Shown piece by piece: positions 1 to 64,000 of a stretch of DNA of 64,000 bases. The stretch lies in the NCBI GenBank assembly GCA_963680875.1, contig OY804579.1, positions 31,419,804 to 31,483,803 of the forward strand. The letters are read 5' to 3'. The stretch's first letter is position 1, and every line of letters begins with the position of its first letter. The DNA comes from Bathymodiolus brooksi (taxonomy: Eukaryota; Mollusca; Bivalvia; Mytilida; Modiolidae). The notes beneath the pieces are model-generated. The model was not told the origin of the DNA, did not search any database, and saw nothing but the letters and a program-made list of their open reading frames with translations. Position numbers and translations under genes: made by a program.

Positions 1-3000
1 AAACTAAGTCCTGCCGTAGCCGCCATTTTGAATTTCATATCGGAACAAAAAACGTAAAGTTTGTAGAGGACCATCCAATGAACATTCATGTACAGTTTGG
101 CTTTAATAATATTTGTAGTTTCTGAGAAGAAGGCATTTGAACATTTTCCCATAGAGTCCAATGTTAATCTATGTATTGCGGTGGCAGCCATCTTGGATTT
201 CCGATCGGCATAAAAAACAAAAAATTTGTAGAGGACCTTCCAATGATCATTCCTGGGCAGTTTGGTTTCAACTGTCCAAGTGGTTTCAGAGAAGAAGCAT
301 TTTGAAACATTTTTCCCATAGGGTCCAATGTTAAACTAAGTCCTGCCGTAGCCGCCATTTTGAATTTCATATCGGAACAAAAAACCTTAAGATTGTAGAG
401 GACCATCCAATGAACATTCATGTACAGTTTGGCTTTAATCATATTTGTAGTTTCTGAGAAGAAGGCATTTGAATATTTTCCCATAGGGTCCAATGTTAAT
501 CTATGTCCTGCGGTGGCGGCCATCTTGGATTTCCGATCGGCATAAAAAACAGAAAATTTGTAGAGGACCTTCCAATGATCATTCCTGGGCAGTTTGGTTT
601 CAATTGTCCAAGTGGTTTCAGAGAAGAAGCGTTTTGAAACATTTTTCCCATAGGGTCCAATGTTAAACTAAGTCCTGCCGTAGCCACCATTTTGAATTTC
701 ATATCGGAACAAAAAACCTTAAGATTGTAGAGGACCATCCAATGAACATTCATGTACAGTTTGGCTTTAATCATATTTGTAGTTTCTGAGAAGAAGGCAT
801 TTGAACATTTTCCCATAGGGTCCAATGTTAATCTATGTATTACGGTGGCGGCCATCTTGGATTTCCGATCGGCATAAAAAACAGAAAATTTGTAGAGGAC
901 CTTCCAATGATCATTCCTGGGCAGTTTGGTTTCAACTGTCCAAGTGGTTTCAGAGAAGAAGCATTTTGAAACATTTTTCCCATAGGGTCCAATGTTAAAC
1001 TAAGTCCTGCCGTAGCCGCCATTTTGAATTTCATATCGGAACAAAAAACCTTAAGATTGTAGAGGACCATCCAATGAACATTCATGTACAGTTTGGCTTT
1101 AATCATATTTGTAGTTTCTGAGAAGAAGGCATTTGAATATTTTCCCATAGGGTCCAATGTTAATCTATGTCCTGCGGTGGCGGCCATCTTGGATTTCCGA
1201 TCGGCATAAAAAACAGAAAATTTGTAGAGGACCTTCCAATGATCATTCCTGGGCAGTTTGGTTTCAACTGTCCAAGTGGTTTCAGAGAAGAAGTATTTTG
1301 AAACATTTTTCCCATAGGGTCCAATGTTAAACTAAGTCCTGCCGTAGCCGCCATTTTGAATTTCATATCGGAACAAAAAACGTAAAGTTTGTAGAGGACC
1401 ATCCAATGAACATTCATGTACAGTTTGGCTTTAATCATATTTGTAGTTTCTGAGAAGAAGGCATTTGAACATTTTCCCATAGGGTCCAATGTTAATCTAT
1501 GTCCTGCGGTGGCGGCCATCTTGGATTTCCGATCGGCATAAAAAACAGAAAATTTGTAGAGGACCTTCCAATGATCATTCCTGGGCAGTTTGGTTTCAAT
1601 TGTCCAAGTGGTTTCAGAGAAGAAGCGTTTTGAAACATTTTTCCCATAGGGTCCAATGTTAAACTAAGTCCTGCTGTAGCCGCCATTTTGAATTTCATAT
1701 CGGAACAAAAAACCTTAAGATTGTAGAGGACCATCCAATGAACATTCATGTACAGTTTGGCTTTAATCATATTTGTAGTTTCTGAGAAGAAGGCATTTGA
1801 ATATTTTCCGATAGGGTCCAATGTTAATCTATGTCCTGCGGTGGCGGCCATCTTGGATTTCCGATCGGCATAAAAAACAGAAAATTTGTAGAGGACCTTC
1901 CAATGATCATTCCTGGGCAGTTTGGTTTCAACTGTCCAAGTGGTTTCAGAGAAGAAGCATTTTGAAACATTTTTCCCATAGGGTCCAATGTTAAACTAAG
2001 TCCTGCCGTAGCCGCCATTTTGAATTTCATATCGGAACAAAAAACCTTAAGATTGTAGAGGACCATCCAATGAACATTCATGTACAGTTTGGCTTTAATC
2101 ATATTTGTAGTTTCTGAGAAGAAGGCATTTGAATATTTTCCCATAGGGTCCAATGTTAATCTATGTCCTGCGGTGGCGGCCATCTTGGATTTCCGATCGG
2201 CATAAAAAACATAAAATTTGTAGAGGACCTTCCAATGATCATTCCTGGGCAGTTTGGTTTCAATTGTCCAAGTGGTTTCAGAGAAGAAGCGTTTTGAAAC
2301 ATTTTTCCCATAGGGTCCAATGTTAAACTAAGTCCTGCCGTAGCCACCATTTTGAATTTCATATCGGAACAAAAAACCTTAAGATTGTAGAGGACCATCC
2401 AATGAACATTCATGTACAGTTTGGCTTTAATCATATTTGTAGTTTCTGAGAAGAAGGCATTTGAACATTTTCCCATAGGGTCCAATGTTAATCTATATAT
2501 TACGGTGGCGGCCATCTTGGATTTCCGATCGGCATAAAAAACAGAAACTTTGTAGAGGACCTTCCAATGATCATTCCTGGGCAGTTTGGTTTCAACTGTC
2601 CAAGTGGTTTCAGAGAAGAAGCATTTTGAAACATTTTTCCCATAGGGTCCAATGTTAAACTAAGTCCTGCCGTAGCCGCCATTTTGAATTTCATATCGGA
2701 ACAAAAAACCTTAAGATTGTAGAGGACCATCCAATGAACATTCATGTACAGTTTGGCTTTAATCATATTTGTAGTTTCTGAGAAGAAGGCATTTGAATAT
2801 TTTCCCATAGGGTCCAATGTTAATCTATGTCCTGCGGTGGCGGCCATCTTGGATTTCCGATCGGCATAAAAAACAGAAAATTTGTAGAGGACCTTCCAAT
2901 GATCATTCCTGGGCAGTTTGGTTTCAATTGTCCAAGTGGTTTCAGAGAAGAAGCGTTTTGAAACATTTTTCCCATAGGGTCCAATGTTAAACTAAGTCCT

Positions 3001-4329
3001 GCTGTAGCCGCCATTTTGAATTTCATATCGGAACAAAAAACCTTAAGATTGTAGAGGACCATCCAATGAACATTCATGTACAGTTTGGCTTTAATCATAT
3101 TTGTAGTTTCTGAGAAGAAGGCATTTGAATATTTTCCGATAGGGTCCAATGTTAATCTATGTCCTGCGGTGGCGGCCATCTTGGATTTCCGATCGGCATA
3201 AAAAACAGAAAATTTGTAGAGGACCTTCCAATGATCATTCCTGGGCAGTTTGGTTTCAACTGTCCAAGTGGTTTCAGAGAAGAAGCATTTTGAAACATTT
3301 TTCCCATAGGGTCCAATGTTAAACTAAGTCCTGCCGTAGCCGCCATTTTGAATTTCATATCGGAACAAAAAACCTTAAGATTGTAGAGGACCATCCAATG
3401 AACATTCATGTACAGTTTGGCTTTAATCATATTTGTAGTTTCTGAGAAGAAGGCATTTGAATATTTTCCCATAGGGTCCAATGTTAATCTATGTCCTGCG
3501 GTGGCGGCCATCTTGGATTTCCGATCGGCATAAAAAACATAAAATTTGTAGAGGACCTTCCAATGATCATTCCTGGGCAGTTTGGTTTCAATTGTCCAAG
3601 TGGTTTCAGAGAAGAAGCGTTTTGAAACATTTTTCCCATAGGGTCCAATGTTAAACTAAGTCCTGCCGTAGCCACCATTTTGAATTTCATATCGGAACAA
3701 AAAACCTTAAGATTGTAGAGGACCATCCAATGAACATTCATGTACAGTTTGGCTTTAATCATATTTGTAGTTTCTGAGAAGAAGGCATTTGAACATTTTC
3801 CCATAGGGTCCAATGTTAATCTATATATTACGGTGGCGGCCATCTTGGATTTCCGATCGGCATAAAAAACAGAAACTTTGTAGAGGACCTTCCAATGATC
3901 ATTCCTGGGCAGTTTGGTTTCAACTGTCCAAGTGGTTTCAGAGAAGAAGCATGTTGAAACATTTTTCCCATAGGGTCCAATGTTAAACTAAGTCCTGCCG
4001 TAGCCGCCATTTTGAATTTCATATCGGAACAAAAAACCTTAAGATTGTAGAGGACCATCCAATGAACATTCATGTACAGTTTGGCTTTAATCATATTTGT
4101 AGTTTCTGAGAAGAAGGCATTTGAATATTTTCCCATAGGGTCCAATGTTAATCTATGTCCTGCGGTGGCGGCCATCTTGGATTTCCGATCGGCATAAAAA
4201 ACAGAAAATTTGTAGAGGACCTTCCAATGATCATTCCTGGGCAGTTTGGTTTCAACTGTCCAAGTGGTTTCAGAGAAAAAGCATTTTGAAACATTTTTAC
4301 CATAGGGTCCAATGTTAAACTAAGTTCTG

Positions 4330-6160
4330 CCGTAGCCGCCATTTTGAATTTCATACCGGAACAAAAAACCTTTAGTTTGTAGAGGGCCATCTAATGAACA
4401 TTCATGTACAGTTTGGCTTTAATCATATTTGTAGTTTCTGAGAAGAAGGCATTTGAATATTTTCCATTAGGGTCCAATGTTAATCTATGTCCTGCGGTGG
4501 TGGCCATCTTGGATTTCCGATCGGCATAAAAAACTGAAAATTTGTAGAGGACCTTCCAATGATCATTCCTGGGCAGTTTGGTTTCAATTGTCCAAGTGGT
4601 TTCAGAGAAGAAGCGTTTTGAAACATTTTTCCCATAGGGTCCAATGTTAAACTAAGTCCTGCCGTAGCCACCATTTTGAATTTCATATCGGAACAAAAAA
4701 CCTTAAGATTGTAGAGGACCATCCAATGAACATTCATGTACAGTTTGGCTTTAATCATATTTGTAGTTTCTGAGAAGAAGGCATTTGAACATTTTCCCAT
4801 AGGGTCCAATGTTAATCTATGTATTACAGTGGCGGCCATCTTGGATTTCCGATCGGCATAAAAAACAGAAACTTTGTAGAGGACCTTCCAATGATCATTC
4901 CTAGGCAGTTTGGTTTCAACTGTCCAAGTGGTTTCAGAGAAGAAGCATTTTGAAACATTTTTCCCATAGGGTCCAATGTTAAACTAAGTCCTGCCGTAGC
5001 CACCATTTTGAATTTCATATCGAAACAAAAAACCTTAAGATTGTAGAGGACCATCCAATGAACATTCATGTACAGTTTGGCTTTAATCATATTTGTAGTT
5101 TCTGAGAAGAAGGCATTTGAATATTTTCCCATAGGGTCCAATGTTAATCTATGTATTGCGGTGGTGGCCATCTTGGATTTCCGATCGGCATAAAAAACAG
5201 AAATTTTGTAGAGGACCTTCCAATGATCATTCCTGGGCAGTTTGGTTTCAACTGTCCAAGTGGTTTCAGAGAAAAAGCATTTTGAAACATTTTTCCCATA
5301 GGGTCCAATGTTAAACTAAGTCCTGCGGTAGCCGCCATTTTGAATTTCATACCGGAACAAAAAACCTAAAGTTTGTAGAGGATCATCTAATGAACATTCA
5401 TGTACAGTTTGGCTTTAATCATATTTGTAGTTTCTGAGAAGAAGGCATTTGAATATTTTCCCATAGGGTCCAATGTTAATCTATGTCCTGCGGTGGCGGC
5501 CATCTTGGATTTCCGATCGGCATAAAAAACAGAAAATTTGTAGAGGACCTTCCAATGATCATTCCTGGGCAGTTTGGTTTCAACTGTCCAAGTGGTTTCA
5601 GAGAAGAAGCATTTTGAAACATTTTTCCCATAGGGTCCAATGTTAAACTAAGTCCTGCTGTAGCCGCCATTTTGAATTTCATATCGGAACAAAAAACCTT
5701 AAGATTGTAGAGGACCATCCAATGAACATTCATGTACAGTTTGGCTTTAATCATATTTGTAGTTTCTGAGAAGAAGGCATTTGAATATTTTCCGATAGGG
5801 TCCAATGTTAATCTATGTCCTGCGGTGGCGGCCATCTTGGATTTCCGATCGGCATAAAAAACAGAAAATTTGTAGAGGACCTTCCAATGATCATTCCTGG
5901 GCAGTTTGGTTTCAACTGTCCAAGTGGTTTCAGAGAAGAAGCATTTTGAAACATTTTTCCCATAGGGTCCAATGTTAAACTAAGTCCTGCCGTAGCCGCC
6001 ATTTTGAATTTCATATCGGAACAAAAAACCTTAAGATTGTAGAGGACCATCCAATGAACATTCATGTACAGTTTGGCTTTAATCATATTTGTAGTTTCTG
6101 AGAAGAAGGCATTTGAATATTTTCCCATAGGGTCCAATGTTAATCTATGTCCTGCGGTGG
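4330..6160. repeat. Block duplication inside satellite, copy 1
   Basis: This run of dimers carries a recognisable series of private variants, including a GAGGGCCATCTAATGAAC monomer, a TATTACAGTGG variant and a TTTTCCGATAGGG variant. The same series appears in the same order about 2,656 bp to the right (exactly eight 332-bp dimers). The copies are nearly identical, so the duplication looks recent. Boundaries are approximate. Confidence 0.75.
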
Positions 6161-6984
6161 TGGCCATCTTGGATTTCCGATCGGCATAAAAAACAGAAAA
6201 TGTGTAGAGGACCTTCCAATGATCATTCATGGGCAGTTTGGTTTCAATTGTCCAAGTGGTTTCAGAGAAGAAGCGTTTTGAAACATTTTTCCCATAGGGT
6301 CCAATGTTAAACTAAGTCCTGCCGTAGCCGCCATTTTGAATTTCATATCGGAACAAAAAACGTAAAGTTTGTAGAGGACCATCCAATGAACATTCATGTA
6401 CAGTTTGGCTTTAATCATATTTGTAGTTTCTGAGAAGAAGGCATTTGAATATTTTCCCATAGGGTCCAATGTTAATCTATGTCCTGCGGTGGCGGCCATC
6501 TTGGATTTCCGATCGGCATAAAAAACAGAAAATTTGTAGAGGACCTTCCAATGATCATTCCTGGGCAGTTTGGTTTCAATTGTCCAAGTGGTTTCAGAGA
6601 AGAAGCGTTTTGAAACATTTTTCCCATAGGGTCCAATGTTAAACTAAGTCCTGCCGTAGCCACCATTTTGAATTTCATATCGGAACAAAAAACCTTAAGA
6701 TTGTAGAGGACCATCCAATGAACATTCATGTACAGTTTGGCTTTAATCATATTTGTAGTTTCTGAGAAGAAGGCATTTGAACATTTTCCCATAGGGTCCA
6801 ATGTTAATCTATGTATTACGGTGGCGGCCATCTTGGATTTCCGATCGGCATAAAAAACAGAAACTTTGTAGAGGACCTTCCAATGATCATTCCTGGGCAG
6901 TTTGGTTTCAACTGTCCAAGTGGTTTCAGAGAAGAAGCATTTTGAAACATTTTTCCCATAGGGTCCAATGTTAAACTAAGTCCT

Positions 6985-8815
6985 GCTGTAGCCGCCATTT
7001 TGAATTTCATACCGGAACAAAAAACCTATAGTTTGTAGAGGGCCATCTAATGAACATTCATGTACAGTTTGGCTTTAATCATATTTGTAGTTTCTGAGAA
7101 GAAGGCATTTGAATATTTTCCATTAGGGTCCAATGTTAATCTATGTCCTGCGGTGGTGGCCATCTTGGATTTCCGATCGGCATAAAAAACAGAAAATTTG
7201 TAGAGGACCTTCCAATGATCATTCCTGGGCAGTTTGGTTTCAATTGTCCAAGTGGTTTCAGAGAAGAAGCGTTTTGAAACATTTTTCCCATAGGGTCCAA
7301 TGTTAAACTAAGTCCTGCCGTAGCCACCATTTTGAATTTCATATCGGAACAAAAAACCTTAAGATTGTAGAGGACCATCCAATGAACATTCATGTACAGT
7401 TTGGCTTTAATCATATTTGTAGTTTCTGAGAAGAAGGCATTTGAACATTTTCCCATAGGGTCCAATGTTAATCTATGTATTACAATGGCGGCCATCTTGG
7501 ATTTCCGATCGGCATAAAAAACAGAAACTTTGTAGAGGACCTTCCAATGATCATTCCTAGGCAGTTTGGTTTCAACTGTCCAAGTGGTTTCAGAGAAGAA
7601 GCATTTTGAAACATTTTTCCCATAGGGTCCAATGTTAAACTAAGTCCTGCCGTAGCCACCATTTTGAATTTCATATCGGAACAAAAAACCTTAAGATTGT
7701 AGAGGACCATCCAATGAACATTCATGTACAGTTTGGCTTTAATCATATTTGTAGTTTCTGAGAAGAAGGCATTTGAATATTTTCTCATAGGGTCCAATGT
7801 TAATCTATGTATTGCGGTGGTGGCCATCTTGGATTTCCGATCGGCATAAAAAACAGAAATTTTGTAGAGGACCTTCCAATGATCATTCCTGGGCAGTTTG
7901 GTTTCAACTGTCCAAGTGGTTTCAGAGAAAAAGCATTTTGAAACATTTTTCCCATAGGGTCCAATGTTAAACTAAGTCCTGCGGTAGCCGACATTTTGAA
8001 TTTCATACCGGAACAAAAAACCTAAATTTGTAGAGGATCATCTAATGAACATTCATGTACAGTTTGGCTTTAATCATATTTGTAGTTTCTGAGAAGAAGG
8101 CATTTGAATATTTTCCCATAGGGTCCAATGTTAATCTATGTCCTGCGGTGGCGGCCATCTTGGATTTCCGATCGGCATAAAAAACAGAAAATTTGTAGAG
8201 GACCTTCCAATGATCATTCCCGGGCAGTTTGGTTTCAACTGTCCAAGTGGTTTCAGAGAAGAAGCATTTTGAAACATTTTTCCCATAGGGTCCAATGTTA
8301 AACTAAGTCCTGCTGTAGCCGCCATTTTGAATTTCATATCGGAACAAAAAATCTTAAGATTGTAGAGGACCATCCAATGAACATTCATGTACAGTTTGGT
8401 TTTAATCATATTTGTAGTTTCTGAGAAGAAGGCATTTGAATATTTTCCGATAGGGTCCAATGTTAATCTATGTCCTGCGGTGGCGGCCATCTTGGATTTC
8501 CGATCGGCATAAAAAACAGAAAATTTGTAGAGGACCTTCCAATGATCATTCCTGGGCAGTTTGGTTTCAACTGTCCAAGTGGTTTCAGAGAAGAAGCATT
8601 TTGAAACATTTTTCCCATAGGGTCCAATGTTAAACTAAGTCCTGCCGTAGCCGCCATTTTGAATTTCATATCGGAACAAAAAACCTTAAGATTGTAGAGG
8701 ACCATCCAATGAACATTCATGTACAGTTTGGCTTTAATCATATTTGTAGTTTCTGAGAAGAAGGCATTTGAATATTTTCCCATAGGGTCCAATGTTAATC
8801 TATGTCCTGCGGTGG
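6985..8815. repeat. Block duplication inside satellite, copy 2
   Basis: This is the second copy of the block at 4,330-6,160, with the same ordered private variants. Small differences include a 1-base loss near 8,026, where CCTAAATTTG replaces CCTAAAGTTTG, and a TTTTAATCATA variant near 8,400. Confidence 0.75.
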
Positions 8816-11800
8816 CGGCCATCTTAGATTTCCGATCGGCATAAAAAACAGAAAATTTGTAGAGGACCTTCCAATGATCATTCCTGGGCAGTTTGGTTTC
8901 AACTGTCCAAGTGGTTTCAGAGAAAAAGCATTTTGAAACATTTTTCACATAGGGTCCAATGTTAAACTAAGTTCTGCCGTAGCCGCCATTTTGAATTTCA
9001 TACCGGAACAAAAAACCTATAGTTTGTAGAGGGCCATCTAATGAACATTCATGTACAGTTTGGCTTTAATCATATTTGTAGTTTCTGAGAAGAAGGCATT
9101 TGAATATTTTCCCATAGGGTCCAATGTTAATCTATGTCCTGCGGTGGCGGCCATCTTGGATTTCCGATCGGCATAAAAAACAAAAATGTGTAGAGGACCT
9201 TCCAATGATCATTCATGGGCAGTTTGGTTTCAATTGTCCAAGTGGTTTCAGAGAAGAAGCGTTTTGAAACATTTTTCCCATAGGGTCCAATGTTAAACTA
9301 AGTCCTGCCGTAGCCGCCATTTTGAATTTCATATCGGAACAAAAAACGTAAAGTTTGTAGAGGACCATCCAATGAACATTCATGTACAGTTTGGCTTTAA
9401 TCATATTTGTAGTTTCTGAGAAGAAGGCATTTGAACATTTTCCCATAGGGTCCAATGTTAATCTATGTATTACGGTGGCGGCCATCTTGGATTTCCGATC
9501 GGCATAAAAAACAGAAACTTTGTAGAGGACCTTCCAATGATCATTCCAAGTGGTTTCGGAGAAGAAGCATTTTGAAACATAAGTCCTGCCGTAGCCACCA
9601 TTTTGAATTTCATATCGGAACAAAAAACCTTAAGATTGTAGAGGACCATCTAATGAACATTCATGTACAGTTTGGCTTTAATAATATTTGTAGTTTCTGA
9701 GAAGAAGGCATTTGAATATTTTCTCATAGGGTCCAATGTTAATCTATGTATTGCGGTGGTGGCCATCTTGGATTTCCTATCGACATAAAAAACAAAAATT
9801 TTGTAGAGGACCTTCCAATAATCATTCCTGGGCAGTTTGGTTTCAATTGTCCAAGTGGTTTCAGAGAAGAAGCGTTTTGAAACATTTTTCCCATAGGGTC
9901 CAATGTTAAACTAAGTCCTGCCGTAGCCGCCATTTTCAATTTCATATCGGAACAAAAAACGTAAAGTTTGTAGAAGACCATCCAATGAACATTCATGTAC
10001 AGTTTGGCTTTAATCATATTTGTAGTTTCTGAGAAGAAGGCATTTGAACATTTTCCCATAGAGTCCAATGTTAATCTATATATTGCGGTGGCGGCCATCT
10101 TGGATTTCCGATCGACATAAAAAACATAAAATTTGTAGAGGACCTTCCAATGATCATTCCTGGGCAGTTTGGTTTCAATTGTCCAAGTGGTTTCAGAGAA
10201 GAAGCGTTTTGAAACATTTTTCCCATAGGGTCCAATGTTAAACTAAGTCCTGCCGTAGCCGCCATTTTCAATTTCATATCGGAACAAAAAACGTAAAGTT
10301 TGTAGAGGACCATCCAATGAACATTCATGTACAGTTTGGCTTTAATAATATTTGTAGTTTCTGAGAAGAAGGCATTTGAATATTTTCTCATAGGGTCCAA
10401 TGTTAATCTATGTATTGCGGTGGCGGCCATCTTGGATTTCCGATCGACATAAAAAACATAAAATTTGTAGAGGACCTTCCAATGATCATTCCTGGGCAGT
10501 TTGGTTTCAACTGTCCTAGTGGTTTCAGAGAAGAAGCGTTTTGAAACATTTTCCCATAGGGTCCAATGTTAAACTAAGTCCTGCCGTAGCCGCCATTTTG
10601 AATTTCATACCGGAACAAAAAACGTAAAGTTTGTAGAGGACCATCCAATGAACATTCATGTACAGTTTGGTTTTAATCATATTTGTAGTTTCTGAGAAGA
10701 AGGCATTTGAATATTTTCTCATAGGGTCCAATGTTAATCTATGTCCTGCGGTGGCGGCCATCTTGAATTTTCGATCGGCATAAAAAAAACATAAACTTTG
10801 TAGAGGACCTTCCAATGACTATTCCTGGGCAGTTTGGTTTCAATTGTCCAAGTGGTTTCAGAGAAGAAGCGTTTTGAAACATTTTCCCATAGGGTCCAAT
10901 GTTAAACTAAGTCCTGCCGTAGCCGCCATTTTGAATTTCATATCGGAACAAAAAACGTAAAGTTTGTAGAGGACCATCCAATGAACATTCATGTACAGTT
11001 TGGCTTTAATAATATTTGTAGTTTCTGAGAAGAAGGCATTTGAATATTTTCCCATAGGGTCCAATGTTAATCTATGTATTGCGGTGGCGGCCAGCTTGGA
11101 TTTCCGATCGACATAAAAAACATACACTTTGTAGAGGACCTTCCAATGATCATTCCTGGGCAGTTTGGTTTCAACTGTCCTAGTGGTTTCAGAGAAGAAG
11201 CATTTTGAAATATTTTTCCCATAGGGTCCAATGTTAAACTAAGTCCTGCCGTAGCCGCCATTTTTAATTTCATATCGGAACAAAAAACGTAAAGTTTGTA
11301 GAGGACCATCCAATGAACATTCATGTACAGTTTGGCTTTAATCATATTTGTAGTTTCTGAGAAGAAGGCATTTGAACATTTTCCCATAGGGTCCAATGTT
11401 AATCTATGTATTACGGTGGCGGCCATCTTGGATTTCCGATCGGCATAAAAAACAGAAAATTTGTAGAGGACCTTCCAATGATCATTCCTGGGCAGTTTGG
11501 TTTCAACTGTCCAAGTGGTTTCAGAGAAGAAGCATTTTGAAACATTTTTCCCATAGGGTCCAATGTTAAACTAAGTCCTGCCGTAGCCACCATTTTGAAT
11601 TTCATATCGGAACAAAAAACCTTAAGATTGTAGAGGACCATCCAATGAACATTCATGTACAGTTTGGCTTTAATCATATTTGTAGTTTCTGAGAAGAAGG
11701 CATTTGAATATTTTCCCATAGGGTCCAATGTTAATCTATGTATTGTGGTGGTGGCCATCTTGGATTTCCGATCGGCATAAAAAACAGAAAATTTGTAGAG

Positions 11801-12924
11801 GACCTTCCAATGATCATTCCTGGGCAGTTTGGTTTCAACTGTCCTAGTGGTTTCAGAGAAGAAGCGTTTTGAAACATTTTCCCATAGGGTCCAATGTTAA
11901 ACTAAGTCCTGCCGTAGCCGCCATTTTGAATTTCATACCGGAACAAAAAACGTAATTTTTTTAGAGGACCATCTAATGAACATTCATGTACAGTTTGGCT
12001 TTAATAATATTTGTAGTTTCTGAGAAGAAGGCATTTGAATATTTTCTCAAAGGGTCCAATGTCAATCTATGTCCTGCGGTGGCGGCCATCTTGAATTTTC
12101 GATCGGCATAAAAAAAACATAAACTTTGTAGAGGACCTTCCAAAGACTATTCCTGGGCAGTTTGGTTTCAATTGTCCAAGTGATTTCAGAGAAGAAGCGT
12201 TTTGAAACATTTTTCCCATAGGGTCCAATGTTAAACTAAGTCCTGCCGTAGCCGCCATTTTCAATTTCATATCGGAACAAAAAACGTAAAGTTTGTAGAG
12301 GACCATCCAATGAACATTCATGTACAGTTTGGCTTTAATCATATTTGTAGTTTCTGAGAAGAAGGCATTTGAACATTTTCCCATAGGGTCCAATGTTAAT
12401 CTATGTATTGCGGTGGCGGCCATCTTGGATTTCCGATCGACATAAAAAACAAAAATTTTGTAGAGGACCTTCCAATGATCATTCCTGGGCAGTTTGGTTT
12501 CAATTGTCCAAGTGGTTTCAGAGAAGAAGCATTTTGAAACATTTTTCCCATAGGGTCCAATGTTAAACTAAGTCCTGCCGTAGCCGCCATTTTGAATTTC
12601 ATACCGGAACAAAAAAAGTAAAGTTTGTAGAGGACCATCCAATGAACATTCATGTACAGTTTGGCTTTAATCATATTTGTAGTTTCTGAGAAGAAGGCAT
12701 TTGAACATTTTCCCATAGGGTCCAATGTTAATCTATGTCATGCGGTGGCGGCCATCTTGGATTTCCGATCGACATAAAAAACATAAAATTTGTAGAGGAC
12801 CTTCCAATGATCATTCCTGGGCAGTTTGGTTTCAATTGTCCAAGTGGTTTCAGAGAAGAAGCATTTTGAAACATTTTTCCCATAGGGTCCAATGTTAAAC
12901 TAAGACCTGTCGTAGCCGCCATTT

Positions 12925-13443
12925 TGAATTTCATACCGGAACAAAAAACCTAAAGTTTGTAGAGGACCATCTAATGAACATTCATATACAGTTTGGCTTT
13001 AATCATATTTGTAGTTTCTGAGAAGAAGGCATTTGAATATTTTCCCATAGGGTCCAATGTTAATCTATGTCCTGCGGTGGCAGCCATCTTGGATTTCCGA
13101 TCGGCATAAAAAACAGTAACTTTGTAAAGGACATTCCAATGATCATTCATGTACAGTTTAGGTTCAGTCAGTTCATTAGTTTCAGAGAAGAAGATCTTTG
13201 AAATTTCAGCCAATCAGAGCATATTATTGGCCTTGGCAGCCATATTGAATATCCGACTGGAACGAAAAACAGTAACTTTGTAGAGGACCATCCAAGGAAC
13301 ATTCCTGCTAAGTTTGGTTCCAATCGGCCCAGTGGTTTCGGAGAAGAAGCTTGAAATGTGAAAAGTTTACAGACGACAGACAACAGACGACGGACGCCAA
13401 GTGATGGCAATAGTTCACCTGGACCTTTGGTCCAGGTGAACTA
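12925..13443 (-). mobile_element. Terminal module of hairpin-ended element, copy 1
   Basis: After the last regular satellite monomers come two more divergent monomers (with CAGCCATCTTGGATTTCC and CAGCCATATTGAATATCC). A run rich in ACAGACGACAGACAACAGAC follows, and then a perfect hairpin. Read on the minus strand the order is hairpin, GCCATCACTTGGCGTCCGTC, a short CT-rich spacer, and monomers containing CTTCTCCGAAACCACTGGGC. The element at 59,808-61,732 has the same order. This matches a broad class of invertebrate repeats built from a hairpin end plus tandem monomers (compare pearl, HINE or tandem-repeat MITE elements). Assignment to any one of those is inference. Confidence 0.75.
13411..13443. 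other. Terminal hairpin, copy 1
   Basis: This is a perfect palindrome: TAGTTCACCTGGACC, a three-base TTT loop, then GGTCCAGGTGAACTA. It closes the right end of the first satellite-bearing element. Confidence 0.9.
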
Positions 13444-14975
13444 AAATACCAATTAGTCCTATGTAAAAACTATGTCCTGCAGTGAAAGTCATCTTGGAAT
13501 TACGATCAACATAAAAAACACAAAGTTTGTAAAGGACCTTCCAATGATTGATGCATAGTTTAGGTTCAATCAGTGCAATAGCTTCAGAGAAGAAGATATT
13601 TCTGTATTTTCCCGATATGGTCCTGTGTTAATACTATGACCTGTGGTGGCAGCCATCTTGGATTTCCGATCGGCATAAAAAACAGAGGACCTTCCAATGA
13701 TCATTCCTGGGCAGTTTGGTTTCAGAGAAGAAGCGTTTTGAAACATTTTTCCCATAGGGTCCAATGATAAACAAGTCCTGCCGTAGCCGCCATTTTGAAT
13801 TTCATATCAGAACAAAAAACGTAAAGTTTGTAGAGGACCATCCAATGAACATTCATGTACAGTTTGGCTTTAATAATATTTGTAGTTTCTGAGAAGAAGG
13901 CATTTGAACATTTTCCCATAGGGTCCAATGTTAATCTATGTATTACGGTGGCGGCCATCTTGGATTTCCGATCGGCATAAAAAACAGAAAATTTGTAGAG
14001 GACCTTCCAATGATCATTCCTGGGCAGTTTGGTTTCAACTGTCCAAGTGGTTTCAGAGAAGAAGCATTTTGAAACATTTTTCCCATAGGGTCCAATGTTA
14101 AACTAAGTCCTGCCGTAGCCGCCATTTTGAATTTCATATCGGAACAAAAAACCTTAAGATTGTAGAGGACCATCCAATGAACATTCATGTACAGTTTGGC
14201 TTTAATCATATTTGTAGTTTCTGAGAAGAAGGCATTTGAATATTTTCCCATAGGGTCCAATGTTAATCTATGTATTGCGGTGGTGGCCATCTTGGATTTC
14301 CGATCGGCATAAAAAACAGAAACTTTGTAGAGGACCTTCCAATGATCATTCCTGGGCAGTTTGGTTTCAACTGTCCAAGTGGTTTCAGAGAAGAAGCATT
14401 TTGAAACATTTTTCCCATAGGGTCCAATGTTAAACTAAGTCCTGCGGTAGCCGCCATTTTGAATTTCATACCGGAACAAAAAACCTAAAGTTTGTAGAGG
14501 ACCATCTAATGAACATTCATGTACAGTTTGGCTTTAATCATATTTGTAGTTTCTGAGAAGGCATTTGAATATTTTCCCATAGGGTCCAATGTTAATCTAT
14601 GTCCTGCGGTGGCAGCCATCTTGGATTTCCGATCGGCATAAAAAACAGTAACTTTGTAAAGGACATTCCAATGATCATTCATGTACAGTTTAGGTTCAGT
14701 CAGTTCATTAGTTTCAGAGAAGAAGATCTTTGAAATTTCAGCCAATCAGAGCATATTATTGGCCTTGGCAGCCATATTGAATATCCGACTGGAACGAAAA
14801 ACAGTAACTTTGTAGAGGACCATCCAAAGAACATTCCTGCTAAGTTTGGTTCCAATCGGCCCAGTGGTTTCGGAGAAGAAGCTTGAAATGTGAAAAGTTT
14901 ACAGACGACAGACAACAGACGACGGACGCCAAGTGATGGCAATAGTTCACCTGGACCTTTGGTCCAGGTGAACTA
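13444..14975 (-). mobile_element. Second, shorter copy of the satellite-bearing element
   Basis: It begins with two divergent monomers (13,444-13,690, including GTGAAAGTCATCTTGGAATT). It then returns to regular 332-bp satellite dimers and ends with a near-identical copy of the terminal module about 1,534 bp after the first. Small differences, such as a loss of AGAAG near 14,556 and AAGAACATTCC for AAGGAACATTCC, separate the two ends. The arrangement fits a tandem or nested second element, or a block duplication that included the terminus. Confidence 0.7.
14943..14975. other. Terminal hairpin, copy 2
   Basis: It has the same 33-bp palindrome as at 13,411-13,443. Its last bases run directly into the left arm of the foldback element that starts at about 14,978. 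Confidence 0.9.
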
Positions 14976-14977
14976 AA

Positions 14978-16850
14978 AAATTACATCGATTTTTTTTTCT
15001 TTTCAATCATTCTCGGTGTGTTTTTAAATCAATCGCTCAGCCTCAGGTAACTGTGTATTTGACCTTTTAGTGACCGAGTTCAATGTGTGCACTAGATAAA
15101 AATAGACACATCCGTACATTGATAAAACACAGGCGATTATCATCTCGTGAGAGAAAAAAAAAATAACACCGATATAAACCAATCTAAATGTTGGGATTGA
15201 ACAAGGATTTATATAGTAGGACTACTATATACATCCTTGGATTAGATAATATATGCAAAACAAGATACGTGCTCAGCCTCAAATATCCTATAAATAAAAT
15301 GTATGCCATACTGGCATCCCTGAAAAAAAACCGGTATCAAATTGAAATATAAAGTACGAAATAGTAAAAAAAAAAAAAAACTAAGCAACAAAAAACAAAA
15401 GAACACATGAAGTGCAGTTACATGTACGTGTATACACGTATGATTTTCGCCGCGGTGTTGTCATCGGCAATTAAAATATTTCACCGACATTTAGGTCCTA
15501 ATTTGTAAATTTTCGCGGTGAAAGTTTCACCGTGATTTCACCGACATTTTACGGTGATTTTATGACATATCACCGACATTTCACCGCGAAAAAACACCGA
15601 CCAAGGTGATTTCTTGCTAAAATGCGCTGTGCGTGCTGTACTGTGAATGGAAAAACATAAGTGTTTGGTGGTGATCTGCCACATACTGTCAATGGAAAAA
15701 TATGAAGTGTTTGGTGGTGATCTGCCACATACCGGTACTGTGAAGGGAAAAACATGAAGTGTTTGGTGGTGATCTGCCACATACTGTGAAGGGAAAAACA
15801 TGAAGTGTTTGGTGGTGATCTGCCACATACTGTCAATGGAAAAACATGAAGTGTTTGGTGGTGATCTGCCACATACCGTGAATGGAAAAACATAAGTGTT
15901 TGGTGGTGATCTGCCACATACTGTCAATGGAAAAATATGAAGTGTTTGGTGGTGATCTGCCACATACTGTCAATGGAAAAACATGAAGTGTTTGGTGGTG
16001 ATCTGCCACATACTGTGAAGGGAAAAACATGAAGTGTTTGGTGGTGATCTGCCACATACTGTGAAGGGAAAAACATGAAGTGTTTGGTGGTGATCTGCCA
16101 CATACTGTGAATGGAAAAACATGAAGTGTTTGGTGGTGATCTGCCACATACTGTGAATGGAAAAACATGAAGTGTTTGGTGGTGATCTGCCACATACTGT
16201 GAAGGGAAAAACATGAAGTGTTTGGTGGTGATCTGCAACATACTGTCAATGGAAAAACATGAAGTGTTTGGTGGTGATCTGCCACATACTGTCATAAAAT
16301 CACCGTAAAATGTCGGTGAAACTTTCACCGCGAAAATTAACAAATTAGGACCTAAATGTCGGTGAAATATTTTAATTGCCGGTGACAACACCGCGGCGAA
16401 AATCATACGTGTATACACGTACATGTATCTGTACTTCATGTGTTCTTTTGTTTTTTGTTGCTTAGTTTTGTTCTTTTACTATTTCGTACTTTATATTTCA
16501 ATTTGATACCGGTTTTTTTTTCCAGGGATGCCAGCATGGCATACATTTTATTTATAGGATTTATGAGGCTGAGCACGCATCTTGTTTTGCGTATATTATC
16601 TAATCCAGGGATATATATAGTAGTCCTACTATATAAATCCTTGTCTAATCTCAACATTTCGATTGGTTTATATCGGTGTTATTTTTTTTAATCACCTGTG
16701 TTTTATCAATGTACGGATGTGTCTATTTTTATGTAGTGCACACATTGAACTCGGTCACTAAAAGGTCAAATACACAGTTACCTGAGGCTGCGGGATTGAT
16801 TTAAAAACACACCGAGAATGATTGAAAAAAAAATTGATGTAATTTTTTAT
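14978..16850. mobile_element. Foldback element with ~580-bp inverted arms and tandem-repeat core
   Basis: The left arm (about 14,978-15,566) and right arm (about 16,290-16,850) are inverted copies. Both contain, in opposite orientation, ATTACATC at the tip, a TTCAATCATTCTCGGTGTG block, a GACACATCCGTACATTGATA block, and an inner CACCGACATTT/TTTTCGCGGTG section. No protein frame resembling a transposase is present. The arms differ by small indels, such as an extra GAGAGAAA-rich stretch near 15,150. I see no convincing target-site duplication. It is best called a foldback or long-TIR non-autonomous DNA element. Confidence 0.88.
15637..16292. repeat. 46-bp tandem repeat (about 14 copies) in foldback core
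   Basis: The unit contains GTGTTTGGTGGTGATCTGCC followed by ACATACTGT and alternates GAATGG, GAAGGG and CAATGG variants. One early unit carries an extra CCGG (ACATACCGGTACTGTG). There are no unique spacers, so it is not a CRISPR array. Long reading frames across it exist only because stops are missing from the repeat. Confidence 0.92.
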
Positions 16851-17400
16851 CTAAAGCAAACGTGCTTTTTCGTATTTGTATGTCGTTAATCCCCTTGCAA
16901 GCCACGTGTTATTTTACCTTTAATAAAAGTTCCATTTCTGATTTGTACACATATTTTTCACGTGAACGAGAATCTAGAAAGCTTTCCACATGCTATCGAT
17001 CAAAGCCTGCTTTTGGGGATCTAGAAACTTTTGTAACAGGTGAACTTAAGTCACGTGCCAAGTCGACATTAATTGAACACCCGAAAGCAAATTAACTCGG
17101 GATACCAAGCTTGCATTCAAAAGATCAATTTTATTTTAATTAACAAAATAATACAACACAAGCTTATAAATGGTAATGATCACATAATACTAAACGTTTG
17201 TACCGGCATTGTTTTCTTAACATAATAGATTAAAACAAAAGCAAATATCAGAATCAGAATTAAAGAACGAAAAATGATCACATAGCTTGCACACCTGAAA
17301 AAGAAAATAACTATTTGCTATGAATCATTCATATTATCAAAAATGACAGTCTCAAGAACATACAAATGTACAAATAAAGGTTAATATCCCATTTCTTTAT
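16851..17400. other. Unannotated AT-rich stretch
   Basis: I see no supportable gene, repeat or RNA here. One open stretch of about 77 codons (16,862-17,095) has no recognisable domain or splice context. Confidence 0.5.
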
Positions 17401-17580
17401 TTCACGACGCTTAATCGTCAATATCGGTGTTTTGTCGGTGTTTTATAGTAAATCACCGTGTTCCATTTTTCTTGGACATTTCGCGGTGTCAACACCGACT
17501 TTTATTTTAATTTCTCCGACGTCGGACCCGAGTGATTTCTTGCTAAATCGTGCTGTGCGTGCTGTACATGTAGGTTTATA
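17400..17580. mobile_element. Fragment related to the foldback element
   Basis: It contains repeated CGGTG motifs (ATCGGTGTTTTGTCGGTGTT) and then GTGATTTCTTGCTAAA and GTGCTGTGCGTGCTGTAC. The latter also occurs just before the tandem core of the foldback element at 15,610-15,640. No tandem core follows, so it is a diverged, partial relative. Confidence 0.6.
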
Positions 17581-18034
17581 AAGTACATTGTACAAAAATG
17601 TAGTTGTTCATTGTGGGCGACATCACGACGGATCCGCATTCAACGTGATTCCGCGATGGTGATGAAAATGATAGAATTTGTCCACGATCATGGTCCGCAT
17701 TGAATCACTGCGACGGTCCACGAACTGTTGATTTTGTCCTTGATGGTATCGCGGATTTTGCATTTTCCCTCTGGGCTGCACTGTATATCATGACGAGAAC
17801 AATTTACAATAAATGAGATAATAATGATGTCCATGTCGTACTAAACCAAACATATCACTCCACATGGACACATTATCCTGATTCTGAGCCGACCAATCTT
17901 TGCTCTTTCTTCTTAATGTTGCATGCTTAGTGGAGAAGAAACAATTCTAGACTTTGGTTTAACCCATGAACTACCGCACCCGAGGCATTATACCACCAAT
18001 GTGGTTCCAGATATAGTATTCAAGTTATTTATGA
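17581..18034. other. Unannotated intergenic stretch
   Basis: I see no gene or known repeat. The G+C content is locally higher near 17,620-17,770 (CATCACGACGGATCCGC and similar), but no coding pattern is evident. Confidence 0.4.
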
Positions 18035-18040
18035 CAATAC

Positions 18041-19902
18041 TACAGTACAGAAAGGGCCATACCGTGATTGATCACTCCGAGAGACATAATTTTTAATCCT
18101 TTAGACATATCATCACGGACATAAACCCACTGTGATAGACCTAAAAAGGACCATAAAACAAGGTGGTGGGGATTAAATTTTATTGCTCTCGGTCACCTGT
18201 GCGCCGATTGATATTTTACTGCCAATTAAGAGATTAGCGTTACCTGTTCTACCTGTTGACTTTTAATTTCGTAAGCCGTAATTATTGCTACTGAAGGATG
18301 TATTTTTGACAATTAATTTTGTATCCTCTTGCTGTTAATATTTGACTGTTTGTTGCTTTTCATTGCCAAAGAATGTCTGTCTTGTTATCGTTTTCGTTTG
18401 TTTTAGAAAGTTCTACTTTATGACCTTGAGTTCTATATTAAGAATTTTGTTGAAACTGCAACTGAACTTTATCTTGTTTAATTTTAATTTCTCATTTTTT
18501 TTCTTCTGTTGGGTCGAATTCAGTATGCATTGAATTATTCGTAAATACGGGCTACTTCATAAATGTATTTTTTGTTTATAAGTTATACCGCAAGTGCGAG
18601 GTTTTGAAGCACGGACTTTGCAAGCGCAGGTTTTGTAGTGTTTAGTTGGTAAAGAGCAGACTTAAAATTGATTATTGGTTTATTTTGTGTTTTGGACTTT
18701 TACCTCTCGTATTGAAAAAAAATAACAATTCAAGTAAACTGTTTTACACACTTGGCTTGTTACGTAATTCCGTTATAGATGAAAATAATTTTCTTTAAAA
18801 TTGCAAACAAAAACCTATAACAATCCAAATTTACGTAGCCTAATGGCTACAAAATGAACAAAAAGCGGAAAACGAAGAGCATGCTTTTAATTTGTTTCAT
18901 AAACTTTGGGGGGTTTTTTGGCTGTATTTTATCACAAATCTATTGGGTTGAAAGCCAATTAAGATTTGAATTTGAATAAATAAATAAACTGGTGACATTT
19001 GATTTTGGTAAGATACTGTGTAATGTCAAACATTTGTAAGGGTAAAATCATGATAAAGGTTAATTCCTTATTTCCTTTCACGTTTCTAAACTTTCTGCAG
19101 ATTAGCCGCTAATTTCCAAATTATATCCGTAAATTTAGTGACTTTTCGACATGTAGTACTTCTTTGAACGATCTGTTTATAAATATTTGTTTCGTTATTT
19201 TTTAATCAAATTCTTCAATGACCGTATACAAATTATTTAGTACGTATTTCTACAACGAAAAGAGTTTTAACTGGGTTTTCTACGAATATTAAAATAAAAA
19301 AAAATTACTGAACGCAAGGACGTATAAAAAATATTAGTGAACTAAAATGTAATATTGAACTGGAAATACGTTTTAAAACGTAACAAATCATGCATGTGTT
19401 TATGAAACTTCATTTGTGCACAAGCCAGGTCACGTGTACGCGTGTAGATACGCAATACACAGCCAAGGTTAAAAATCTTTGAAACAAATTTGCACAACCC
19501 ATGATTTCGCTGAATTGAAGTTGAATAATCATTTATTATTTACATTTTATTCATCAATTCAAATGAACTCTCCGTTCTCGTGCTATTTCCTCGATCTCGG
19601 GATTTCATTCCCGGGATTACGTTCAAGGATGTTTTACGTTTTGAGGAAAGAAATAAAAATGTTTTTTCTTAATTCTGAGGGGAATCTGAGACAGTACCTG
19701 AAAAAAAAAAATAGGCGATATAAAAACGTAATTTCACCTGTACATCTTATCTGACTAGTTTACCTGTAAAACGACACACTTGATTACAAGATTAACATCT
19801 GGTGTTTTATTGCCCCCTGATCACCGACTTGAATTAAAATTTTTAATCCCCATCACTCTCCTAGACATGACCACTATCACGGTATGTCCCTTTCTGTACT
19901 GT
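18041..19902. mobile_element. Diverged inverted-repeat pair, possible degenerate DNA transposon
   Basis: TACAGTACAGAAAGGGCCAT at 18,041 matches the reverse complement of the block at about 19,881-19,902. Farther in, GGGGATTAAATTTTATTG (about 18,167) pairs with AATTTTTAATCCCC (about 19,837). The arms are clearly diverged. Nothing between them reads as a transposase; the short open stretches at 18,342-18,533 and 19,479-19,754 show no domain I recognise. It could be an old MITE or two independent inverted copies of a repeat. Confidence 0.45.
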
Positions 19903-19909
19903 ATTTATG

Positions 19910-21160
19910 CTTTTGAATTTCTTTTGTATCATACTGTTTGCAGGATAGCAAGGCAATGACAGTTTCATAAATGGAAGTGGAAAATCATCAGCACCATGAT
20001 AAATGTAGCTTCCGCACGTTTAGACCAAAACTAAAATTAAGTTTGTTTACACTAATGCTACAGACCCTTGTTAAATCCGCTGACTCAAAAGTTTTTATTG
20101 TCGTTTTTTCAGAACATTTTTTTTTATTATAAAATTGTGTACGCCCGGTCCAATCCGTATCCGACATATTGTATTGCTTGTTTATTCCCGGTATTCGGAA
20201 TTCTCAGGTGATCAGGTATATTGCATCAGAAAATCAGATCAGCATGGTCCTTTAAGCATGTGTGAAATTTTCACCCTATCGTCGTCAGTTCAGATATTGT
20301 ATTGACAGTCTAACAAGATAAATAGTGTTATCTCAAGCAGGCTCTACAGGTTCAAACTCACGATAACCTGGTGAGATGTGTTTGATGAAGCCGAATTAAA
20401 AAAGGACAAAAAGATTCCTACGAACATCAATTACACCTCACTTGAACGGGATTCAAATTTGCAACGTTAGTGGTAATAGGCATATATAATTATAAATTCA
20501 ACAACCATATGATCACGAAGGTATCAGGTCGATCCGGCCCTCCTATAAATATTACGTTATAAACTAATAAACCTGAACGTATATACTTCACATTGTGTTT
20601 TTGTTTTGAAAGTGTGTTCCTAACGATAAATGGGAGATAACTAATTTTCCGCGTTTAGAGAAGTCCGCCATGTTTCGTTACGTGTGACAGGTGAAAATTG
20701 AAACCAGTTGTCCAGGAAGTGTTAAAAGTAATTATTTCACAACTGCCAAGTGTCACAATTTAATCGTAAACGGGGATTAAATAATGAAAGCCATTAATTG
20801 AGAAATGATCAACTGGAAATTGCAGTCAAAACTTTTGTTTACTTTTTTCAATGGAGATCGATAATCTTTGTGAATAAAAAAATATAATATTTATTTAACG
20901 AGTACATTGATTTCTTGATTACACACAAAAAATTCTAATGTTTGAATTTCTTAAATTAAAATCGACCAAAAACATTTTTAAATGATAAACACTTGTGTAT
21001 TTCAGTTCAAAAGTATTTAATTTCCAATGGGGCCGAATCGACTTATAATTTAGGGCCAGATCAACTGGGTCCGGAACGACATGAAAACTGACCGAAGACC
21101 CCCTGGTCTAATAATGGAAAAGGTTACATGTCACTAAGGTAAACAGCTACCATTATTTTT
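19910..21160. other. Unannotated intergenic stretch
   Basis: AT-rich sequence with no reading frame, RNA gene or tandem repeat that I can support. Confidence 0.4.
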
Positions 21161-21173
21161 CCTGATGTCACTT

Positions 21174-21820
21174 GCACGTGACACAGGCGCTCGTGGCACG
21201 GACCACCCCCCTTTTTCTAACTTTCTGTTTACAAATTTATTTTCAATAACATTTCTTTATTTCTTTATCATTACATCTCTTTTTCCTTATTTTAACTTGT
21301 TCGTGTCAATATTCATACAATCTTATGTTAACATCAAATTGCATGTGTCGACCCTATTAGATACTAATAATACACAAGGCATGCAACTCGGCTGGTTTAA
21401 AAATCGTACCCCTGCTCGCTTTGAGTACATTTATTGCACCTTATTTCCATTATGTCATTCAAACTAGGACATGTATCCATTCCTAAAAGACGCCTCTTTT
21501 TTCCCCTGTTTTTGTTTTGTGCATACGATAGCTCAGTTCTCCAGAATTTTAAGATTTTCACACATTTATTGCCAAATTTTTCGTATAAGGACCCACGGCT
21601 GACGGAAGTGACGTACCACTGCATTAACTTCAACGATAGGGTCAGAAACATTCCAAACATTTAAATAATAAATTTTGTATGAATATTGACACGAACAAGT
21701 TAAAATAAGGAAAAAGAGATGAAATAATAAAGAAATAAAGAAATGTTATTGAAAATAAATTTATAAACAGAAAGTTAGAAAAAGGGGGGTGGTCCGTGCC
21801 ACGAGCGCCTGTGGCACGTG
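21174..21820. mobile_element. Non-autonomous inverted-repeat element (MITE-like)
   Basis: Arms of about 150 bp (21,174-21,325 and 21,676-21,820) are near-perfect inverted copies. They start from the palindromic tip CACGTG, then CACAGGCGCTCGTGGCACGG, then a run of C, then a T-rich stretch reaching TTAACTTGTTCGTGTCAATA. The central 350 bp is unique and has no transposase-like frame. Arm identity is high, which suggests recent activity. I could not define a target-site duplication. Confidence 0.85.
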
Positions 21821-21904
21821 ATGCAAAATAAATTTCAAAATTATCTCATTATTGAAAGGTGGCCTGAAAAATTTAAACTTCACATAAATTCTTCGTGTCT
21901 GTTC

Positions 21905-21995
21905 ACGACCAAGCTTTCATTGGTTAATCTTTTTCAGGATTGCAAGTCACATCAAACCATTTGGTGAATGCATGCAAATCAAAACAGATCTCCAA
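21905..21995. repeat. Left partner of a distant inverted repeat
   Basis: This block (GACCAAGCTTTCATTG ... AGTCACATCAAACCATTTGG ... GAATGCATGCAAATC) matches the reverse complement of 30,057-30,157 with scattered changes and one indel. The two are about 8 kb apart. Confidence 0.65.
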
Positions 21996-21999
21996 ATAA

Positions 22000-23040
22000 A
22001 TGAACCAAGATCAAAGGCAACGGTTATAATAAATAATATTGTTTATATTTCAAAATCAGTCGATATAATTAGAATCTAGGTCAGCGCGAGACTTGCAACA
22101 AAACAAAAGGTCTAATACCAATTTGTATCATTACCTCATGTTGCCGCGATATATAGGATAATAAAGAGTATGTGATTGACATGATATCTTACTAAAGCTT
22201 TCTGGTAGCACCAGCAGACAGTTTCGTAAGAAAGGATGGAATATGGTGCATTTTCGAGAATTTTTAATGACCTAAATAATTCTCGATATCTTACCTTGTA
22301 GCTTTCGCCTGTCAGCCATAGCTATGAATATTTATTATGAAATGACAGACACATGCTACGATATTACTAAGGCACCCAAATATCAAGCTTTGATACCACT
22401 TTTTTCTTTTTATTTCGCCTTTCTATTCTTTCAGAAAATCCAAAATGGCTTCTCGAAGAACCTAACAACATCCGTCCATAATTTAATTAGTACGATACAA
22501 TGAAGATCAGAAATAAATGTATTGCATATCAGTACATATGCTCTTTATTGTATCAAATAATGATTGAATTATACTATATCTTAATAAAAGATTATATATA
22601 ATTTCTTTATATTTCAATTATACTTTTTTTTTAATTTCAAAAATAAATCATGTTTTTGCTCATGAATTTGGAACTATTTATGGAAGTTTCGGAAGAGACT
22701 GGTTCCCGTTTAAATACGCATGTGTTGTTTATATGTTATTTCCGGCAATACACAAAAATGTGAAAAGACAACATTAGAAGAGATGTTGAAGTGTGTTTTG
22801 CTGTGAAAATATAATGCATTTCTACTGTATCCTTTTAAACAGATAAAAAAAACTTTAGGTAAGAACACGTTTTCAAGGCTTATGGAAACTGTCACTTTGA
22901 CTTTGTCCATTTTCTGTTCTAATAAAATAAGTGCATAAGTTCAAATATTGATGATTTTTATTTTATATATGTATGGTCTGTTTCATAGTAAACATTTCCC
23001 CCAGATATGGTACTTATTTTGTATATGCCCATTAATAGAC
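22000..23040. other. Unannotated intergenic stretch
   Basis: AT-rich; no coding frame, RNA gene or repeat that I can support. Confidence 0.4.
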
Positions 23041-23083
23041 TATATGCATCGAAAATCAAATACTATACAGGGTTAGAAATTAA

Positions 23084-24660
23084 ATTTCAGAGACAGTAGT
23101 CCTTGCCCTTGGGCTATTAAAAAAAAATTGGGCTAGTCCTTTTTGCCTCTACTAGCCCGGGTGCACGTCATAGAGCTGAGCCGTATGCATTGCTAGTCTG
23201 GGGTCATGCCTGCCTAGAAAAAAAATTAGATGTAAAATCCTGCATTCTAAGTGCTTTTTGGGTAATAAACATTGCCTAAAAAAAATGGCAGTTTTTTCTG
23301 GGAAGAGATTAATATCTTGAAAAAAAGAGGGAACATTTAAGACTATTAAGGGTTACAATGCTGGGGGATATTTCTGCGTAGAATTAGACGGTGCACATAA
23401 TTACCCTCAATGACTAACTTTATCGGGAAATGCCCACCATATTATTTGAAAATTCTCATCCCCACCGACCAATCTTTTTTATTTTCAGAATTTTCTCCAA
23501 CCTATTTAATTTTGTGTGAACTAACTGACTATTTTCATTCTATTTTATTTTCATGTGTACAACTATAAATTGAAAAATAAAATCCACACTACCTCCTCAC
23601 TATTTAACTGATAGGACTGAGGTGGATGTATATGAGAATCTACAAATTAACTTGATGACACCTAATAAAGGAGTAGGAATTTTGAGTGGAAATAAGTAAC
23701 ATAAGATTTTATTAATAACATTTTTTCAATGCAGCCATCTCCTCCTCTGTCATCTCGTCCTCATTGTCCGACTCCTCATTGAGTGTCTTTGTACCCTAGA
23801 ATTCCATTGGTGAATGGCAGGATACGGATCAAAGTCCTTCACACTGGCTGTATTAAAATGAACCATAAGGATGTCGTTCAGGACACTTACGCAAACGGGT
23901 CCGCCAGTCTGTTTTTGTCATTTTCATCTCGGGAAAAGCCTCTCTCTGCATCAGCAGATGATGCCGGCAATGTAAGAATTAAGTCTATCAGTCCCAAAAT
24001 GCTCTTGTGTCCCTTCTGAAACCTCATACGCAAATCTTATATAAACTATCTCCTGTGACTTGTCAGTAGCACCATCTGTGATAATTGAAATAAATTTTGC
24101 TTCCTAAATAGCAGAAATGATTTTATTTTGAGCTACCTGTGCAATGGAATGGTTGAAAACTTCAGCAGCTTTGTCATTGCGATATGTGTCTCCGATTACC
24201 AGGCCTTTTTTTTTTATCAAGTTCACAGAGCCAGACATATAGTCTGTGAATGGCCTGTGGTGCTTCACTAGTGAGTGTACATTACAAAAAAGAATTGACA
24301 TTTTATTGACTTGAGCTGAATTAAGGTTTTGCATGATCTTTTCAGTAGGAGTTGTGCCAGACTTGGAACTTTTGGCATCATTGACTCTATTAGATCTTTT
24401 ATGAAAATCGAACGTTTCATGAGCACGTAAAGTTTCAATCCTGAAATTATCACACCCAGCAGCAAAAGCACTAGAGTAGAATTGTTCTCTTTTCTAGCGG
24501 CTGCCAGATCGGTGCAGAAACTGCACGTCATAACGTTTTTGGGTTTGTTGAAAATCAACCACGGCCGTCCCGTTTTCCATGAATTTTGAAAGGTTCTGAC
24601 CCTCCTCCTATCATACTCACTTTTCACGTTGATGTTTGTCAATGTCAACCTTCATTTTTT
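23084..24660 (-). pseudogene. Broken hAT / ZNF862-like transposase-derived gene
   Basis: On the minus strand the N-terminal part (from about 24,650) reads FQNSWKTGRPWLIFNKPKNV then MTCSFCTD, a TTF-type zinc-finger start typical of ZNF862-like and hAT-derived proteins. After one frameshift near 24,475 it continues with CDNFRIETLRAHETFDFH, then LVKHHRPFTDYM, GDTYRNDKAAEVFNHSIAQV, and after a stop EAKFISIITDGATDKSQE. The sequence then jumps to a C-terminal hAT dimerisation segment (about 23,990-23,780) with LPASSADAERGFS, a frameshift, MKMTKTDWRTRL, and DFDPYPAIHQWN. The roughly 400-residue middle of such proteins is missing. Stops, frameshifts and the deletion mark it as a pseudogene. AT-rich sequence with a CTAGCCC-type tail lies beyond its 3' end at 23,084-23,170. 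Similarity is judged from memory of family motifs. Confidence 0.75.
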
Positions 24661-24817
24661 TATTGCGGTTTTGAACCCCTTCCATAAATCGCCACATTGT
24701 CGGATTCCGTATATATTATTTTATTATTTATGAAGCATCAGTATCGGTATAATGTTTGATGTAACTTGTGAAAAATTTATGATCTAAAGTGTTTATGTGA
24801 CTGGTCACGAAGACTCT

Positions 24818-24913
24818 TTAAAGGGATATTGTCTACCAGCTGCGTAATTTTTTCATACCCAAAATTATTGTCGATTTCCGTACTGACCTTCATAAAATGA
24901 AGATTAAACACCG
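24818..24913 (+). repeat. TTAA-flanked inverted repeat, left arm
   Basis: TTAA (24,818-24,821) is followed by AGGGATATTGTCTACC and continues for about 92 bp to TTAAACACCGA. The same block occurs inverted at 29,193-29,284, again bordered by TTAA. A TTAA target and AGGG tip suit the piggyBac or Kolobok style of insertion, by inference. Confidence 0.7.
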
Positions 24914-25021
24914 AATTATTGATGAATACGCTCCGAAACGTTGTTTTTTCGACTAATAAAGCTGACCATCGTTACCGGAAGCTAATTAATTATGCACTGA
25001 CCTGGGCGAGGCCAACTCTAT

Positions 25022-25300
25022 TTATTTATCTATTTTTATGTCAGTAGCCCGGATGCTGCAGCATGGATATTGAGGTAAGTTTCTATAAAAGTTGAGGAAG
25101 AAAGCTATTTGCGAACCGATTGTATCTTTTAGACGTAGAATAAATAATTTCTGTATCAGGAATAGATTTTCTTTGATGAAAACTACATGCCTTAACAGAT
25201 TCAGCCGATATTTCCACGATAACCATTGAAAACATGCCAGGAGGCACCCCATGGGGACAAGCTCAACTACGTATTTTCGATCGGAAATTTTTGCCGGCAT
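25022..25300 (-). other. Unrecognised open frame inside the TTAA pair
   Basis: This is a 92-codon minus-strand frame with no domain I recognise (starts MPAKISDRKYVVELVPMG). It lies just inside the left TTAA-flanked arm. It could be a remnant of an element-encoded exon or chance; codon use gives no clear signal. Confidence 0.2.
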
Positions 25301-25704
25301 TAAAAATAACTAAATTAGTTTTTTTCTTCTTATAAGTTATGAAGTTGTTCCCCGAGATTTTGATACAGGTGTTAAATTAATTTAATTTAGCCAGTTTTAC
25401 CGACAATATGAAAACAGAGACATACATGTAAAACACAGTGAAATACATGTCTGATGAAAACGAATGACGTAGCCAGTGTTGTTTTATTTGTTAATTGACT
25501 GGAATGTTTCAGAGAAATTTGGGCTGGATTAGAAACAAAAGAGACCTTACTTCTAGTTCCACAAGACAGTTGCTGCAAAATAATATGGGACTGACCATTT
25601 ACCTTGAAGGGGGCTATGTCACGCTTTTTCGCCGTAGAAATGTTTTTTCAGACGCCACAGAAATCATATTTTCTTATTTTCCGGCAAAGTGCCAATCTAA
25701 TTAA

Positions 25705-26056
25705 AACAAGGTGAACTGTGATCTAATGCTCACTTATGATACCCCTGCCACTTCCCATGATATGGGGTACCTATATGAAGCTTGTGACCAAATACCAGAT
25801 TTCTGCCATCAATAGAAAAATGTGCATATATGTTCAATGTGGATAAAAACCAACTAAGTCGGCAAACAGGAAGTAGGAATCTGATGGTTCCAAAAACGCT
25901 TCCCACGATATGGCATACCTATGTGAAGCTTGTGACCAAATATCAGATTTCTGCCATCAATAGTTGCTGAGAAAAATGTGACGAAAAATATTTTGGAAGG
26001 ACGGACGGACAGAGGTAAAACAGTATACCCCTCCCCCTTCGGGGAGCGGGGGTATA
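25705..26056 (-). mobile_element. Hairpin-ended non-autonomous element, family with GGGGGTAT ends
   Basis: It begins GTGAACTGTGATCTAATGCTC and ends at a palindrome containing TACCCCTCCCCCTTCGGGG and GCGGGGGTATA. A GGACGGACGGACAG run lies just inside, and two internal monomers contain TATATGAAGCTTGTGACCAA and ATACCAGATTTCTGCCATCA. An inverted relative sits at 47,029-47,433. Confidence 0.82.
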
Positions 26057-26584
26057 ATTAGATCTAAAATAGGGAGTAACTGCGTAGATCTAATTTTAAT
26101 TAGATTGGCGAAGTGCTGGAATAATTTTTTTTCTTCAAAATTTTGTATATGATTATACTGTGAAAATGGCAAGTATCTGATTATACTGTGAAAATGTCAA
26201 GTCGGAATATATTTTTTTCTCCTGTCCAGCCAAATTTTTTTCTTCAAGATTCAGAATTAAAATAATTTTTTAGGAAAAAAAACATATAAAATTAAAATTG
26301 AATAGCTTGAGGGGTAAATTGATAAAAAAAAATTGCAAGACCAAAATGGTTCTCCCATATACCAACAAAAAAACGAAATAAAACTGGTCATAAGAAAGTC
26401 CCACGAGAAAATCTTTCCTTCCAAAATAAGACTTTTTTTTTATTTCTCTAAACTAAATTTGTGCAAACTATTTCACTTATAATGAATTATATTTCTTTTT
26501 TAAATAGAGCTCATTTTTCTAGATGAATGTATAACCATCTGTCTTTACTCTGTTTTTTTATTAAATCTCTTGTCTTTATTACAG

Positions 26585-26848
26585 GACTTTGATCGGATTG
26601 TCCTTGATGAGGCAGTGTTGGGGGTTGCTAGAATGTTTCGAGAGGAACTTGTAGTAATGCCCCATGACGAGGATTACAACAGATCCAATAGGTATGCAGC
26701 CTACCGCCAGTATACCATTTGGGCACATGGCCGACTTGGAGCTGGGGTCAGACGTGTGATCCCAAGCTGTTATACTTGGAAAATTAGGGACAAGTATCCT
26801 GATCTATATGGACAATACAAGGGTTTCATTCCTAGACGATTTAATTAA
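26585..26848 (+). CDS. Terminal exon of a P2X7-intracellular-domain (ballast-domain) protein, fragment
   Basis: An open frame of 87 codons follows a good acceptor (TTTATTACAG at 26,584) and ends at TAA. It reads [18 protein letters not shown] near the start, then [36 protein letters not shown] and YGQYKGFIP. This is the C-terminal half of the cytosolic zinc-binding domain first known from the tail of the P2X7 receptor, which in many invertebrates occurs in soluble proteins without the channel. The Cys-rich first half of the domain is not found in the upstream sequence, so this is an isolated last exon, either of a gene with very distant exons or a stranded fragment. It lies between the two TTAA-flanked inverted repeats, which hints that it could be captured cargo. 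The frame is intact. Confidence 0.7.
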
Positions 26849-26904
26849 AACTTATCATGAAATATTTTGTATTTTATCCCATATACCCTAATGATAAAGT
26901 TTAC

Positions 26905-27030
26905 CACTTGCTTCCCTATGGTCGGTGGTTGTCCGGGTACTCTGGCTTCCTCCACCACTAAAACTGGTCGCCATGATATAGTTGAAATATTGCTGAAAGT
27001 GGCGTTAAAACACCAAAAATAAAAAATAAA
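26905..27030 (+). mobile_element. SINE 3' part
   Basis: It contains CCTCCACCACTAAAACTGG, CGCCATGATATAGTTGAAAT, and ATTGCTGAAAGTGGCGTTAA, and then an A-rich tail. Better preserved copies are at 44,847-45,345 and 50,100-50,545. The tRNA-derived head is missing here. Confidence 0.75.
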
Positions 27031-27169
27031 TCAACCCTAATGAGTTGTTAATTTCATAAGTTGGTCAGTTGGAATTGTAAATTTAATTTGAAAGTTTTGC
27101 CATCTTATTATTATTTTTTGTTCTATCAGCACTGACAACTTCTTCTAAAATGGACTGAGTCTTTTATAT

Positions 27170-27490
27170 AATTCAAAACCAAACTTGGCAGAGATGTTTT
27201 CTATGTATGTACCAAGTTTTGTCAAAAATCCATTGAAGGATGTTGATTCTAGTGTTCACAAGGATGTTATGCGGTAAAAATTTGAGCCTGTGACCTTGAT
27301 CTTTGACATATGACCTTGAAAATCAATACGGTTCCAGATTCTCTTAAGGACTAAGTATGTACCAAGTTTGGTCAAAATCCATTGAAGGATGTTGATTCTA
27401 GAGTGTTCACAAGGATGTTACGGACGGACGGACGGTAGCGTTACTGTTACTATATCCCTTTGCAACTTCGTTGGCGAGGGGATAAAAAGC
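27170..27490 (-). mobile_element. Hairpin-ended element fragment with direct internal repeat
   Basis: Two copies of a block with ATGTACCAAGTTTTGTCAAA and CCATTGAAGGATGTTGATTC (about 27,205 and 27,355) are followed by GGACGGACGGACGG and a palindromic end (TATCCCTTTGC ... GCGAGGGGATA). The architecture is that of the other hairpin-ended elements in the window. Confidence 0.7.
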
Positions 27491-28545
27491 AGTTCAAATG
27501 ACAATTCTTTAAATAGAAAGCCTTTATATGAAAAATACATATTGATTTCCCTCTATCATGTCTATGTTGATAATTCTAAGATAGTAAAGTATAATTTTGG
27601 CTCCCTGAACTAAAAATTATGTCCAAAATTGTTGAAATGTAGTAAAAAAACTAGTTAATGTAATGTTTTTAGAATAGTCAAGAAATAAACTTGGTTTGCA
27701 TAAGGAAATTGAAAACGATTTTCATTTAGTCATAGTCTAAAATATGCAGTTCAGGACATTTCAGTAAAATTTTATAGTCACATGTACATTTGTATATAGA
27801 AAAGTTTCTGAAACTTGCAAATTTCTATGGATCTTCATATTATTTTTTTAAAAACCTTGTTTATGTATCATACTTACAGGATCCAAACTAAAAATGCTAC
27901 TGAAATGACACTTATTTAAATGGAAAGCTTTTTATATAAAAGATACATACTGATTTTCCACTATGGTGATAATTCACAGACAGGAAGATATAATTGTGGC
28001 TCCCATAACAAAGTTTTATGTTCAAACTTGTTGAAAAGTACTTTAAACTTATTTATGTAATGTATTTCCAGTACCCAAGATATAAACTTGTTTGCATAAA
28101 GGAATTGAAAATGATTTTCATTTAGCCATGGTCTAAAATATGCATTTTAGGACATTTCTGAAATTTTCAATAAAATTTTGTAGTCATATAAAAAAAGTTC
28201 TGAAACTTGAAAATTTCAATGGATATTCATATCATTTCTTCAAAACCTTGTTTATAATTATATATTATACTTACAGGATCCAAACTAAAAGTGCAATTGA
28301 AATGAAGCTTCTTTAAATAGAAAGCTTTTATTTGAAAAATACATACTGATTTTCCATTATAGTGATAATTCGCAGAAAGTAAGGTATATACTTTTGGTTC
28401 CCAAAACTAAGTTTCATGTCCAAGTTGTTGAAATTTGATAAAATTAAAAGCCAAATTATATGTTGTATATCAAAGAAATAAATTTGCTTAAATAAAAAGA
28501 ACTTTATAGGGTTTTCATTAAGCCATGTACAGTTTAATGAATTGA
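27490..28545. repeat. Three diverged tandem copies of a ~390-bp sequence
   Basis: Copies begin at about 27,490, 27,879 and 28,277. The last two start with GGATCCAAACTAAAA. Shared landmarks include GAAAGC(T/C)TTTATATGAAAAA, ATACATACTGATTTTCC, TTGAAAATGATTTTCATTTA and GCCATGGTCTAAAATATGCA. Divergence is substantial, so the duplication is old. No coding frame is shared. Confidence 0.75.
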
Positions 28546-28639
28546 TTCGATATTTTTTTTTAAATTGATAATAATAAACTGCATTGCCATTAATATCATT
28601 TTTGCACTCCCATTTCCCTTTTGCTGGCCTCTTAAAATT

Positions 28640-29040
28640 TGTGTTTGTTTACCTCGCAAATACGGCCGTTTTTTGCTACTCATTGACAATAATTTGCTGT
28701 TGCCAGGTGCAAGATTACATATATCTACCGAAAATGATCATAGGCATCATCATAAATTCATAAAATATGAAAAACGATTGAGAAAAGAAGGCAACATGCT
28801 CGGCTTACCTATCAACAATAATCAAGCAAAATCTTTGCCACTTCAGCATGAGATTTGACGCATAGCACTTCCTTGAGTTCGCTCCATCCAACGGCAACGG
28901 TCCAACTGATCCCCTACATATATCCTGCATTTGTTCCATTAGGAAGATACTTCACTTCTATTCCTCTTTATCTCTGAATCGTCAAAGTCCGCTTTCTTCC
29001 ACGCGTTGACAGTTTCTCTTTTGCCCAAGAACGACATGTT
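28640..29040 (-). other. Possible stray coding fragments on the minus strand
   Basis: On the minus strand, a frame beginning ATGTCGTTCTTGGGC (about 29,037) reads MSFLGKRETVNAWKKADFDD before a stop. Farther in, a start near 28,680 reads MSSKKRPYLR and meets a GTAAAC donor-like site. They sit just inside the right TTAA-flanked arm. They might be 5' exons of an element-encoded gene or chance; I do not recognise a family. Confidence 0.2.
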
Positions 29041-29192
29041 GTTTATTGTTTCTAAACAGTGCGCATGCTCAAGACGTGTTCACATATAGAAGGCCATATG
29101 AATAGATTTGAATATTGTCATCCAGACAATAACTCTGATAACGATAGTTTTGGGTCTTTTTTGTCAAAAAATCGTATCTTTTGCTGCATAAC

Positions 29193-29288
29193 TCGGTGTT
29201 AATCTTCATTTTATGAAGGTCAGTACGGAAATCGACAATAATTTTGGGTATGAAAAAATTACGCAGCTGGTAGACAATATCCCTTTAA
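29193..29288 (-). repeat. TTAA-flanked inverted repeat, right arm
   Basis: Inverted copy of 24,822-24,913, ending CAATATCCCT and then TTAA (29,285-29,288). The pair brackets 4.4 kb. Confidence 0.7.
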
Positions 29289-29379
29289 TGAACGAGTATT
29301 TACGTGCTATTTCAAGCGTATTTTTGACAGCCCCTACAAACGACGAAGTGATGATTTTACTAGTCCGACGGGCAACAAT

Positions 29380-29760
29380 AAAACGGGAATCCAGTGCCTG
29401 AAATGGACGGTCGCCCAGTCGCCAAATGCGACTAATATCTTATTCGGGCGACCAAAAGCTGCTCCAAATTAGGTAGTCACTGGCCCAACCCCCGTGAGAC
29501 TAGTGAAAGAATGAATTTTAATGTTATTGATAAAAAAACAATTAACCTGAAAACTGTTTATATATTGATATCTGATGTCTTTTTTTCATAAAAAAAATGT
29601 CACAAAATGTTTGGGTCACCATTCTGCCTTTTGGGCCAGTGACTAATTTTTTACTGGCCCCAAAAAAAAATTTCGGGCCAGCCAATTTCAGGCACTGGGA
29701 ATTGTTAGTTCGACGGTCTCATTGCTAGCCACAAACTAACGGACAATAGTTAATTTCGAA
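29380..29760. mobile_element. Unclassified repeat remnants with 'gggcca' motifs
   Basis: Short blocks such as CCAGTGCCTGAAATGGACGG, TAGTCACTGGCCC and GGGCCAGCCAATTTCAGGC occur in both orientations. The stretch resembles the CTAGCCC-rich tail beside the hAT-like pseudogene at 23.1 kb. It is probably tails of transposase-derived genes. No frame is evident. Confidence 0.4.
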
Positions 29761-29769
29761 CCCTGCTAC

Positions 29770-30390
29770 ATGTATATGTCCTCATTTTACCAGTTTACTT
29801 TAAAAATTATATTTCGGATTGGTGTGCTGGGGAAAAATGCTTTTGCAGTTCATGTAAATATCAAGCCATGCTGCCTCATGCCTAAATAGTCTCCTGCTTT
29901 ATCATAGATTTTATTTGCATAATTTGTGCTTGTTTTTGCATACAGAGTTGTTTACCTCTCTTCGTTCATTTTGCCTCTACATGTTCAATCACAACTTTCT
30001 GTTTAGACATATCTGAACTTTTAAGAGTTAAATGTGACAAGTTGTCTTACCTCTGGAGGTCTGTTTTGGTTTGCATGCATTCACCAAATGGTATAATGTG
30101 ACTTGCAATATTAATCCTTTAAAATATTAAACAATGATAGCTTGGTCGTTTTGCCTACTGGTTGCGAATTGACATTAAGAAGAATTCTGAGGACATCCAA
30201 CCAAATACACGGTGACCCCTGTTACTTACATGTCTTCTATAGACAATTTCCTTGAAGTCAATGTTAAATCTTCTATGACCGGCAAATAAACAATGTACAT
30301 TCAAAATGATTCAAGTTAAATTGTACACATTTTCATCTGTCAGATGCAGTTTAGTTTGACACAAAGCAGTAAGCAGTTTTCATTTCTGAA
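29770..30390. other. Intergenic stretch containing right partner of distant inverted repeat
   Basis: Apart from 30,057-30,157, which matches the reverse complement of 21,905-21,995, I see nothing that I can support as a gene or repeat. Confidence 0.5.
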
Positions 30391-30394
30391 CATT

Positions 30395-30985
30395 TCAATG
30401 GTTCATGTTGTTCACATGCCAGAGGAATGGTTCATCTTGTTGACTTGCCAGAGTAATGGTTCATGTTGTTCACATGACAGATGAATGGTTCATATTGTTG
30501 ACATGCCAGAGGAATGGTTCATGTTGTTGACATGCCAGAGGAATGGTTCATGTTGTTGACATGCCAGAGGAATGGTTCATGTTGTTGACATGTCAGAGGA
30601 ATGGTTCATGTTGTTGACATGACAGAGGAATGGTTCATGTTGTTGACATACCAGAGGAATGGTTCATGTTGATGACATGTCAGGGGAATGGTTCATGTGG
30701 ATGACATGTCAGGGGAATGGTTCATGTGGTTGACATGCCAGAAATGGTTCATGTTCTTGACATGCCAGAAAAGGTTCATGTTGTTGACATGTCAGAGGAA
30801 TGGTTCATGTTCTTGACATGTCAGAAGAATGGTTCATGTTCTTGACATGCCAGAGGAATGGTTCACATTGTTGACATGCCAGAGGAATGGTTCATGTTCT
30901 TGACATGACAGATGAATGGTTCATGTTGTTGACATGCCAGGGGAATTTTTCATGTTGTTGACATGTCAGAGGAATGGTTCGTGAT
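30395..30985. repeat. 29-bp minisatellite (about 20 copies)
   Basis: The unit contains ATGGTTCATGTTGTTGACAT and GCCAGAGGA, with variants (GTCAG, GACAG, TTCTTG). It lies 5' of the first recognised CEP131 exon, either in an upstream intron or in the 5' flank. Confidence 0.9.
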
Positions 30986-31029
30986 TTGTTGTTGACATGT
31001 TACTTCTCAATGAATTGCAGTTTACAGGT

Positions 31030-32535
31030 GTTTTTGTGTTTTTGTGTTTATTAAAGGATTGTAGCTTATCAATGTTATTTGTGTTTATTAAAGGATTGCA
31101 GCTTATCAATGTTATTTGTGTTTATTAAAGGATTGTAGCTTATCAATGTTATTTGTGTTTATTAAAGGATTGCAGCTTATCAATGTTATTTGTGTTTATT
31201 AAAGGATTGCAGCTTATCAATGTTATTTGTGTTTATTAAAGAATTGTAGCTTATCAATGTTATTTGTGTTTATTAAAGGATTGCAGCTTATCAATGTTAT
31301 TTGTGTTCATTAAAGGATTGTAGCTTATCAATGTTATTTGTGTTTATTAAAGGATTGTAGCTTATCAATGTTATTTGTGTTTATTAAAGGATTGTAGCTT
31401 ATCAATGTTATTTGTGTTTATTAAAGGATTGCAGCTTATCAATGTTATTTTTGTTTATTAAAGGATTGTAGCTTATCAATGTTATTTGTGTTTATTAAAG
31501 GATTGTAGCTTATCAATGTTATTTGTGTTTATTAAAGGATTGCAGCTTATCAATGTTATTTGTGTTTATTAAAGGATTGCAGCTTATCAATGTTATTTGT
31601 GTTTATTAAAGGATTGCAGCTTATCAATGTTATTTGTGTTTATTAAAGGATTGTAGCTTATCAATGTTATTTGTGTTTATTAAAGGATTGCAGCTTATCA
31701 ATGTTATTTGTGTTTATTAAAGGATTGCAGCTTATCAATGTTATTTGTGTTTATTAAAGGATTGTAGCTTATCAATGTTATTTGTGTTTATTAAAGGATT
31801 GCAGCTTATCAATGTTATTTGTGTTTATTAAAGGATTGCAGCTTATCAATGTTATTTGTGTTTATTAAAGGATTGTAGCTTATCAATGTTATTTGTGTTT
31901 ATTAAAGGATTGTAGGTTATCAATGTTATTTGTGTTTATTAAAGGATTGCAGCTTATCAATGTTATTTGTGTTTATTAAAGGATTGCAGCTTATCAATGT
32001 TATTTGTGTTTATTAAAGGATTGCAGCTTATCAATGTTATTTGTGTTTATTAAAGGATTGCAGCTTATCAAGTTATTTGTGTTTATTAAAGGATTGTAGC
32101 TTATCAATGTTATTTGTGTTTATTAAAGGATTGTAGCTTATCAATGTTATTTGTGTTTATTAAAGGATTGCAGCTTATCAATGTTATTTGTGTTTATTAA
32201 AGGATTGCAGCTTATCAATGTTATTTGTGTTTATTAAAGGATTGCAGCTTATCAAGTTATTTGTGTTTATTAAAGGATTGTAGCTTATCAATGTTATTTG
32301 TGTTTATTAAAGGATTGTAGCTTATCAATGTTATTTGTGTTTATTAAAGGATTGTAGCTTATCAATGTTATTTGTGTTTATTAAAGGATTGCAGCTTATC
32401 AATGTTATTTGTGTTTATTAAAGGATTGCAGCTTATCAATGTTATTTGTGTTTATTAAAGGATTGTAGCTTATCAATGTTATTTGTGTTTATTAAAGGAT
32501 TGCAGCTTATCAATGTTATTTGTGTTTATCAATAG
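31030..32535. repeat. 38-bp minisatellite (about 39 copies)
   Basis: The unit contains TTTGTGTTTATTAAAGGATT then GCAGCTTATCAATGTTAT. The main variation is a C/T switch (GCAGC or GTAGC). At least two copies have lost TG (ATCAAGTTATT). It ends about 145 bp before the acceptor of the first recognised CEP131 exon. Confidence 0.95.
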
Positions 32536-32679
32536 ATTGCAGTTTATTTGTGATTATAAAAAAAACATAGAGAGGATTTTGAAAATAGACACAATTTCAT
32601 AGTATAGTAATTTTACAAAGAAATTAATATAAGTTTAAACCTTCACATTATAATGTAGTTCATTACTTGGTAATTACAG

Positions 32680-32808
32680 ATTTTAGACATGTCATCTAGA
32701 AGTCACAAAGATGATTTAAATCTCAGTCTTACTGGATCACAGATATCTTCTAAATCTAGATCCCTCCACAGGCCAAGTTCTGTTACAGATGTCAGGACAT
32801 CTAAAGGA
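32680..32808 (+). CDS. CEP131: CEP131 exon with first candidate start codon
   Basis: The acceptor is TTACAG (ends 32,679) and the donor is GGA|GTAAGT, phase 0. From the ATG at 32,689 it reads [16 protein letters not shown], a Ser-rich stretch, then [18 protein letters not shown] following a short acidic segment matches the N-terminus of vertebrate CEP131. The last ~45 bases and the donor are the evident source of the tandem arrays that follow. Confidence 0.82.
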
Positions 32809-35800
32809 GTAAGTATTTCTGTGTTTTGGACCCCTCCACAGTTACAGTTGTTAGAACATGTAAAGGAGTAAGGACTTAGCTGTCATCTGTATACTTGAAT
32901 GTTTTAGACCCTTCACAGCCCATGTTCTGTTACAGTTGTCAGAACATTTAAAGGAGTGAGTACTAAGTTGTCATCTGTATACTTGAGTATGGTAGATCTC
33001 CCACAAGACCAGGTTATGTTACAATTGTCAGAACATGTAAAGGAATGAGTACTAAGTTGTCATCTATATACTTGAGTATGGTAGATCTCCCACAAGACCA
33101 GGTTCTGTTACAGTTGTCAGAACATGTAAAGGAGTGAGTACTAAGTTGTCATCTGTATACTTGAGTGTAGTAGATCTCCCACAAGACCAGGTTATGTTAC
33201 AGTTGTCAGAATATGTAAAGGAGTGAGTACTAAGTTGTCATCTGTATACTTGTGTATGGTAGATCTCTCACAAGACCATGTTCTGTTACAGTTGTCAGAA
33301 CATGTAAAGGAGTGAGTACTAAGTTGTCATCTGTATACTTGAATATGGTAGATCTCCCACAAGACCAGGTTCTGTTACAGTTGTCAGAACATGTAAAGGA
33401 GTGAGTACTAAGTTGTCATCTGTATACTTGAGTGTGGTAGATCTCCCACAAGACCAGGTTATGTTACAGTTGTCAGAACATGTAAAGGAGTGAGTACTAA
33501 GTTGTCATCTGTATACTTGAGTGGTAGATCTCCCACAAGACCAGGTTTCGTTAAAGTTGTCAGAACATGTAAAGGAGTGAGTACTAAGTTGTCATCTGTA
33601 TACTTGAGTGTAGTAGATCTCCCACAAGACCAGGTTATGTTACAGTTGTCAGAATATGTAAAGGAGTGAGTACTAAGTTGTCATCTGTATACTTGTGTAT
33701 GGTAGATCTCTCACAAGACCATGTTCTGTTACAGTTGTCAGAACATGTAAAGGAGTGAGTACTAAGTTGTCATCTGTATACTTGAGTATGGTAGATCTCC
33801 CACAAGACCAGGTTCTGTTACAATGGTCAGAACATGTAAAGGAGTGAGTACTGAGTTGTCATTTGTATACTTGAGTATGATAGATCTCGCACAAGACCAG
33901 GTTCTGTTACAGTTGTCAGAACATGTAAAGGAGTGAGTATTAAGTTGTCATCTGTATACTTGAGTATGGTAGATCTTGTACAAGACCAGGTTATGTTACA
34001 ATTGTCAGAACATGTAAAGGAGTGAGTACTAAGTTGTCATCTGTATACTTGAGTATGGTAGATCTCCCACAGGACCAGGTTCTGTTACAGTTGTCAGAAC
34101 ATGTAAAGGAGCGAGTACTAAGTTGTCATCTGTATACTCGAGTATGGTAGATCTCCCACAAGACCAGGTTCTGTTACAATTGTCAGAACCTGTAAAGGAG
34201 TGGGTACTAAGTTGTCATTTGTATACTTGAGTATGGTAGATCTCCCACAAGACCAGGTTCTGATACAGTTGTCAGAACATGTAAAGGAGTGAGTACTAAG
34301 TTGTCATCTGTATACTTGAGTATGGTAGATCTCCCACAAGACCAGGTTCTGTTACAGTTGTCAGAACATGTAAAGGAGTGAGTAAGGTAGATCTCCCACA
34401 AGACCAAGTTCTGTTACAGTTGTCAGAACATATAAAGGAGTGAGTACTAAGTTGTCATCTGTATACTTGAGTATGGTAGATCTCCCACAAGACCAGGTTC
34501 TGTTACAGTTGTCAGAACATGTAAAGGAGTGAGTACTTAGTTGTCATCTGTATTCTTGAGTATGGTAGATCTCCCACAAGACCAGGTTCTGTTATAGTTG
34601 TCAGAACATGTAAAGTAGTGAGTACTAAGTTGTCATCTGTATACTTGAGTATGGTAGATCTCCCACAAGACCAGGTTCTGTTATAGTTGTCAGAACATGT
34701 AAAGGAGTGAGTACTAAGTTGTCATCTGTATACTTGAGTATGATAGATCTCCCACAGGACCAGGTTCTGTTATAGTTGTCAAAACATGTAAAGGAGAGAG
34801 TACTAAGTTGTCATCTGTATACTTGAATATGGTAGATCTCCCACAAGACCAGGTTCTGTTACAATTGTCAGAACATGTAAAGGAGTGAGTACTAAGTTGT
34901 CATCTGTATACTTGAGTATGGTAGATCTCCCACAAGACCAGGTTCTGTTACAATTGTCAGAACATGTAAAGGAGTGAGTACTAAGTTGTCATTTGTATAC
35001 TTGAGTATGGTAGATCTCGCACAAGACCAGGTTCTGTTACAGTTGTCAGAACATGTAAAGGAGTGAGTATTAAGTTGGCATCTGTATACTTGAGTATGGT
35101 AGATCTTGTACAAGACCAGGTTATGTTACAAGTGTCAGAATATGTAAAGGAGTGAGTACTAAGTTGTCATTTGTATACTTGAGTATGGTAGATCTTGCAC
35201 AAGACCAGGTTCTTTTACAATTGTCAGAACATGTAAAGGAGTGAGTACTAAGTTGTCATCTGTATACTTGAGTATGGCAGATCTCCCACAAGACCAGGTT
35301 CTGTTACAATTGTCAGAACATGTAAAGTAGTGAGTACTAAGTTGTCATCTGTAGTGTATACTTGAGTATGGTAGATCTCGCACAAGACCAGGTTCTGTTA
35401 CAGTTGTCAGAACATGTAAAGGAGTGAGTACTAAGTTGTCATCTGTATACTTGAGTATGGTAGATCTTCCACAAGACCAGGTTATGTTACAGTTGTCAGA
35501 ACATGTAAAGGAGTGAGTACTAAGTTGTCATCTGTATACTTGAGTATGGTAGATCTCCCACAAGACTAGGTTCTGTTACAGTTGTCAGAACATGTAAAGG
35601 AGTGAGTACTAAATTGTCATCTGTATACTTGAGTATGGTAGATCTCCCACAAGACCAGGTTTTGTTACAGTTTTCAGAACATGTAAAGGAGCGAGTACTA
35701 AGTTGTCATCTGTATACTTGAGTATGGTAGATCTCGCACAAGGCCAGGTTCTGTTACAGTTGTTAGAACATGTAAAGGAGTGAGTACTAAGTTGTCATCT

Positions 35801-38800
35801 GTATACTTGAGTATGGTAGATCTCCCACAAGACCAGGTTCTTTTACAGTTGTCAGAACATGTAATGGAGTGAGTACTAAGTTGTCATCTGTATACTTGAG
35901 TATGGTAGATCTCACACAAGACCAGGTTCTGTTACAGTTGTCAGAACATGTAAAGGAGTGAGTACTAAGTTGTCATCTGTATACTTGAGTATGGTAGATC
36001 TCCCACAAGACCAGGTTCTGTTACAGTTGTCAGAACATGTAAAGGAATGAGTAAGGTAGATCTCCCACAAGACCAAGTTCTGTTACAGTTGTCAGAACAT
36101 GTAAAGGAGTGAGTACTAAGTTGTCATCTGTATACTTGAGTATGGTAGATCTCCCACAAGACCAGGTTCTGTTACAGTTGTCAGAACATGTAAAGGAGTG
36201 AGTACTTAGTTGTCATCTGTATTCTTGAGTATGGTAGATCTCCCACAAGACCAGGTTCTGTTTTATTTGTCAGAACATGTAAAGGAGCGAGTACTAAGTT
36301 GTCATCTGTATACTTGAGTATGGTAGATCTCCCACAAGACCAGGTTCTGTTATAGTTGTCAGAACATGTAAAGGAGTGAGTACTAAGTTGTCATCTGTAT
36401 ACTTGAGTATGGTAGATCTCCCACAGGACCAGGTTCTGTTATAGTCGTCAAAACATGTAAAGGAGAGAGTACTAAGTTGTCATCTGTATACTTGAATATG
36501 GTAGATCTCCCACAAGACCAGGTTCTGTTACAATTGTCAGAACATGTAAAGGAGTGAGTACTAAGTTGTCATCTGTATACTTGAGTATGGTAGATCTCCC
36601 ACAAGACCAGGTTCTGTTACAATTGTCAGAACATGTAAAGGAGTGAGTACTAAGTTGTCATCTGTATACTTGAGTATGGTAGATCTCCCACAGGACCAGG
36701 TTCTGTTACAGTTGTCAGAACATGTAAAGGAGCGAGTACTAAGTTGTCATCTGTATACTCGAGTATGGTAGATCTCCCACAAGACCAGGTTCTGTTACAA
36801 TTGTCAGAACATGTAAAGGAGTGGGTACTAAGTTGTCATTTGTATACTTGAGTATGGTAGATCTCCCACAAGACCAGGTTCTGTTACAATTGTCAGAACA
36901 TGTAAAGTAGTGAGTACTAAGTTGTCATCTGTAGTGTATACTTGAGTATGGTAGATCTCGCACAAGACCAGGTTCTGTTACAGTTGTCAGAACATGTAAA
37001 GGGGTGAGTACTAAGTTGTCATCTGTATACTTGAGTATGGTAGATCTCCCACAAGACTAGGTTCTGTTACAGTTGTCAGAACATGTAAAGGAGCGAGTAC
37101 TAAGTTGTCATCTGTATACTTGAGTATGGTAGATCTCCCACAAGACCAGGTTCTGTTACAGTTGTCAGAACATGTAAAGGAGTGAGTACTAAATTGTCAT
37201 CTGTATACTTGAGTATGATAGATCTCCCACAAGACCAGGTTCTGTTACAGTTTTCAGAACATGTAAAGGAGCGAGTACTAAGTTGTCATCTGTATACTTG
37301 AGTATGGTAGATCTCGCTCAAGGCCAGGTTCTGTTACAGTTGTTAGAACATGTAAAGGAGTGAGTACTAAGTTGTCATCTGTATACTTGAGTATGGTAGA
37401 TCTCCCACAAGACCAGGTTCTGTTACAGTTGTCAGAACATGTAAAGGAGTGAGTACTAAGTTGTCATCTGTATACTTGAGTATGGTAGATCTCCCACAAG
37501 ACCAGGTTCTGTTACAATTGTCAGACCATGTAAAGGAGTGAGTACTAAGTTGTCATCTGTATACTTGAGTATGGTAGATCTCGCACAAGACCAGGTTCTG
37601 TTACAGTTGTCAGAACATGTAAAGGGGTGAGTACTAAGTTGTCATCTGTATACTTGAGTATGGTAGATCTCCCACAAGACTAGGTTCTGTTACAATTGTC
37701 AGAACATGTAAAGGAGTGAGTACTAAGTTGTCATCTGTATACTTGAGTATGGTAGATCTCCCACAAGACCAGGTTCTGTTACAGTTGTCAGAACATGTAA
37801 AGGAGTGAGTACTAAGTTGTCATCTGTATACTTGAGTATGGTAGATCTCCCACAGGACCAGGTTCTGTTACAGTTGTCAGAACATGTAAAGGAGCGAGTA
37901 CTAAGTTGTCATCTGTATACTCGAGTATGGTAGATCTCCCACAAGACCAGGTTCTGTTACAATTGTCAGAACCTGTAAAGGAGTGAGTACTAAATTGTCA
38001 TTTGTATACTTGAGTATGGTAGATCTTGCACAAGACCAGGTTCTTTTACAATTGTCAGAACATGTAAAGGAGTGAGTACTAAGTTGTCATCTGTATACTT
38101 GAGTATGGCAGATCTCCCACAAGACCAGGTTCTGTTACAATTGTCAGAACATGTAAAGGAGTGAGTACTAAGTTGTCATCTATATACTTGAGTATGGTAG
38201 ATCTCCCACAAGACCAGGTTCTGTTATAGTTGTCAAAACATGTAAAGGAGAGAGTACTAAGTTGTCATCTGTATACTTGAATATGGTAGATCTCCCACAA
38301 GACCAGGTTCTGTTACAATTGTCAGAACATGTAAAGGAGTGAGTACTAAGTTGTCATCTGTATACTTGAGTATGGTAGATCTCCCACAAGACCAGGTTCT
38401 GTTACAATGGTCAGAACATGTAAAGGAGTGAGTACTAAGTTGTCATCTGTATACTTGAGTATGGTAGATCTCGCACAAGACCAGGTTCTGTTACAGTTGT
38501 CAGAACATGTAAAGGAGTGAGTATTAAGTTGTCATCTGTATACTTGAGTATGGTAGATCTTGTACAAGACCAGGTTATGTTACAACTGTCAGAACATGTA
38601 ATGGAGTGAGTACTAAGTTGTCATTTGTATACTTGAGTATGGTAGATCTCCCACAAGACCAGGTTCTGTTACAGTTGTCAGAACATATAAAGGAGTGAGT
38701 ACTAAGTTGTCATCTGTATACTTGAGTATGGTAGATCTCCCACAAGACCAGGTTCTGTTACAGTTGTCAGAACATGTAAAGGAGTGAGTACTAAGTTGTC

Positions 38801-41800
38801 ATTTGTATACTTGAGTATGGTAGATCTCCCACAAGACCAGGTTCTGTTACAGTTGTCAGAACATGTAAAGGAGTGAGTATGGTAGATCTCCCACAAGACC
38901 AAGTTCTGTTACAGTTATCAGAACATGTAAAGGAGTGAGTACTAAGTTGTCATCTGTATGCTTGAGTATGGTAGATCTTGCACAAGACCAGGTTATGTTA
39001 CAGTTGTCAGAACATATAAAGGAGTGAGTACTAAGTTGTCATCTGTATACTTGAGTATGGTAGATCTCCCACAGGACCAGGTTCTGTTATAGTTGTCAGA
39101 ACATGTAAAGGAGCGAGTACTAAGTTGTCATCTGTATACTTGAGTATGGTAGATCTCCCACAAGACCAGGTTATGTTACAGTTGTCAGAACATGTAAAGG
39201 AGTGAGTACTAAGTTGTCATCTGTATACTTGAGTATGGTAGATCTCGCACAAGACCAGGTTCTGTTACAGTTGTCAGAACATGTAAAGGAGTGAGTACTA
39301 AGTTGTCATCTGTATACTTGAGTGTGGTAGATCTCCCACAAGACCAGGTTCCGTTAAAGTTGTCAGAACATGTAAAGGAGTGAGTACTAAGTTGTCATCT
39401 GTATACTTGAGTGTGGTAGATCTCTCACTAGACCATGTTCTGATACAGATATCAGGACTTATAATAAAGGAGTACAAAGTATTATATATCTGTGGTTTAG
39501 ACCCCTGCTATCACCCAGGTTCTGTTACAATTGGCAGAGCATGCGTATACTTATATATTTATTTAACCACCACGATATAACTGAAATATTTTTGAAGGTG
39601 GCATTAAACACCATAACCCTCACCCTATATATTTAAAGACGCCCTCCTCAGACCAAGTTCCGTGACAAAAGTCAGAACATCCAAAGGAGTAAATACATTT
39701 GTGGTTTAGACCCTACCACAGACCAAGTTCTGTGACAAAGTCAGAACATCCAGAGGAGTAAATACATTTGTAGTTTAGACCCTACCACAAACCAAGTTCT
39801 GTGACAAAGTCAGAACATCCAAAGGAGTAAATACATTTGTGGTTTAGACCCTACCACAAACCAAGTTCTGTGACAAAGTCACAATATCCAGAGGAGTAAA
39901 TACATTTGTGGTTTAGACCCTACCACAGACCAAGTTCTGTGACAAAGTCAGAATATCCAGAGGAGTAAATACATTTGTAGTTTAGACCCTACCACAGACC
40001 AAGTTCTGTGACAAAGTCAGAACATCCAAAGGAGTCAATACATTTGTGGTTTAGACCCTACCACAGACCAAGTTCTGTGACAAAGTCAGAACATCCAAAG
40101 GAGTAAATACATGTGTGGTTTAGACCCTACCACAGACAAAGTTCTGTGACAAAGTCAGAACATCCAGAGGAGTCAATACATTTGTGGTTTAGACCCAACC
40201 ACAGACCAAGTTCTGTGACAAAGTCAGAACATCCAGAGGAGTAAATACATTTGTAGTTTAGACCCAACCACAGACCAAGTTCTGTGACAAAGTCAGAACA
40301 TCCAAAGGAGTAAATACATTTGTAGTTTAGACCCAACCACAGACCAAGTTCTGTGACAAAGTCAGAACATCCAGAGGAGTAAATACATTTGTAGTTTAGA
40401 CCCTACCACAGACCAAGTTCTGTGACAAAGTCAGAACATCCAAAGGAGTAAATACATTTGTGGTTTAGACCCTACTACAGACCAAGTTCTGTGACAAAAG
40501 TCAGAACATCCAAAGGAGTAAATACATTTGTGGTTTAGACCCTACCACAGACCAAGTTCTGTGACAAAGTCAGAACATCCAAAGGAGTAAATACATTTTG
40601 GTTTAGACCCTACCACAGACCAAGTTCTGTGACAAAGTCAGAACATCCAGAGGAGTAAATACATTTGTGGTTTAGATCCTACCACAGACCAAGTTCTGTG
40701 ACAAAGTCAGAACATCCAGAGGAGTAAATACATTTGTAGTTTATACCCAACCACAGACCAAGTTCTGTGACAAAGTCAGAATATCCAGAGGAGTAAATAC
40801 ATTTGTAGTTTAGACCCTACCACAGACCAAGTTCTGTGACAAAGTCAGAACATCCAAAGGAGTCAATACATTTGTAGTTTAGACCCTACCACAGACCAAG
40901 TTCTGTGACAAAGTCAGAACATCCAAAGGAGTAAATACATTTGTGGTTTAGACCCTACCACAGACAAAGTTCTGTGACAAAGTCAGAACATCCAGAGGAG
41001 TCAATACATTTGTGGTTTAGACCCAACCACAGACCAAGTTCTGTGACAAAGTCAGAACATCCAAAGGAGTAAATACATTTGTAGTTTAGACCCAACCACA
41101 GACCAAGTTCTGTGACAAAGTCAGAACATCCAGAGGAGTAAATACATTTGTAGTTTAGACCCTACCACAGACCAAGTTCTGTGACAAAGTCAGAACATCC
41201 AAAGGAGTAAATACATTTGTGGTTTAGACCCTACCACAGACAAAGTTCTGTGACAAAGTCAGAACATCCAGAGGAGTCAATACATTTGTGGTTTAGACCC
41301 AACCACAGACCAAGTTCTGTGACAAAGTCAGAACATCCAAAGGAGTAAATACATTTGTAGTTTAGACCCAACCACAGACCAAGTTCTGTGACAAAGTCAG
41401 AACATCCAGAGGAGTAAATACATTTGTAGTTTAGACCCTACCACAGACCAAGTTCTGTGACAAAGTCAGAACATCCAAAGGAGTAAATACATTTGTGGTT
41501 TAGACCCTACCACAGACCAAGTTCTGTGACAAAAGTCAGAACATCCAAAGGAGTAAATACATTTGTGGTTTAGACCCTACCACAGACCAAGTTCTGTGAC
41601 AAAGTCAGAACATCCAAAGGAGTAAATACATTTTGGTTTAGACCCTACCACAGACCAAGTTCTGTGACAAAGTCAGAACATCCAGAGGAGTAAATACATT
41701 TGTGGTTTAGATCCTACCACAGACCAAGTTCTGTGACAAAGTCAGAACATCCAGAGGAGTCAATACATATGTAGTTTAGACCCTACCACAGACCAAGTTC

Positions 41801-44680
41801 TGTGACAAAGTCAGAACATCCAAAGGAGTAAATACATTTGTGGTTTAGACCCTACCACAGACCAAGTTCTGTGACAAAGTCAGAACATCCAAAGGAGTAA
41901 ATACATTTGTAGTTTAGACCCTACTACAGACCAAGTTCTGTGACAAAGTCAGAATATCCAGAGGAGTAAATACATTTGTGGTTTAGACCCTACCACAGAC
42001 CAAGTTCTGTGACAAAGTCAGAACATCCAAAGGAGTAAATACATTTGTGGTTTAGACCCTACCACAGACCAAGATCTGTGACAAAGTCAGAACATCCAGA
42101 GGAGTAAATACATTTGTAGTTTATACCCAACCACAGACAAAGTCAGAACATCCAGAGGAGTAAATACATTTGTGGTTTAGACCCAACCACAGACCAAGTT
42201 CTGTGACAAAGTCAGAACATCCAGAGGAGTAAATACATTTATGGTTTAGACCCTACCACAGACCAAGTTCTGTGACAAAGTCAGAACATCCAAAGGAGTA
42301 AATACATTTGTGGTTTAGACCCTACCACAGACCAAGTTCTGTGACAAAGTCAGAACATCCAAAGGAGTAAAAAAACATTTGTAGTTTAGACCCAACCACA
42401 GACCAAGTTCTGTGACAAAGTCAGAACATCCAGAGGAGTAAATACATTGTAGTTTATACCCAACCACAGACCAAGTTCTGTGACAAAGTCAGAACATCCA
42501 GAGGAGTAAATACATTTGTGGTTTAGACCCAACCACAGACCAAGTTCTGTGACAAAGTCAGAACATCCAGAGGAGTAAATACATTTGTGGTTTAGACCCT
42601 ACCACAGACCAAGTTCTGTGACAAAGTCAGAACATCCAAAGGAGTAAATACATTTGTGGTTTAGACCCTACCACAGACCAAGTTCTGTGACAAAGTCAGA
42701 ACATCCAAAGGAGTAAATACATTTGTGGTTTAGACCCTACCACAGACCAAGATCTGTGACAAAGTCAGAACATCCAGAGGAGTAAATACATTTGTAGTTT
42801 ATACCCAACCACAGACCAAGTTCTGTGACAAAGTCAGAACATCCAAAGGAGTAAATACATTTGTGGTTTAGACCCTACCACAGACCAAGTTCTGTGACAA
42901 AGTCAGAACATCCAGAGGAGTAAATACATTTGTGGTTTAGACCCTACCACAGACCAAGTTCTGTGACAAAGTCAGAACATCCAGAGGAGTAAATACATTT
43001 GTGGTTTAGACCCTACCACAGACCAATTTCTGTGACAAAGTCAGAACATCCAGAGGAGTAAATACATTTGTAGTTTAGACCCTACCACAGACCAAGTTCT
43101 GTGACAAAGTCAGAACATCCAAAGGAGTAAATACATTTGTGGTTTAGACCCTACCACAGACCAAGTTCTGTGACAAAGTCAGAACATCCAAAGGAGTAAA
43201 TACATTTGTAGTTTAGACCCTACCACAGACCAAGTTCTGTGACAAAGTCAGAATATCCAGAGGAGTAAATACATTTGTGGTTTAGACCCTACCACAGACC
43301 AAGTTCTGTGACAAAGTCAGAACATCCAAAGGAGTAAATACATTTGTGGTTTAGACCCTACCACAGACCAAGATCTGTGACAAAGTCAGAACATCCAGAG
43401 GAGTAAATACATTTGTAGTTTATACCCAACCACAGACAAAGTCAGAACATCCAGAGGAGTAAATACATTTGTGGTTTAGACCCAACCACAGACCAAGTTC
43501 TGTGACAAAGTCAGAACATCCAGAGGAGTAAATACATTTGTGGTTTAGACCCTACCACAGACCAAGTTCTGTGACAAAGTCAGAACATCCAAAGGAGTAA
43601 AAAAACATTTGTAGTTTAGACCCAACGACAGACCAAGTTCTGTGACAAAGTCAGAACATCCAGAGGAGTAAATACATTGTAGTTTATACCCAACCACAGA
43701 CCAAGTTCTGTGACAAAGTCAGAACATCCAGAGGAGTAAATACATTTGTGGTTTAGACCCTACCACAGACCAAGTTCTGTGACAAAGTTAGAACATCCAA
43801 AGGAGTAAATACATTTGTGGTTTAGACCCTACCACAGACCAAGTTCTGTGACAAAGTCAGAACATCCAGAGGAGTAAATACATTTGTGGTTTAGACCCTA
43901 CCACAGACCAAGTTCTGTGACAAAGTTAGAACATCCAAAGGAGTAAATACATTTGTGGTTTAGACCCTACCACAGACCAAGTTCTGTGACAAAGTCAGAA
44001 TATCCAGAGGAGTAAATACATTTGTAGTTTAGACCCTACCACAGACCAAGTTCTGTGACAAAGTCAGAACATCCAAAGGAGTAAATACATGTGTGGTTTA
44101 GACCCTACCACAGACCAAGTTCTGTGACAAAGTCAGAACATCCAGAGGAGTAAATAGATTTGTGTTTAAACCCCTCATCAGACCAAGTTTTGTTCAGGGA
44201 CTCATTTCTATGTTACATAGACAACTACATTTGTATTTTCTTATCTATCTTAGTATCTATAATTGATTATTTTCTTTACAGGATGTTCATAAATCTCAAA
44301 CAACTACTAAAAAGAGGAATTCTGTTCAAGGTAAGAGTATAATAATGTTCTCAATAGATCAAGTTGAGAAATATCATAATGTAGTTGCCAGTTCATAAAG
44401 AATAAAAACAAAACCAGAAATCTTAACTGTGACAAAGTTTTGAATAATTAAACCTTGGTAAAGTTTCTAAGGAGAGGCATTAATATAATCATATTTTTGT
44501 AATTATGACATTCTCATTAACAACACTTCTTTGGTCAGTACTTCTCAATACAAAGAACATATTTGCATAAAAGACATGTGAGCTTGGACATCCATTGTTC
44601 ACAGACATTTTGTATTTTTTATATTTTCTTATGATACCACAGGACCAGTGTAAACCAAGCATTTTAGAGATGGTCCTCTT

Positions 44681-44718
<38 letters not shown>

Positions 44719-47700
44719 TTAAATAGCACTTTGAATTTCTCTGCCCCCAGAGTAACTCAATATAAGATGTAAAAATATCTTCATAAGCTGAAAAGTTAAA
44801 TCTTTAAATATTTTAAGTGATATGTTCTAAAATTTATAATAAGATGTAGGGGCCATTGTGATCGTGATTGTATGGTAGTTGGATTGATAGCTACCTATCT
44901 ATGCATGTGATCATGATTGCATGATAGTTGGATTTATAACTAGCTATCTATGCACGTGATCGTGATTGCATGGTAGTTGGATTTATAGCTACCTATCAAT
45001 GCACGTGATCGTGATTGCATGGTAGTTCGATTTATAGCTACCTATCTTTGCACGTGATCGTGATTGCATGGTAGTTTGATTTATAGCTACCTATCTATGC
45101 ATGTGATCGTGATTGCATGGTAGTTGGATTTATAGCTACCTATGCAATCAGTGCCTATCACCACTAGCGTCGTGAGTTTGAACCCCGCTCAGGCGAGGTG
45201 TACTCAATACAACATTATGTGATAAAGTTTGTCAGTGACTTGCGGCAGTTCTGTGGTTTTCTCCGCTTTCCTCCACCAATAAAACTGACCGCCACGATAT
45301 AGCTGAAATATTATTGAAAGTGGCGTTAAACACAGTAAACCAACCTAATCCTATAATAAGATAAATGAAGTTAATATTAGTTGTTAATTATTATTTCAGG
45401 AATATTTATTTGTGAAATTTGAAATGTGTGAATTTTTGCAGATTATGTAAGTTAAGGCTATAGTATATTAATAGAAATTCAATTATGATATTTTGTTTGA
45501 AACCATTGTGCCAGTCAATGCCAGAAAAAGGTACTTCCCTATCGTATCTTCTACCAATTTTGGATGATATTACTTTTACTATATAAATCTTGAAAATATC
45601 TGTAACCCAAGCCCTTCATAAATACATATAGGATATCATATATATATGTATATGTTTTCTTCAATGTTTCTGTAAACAAACAATAAGAAGGAGTCAAAAG
45701 TTAATACTGTACTATTTGTATATAAACAGGATTAGATGGTCTAAGTCAAAGGAGTGATGCCTCTTCAGCTCGTAAGAAAAGTTCCAGGAAACCAGGAAGA
45801 TCTCCAAGGTAGTGTTTAAAACAAATTGTATTTAAATGAATTGTTCATTGATGGCAGTAACAAGAGACTGCATTTTATAGAAGTGGTTGTCATGGAAACA
45901 ATAAAGTTGATTTCTGCCCTTCATTCCACTGTAAGGCCATGAATTATTTGATTCCATCCCGTGGCCAGGTGTACTTATGGTGCATTTCCTGTACCATTTA
46001 ACGAATGTATTTACCAATTGCTCAATGAATATTGATCAACTGGTATTTAAACTTCCTCTCTGATGAAATTTCCTTGATTTTATTTCAAGTTGAAAAATTT
46101 CTTCATTGGAATTTATTTCTTTCGTATAATTGGCATTATGCATATGAAAAATAATTATTCTTTTCTAATTTGATGAATAAATGCAATTACATTTATTCGC
46201 TTTTTGGTTTGTAATTTTTTTATTTTTTTTATAGACATTTCATCTTGTATACTATATATTTTGAGTTAAAAAAATCTGTAAATATTTGCTCGAGTTTGTA
46301 TATAGTATACAAGATGAAATATCTATAAATAAAAAAAATACAAAATTAAATCCAATTTTTAATAAATTTCCCCCCCTATTTTCAGAGTCGCCAAATGGAC
46401 TATAAACTATGTAAATATCTGCATTATGGATACTGCATCTTCCCAAGTCGAAGTGTTTTCGATCTGCTTGTTCTCCCCACAAACAGATGGTGAACACAAG
46501 CAGATAAAAAACACTTGACTTGTGAAGATGTGATACAGTGGATCCTTGTGTGGACTATCAATTTCACCTTCATGGTTAAAAAGCTTAATGAACTTTCATT
46601 TTATTTTTAGTTATCCAGATTATAGTAAACCAGATTCAACTGCATCTTATATATAATGTCAGGGATATAAACTTGGCAAAAATATGGAATTTGGTCATTG
46701 GTACATGAAATCAGTATTTTGCAATATTATGCAAATTTGAATATTGTATACATACATGTACTATATCCATATCTAGATATTGTTATTTTGAAAATGAGCA
46801 ATTCACAAAACATTAGTTTCCATATCTGCATGGATTCCAAATATAAAAGAAGAAAAAAGGGAAAATATAAATGTTAGAAAAATGTTTATCAGCTATCTAA
46901 ATTAAAAACAATGGGAGTTATTTCTCAAATTAGGAAAAGATTATAATATGATATATATATACCATTATACAGTGCTTGTTTTCAGGTATATGAAAGAAAG
47001 ATAATCATTCTAATGAAGTAATTTTTATACCCCCGCTCCCCGAAGGGGGAGGGGGGTATACTGTTTTACGTCTGTCCGTCCTTCCGTCCGTCCAAGATAT
47101 TTTTCGTCACACTTTTCTCAGTTACTCTTGATGGCAGAAATCTGATATTTGGTCACAAGCGTCATATAGGTATACCATATTGTGGGTAGCGTTTTTGGAC
47201 CCGTCAGATTCCTACTTCCTGTTTGCCGACTTAGTTGGTTTTTATACACATTGAACATATATGCACATTTTTCTCAGCAACTATTGATGGCAGAGATCTG
47301 ATATTTGGTCACAAGCTTCATATAGGTACCCCATATCGTGGGAAGCGTTTTTGGACCCATCAGTTTCCTACTTCCTGTTTGCCGAAGAGCGGGGGTATCA
47401 TAAGTGAGAATTAGCTCACAGTTCATCTTGTTCAATTTGAAATAACATCAAAGAAGTTTCATCAGAGAGAAATTTTTCATCAGGAAAGAAGTTTAAACAC
47501 AGTTCCTATTGTTCATTGATTGCCCAACAATAGGAACTTGATTTCTCAACAATACAAACTTTAACTTTTTCTGACCAACACCAATGTGACTTCTAGGAGT
47601 TTAAATACCAGTTGGTCAATATTCATTGAGCAATTGTAATATATACATTCGTTAAATGGTACAGGAAATGCACCATAATACAATCTTATTTGATAAAGTT

Positions 47701-50700
47701 TTTCAGTTACTCGCCAGTTTTCTCTGGATACCCATGTTTTCTCCACCATGATATAACTGATCACCATTATATAACTGAAAGTGACATTTACCAAATGTAA
47801 CCTAACATGTATCCTAAATTCATAATCCTGAAAATTTAGATGCAAAAATGTTTTCACTGGTGCACTTATTTACTGTCTCAAAATTCTCTACAGTTTAGAA
47901 AATACCCAGTTATAGCAGGTTTGTTTACATTTAATTAGATAAAGGACATGATGTACAATAAACAACATATATTGAATTTACATCCTGGATACACCAACAT
48001 GTTTAAAAAGAGAAATAGATTAATTATGAAAAGAAATGTTGTACATTGTTGATCAAGTATCCTACCAATATCAACAAAACAAACAACTACCTCTGAGATC
48101 TCACATCATATCACTGAACATGAATCAAGAATTCTACCAATATCAACAAAACAAACAACTACCTCTCACATCATATCACTGAACATGAATCAAGAATTCT
48201 ACCAATATCAACAAAACAAACAACTACCTCTCACACCATATCACTGAACATGAATCAAGAATTCTACCAATATCAACAAAACAAACAACTACCTCTCATA
48301 TCATATCACTGAACATGAATCAAGAATTCTACCAATATCAACAAAACAAACAACTACCTCTGAGGTCTCACATCATATCACTGAACATGAATCAAGAATT
48401 CTACCAATATCAACAAAACAAACAACTACCTCTCACACCATATCACTGAACATGAATCAAGAATTCTACCAATATCAATTTAATCTTATTATTGTACCTG
48501 GAGAGACAGATTAATCTTATTATTGTACCTGGAGAGACAGATTAATCCTATTATTGTACCTGGAGAGACAGATTAATCTTATTATTGTACCTGGAGAGAC
48601 AGATTAATCTTATTATTGTACCTGGAGAGACAGATTAATCTTAGTATTATTGTACCTGGAGAGACAGATTAATCTTGTTATTGTACCTGGAGAGACAGAT
48701 TAATCTTATTATTGTACCTGGAGAGACAGATTAATCTTAATATTTACCTGGAGAGACACACAAGTGTTTGCAAGTACAGTAAAACCCCGCTGTATTGCCC
48801 CTCGATTCACCGCCAAACTCGCGTATCGCCAAGAATTTCTGCAGTCCCGTTTTCCGTATGTAGTAATAACCCCGTTAAAATGCCAAACTCGCATACCGCC
48901 ATCCGCCACGGTAATTGAAGATCAAACGGTCAATTTACTGTTATTTAAACCTCGATCATCATGCCAATCAATAATGTCACACCTCGGTGATTTTAGGATG
49001 CCTGTCAATCAAGGTAAGTAAACAAGCAGTCAAGGCAAATAGATATGCTGTGAAAACAGTTAATTGTTTTCTTTACAATAACATTTTACAACCCTGAACT
49101 GATTACTTTTCATTCTGAATAAAGCTTAATAAATTTGTTTGTGTGTTCTTTTCAATTGTGTTGAAAATGTCGACGCCTAAACGTAAAAGAAATTTGCTTA
49201 ATTTTCGACAGAAAAGAGAAATTGTAGAAATTAAGAATCCATCGATATATTGGCAAATGATGTCCTCCAGTGACCTCGACTTTCTGAACATTAATGAAGA
49301 AATAAGTGCAAGCCTTCCTTGTAATGGGTTATAATCCACGTGAACATGTTGTGAATTATTTGATTGTGAATGCATGCGTAAAAACGACAGAAATGTTTAT
49401 ATGTGAATAGATTTTAACAACTTCCGGTTATAGAAATCAAATTTACTTCCAAACCATACACTGACGGTGACACGCTTCTAAATGTTGTATAAACATTTTT
49501 CAATTAAAGTATAACACCCTTGCTTCTATAAACATATTTTATCACCTTTCTTTAACAATTAATGATCAACTATCCATAAGTTAACTGTACATTTGCCCCG
49601 GGAAAGAATTAATCTTGTGACACGACAACGAGTGAGAAAAAAAAACCTTTATTGTTCTTTTCTTAGTTGTGATAAACAAAAAGTGAAAATAAAATGGAGA
49701 GTAAATATTTGTAAGACGTAAAAACGAATTTAATATATATTAAAGGAAATTGCTAGTATACGTGCTAACAACGTAATTTCAGTAGGGTTTTTTTTCTTTT
49801 CAAATTCGATAAAATAAATTCTGCTAAATTCACAAATGCCGAAATTTTCTACAACTGTCAAAATGAAACTTATATATTAGAATTTAAATTGTAAGTGATA
49901 ATACTCATTTCCGGTAAACTTGTCAAAATCAAACCGTCCGTCATTCCAAATTTAAAATCAAACTGTTGACTTTCGGTTTTCTGTCCTTACTCAGTTTATC
50001 GCCAAACTCGTTATAACGCCAAAATCTGGCTGGACAGATGGTGGCGGTTTAACGAGGTTATACTGTACATATATCTTATACATTTTGTCCCATAAAAGGA
50101 AATGGTCATAGGGTTATGGTGTTTAACACCACTTTCAGCCATATATCAATTATAATGTGGTGGTCAGTTTTATTAGTGGAGGAAACTGGAGTACCTGAAG
50201 AAAACCACTGACTTGTTGCAAGTCACTGACAAACTTTATCACATAATGTTGTATCAAGTCACTGACAAACTTTATCACATAATGTTGTATCAAGTCACTG
50301 ACAAACTTTATCACATAATGTTGTATCAAGTCACTGACAAACTTTATCACATAATGTTGTATCAAGTCACTGACAAACTTTATCACATAATGTTGTATCA
50401 AGTCACTGACAAACTTTATCACATAATGTTGTATCAAGTACACCTCATCATGAGGAGGATTCGAACTCACAATTTTAGTGATGATAGGCACCGATTGCAC
50501 AGGTAGTTGTAAATCCAAATACCATACGATCATGACGGCCCTAAAAGGAAATGGATTTTGTCGTTATTTTGAATATGGAGATCTGAACATTATATATATA
50601 TATATATTTCAAATGCCATATTTCCTAAAAAGATAAACAAAGAGAATGGTCAATGATGAATGAACCTCATAATCCAACAAAACATTTGTCACTAAGTTAA

Positions 50701-53700
50701 TAAAGATGTAGATAGTACATTTAGTTCTCATGATGTGTGTCTGGAATAACCCTCATCAGGTATGGTCATAATCAAATTACCGGTATTGGAAAGCCAAATA
50801 AATAAAACGTTTCAGAGCAGGAATACCAAAGGGCCTAAACAGAATAGCCAAAACTAAGCACAAAAAATTGGCACTAAAAATATGTGTAAATAAGTAAAGA
50901 TCTGTACTTTTTTCTTTTACCTCTTAGTGATGATTTCCTAGAGCTGTTTGAGAACTCTATGCAGCCTAAGATAAAGCCATCCACATCAACACAGAAAAAA
51001 CCCGGACCTAATGCTGTTAAAGTCTTATGGCAACATCCAGTAGTATGTATTCTTAATTAACTTTCAATCACTGACACGGCTGGTAATCGGCACAAGCAGA
51101 ACAGTTGGTTCTGCAAAGAAATTCGTGAGGATAACCTCCGGTTTTGGTGGAGGAGAGTTCACGAAGACGCTTTGCAAGGTATGTACATGTCAACAATTGA
51201 AATTTTCTTTTTTACTGCTCAAATATTGCAAAATCAGAGAATGCTATGCTGTGGCAAATGCTTTCACGATTAGAAACATGTATAGTTTATTCTTGTATAT
51301 GAAGTGTAACTCTCGCAAAATCAACCGTCCCACAAAAAACATGACGAAAATTGTGACACTCTTACATTTCTAAGTTGTTCTTGACAAAGATGCAAGTTCA
51401 ATTTTCAATATTTTTTCATCATGGGAGTCTAAATGTAATCGGGGATAAATTCCGATTCGTCAGAAGTAAATTGAAGTCTAGATAAATCTACAAACTGTCA
51501 ATTTTCTCGTTTTCCTGCTTGAGGAGATCGGTTCTGATAGAGCACATTGCGAATGCATGAGGAGATTTGCTAGTTTTGGTAGGACACATGTAATCCACTG
51601 TATAATCACAAATTTTGCATGTCTGTCTGGTAATAAATTCACGAACTGATGCCCTTCTTCCCGCCTGGTTTTTAAAAGTATAAAAGTAATATTTCATTGT
51701 TCATGGGCTGTCCACCTAGAAAGAAACATTTCATTTAAGGAATCAATTCATAATTGTAACTGCGGTTTCCCATGATTTAACTTGTCATTATTGATCATTT
51801 GTTGTTTGTGACAACTTCCATTGTGTATTGGATACACAAGATTAACTTCCCTTACATTGGAAAAAATTGAAAATGCACTGTAAGATAATTTTATAATCAA
51901 GAATATTTAAACTTAATGTGAATCATATCTTTAATATGATAATAGGTGTTACCTAACTTGGGACGAAGTCCAATAACTTTTTTTAAACAATAATATGAGA
52001 CAGGTAGTGCCAGCGAAGCACAATCCACATTATCTAATATTTAAATCATGTAAATCCTTGGGATGATTGAAATAGAAATTTTACTTACTTTTGTGTACTT
52101 TTTGGAGTGTACTGTAGTACAATGTAAGGATGTTCTTTCCATCTATTGAAACAGGCACGGTCATGAATGATCGCGAATCTCAAAATTATCTGCCAATTTC
52201 ACACTCATTCAGTGGATCAAAATAGTGTCGAGATGTTTTGGGCCGAGATATATCGGGGACGACTTTTAACATTAATAACCGGAAGTAGTTCCAGATTACT
52301 GCACATCCGATTTTCTGCAGCTTTAACCATGTATTGGTTCCGTTGTGTCATTTCCGGTGCATGAAATTTAAGCCATTAGTGATATGGATCTGGAATCAAA
52401 ATATTGCTATTTCTACCATAGTTGGGACTTCGTCCCATATAATTTCTAATACAAATGATACACTCTAAATTAAATATCATACAGTTGAGAATAATATTAA
52501 TTTGTGGTTTGTTTTTCTATTATGTAGTGTGTTATGTGTACACACTTGTAAATAAAAAAGATCTCTGTTAGTAGTGGTTACAAGATGTAAAGCGCTTTAC
52601 CGATTTTAAGGATATGTCCACAGTTTAATTGACATATTGTGTTTAATTTATTCATGACTACTAGCACTAAGTGAATGTTTATTTACGTTAGATCTATGTA
52701 TGTGCTGAAATCATGTAATATTATAACTTGTGTAGATCTGCGGTGAAGTTTCCGTCGTCTTTAGTAAAAAGATTGCGCCGAATAGATGTGTAAACCCGTT
52801 TGAAAGGATATAAATATTTTGAAATTGAAAGAGATTTTTTTAAATAAACTTGGTGTCCTGATTGATGGGGATTTTAAATTTGGTGTACTGCTACTTGTTT
52901 TTGTTCGTTTCCTTGGCGGTGATACAGGCAATCTATATCGAAATGGGTTTTTGTAAAGAGTCAATGTCAGTTCCCTTTTCCTCTTTCCCTTGAATCCTGG
53001 CATCTCCTGAAAGTGGACAGAGAATAGTTTATTTTGATTAGAGTATTTATCAGTTTTGTGTTTAAAAGTGTCAATTTATCAATTTTGCAGAAAACAATTA
53101 ACAAAACTAACAAATCTCCTCATGCATTCGCAATGTGCTCTATCAGAACCGATCTCCTCACGCAGGAAAACGAGAAAATTGACAGCTTGTAGATTTATCA
53201 AAACTTCAATTTACTTCTGACGAATCGGAATTTATCCCTGATTACATTTAGACTCCCATGATGAAAAAATATTGAAAATTTAACTTGCATCTTTGTCAAG
53301 AACAACTTAGAAATGTAAGAGTGTCACAATTTTCGTCATGTTTTTCGTGGGACGATTGATTTTGCGAGATTTACACTTCATATACAAGAATAAACTATAC
53401 ATGTTTCTAATCGTGAAAGCATTCGCCACAGCATAGCATTCTCTGATTTTGCAATATTCGAGCAGTAAAAAAGAAAATTTCAATTTTTGACATGTACATA
53501 CCTTGCGAAGCGTCTTCGTGAACTCTCCTCCACCAAAACCGAGAAGTTATCCTCACGAATTTCTTTGCAGAACCAACTGTTCTGCTTGTGCCGATTACCA
53601 GCCGTGACTGAGGAAAGTAAAATTTAACACTATGTATTGGAACTAAAATGAGTGGCTATAGGAGGTATCCTTTGTCCTTTGAATGTAGGAAATACCAGTT

Positions 53701-56700
53701 AATTACATGTTTTTAGACATTATTTATACAATAATCTTGGATGAGGTCAAATATGAAGAAAATCTTGCTTATATTTTTTTTAGTGAAAATAGGTTTTTTA
53801 TACACCCATCTCTAGTCATCTGGACTTTACAGATGTCTTTACTAATGTGCATCTAGTGATATAGATAATAATATTACTGATGCTTTTTATAGTTATTCCC
53901 CTTTGAACACTGAAACTAGAAAAAACAAATCAGCAAAACAATTTATGCCCATTTTAACAAAAAATAATTATAGCATATTCTCGTATGAAAACACTAGGCT
54001 AATTTGAATCAAACTTGGCCGCATTTGGGTATGCATCCAATGATCCTGCCAACCAACCAACCAACATGTTTGCTTTACAGTAAATAGAAAAATGGCAGTA
54101 TTTTGTTTATCATTGCCTATATGAATCAGGTGAGCGATTACAGGCTCTTGAGAGCCTCTGGTTTGGTGTAATATCCTTGTTTTTAAATATTTTGCAGGAA
54201 GAATGACCATGGAATGGATATAACTAGATAAATATTCTTTTTATACCCCCACTCGTAGAGAGGGGGCTATATTGCAATCACCTTGTCCGTCCGTCCGTTA
54301 GTCCGTCCGTCCATTTGTCTGTCCGTTCACACTTTCGTTAAAGATGCTTCAGCTGCTACTGGAAGAAATGATTTTATTTTTGATACATGACTTTAGCATA
54401 GTGACTTGTACTGTGTCTCCCCTTTCCAGGCTTACCGCACATCTACTTCCTGTTTACCGTGCGACTTAGAATTTTTCATGTTTGTCGTAATGAAAACTTT
54501 CGTAACAGATATCTCAGCTTCTACTGGAAGAAATGATTTTATATTTGATATATGGCTTTGGCATGGTGACTTGTACCGTGTCTCCCCTTTCCAGGTTTAC
54601 TGCACATCTACTTCCTGTTTACAGTGCGACTTAGAATTTTTCATGTTTGCCGTAATGAAAACTTTCGTAACAGTTATCTCAGCTTCTACTGGAAGAAATG
54701 ATTTTAGATTTGATATATGGCTTTGGCATGGTGACTTGTACCGTGTCTCCCCTTTCCAGGTTTACTGCACATCTACTTCCTGTTTACCGTGCAACTTACA
54801 AATGACCGAGTGGGCAACATCTTGTTATATTTGATATATGGCTTTTGCATGGTGAATTTTCAGATTAGTTTGTGATCCATTTTCTGGTAATGAGTGTTGA
54901 GATATATACAAATTTGACACAAATGAACGAGTGGGGGTATTCTTAGCACGACGTAGCGTGCAACATCTTGTTTTGATTTACTGTCACCCTTACCTTTCAT
55001 CAATACCTATTGCCTGATCAGTTTACCAAACTGGTGATCAAGTAGGAACATTCATACAGTGATCAATTCAGTTCAGCATCTGCTCAGCCTATCTTAAAAA
55101 TTTGAAATCCTACCAGGACATCAAATTGTAAGTTTGAACAATAATTCAATAAAGAGTGAAATTTATACTCACCTCAGCTATGTTCTTCAATTTACTAGTT
55201 GATCAAGTGATAGTGTATACAAAATACTTACTTTGTAATTTTATTTTTGGTTTTTAGCAAAAATTCTAGATGAAAAAAGTTTATGTTTAAAAACAGTCAC
55301 ATAATTTCAGAAATGTGCCAATAATTTTAAATTTATTTTCAAAATACATTAATTTACAATTGTACAATCTGGTGAAAAATAAAATGAAAATGAGGAATTT
55401 GTACAAGGGAGTGAATTTGAAAAAAAAAAAGAAAAGTGTGGAATGGCAAATTGATCAGTGTACATGCTCTTATTGCATGGCCAATCTGGTAAACTGGTCA
55501 GGCAATTGGTAACTGTGAACAATAAAGGTGATAGTCAAGTCGCAGTGAGGAAATTGTCAAGATTGAATGTCATCAATAAGTTTAATATTTTAAGATATTT
55601 AAAAAAATATATAAAAATAAAAATTGAAGATCATTTACACAAAGTAAGGATCAGTAATTTTCTATGCAATAAATGTTTATGATAGAATTACATGTATGTT
55701 ATAAATGAATTGCTGGAAAATAAATCTTTTCATTATTACATCTTAATCCCAATACTGACAAAATGATCTTCAACAATGAGGTGTAGGTTTAACGTATATC
55801 ATGATTACTTCCATTTTCTACTTTTTTGCTTTATTGCCATAAATTTACATTGAGTTGTTACAGAGATACTGGAAACTCATCTAGGTAAATCCTGGAAACA
55901 TCATTTATGTTTTGAACCATTTTTTACAAAATATAACGAATCAAAATTTTTATCCTACAGTTATCTCCCTTGTTTGTGTGTTGTTATCATCATTAACATT
56001 TCACATTTTGATCACCTTCCCAAAAACTAATGGGCCAATTGAAAGCTTGTACCGTGTCTCCCCTTTCCAGGTTTACCGCACATCTACTTCCTGTTTACAG
56101 TGCGACTTAGAATTTTTCATGTTTGTCGTAATGAAAACTTTCGTAACAGATATCTCAGCTTCTACTGGAAGAAATGATTTTATATTTGATATATGGTTTT
56201 GGCATGGTGACTTGTACCGTGTCTCCCCTTTCCAGGTTTACCGCACATCTACTTCCTGTTGACCGTGCGACTTACAAATGAACGAGTGGGGGTATTCTTG
56301 GCACGACGTAGCATGCAACATCTTGTTTAACTTGATCCTGCAAAAACATGGCCACCATTGGCAATTTTTTTTTCTGATTGGCTGAAATATAAAATAAATC
56401 TCTCAAAATACAGGACCAAATGATTTGTTATGTAGTACAAATAATGTAAGTCCTCTACAGAGATTTCCCATTTAATCAGGATCTGGTGAAAAACTTGACA
56501 GCAATGAGAAGTTCTTGTCTACAAACTTATTTTAACCTAAATAGTGCAAGAAATACCAGGTTCAGGTGAATTTCTTAATTGAAAATAAAAATCTTAATCG
56601 GAATATGTAAATATAATCATGATACTTATCTTGTTTTACAGCCAAAGAAAGTAGGAACAGGTAGTAGTGCTAAAAATAGTGCACGGACAAATAGTACAGC

Positions 56701-59700
56701 TAGAAGTGAAAACAAAGATTTTGATAATTTTCTGCCATCTTCTGATAGACAAGAGAATTTCTTTCAACCAACTAGTGTTCGTAGCAGTTCAGACTCTGAC
56801 GATGATTGTTTAGCATCAAGTTTTAGTCAAATACAAGCTCTTAAAGAAAAACATCAACTTCAACAAGATAAAATGAATGATCTTTTTACAAGTCCTCGTG
56901 ATCAAATTATGAAAGATGCAGTGCCGAAAACTAGTAATTTTAGTAGTATAGCTAATAATATGGTTGTGACAGGTAAGCCACAGCAAGTAAAAGCTTCCTT
57001 ATCTAACATAGAAAATTCATATCAAAATATTAAACATAAAACACCAGTGAATGAACGAAAAAAACCAGACATGTCTCAGCAAATAGGACGAAATATTGCT
57101 GAAGATTTTATAAAAACGTTGAATAACGCTGCTACTAAAATTCAACGGTGGTATCGTAGACATAAATCTTGTCAGCAAAAAGCATCTGCTTCATTAAAAG
57201 CAGGCGAAGCAGCACTCAAACGTTTATTACAACAAAAGAAACAAGACCACGAAGAACATCAGAAGTTAGATTTAGAATTTATAAATGAGGATGAAAGTGA
57301 ACGACGAAGTGCAGAGGACAGGAAAAAATTACGAGAAGAAAGGGCACGTCAAGCTAGACAACAAGCAATTCAGGTTTGTTTTAACACTATTTGACCAGTT
57401 CCAGATCCACACTTGAGATTCATAAATAATTTTTTAATGAAATCTTTAGGAAAATCCACAGATTGTCATGTAGCTATTACCATTTTAGAAATAAAAAGGG
57501 TAAAAATTTTAACATTTAAAATTTTTCATCCAATTTTAATGCAGTTTGTTTTTTGTAAAATGATGGGTTATTGCTTTCATTATAAAAAAAATCTTCCTAT
57601 TTTATATAAAAATGGAGCCTAAAAATATTGGGAAGTTATATAGAATTTTTTATTTGATGCGGATTGTTTCTTTGAATTGATTTTGCTGAGAGCTTTCTGT
57701 ATTAGTTTGCAGGATAAATTGCATCAAAAAGGACCAAAAATTGAACTTTCTTATTTTTCATCCAATTTTGAAGCATTTTTTGTGTGCAAAATTCATATCT
57801 ATAGGAGTTTATCTTTGAGACAATACAGAAAACGAGCTAATATTTATTTTTTTATCGGAAAGAGGCTTTTTTCTTTGAATTGATTGATTATTTTCAATTA
57901 TATTCCTTGTAGCATTCACTGTCTTTGTTTTTCAATTAGAAATGACCAGTTTTGGTTGCCATGTATAAAGGTGTTAAAGGAGCTGAAAAGGACCAACTGC
58001 TTAAAACAGAAAAATGAGGCAAATGCCCAAAATACAGTGGGTTCAGCAAATGATTGTCTCCAGTTTATTACTGTGTCCAACAAATGATTGTGTCCAGTAA
58101 AATACTGTGTCCACACTTGCTTTTAGTATACACTTGTCCAACTATCCCTTGTCTACAAGCTACGGTTGTATCATGCTGTGCTTCAGCTTGGCATAGCCGT
58201 TTATTATAGCTGTTTTAAAGTAATCTTTGTATCTCTTCTTGTAAATATTTTGTCTACCTGGAGAAAAAAGTTACATATTATATCTATAAATGTAAAACAA
58301 TGAAACTGAAAATAATTCTATGAAAAATCATTTCTACTTTTATTATAATGATAGAAATGTAAAATAAAATAATTTTTGTTTAAACAGTGTGTTAAATATC
58401 TGTAAATGTTAACAGGAATTACAGAAGAAGAGAGAAACGAAAAGAGAAGAAGTGAAAAAGAAGGCAGAAGAAGAAATAACCTATTTACAAGCTAGTGGTA
58501 AAATTACAAAGAAACCATTACGAGTAGGAAAGAAGAAGTCAGCAGTCAATGAATCCACAGTACCTAGTAAATCTAAAGACAGTAATATTGACCGTGATAC
58601 AACTACTTCTGTCTCAACTCTGAAAGATGAAGAAGAAGACATTTTTGAGGTATTCTGTGAATCATACTAGATATTATAATATCAACAACAACAAAATAGC
58701 CGAATATTTCAAGATTAAATTATCAAAAAACTGATTATGAAAATACTTTCATACTTACAGCAATCGTCAGGTATTTAGATTTTATCATATATTTATCATC
58801 TGTGCACATAGATTCCCAAGCATGGTGATGTGTGCTCAGTCTGATTTCCTCCACCAGTTAAACTGACTGCCATGACATACCTGAAGTATTGTTGTAAGTG
58901 AGGTTACACACTCATAGCGATAATATATTATACCCCCACTCATATTGCAATCACCTTGTCCATCCGTTCACACTTTCGTAACAGATATCTCAGCTTCTAC
59001 TGGAAGAAATGATTTTATATTTGATATATGGCTTTGGCATGGTGACTTGTACCGTGTCTCCCCTTTCCAGGTTTACCACACATCTACTTCCTGTTTACAG
59101 TGCAACTTAGAATTTTTCATGTTTGCCGTAATGAAAACAGTTATCTCAGCTTCTACTGGAAGAAATGATTTTATATTTGATATATGGCTTTGGCATGGTG
59201 ACTTGTACCGTGTCTCCCCTTTCCAGGTTTACCGCACATCTACTTCCTGTTTACAGTGGACTTATAATTTTTCATGTTTGCTGTAATGAAAACTTTCGTA
59301 ACAGTTATCTCAGCTTATACTGGAAGAAATGATTTTATATTTGATATATGGCGACTTGTACCGTGTCTCCCCTTTCCAGGTTTACCACACATCTACTTCC
59401 TGTTTACCGTGCGACTTACAAATGAACGAGTGGGGGTATTCTTAGCACGACGTAGCTTGCAACATCTTGTTGTAATAATTTTCTCATTTCCACTTGGTGT
59501 TGTCTTGGAAGATAAAATTTGTAACAAGGAAGAATATGGCTGTAATGAAAATGAAAGAATCATGGGAAGCTTAAAGAGAAATAAAAATATAAAGACTTTT
59601 GTTATTTATCCCACAGTGTTTGCAATGTCTTCAGTGATGATAACTAATATCCTACAGTGAGTGTCAGATGACTCTTAGCCTATATAGTTTGGAGGTACTC

Positions 59701-62161
59701 TTAACTTGTAACTGATGCTATCATAATCTCATATTACTGGTATGTACTAAGTCACTGACATTCATATCCTGTCTATTTATAGTAGGGAAATGGATTTCAG
59801 TGTTTTTAGCTCACCTTGCCAAAGGCAATGTGAGCTTTTTGCCATCACTTGGCGTCTGTCGTCTGTCGTCCGTTAACTTTTCACATTTAAATCTTCTCCT
59901 CTGAAACCACTCAGCCAAATGAAGTGAAACTTGGTAGGAAGCATCCATCTCTGGAAGGTCCTCTATAAAGATTGCTCATTTTGTCCCGATCCATCAACAA
60001 ACATGGCCACCATAGGTAATTCTTGTTTCTGATTGGCCAATTTTTAAAAATCTTCTCCTCTGAAACCGCTTGGCCAAATGAATCGAAACTTGGTTGGGAG
60101 CATCCTTGGAATGTCCTCTATAAAGATTGCTCATTTCGTCCCGATTCATTTACAAACATGGCTGCCACAGGCAATTCTTGTTTCTGATTGGTCGATTTCT
60201 AAAAATCTTCTCCTCTGAAACCGCTTGTCCAAATGATCCAAAACTTGGTAGGAAGCATCTATGGAAGGTCCTCTATAAAGATTACTCATTCTGTCCCGAT
60301 CCGTTAACAAACATGGCCACCACAGGCGATTCTTTTTTCTGATTGGCTGATTTTTTAGATTCTTCTCCTCTGAAACCGCTTTGCCAAATGAACCGAAACT
60401 TGGTAGGATGCATCTATGGGAGGTCCTCTATAAAGATTGTTCATTTCCTCCCGATCCATTAACAAATATGGCTGCCATAGGCAATTCTTGTTTCTAATTG
60501 GTCGATTTCTAAAAATCTTGTCCTCTGAAACTGCTTTGCGAAATGAACCGAAACTTGGTAGAAAGCATCTATGGAAGGTTCTCTATTACGATTGCTCATT
60601 TTGTCCGAATCCATTTACAAACATTGCCGCCACAGGCAATTCTTGTTTCTGATTGGTCGATTTCTAAAAATCTTCTACTCTGAAACAGCTTGGCCAAATG
60701 GACCGAAACATGGTAGGAAGCATCTATGGAAGGTCCTCTATGGGAATTGTTCATTCCGTTTTGATCCGTTTACAAACATGGCCATCATAGGCAATTCTTG
60801 ATTCTTATTGGTCGATTTCTAAAAATCTTCTCCTCTGAAACCGCTTGTCCAAATGATCCAAAACTTGGTAGGAAGCATCTATGGAAGGTCCTCTATAAAG
60901 ATTACTCATTCTGTCCCGATCCGTTAACAAACATGGCCACCACAGGCGATTCTTTTTTCTGATTGGCTGATTTTTTAGATTCTTCTCCTCTGAAACCGCT
61001 TTGCCAAATGAACCGAAACTTGGTAGGATGCATCTATGGGAGGTCCTCTATAAATATTGTTCATTTCCTCCCGATCCATTAACAAATATGGCTGCCATAG
61101 GCAATTCTTGTTTCTAATTGGTCGATTTCTAAAAATCTTGTCCTCTGAAACTGCTTTGCGAAATGAACCGAAACTTGGTAGAAAGCATCTATGGAAGGTT
61201 CTCTATTACGATTGCTCATTTTGTCCGAATCCATTTACAAACATTGCCGCCACAGGCAATTCTTGTTTCTGATTGGTCGATTTCTAAAAATCTTCTACTC
61301 TGAAACAGCTTGGCCAAATGGACCGAAACATGGTAGGAAGCATCTATGGAAGGTCCTCTATGGGAATTGTTCATTCCGTTTTGATCCGTTTACAAACATG
61401 GCCATCATAGGCAATTCTTGATTCTTATTGGTCGATTTCTAAAACTGCTTTTCCTCTGAAACCGCTTGACCAAATGATATGAAACTTGGTAAGAAGCATC
61501 TATGGAAGGTCCTATATAGAGATTGCTCATTTCGTTTTGATCCATTAACAAACATGGCTATCACAGGCAATTCTTGTTTTAGATTGGTCGATTTCTAAAA
61601 ATCTTCTTCTCTGAAACTGCTTTGCCAAAATGAACCGATATTTGGTGGGAAGCACCTATGGAAGGTTCTGTATTAAGTTTCTTCAAAGCAGAATGAAAGG
61701 TGAGTGACACAGGCTCAGCTCAGTGCTGAGCCTTTAGTTTCCCCATAGTTTTTGAGTTTTCGATTGAAACATTCAAGGTCTCCTCTTTCAAATACTAATT
61801 TATGAAATCTCTAAATAGTTCAAGCATTTTCAATTGTGCAACCCGCCAACTTGAATATCAACTTGTTGAAGGTGCTCAGTGTTTGGTAAAAGTAGAAGAT
61901 AAAAGGACAATTCATTAAGGAGAAGTTTAACTCGCATCCAAAAAGGTGTTGTAAAGGTTGTAATAAAAAGATCTTAAATTTTATTTTCTTTCCAGTCTGT
62001 ATCCAATGTAAATATAGAAGAATCTAGTCGAGATAGTGCCAGGAAAGAAATGAGTGAAGCTCAGACAAAAACCACATTAGATGATCTCTTAGACACTTTG
62101 AAGAAACTTGAAGAAGATGAGCACTTAGAAACTCCTAAACCTGTCACAAAAAATGCTTGGT
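32689..62161 (+). CDS. CEP131: Centrosomal protein of 131 kDa, 5' part of gene (split, seven exons seen)
   Basis: CEP131 (AZI1; dilatory in flies) is a coiled-coil protein of centriolar satellites and centrosomes needed for cilium or flagellum formation. Seven exons join in one frame (498 codons plus one base). The order of conserved blocks follows vertebrate CEP131: DDLNLSLTG near residue 9, [11 protein letters not shown] near 84, an IQ motif [11 protein letters not shown] near 284, the basic helix [20 protein letters not shown] over 350-370, and [15 protein letters not shown] near 470. The human IQ motif lies at almost the same residue number and the whole protein is about 1,080 residues, so roughly the C-terminal half (the long coiled coil) lies right of the window. 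The start chosen is the first ATG in the first recognised exon. The frame stays open back to the acceptor at 32,679, so an earlier coding exon is possible. Introns are extremely rich in tandem repeats and mobile elements. Confidence 0.87.
32827..39440 (+). repeat. 89-bp intronic tandem array (about 74 copies), derived from the adjacent exon end
   Basis: The unit contains GACCAGGTTCTGTTACAGTT, GTCAGAACATGTAAAGGA, GTGAGTACTAAGTTGTCATC, TGTATACTTGAGTATGGTAG and ATCTCCCACAA. Its first half aligns with the CEP131 exon end (GGCCAAGTTCTGTTACAGAT, GTCAGGACATCTAAAGGA, GTAAGTATTTC). The first, irregular copies at 32,827-32,940 are intermediate between exon and array. Short units lacking the ACTAAGTTGTCATCTG part occur near 34,381, 36,051 and 38,875. 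A block of variants around 34,380-34,990 recurs about 1.67 kb later, so the array also grew by block duplication. Confidence 0.93.
39440..39640 (+). repeat. Junction between the 89-bp and 69-bp arrays, with SINE tail piece
   Basis: Diverged units (GACCATGTTCTGATACAG, then CAGGTTCTGTTACAATTGGC) lead into a short SINE-like piece at about 39,560-39,625 (CCACCACGATATAACTGAAA, AGGTGGCATTAAACACCATA). The 69-bp array then begins. Confidence 0.7.
39641..44165 (+). repeat. 69-bp intronic tandem array (about 65 copies), derived from the same exon end
   Basis: The unit contains GACCAAGTTCTGTGACAAAG, TCAGAACATCCAAAGGAG, TAAATACATTTGTGGTTTAG and ACCCTACCACA. It aligns over its full length with the CEP131 exon end and the first ~25 intron bases (TTTCTGTGTTTTGGACCCCT, CCACAGG). 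Common variants are AAAGG/AGAGG, GTGG/GTAG and CCCTACC/CCCAACC. Most units have lost one A (GACAAAGTC) relative to the first copy (GACAAAAGTC). Block duplications are visible, for example around 40,840-41,760. Confidence 0.94.
44282..44330 (+). CDS. CEP131: CEP131 exon, 49 bp
   Basis: The acceptor TTTCTTTACAG and donor CAAG|GTAAGAG give phase 0 in and phase 1 out. It encodes [16 protein letters not shown]. It begins about 115 bp after the end of the 69-bp array. Phase agrees with both neighbouring exons. Confidence 0.8.
44331..44846. other. Intron sequence with a 33-base T run
   Basis: Unique AT-rich intron sequence, apart from an uninterrupted T33 at 44,683-44,715. The run could be a decayed retroelement tail read on the minus strand, or a slippage run that assemblers measure poorly. 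Confidence 0.6.
44847..45345 (+). mobile_element. tRNA-derived SINE with tandemly expanded head
   Basis: It starts TAGGGGCCATTGTGATCGTG. Six copies of a 49-bp head segment (GTGATCGTGATTGCATGGTA, GTTGGATTTATAGCTACCTA) run to about 45,145. Then come a B-box-like GAGTTTGAACCCCGC (45,173-45,187), GTGTACTCAATACAACATTA, TGATAAAGTTTGTCAGTGAC, CACGATATAGCTGAAATATT and AAAGTGGCGTTAAACACAG with a weak A-rich end. This is the layout of molluscan tRNA-derived SINEs. The minus-strand copy at 50.1 kb has a single head. Confidence 0.82.
45730..45808 (+). CDS. CEP131: CEP131 exon, 79 bp
   Basis: The acceptor ATAAACAG and donor CCAAG|GTAGTG give phase 1 in and phase 0+2 out. It encodes [20 protein letters not shown] then PGRSP, a Ser/basic linker that corresponds to the low-complexity stretch before the DFL-LFE motif in vertebrate CEP131. 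Confidence 0.78.
46225..46335. other. Palindromic hairpin, ~30-bp arms
   Basis: ATAGACATTTCATCTTGTAT at about 46,232 pairs with ATACAAGATGAAATATCTAT at about 46,312. The arms continue into A/T runs. The loop is about 40 bases. It is probably a tiny MITE or foldback remnant. Confidence 0.75.
47029..47433 (+). mobile_element. Hairpin-ended element, GGGGGTAT family
   Basis: It opens with a palindrome (TATACCCCCGCTCCCCGAAG, GGGGAGGGGGGTATA). CTGTCCGTCCTTCCGTCCGT follows, then two monomers with CTGATATTTGGTCACAAGC. It ends AGCGGGGGTATCATAAGTG, AGAATTAGCTCACAGTTCA. It is an inverted relative of 25,705-26,056. Confidence 0.85.
47680..47810 (+). mobile_element. Degenerate SINE tail
   Basis: It contains ATACAATCTTATTTGATAAA, GTTTTTCAGTTACTCGCCAG, TTCTCCACCATGATATAACT and AACTGAAAGTGACATTTACC, a diverged copy of the SINE body. 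Confidence 0.6.
48060..48478. repeat. 65-bp minisatellite (about 6 copies)
   Basis: The unit contains CACTGAACATGAATCAAGAA, TTCTACCAATATCAACAAAA and CAAACAACTACCTCTCACA. Two units carry an extra 11-base GAGGTCTCACA-like insert. It directly abuts the next minisatellite. Confidence 0.93.
48479..48760. repeat. 31-bp minisatellite (about 9 copies)
   Basis: The unit contains TAATCTTATTATTGTACCTG then GAGAGACAGAT. It ends just before the pogo-like element's left tip. Confidence 0.93.
48777..50065 (+). mobile_element. Internally deleted pogo/Tigger-like DNA transposon with TA target duplication
   Basis: The left tip CAGTAAAACCCCGCTGTATT and right tip (reverse complement CAGTATAACCTCGTTAAAC) are both bordered by TA (48,775-48,776 and 50,066-50,067). 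This is the Tc1/mariner-pogo signature. Subterminal GCCAAACTCG motifs recur at both ends. The 1.29-kb length is about half of an autonomous Tigger. It retains only the start of the transposase frame. Confidence 0.82.
49167..49333 (+). pseudogene. Truncated pogo-type transposase N-terminus
   Basis: From the ATG at 49,167 it reads [20 protein letters not shown], the usual opening of the CENP-B/pogo-type helix-turn-helix, then diverges and stops after about 55 codons. The rest of the DNA-binding region and the whole DDE catalytic domain are absent. Confidence 0.65.
50100..50545 (-). mobile_element. tRNA-derived SINE, minus strand, with tandemly expanded body segment
   Basis: Read on the minus strand it begins TAGGGCCGTCATGATCGTAT, then a good B-box (GAGTTCGAATCC, about 50,461-50,472). 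About six copies follow of a 36-bp segment (TTGATACAACATTATGTGAT, AAAGTTTGTCAGTGAC; 50,219-50,435), then CACTGGTTTTC-like sequence and the conserved tail near 50,130-50,160. Because 36 is divisible by 3, long frames run through it on both strands; these are not genes. Confidence 0.85.
50928..51042 (+). CDS. CEP131: CEP131 exon with DDFLELFE motif
   Basis: The acceptor TTTTACCTCTTAG and donor CCAGTA|GTATGT give phase 2 in and phase 0 out. With the preceding AG it reads [20 protein letters not shown] and ends [12 protein letters not shown]. The DFL-LFE block followed by a Lys/Ser linker is a conserved landmark of CEP131. Confidence 0.84.
51488..51697 (-). other. Open frame at inner edge of left arm, unrecognised
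   Basis: This minus-strand frame of about 69 codons contains [18 protein letters not shown] then [20 protein letters not shown]. Its last ~28 codons lie inside the inverted repeat, and the copy in the right arm keeps a very similar reading. CKIC could be half of a zinc-binding pair. No family is recognised; it may be a fragment of a protein encoded by the element. Confidence 0.3.
51955..52440. mobile_element. Short element bounded by GGGACGAAGTCC-type inverted ends
   Basis: TAACTTGGGACGAAGTCC at about 51,956 is mirrored by TTGGGACTTCGTCCCA at about 52,422. The roughly 480 bp between has no coding frame of note. It is nested within the long-TIR element. The palindromic 12-mer could alternatively be coincidental. 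Confidence 0.45.
52761..53003 (-). CDS. Small basic protein frame inside the long-TIR element, unrecognised
   Basis: This 80-codon minus-strand frame starts [20 protein letters not shown] and continues [16 protein letters not shown] and [10 protein letters not shown]. The first ~55 residues are rich in Lys, Arg, Ser, Thr and Pro, like a nuclear or DNA-binding tail. The end is AT-rich and looks like intron or non-coding read-through (possible donor near 52,850). No family is recognised. It may be the first exon of an element-encoded gene. Confidence 0.35.
   Translation of the reverse strand: MPGFKGKRKRELTLTLYKNPFRYRLPVSPPRKRTKTSSSTPNLKSPSIRTPSLFKKISFNFKIFISFQTGLHIYSAQSFY
53612..54235. other. 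Intron sequence, nothing recognised
   Basis: CEP131 intron between the exons at 50,928-51,042 and 56,642-57,373. No repeat or gene is supported here apart from a short CCAACCAACCAACC run near 54,050. Confidence 0.4.
54240..54965 (+). mobile_element. Hairpin-ended element with ~170-bp monomers, sense to CEP131 (copy 1)
   Basis: It starts TATACCCCCACTCGTAGAGA, GGGGGCTATATTGCAATCAC, then GTCCGTCCGTCCG. About three monomers follow, each with ATCTCAGCTTCTACTGGAAG, TTTGATATATGGCTTTGG, a CTCCCCTTTCCAGG polypyrimidine-AG, and ACATCTACTTCCTGTTTAC. It ends GAGTGGGGGTATTCTTAGC, ACGACGTAGCGTGCAACATC. Long frames across the monomers are repeat by-products. Confidence 0.88.
54975..55545. repeat. Weak inverted repeat in intron
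   Basis: CTATTGCCTGATCAGTTTAC at about 55,006 and GTAAACTGGTCAGGCAATTG at about 55,490 are inverted relatives extending about 60 bp with many changes. It could be an old MITE. The remainder to 56,030 is unique AT-rich intron. Confidence 0.4.
56040..56330 (+). mobile_element. Hairpin-ended element, truncated copy 2
   Basis: This has one and a half monomers and the right end (GAGTGGGGGTATTCTTGGC, ACGACGTAGCATGCAACATC). The left hairpin end is missing. It carries two polypyrimidine-AG sites (56,070 and 56,235) in CEP131 sense orientation, about 400-570 bp before the true acceptor at 56,641. Confidence 0.83.
56642..57373 (+). CDS. CEP131: CEP131 large exon with IQ motif
   Basis: The acceptor CTTGTTTTACAG and donor ATTCAG|GTTTGT give phase 0 in and out; 244 codons. 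It begins [19 protein letters not shown], runs through a Ser-rich region ([16 protein letters not shown]) and [18 protein letters not shown], then reaches [19 protein letters not shown], the IQ motif region that lines up with EEAERFIHQVNQA-TIQRWYR of human CEP131. It ends in the strongly basic helix [15 protein letters not shown]. This is the exon that identifies the gene. Confidence 0.9.
57374..58415. other. CEP131 intron, no element recognised
   Basis: AT-rich unique sequence. Two stretches (about 57,510 and 57,755) share TTTTTCATCCAATTTT and neighbouring bases, a possible old local duplication. Short open frames here have no domain. Confidence 0.5.
58416..58649 (+). CDS. CEP131: CEP131 exon, 78 codons
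   Basis: The acceptor GTTAACAG and donor TTTGAG|GTATTC give phase 0 both sides. It starts [20 protein letters not shown], continuing the basic/acidic helix after AIQ exactly as vertebrate CEP131 does (AAIQELQQKR). A Lys/Ser/Thr linker follows and it ends [10 protein letters not shown]. The first third is likely coiled coil. Confidence 0.88.
58810..58925 (+). mobile_element. Diverged SINE tail
   Basis: TTTCCTCCACCAGTTAAACT, GACTGCCATGACATACCTGA and AGTATTGTTGTAAGTGAGGT match the SINE body with several changes. Confidence 0.6.
58930..59475 (+). mobile_element. Hairpin-ended element, sense to CEP131 (copy 3)
   Basis: It starts TATACCCCCACTCATATTGC, AATCACCTTGTCCATCCG. Three monomers follow (one shortened), then the right end GAGTGGGGGTATTCTTAGC, ACGACGTAGCTTGCAACATC. 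The left hairpin has lost bases relative to copy 1. Three polypyrimidine-AG sites lie at 59,070, 59,226 and 59,379. Confidence 0.87.
59808..61732 (+). mobile_element. Hairpin-ended element with ~155-bp monomers in CEP131 intron
   Basis: The left end is a hairpin (AGCTCACCTTGCC, AAA, GGCAATGTGAGCT) followed by TTGCCATCACTTGGCGTCTG and TCGTCTGTCGTCCG. About twelve monomers of 155 bp follow, each with TCTTCTCCTCTGAAACCGCT, AACTTGGTAGGAAGCATCTA and ACAAACATGGCCACCACAGG. A 620-bp block (four monomers) is duplicated almost perfectly (about 60,205-60,825 and 60,825-61,445). The right end is a second hairpin (GGCTCAGCTCAGTGCTGAGCC, 61,712-61,732). Monomer layout, hairpin and GTCTGTCGTC run match the end module of the 0-15 kb satellite, read in the opposite direction. 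Short frames within are by-products. Confidence 0.88.
61996..62161 (+). CDS. CEP131: CEP131 exon, last one in the window
   Basis: The acceptor TTTTCTTTCCAG and donor TGGT|GTAAGT give phase 0 in and phase 1 out. It contains [17 protein letters not shown] then [18 protein letters not shown] and ends KPVTKNAW. This corresponds to the vertebrate stretch SRGSAKSRGPLEELLHTLQL through YAWAS. The gene continues beyond 64,000. Confidence 0.88.
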
Positions 62162-62193
62162 GTAAGTTAAATTTGTTTAACTGTTTAGCTCAT

Positions 62194-62335
62194 TTCTTAG
62201 GCCATCTGAGCTATTGAAACCACTTTGCGTCCATTGTAATTTCTTAGGCCATCTGAGCTATTGAAACCATCTTGCATCCAATTGTAAATTCTTAGGCCAT
62301 CTGAGCTATTGAAACCACTTTGCATACATTGTTAT
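62194..62335. repeat. ~52-bp tandem triplicate
   Basis: Three copies of TTCTTAGGCCATCTGAGCTA followed by TTGAAACCACTTTGC and a variable CATTGTAA stretch, immediately after the exon donor. Confidence 0.85.
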
Positions 62336-62394
62336 ACTTGTTTGCATTATTGTCATAGTTAGCTTTTTACGCTTTCACAATCTTCTCTTAAATC

Positions 62395-62570
62395 ACACGG
62401 TGAGGTGTACTCGATACAACATAATGTGATAAAGTTTGTCAGTAACTTGTGACAGGTCGGTGGTTTTCACCTGGTACCCCGGTGTCTTCCACCAATAAAG
62501 CTGACTGCCATGATATAGCTGAAATATTGTTGAAAGTGGCGTTAAATACCATAAACCAACCAAATCTAAA
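62395..62570 (+). mobile_element. SINE body and tail
   Basis: It contains GTGAGGTGTACTCGATACAA, ATGTGATAAAGTTTGTCAGT, TTCCACCAATAAAGCTGACT, GCCATGATATAGCTGAAATA and AAGTGGCGTTAAATACCATA. The tRNA-like head is absent. Confidence 0.8.
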
Positions 62571-62764
62571 TCACAACATTTGAGGGGGGGGGAATTGCTT
62601 ATGTTGACAGAATCGTTTTCAAACAGATATTTTATACAAAGAATCATATTTCATTAGAATACACTTGTATTCCTTCAGAAAAAGATGGAAGTATTCATAA
62701 AGTTTTATATTGATTGCTATATACAACACCTACTTGCTTACCTCTACATCAATATAACGTCCAG

Positions 62765-63377
62765 TGTTCCAGCTAGGAATTGAAAATGGAGGGGTGCGAC
62801 TTTGGAAAAAGGGCACTTCAGCACGTCAAAAACTATGAAAAAGGGCAATATAGTTATTTTCAGTTACTTAATATTAAAAATGTCTTTCAGCACTACATTT
62901 TCAGCTCTTTACATCAATGCATCTACAGGACTCATTGTTTATATATATTTTATTACATTGACATATGTACAGAAATGCACATTAAAATCTGAAGATCAAT
63001 AAAAAGACATGTTAAAAAGAATATTAGTGTTATGAATGTTCCAGATACAATTTTAACTAAAATAAAAGTCACACTGTATTTACAAGTCTTCTGTTTTTGT
63101 GTTTAAAAAAGGCATGTACACACTTGTCTCATACATGTATAATTTTGACAGTGTACAGATCACAGTTGTACTTAATGTTCAAAATTTTGGAAAGTGTCTC
63201 AGTTTTAATGTTAGCTCTGTGGCTGGTTTTGATTAAGGCAACTTGAGAGAAAAGTTTCTTAACATCTGCAGTGCTCAAAGGCTGTATGACAGCAATGCTG
63301 TACAGTTTGGAGACAAGTGGATACATTGAAGAAAGATTCATGTCTTTGTGATCTACTGACGGAAATAGTTCATTCAA
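62765..63377 (-). pseudogene. hAT-type C-terminal fragment
   Basis: The minus-strand frame at 63,129-63,377 reads LYSIAVIQPLSTADVKKLFS then QVALIKTSHRANIKTETLSK and ILNIKYN. This is the layout of the hAT dimerisation domain (P-STAD-ER-FS-L--IKT--R--L--E-L--LL-I), with the usual Cys-Glu-Arg after STAD changed to Val-Lys-Lys. Nothing upstream of it in the window completes a transposase. The stretch 62,765-63,000 (GGAGGGGTGCGACTTTGG and similar) may be its 3' tail. Confidence 0.55.
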
Positions 63378-63382
63378 GTGAG

Positions 63383-64000
63383 TTAAAGGGAAACTTCGCG
63401 ATTTTTTACATGTTAGCTAAATATGTTCCTGGTGATATAAAATACATATTCACAAAGTTTTATCGAAATATTTCCACAAATAACGAAGCAAATCGCAAAT
63501 TTGTAATTTTAATTTCTAATTTTTCAACTAGTTTGTGACATTTTAAACTAAAAATGCATTGTGGGATTGAAATTTAAAGTCTGGGTCGCTGATGTTAAAT
63601 TCGCTTCATTTACAGCACTCAGAGAACTGTAATTTAAATCTAATAACCGTTGGAAAATTAAATACTGAAGTGAACAGCTACGTACCTTTTTGACAAACAA
63701 CTATTTTAAATGAACAAAATGTTTCATTTCCTTTATATTTACAACGGAAAGAGTATTTTATAACAGTCACTTATATTCGCTATATATCGGATCCCTTTTA
63801 CAATTATGTTCATTTTGTTTTACTGCTAATGTGCTGAAAAATATAATGGATAATTTTGACAACGCGTAACTTGTGTATTGATTTCTAGATTCTGTTTTAA
63901 TCCCTTTTTTATAATCATTATTTGGCATGCTGTTTACTGTTATTTTGATCTCCGCATGTAGATGTCCGCTTGTGTGTTTTCTAGCCGGAGGGTAAAATTA
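63383..64000 (+). mobile_element. Possible TTAA-type element start, cut by window edge
   Basis: TTAA then AGGGAAACTTCGCGATTTTT at 63,383 resembles the TTAA-AGGGATATTG tip of the pair at 24.8/29.3 kb in its first nine bases only. No matching second end lies in the window. The rest is AT-rich intron sequence. Confidence 0.3.

Follow-up and report, generated by a model that had tools for sequence, protein, structure and literature searches.

An intronic minisatellite in CEP131 of Bathymodiolus brooksi, seeded by the 3' end and splice donor of the preceding exon

How does an intron come to consist almost entirely of copies of the end of the exon that precedes it? The question is raised by a 64-kb stretch of the Bathymodiolus brooksi genome (the window), where a tblastn search with Mytilus edulis CEP131 identifies the gene as CEP131, as an earlier note on this DNA had proposed. 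Exon 2 occupies positions 32,680-32,808 of the forward strand (129 bp), has its start codon at 32,689 and ends in phase 0; its acceptor and donor are read directly off the sequence, and residues 1-42 of M. edulis CEP131 P0002 match it at 83%. Intron 2 extends from 32,809 to 44,281, and about 98% of its 11,473 bp are tandem copies of the end of exon 2 and its donor. The non-repeat remainder of the intron (44,196-44,281, forward strand, 86 bp) contains a polypyrimidine tract and the acceptor TTTTCTTTACAG. Exon 3 follows at 44,282-44,330 on the same strand, placed by tblastn and by reading of the acceptor. In general, the edges of the CEP131 exons come from tblastn, and some (e.g., those of exons 4, 5, and 8) lie off a splice site or are unplaced.

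The first unit of the array is the exon end itself. In this seed segment (32,758-32,827, forward strand), the final 51 bp of exon 2 are followed by the first 19 bp of the intron, with the donor GTAAGT at 32,809-32,814; the segment is unit 1 of a 69/70-bp period, with CCCTCCACAG at 32,762 and again at 32,832. The earlier note had aligned the repeats with the last 45 or so exon bases and the first intron bases; the alignment stands, but its extent is 51 exonic and about 19 intronic bases. The transitional copies reported right after the exon are real, at 32,828-32,905 and 32,906-32,993, and the first of them reads CCC CTC CAC, matching PLH in Mytilus. Then follow, all on the forward strand, 73 units of an 89-bp family (32,994-39,417), two decayed edge copies (39,418-39,543), the first of which retains the exon-like ACAGAT.TCAGGAC, an interruption unrelated to the unit (39,544-39,641), and 67 units of a 69-bp family (39,642-44,195), the last of them truncated at about 44,195. 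The intronic part of the 89-bp unit is about 20 bp longer than that of the 69-bp unit. As read from the sequence, the interruption has a tail like that of a dispersed repeat, and similar tails occur in the exon loci L083, L106, and L074. TRF places the 89-bp array, in segments, at 32,841-39,455 and the 69-bp array at 39,642-44,193. A profile of the 58-bp shared core, with the exon, an 89-mer, and a 69-mer as seeds, matches the window at 145 places, without exception on the forward strand and within 32,758-44,194. These are the exon end (32,758-32,815) and 144 copies, where about 140 had been estimated before; 76 of the copies start before position 39,500 and 68 after.

The homology between exon and array was evaluated with profiles of the two families built without the exon and run against the window with the array masked. 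The end of exon 2 is then the sole significant match in the window, with E = 1.2e-10 for the 89-bp profile and E = 7.2e-10 for the 69-bp profile, the next-best matches having E = 1.2 and 0.74, respectively. The similarity of the exon to the units exceeds chance, and in a tree of 71 distinct cores the exon falls between a 69-bp clade with an ultrafast bootstrap support of 98 and the 89-bp side, supported at 97, while the copy at 32,828, which adjoins the exon, joins next after it; these supports rest on cores of about 58 bp, with duplicate cores and two poor ones (starting at 39,500 and 44,168) omitted. When the exon region is used as query against the 2.0-Gb genome, it returns 11 matches, i.e., itself and ten in the array, the best of the latter with E = 6.2e-9 and 87% over 59 bp. 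In genome searches with the two units, all 78 and 66 matches listed fall at the CEP131 locus, in a non-exhaustive search that skips very common words and takes up one to four candidate regions at first look. Neither of the two outcomes that according to the earlier note would speak against an origin from the exon is seen: the exon end resembles the units more than chance would allow, and the same repeat at unrelated loci does not occur among these matches.

The direction of copying follows from the orthologs. The peptide encoded by the end of exon 2 is conserved in M. edulis P0002, nearly so in the transcript P0001, and more weakly in other molluscs, where it reads RPNS.TDV or similar; a region search for more N-terminal CEP131 orthologs passed two of 23 candidates, both already known. 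Some 69-bp units keep an ancestral P codon at a position where exon 2 of B. brooksi now has S. Since M. edulis conserves the exon end as coding sequence, and since 69-bp units retain the P that the exon has lost, copying went from exon to array, and the claim that the array was seeded by the 3' end of the exon, splice donor included, is borne out. One observation does not fit readily. The 89-bp family shares AGATC with exon 2, whereas AGACC is indicated by the 69-bp family, the exon-adjoining copies, and the orthologous proteins, and this distribution requires that the change arose in parallel, that seeding happened twice, or that gene conversion took place.

The array had been called unusual, a part of the earlier note that our counts do not support: in the B. 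brooksi genome the same architecture occurs at eight of 93 other exons examined, in seven independent cases with two to 21 tandem copies of exon end and donor. The 93 comprise 13 CEP131 exons, 60 kinase exons, and 20 myosin exons. Exon 2 of CEP131 is omitted, as it was selected by the finding; the kinase exons were hand-picked from 137 matches listed, with long single-frame matches and most members of duplicated clusters skipped, and the myosin exons were taken from 80 matches listed. The positive exons are L051, L057, L105, L106, L109, L114, L115, and CEP131 exon 9, with copies partly decayed or interrupted in L051, L105, and CEP131 exon 9. Copy numbers are about two in L106, 2.9 in L114, at least 6.8 in L115, 18 in L051, at least 18.5 in L109, and 21 in L057; L088, with about two, belongs with L087 and L089 to the paralogs of L057, which stand outside the 80 kinase and myosin exons. 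The paralogs L114 and L115 enter as two in the counts of 80 and 93 and as one in collapsed tests. L093 was dropped, as its repeat match overlaps the HMM match by 19 nt but begins past the true exon end (about 858). For this architecture we propose a class, the donor-spanning exon-end array, in which the exon is unit 1 and the units consist of its 3' end and donor; exon 2 of CEP131 belongs to it.

We read the CEP131 array as the neutral birth of a minisatellite across a 5' splice site. That it is an exon-seeded intronic minisatellite, born across the donor, expanded in two families, and likely functionless, we regard as highly probable. The array may have begun by slippage, as the earlier note proposed; a first tandem duplication of about 69 bp, followed by growth of the array, fits as the origin. 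Such a duplication would have spanned the donor between exon 2 and intron 2, leaving the original exon and donor first in line and a second exon end with its donor inside the intron. Unequal exchange or replication-based copying would then have expanded the array into the 69-bp and 89-bp families, and a short intron of roughly 105 bp (counting the non-repeat remainder and one intronic seed only) would have grown to 11.5 kb. The array would be tolerated because the original exon and donor remain first; with this first donor presumably in use, the copies would leave the transcript together with the intron and are most likely functionless. Events of this kind recur at other exons of the genome, where they have reached different stages. 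Also counting against this explanation is L115, where the donor of the exon itself, GTACGA, looks weaker than the GTAAGA of most copies.

It is improbable that the array instead is functional and tunes CEP131 splicing as a set of decoy donors or a pool of in-frame mini-exons, even if several features of the units could be taken that way. At the expected donor place, GTGAGT is found in 54 of 71 parsed copies of the 89-bp region and GTAAAT in 58 of 66 of the 69-bp region, counts that omit seven of the 145 units, which have no recognisable core end. Moreover, of the 58 parsed 69-bp units, 56 are open in frame over the 36 nt between AG and donor (the AG being a true one in 54), and all 39 parsed 89-bp units are open over 57 nt after TTGAG; in a neutral view, these open stretches are the inherited exon frame plus homogenisation. 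However, the array has 5.4 donor-like sites per kb, the same as the densest of four other stretches of the window (the remaining three have 2.3, 2.8, and 4.4 per kb), and just four of 1,279 GT/GC sites in the intron score as high as the real donor or higher under a weight matrix. Variation at the donor hexamer of the 89-bp family averages 3.2%, close to the 4.2% of the rest of the unit, and is 15% at the T of GT, so that there is hardly any sign of selection on this donor. The 69-bp hexamer is less variable than the remainder of its unit (2.1% versus 4.1%), which counts against the neutral reading; its GT is invariant, like many other positions of the unit, and here the sign of selection is ambiguous.

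Still less credible is that exon 2 received a new 3' end and donor by capture from a pre-existing satellite. Homology by itself is symmetric and would allow this, but Mytilus conserves the exon-end peptide, which can be recognised throughout the molluscs compared, and the unit matches listed genome-wide belong to this one locus; capture was rejected on these grounds. In the parallel kinase cases, furthermore, the copied exon ends hold conserved kinase sequence, the DFG and APE motifs, and are therefore unlikely to be captured repeats. Least credible of all is a transposable element or dispersed repeat that resembles the exon end by chance, an origin suggested by the repeat-like interruption of the array but rejected, since the non-exhaustive genome searches with the exon region and both units list no dispersed copies.

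When exons are compared at their two ends, arrays that cross splice sites are found after hand-checking at seven of 80 donors and none of 80 acceptors (Fisher P = 0.014), and in an automatic test at six of 71 donors and one of 70 acceptors (P = 0.12), so the donor-side bias is suggestive but not settled. An acceptor match at L083 was dropped by hand, as its 61-nt overlap is with an HMM match that crosses an intron with stops, the true exon start being at about 712. TRF coverage is about 6% in the last 40 exon bases, 6-8% just inside the intron, and 10-14% deeper in it. At acceptors it is 0-0.9% inside the exon versus 3.8-4.8% in the 100 bases outside, the corresponding self-BLAST values, with the L083 match still included, being 1.2-1.6% and 5.0-5.3%. 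As coverage of the last 40 exon bases does not exceed that of the intron, donors look permeable rather than hot, and acceptors look like a barrier. We therefore suggest, tentatively and with slightly more doubt than belief, that in B. brooksi 5' splice sites are transparent to the birth of tandem arrays and 3' splice sites opaque, and that in about one of every twelve exons the 3' end and donor have been copied in tandem into the next intron, from a single duplication up to the 144-copy array, in a general and directional growth of introns. Crossing a donor would work since it leaves the original exon, with its compact donor, intact and in first place. After copying across an acceptor, by contrast, a complete branch point, tract, and AG would be outermost, and exon copies would thereby be pushed into the mRNA. 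Alternatively, mutation rather than selection could favour donors, with copying tied for instance to transcription or splicing, and so explain why, after hand-checking, crossing is seen at donors alone; we find this unlikely, as the coverage marks donors as permeable rather than hot and the automatic test gives just P = 0.12.

How does the array relate to known systems? Minisatellites consist of tandem units, each roughly 10-100 bp long, that extend over 0.5 to tens of kb, a range that includes the 89-bp and 69-bp arrays with their 11.4 kb. Like minisatellites and intronic VNTRs, the arrays here have head-to-tail units (39-89 bp), long-range internal similarity, and truncated, decayed edges; they differ in that the seed is known, namely conserved coding sequence and donor, and in that the array begins inside an exon. 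Classical satellites form many arrays genome-wide and transposable elements dispersed copies, but within the limits of our search neither was seen. Tandem exon duplication yields copies that are whole exons, each with its acceptor and donor; here, too, exonic sequence is duplicated beside itself, but of the 129 bp of exon 2 the units take only the 3' end, about 51 bp, without the acceptor. Introns from tandem duplication of sequence bearing a splice site were reportedly described by Zhuo et al. in PNAS in 2007. In none of the titles and abstracts searched, which leave most subscription literature outside their scope, did we find a report of donor-spanning exon-end arrays in bivalves. For Drosophila, PMC2891723 describes introns born from such duplications; the duplicated sequence carries a splice site as in CEP131, but both splice sites of those introns come from the duplicate, whereas the CEP131 donor lies in unit 1 and its acceptor (44,280-44,281) outside the array, about 85 bp beyond the last unit. 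In human segmental-duplication genes, internal tandem repeats at exon-intron boundaries, averaging four units of 30 bp, account in PMC2812944 for 27 intron modifications and are discussed there as forming new introns and giving rise to alternative splicing in paralogs of recent origin. In both species, minisatellite expansion at an exon-intron boundary alters gene structure, but in B. brooksi an intron is enlarged, the copies number up to 144, and the element in common is the donor. The passages searched in the satellite review PMC5615363 contain nothing on donor-spanning exon-end arrays.

Because smaller versions are present at other exons of the same genome, our results suggest that copying of exon ends into the next intron is an ordinary but overlooked route of intron growth. 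For annotators this is a caution, as such exon ends may end up in the wrong place in gene models and in the mapping of short reads. Introns gain a concrete, polarised route of growth that draws on the sequence of the gene itself and whose intermediate stages can be seen within a single genome, and a testable question arises of how splicing chooses its donor when near-identical donors in similar exonic context recur within 40-90 bp. If 5' splice sites are indeed transparent and 3' splice sites opaque to arrays, such loci would be a natural experiment on the choice of the spliceosome among dozens of near-identical donors, and if the asymmetry between donors and acceptors holds genome-wide, it would provide an evolutionary measure of which end of an exon tolerates duplication.

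The gene that holds the array was first identified by alignment with the human CEP131 sequence, and its identity as CEP131 is supported by exon-by-exon matches to Mytilus edulis CEP131 (P0002, which is 72% identical to the protein assembled from the gene's exons) and to an unnamed transcript (P0003, 93% identity across 76% of the query). The source is probably a mytilid bivalve. Exon 2 (32,680-32,808), in which the start codon lies, has a phase-0 end; exon 3 starts at 44,282, and the intron between them is 11,473 bp long, its final 86 bp holding the acceptor. TRF finds one 89-bp array and one 69-bp array in this intron. A profile of the 58-bp core matches the exon end and 144 copies and has no matches in the rest of the window, which bears out the roughly 140 exon-boundary copies claimed in the earlier note; the 144 are made up of two transitional copies adjoining exon 2, 73 copies of the 89-bp family, two decayed copies and 67 copies of the 69-bp family. 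By their coordinates the repeats span positions 32,809 to about 44,195 apart from some 98 bp of unrelated sequence, so that repeat makes up about 98% of the intron. The motif CCCTCCACAG is seen at 32,762, inside exon 2, and again at 32,832; the period thus starts already in the exon, from which it follows that the exon end is unit 1.

The interruption (39,544-39,641) looks like a dispersed repeat whose tail resembles ...CCACGATATAACTGAAATAT..., similar to sequence in regions L083, L074 and L106 of the same genome, and an element resembling it, internally tandem with 49-bp units, lies at 44,858-45,143. Elsewhere, a large array with a 165/332-bp period occupies the first 14.7 kb of the window (1-14,735), and a 155-bp array of 11.5 copies lies within a CEP131 intron (59,889-61,677). 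In the intron that directly precedes exon 2 there are 29-bp and 37-bp arrays (30,397-32,547), which have no match among the CEP131 exons tested.

When the array is masked, a profile built from the 89-bp units alone retrieves the exon end as its sole significant match in the window (E=1.2e-10, next E=1.2), and so does a profile built from the 69-bp units alone (E=7.2e-10, next E=0.74). The alignment of exon end and units described in the earlier note is recovered by profiles free of exon sequence, and when the exon is searched against the full 2.0-Gb genome the top array match has E=6.2e-9. By these E-values the exon end is nearer to the units than chance. On a tree of 71 distinct cores the exon is placed between the 69-bp clade (support 98) and the remainder (97), adjoined by the copy at 32,828. 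Genome searches with the 89-bp and the 69-bp unit listed 78 and 66 matches, all inside the CEP131 intron and none at an unrelated locus, although the search skipped very common words and scored the best candidates alone, and hence was not exhaustive.

The 17-residue peptide of the exon end has counterparts in Mytilus edulis and in the transcript P0001, with weaker forms in proteins attributed to Sinanodonta, Potamilus, Haliotis and Liolophura. Because the peptide recurs in these molluscs, the end of CEP131 exon 2 is, on this comparison of sequences, old coding sequence. Some 69-bp units encode such a peptide in the exon frame, as at 41,502-41,552 (17 residues, 82%, E=0.012 against Mytilus CEP131); in most, a one-base deletion shifts the frame. 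A proline that was changed to serine in exon 2 is retained in those 69-bp units and also in the copy adjoining exon 2 (CCC CTC CAC), and an edge copy at 39,418 retains exon states lost within the array. The direction of copying at CEP131 is accordingly read as exon to array. The motif AGATC, common to the exon and the 89-bp family, is one position that speaks against a single clean seeding.

At the donor place, GTGAGT occurs in 54 of 71 parsed copies of the 89-bp region and GTAAAT in 58 of the 66 copies parsed from the 69-bp region. The density of donor-like sites in the array (5.4 per kb) equals, and is not above, the highest value among four stretches elsewhere in the window (2.3, 2.8, 4.4 and 5.4), and by a weight matrix only 4 of 1,279 GT/GC sites score at least as high as the real donor. 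The donor hexamer of the 89-bp family is nearly as variable as the rest of the unit (3.2% vs 4.2%); that of the 69-bp family varies less (2.1% vs 4.1%), with an invariant GT. An open in-frame stretch of 36 nt is found in 56 of 58 parsed 69-bp units (54 preceded by AG) and one of 57 nt in all 39 parsed 89-bp units, both in the reading frame that the exon has at its donor. In both families (32,994-44,195) such open stretches lie between AG and donor, a property unexpected for either. They are probably without function, since a frame inherited from the exon, together with homogenisation, would yield them without selection.

The earlier note had considered such an array unusual, a view that is not supported within this genome: the same architecture occurs at CEP131 exon 9 and at L051, L057, L105, L106, L109, L114 and L115. 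At exon 9 (68,205-68,390, beyond the window end, in region L039) the last ~25 bp, the donor and ~21 intron bases are repeated at 68,581 (87%), at 68,455 (81%) and, more faintly, at 68,634. The stretch 68,455-68,661 is a second, decayed donor-spanning array of the same gene, in which 2 of 14 exons have donor-side copies and 0 of 14 acceptor-side copies.

A further sample from the same genome comprised 60 kinase and 20 myosin exons. Here the donor-side copies, which all include exon sequence, range from two decayed copies with a first shift of 72 bp (L105), 2.1 copies of a 53-bp unit (L106) and 2.9 copies of a 76-bp unit (L114; at least 6.8 copies in its paralog L115) to 18 copies of a 44-bp unit (L051, exon end ...VAGVSHM, donor GTAGGT), at least 18.5 copies of a 39-bp unit (L109, ...ELKLADFG, GTAAGT) and 21 copies of an 80-bp unit (L057, ...GTPGYQAPEIIDGQSYDDK, GTAAGG). 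Since the exons matched a kinase or myosin profile, copying ran, as read from these alignments, from exon to array at these loci too. In L109 (780-1500, gene strand) a CDK-like exon ends in DFG and is followed by the 39-bp array to the end of the region read; translated in the exon frame for ~90 bases, this array stays open and gives KYETGELKLADFG repeats. L057 and its paralogs L087, L088 and L089 (contig C3, 20.8-21.5 Mb) are four kinase genes with the same exon-end duplication: L087 and L089 have long arrays throughout the 1.5 kb read, and L088 has exactly two copies, a picture of the first duplication step.

Minisatellites at exon-intron boundaries are known to alter human gene structure (PMC2812944), and introns are recognised to arise through tandem duplication of sequence bearing splice sites (PMC2891723). 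In the present case an intron that already existed appears to have lengthened from its 5' boundary. Searches of the open-licence literature found no description of donor-spanning arrays as a recurrent class, which is weak evidence of absence.

Hand-checked crossings in the 80 sampled exons occur at 7/80 donors and 0/80 acceptors (Fisher P=0.014), at 6/79 and 0/79 when myosin paralogs are collapsed (P=0.028), and at 8/93 and 0/93 when CEP131 exons 3-15 are added (P=0.0067), in a sample that is small, hand-picked and from a single genome. An automatic test that is stricter and places splice sites by motif gives 6/71 vs 1/70 (P=0.12); L051 escapes this test, and L083, where the chosen acceptor is intronic, is included in its count. 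TRF coverage is ~6% in the last 40 exon bases, 6-8% in the first intron bases and 10-14% deeper in the intron; at the acceptor it is 0-0.9% in the first 40 exon bases vs 3.8-4.8% over the preceding 100 bases (by self-BLAST, 1.2% vs 5.0-5.3%). In L052 (1-563) the last copy of a 160-bp intronic array stops at the acceptor AG, with zero exon bases.

A transcription-linked mutational bias is an alternative account of the donor-side arrays. The other account starts from the splice signals themselves: an acceptor requires branch point, tract and AG over ~40 bases, whereas a donor is short. When a unit spans the donor, the donor would lie wholly inside each copy and the first copy would retain its full exon context, so that the duplication would be tolerated. 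The acceptor signal would exceed the intronic part of most units, so that after duplication the complete signal would be outermost and the mRNA would take in copies of the exon. On the simplest reading, these introns often undergo tandem duplication, whose crossing of donors is tolerated and whose crossing of acceptors is purged.
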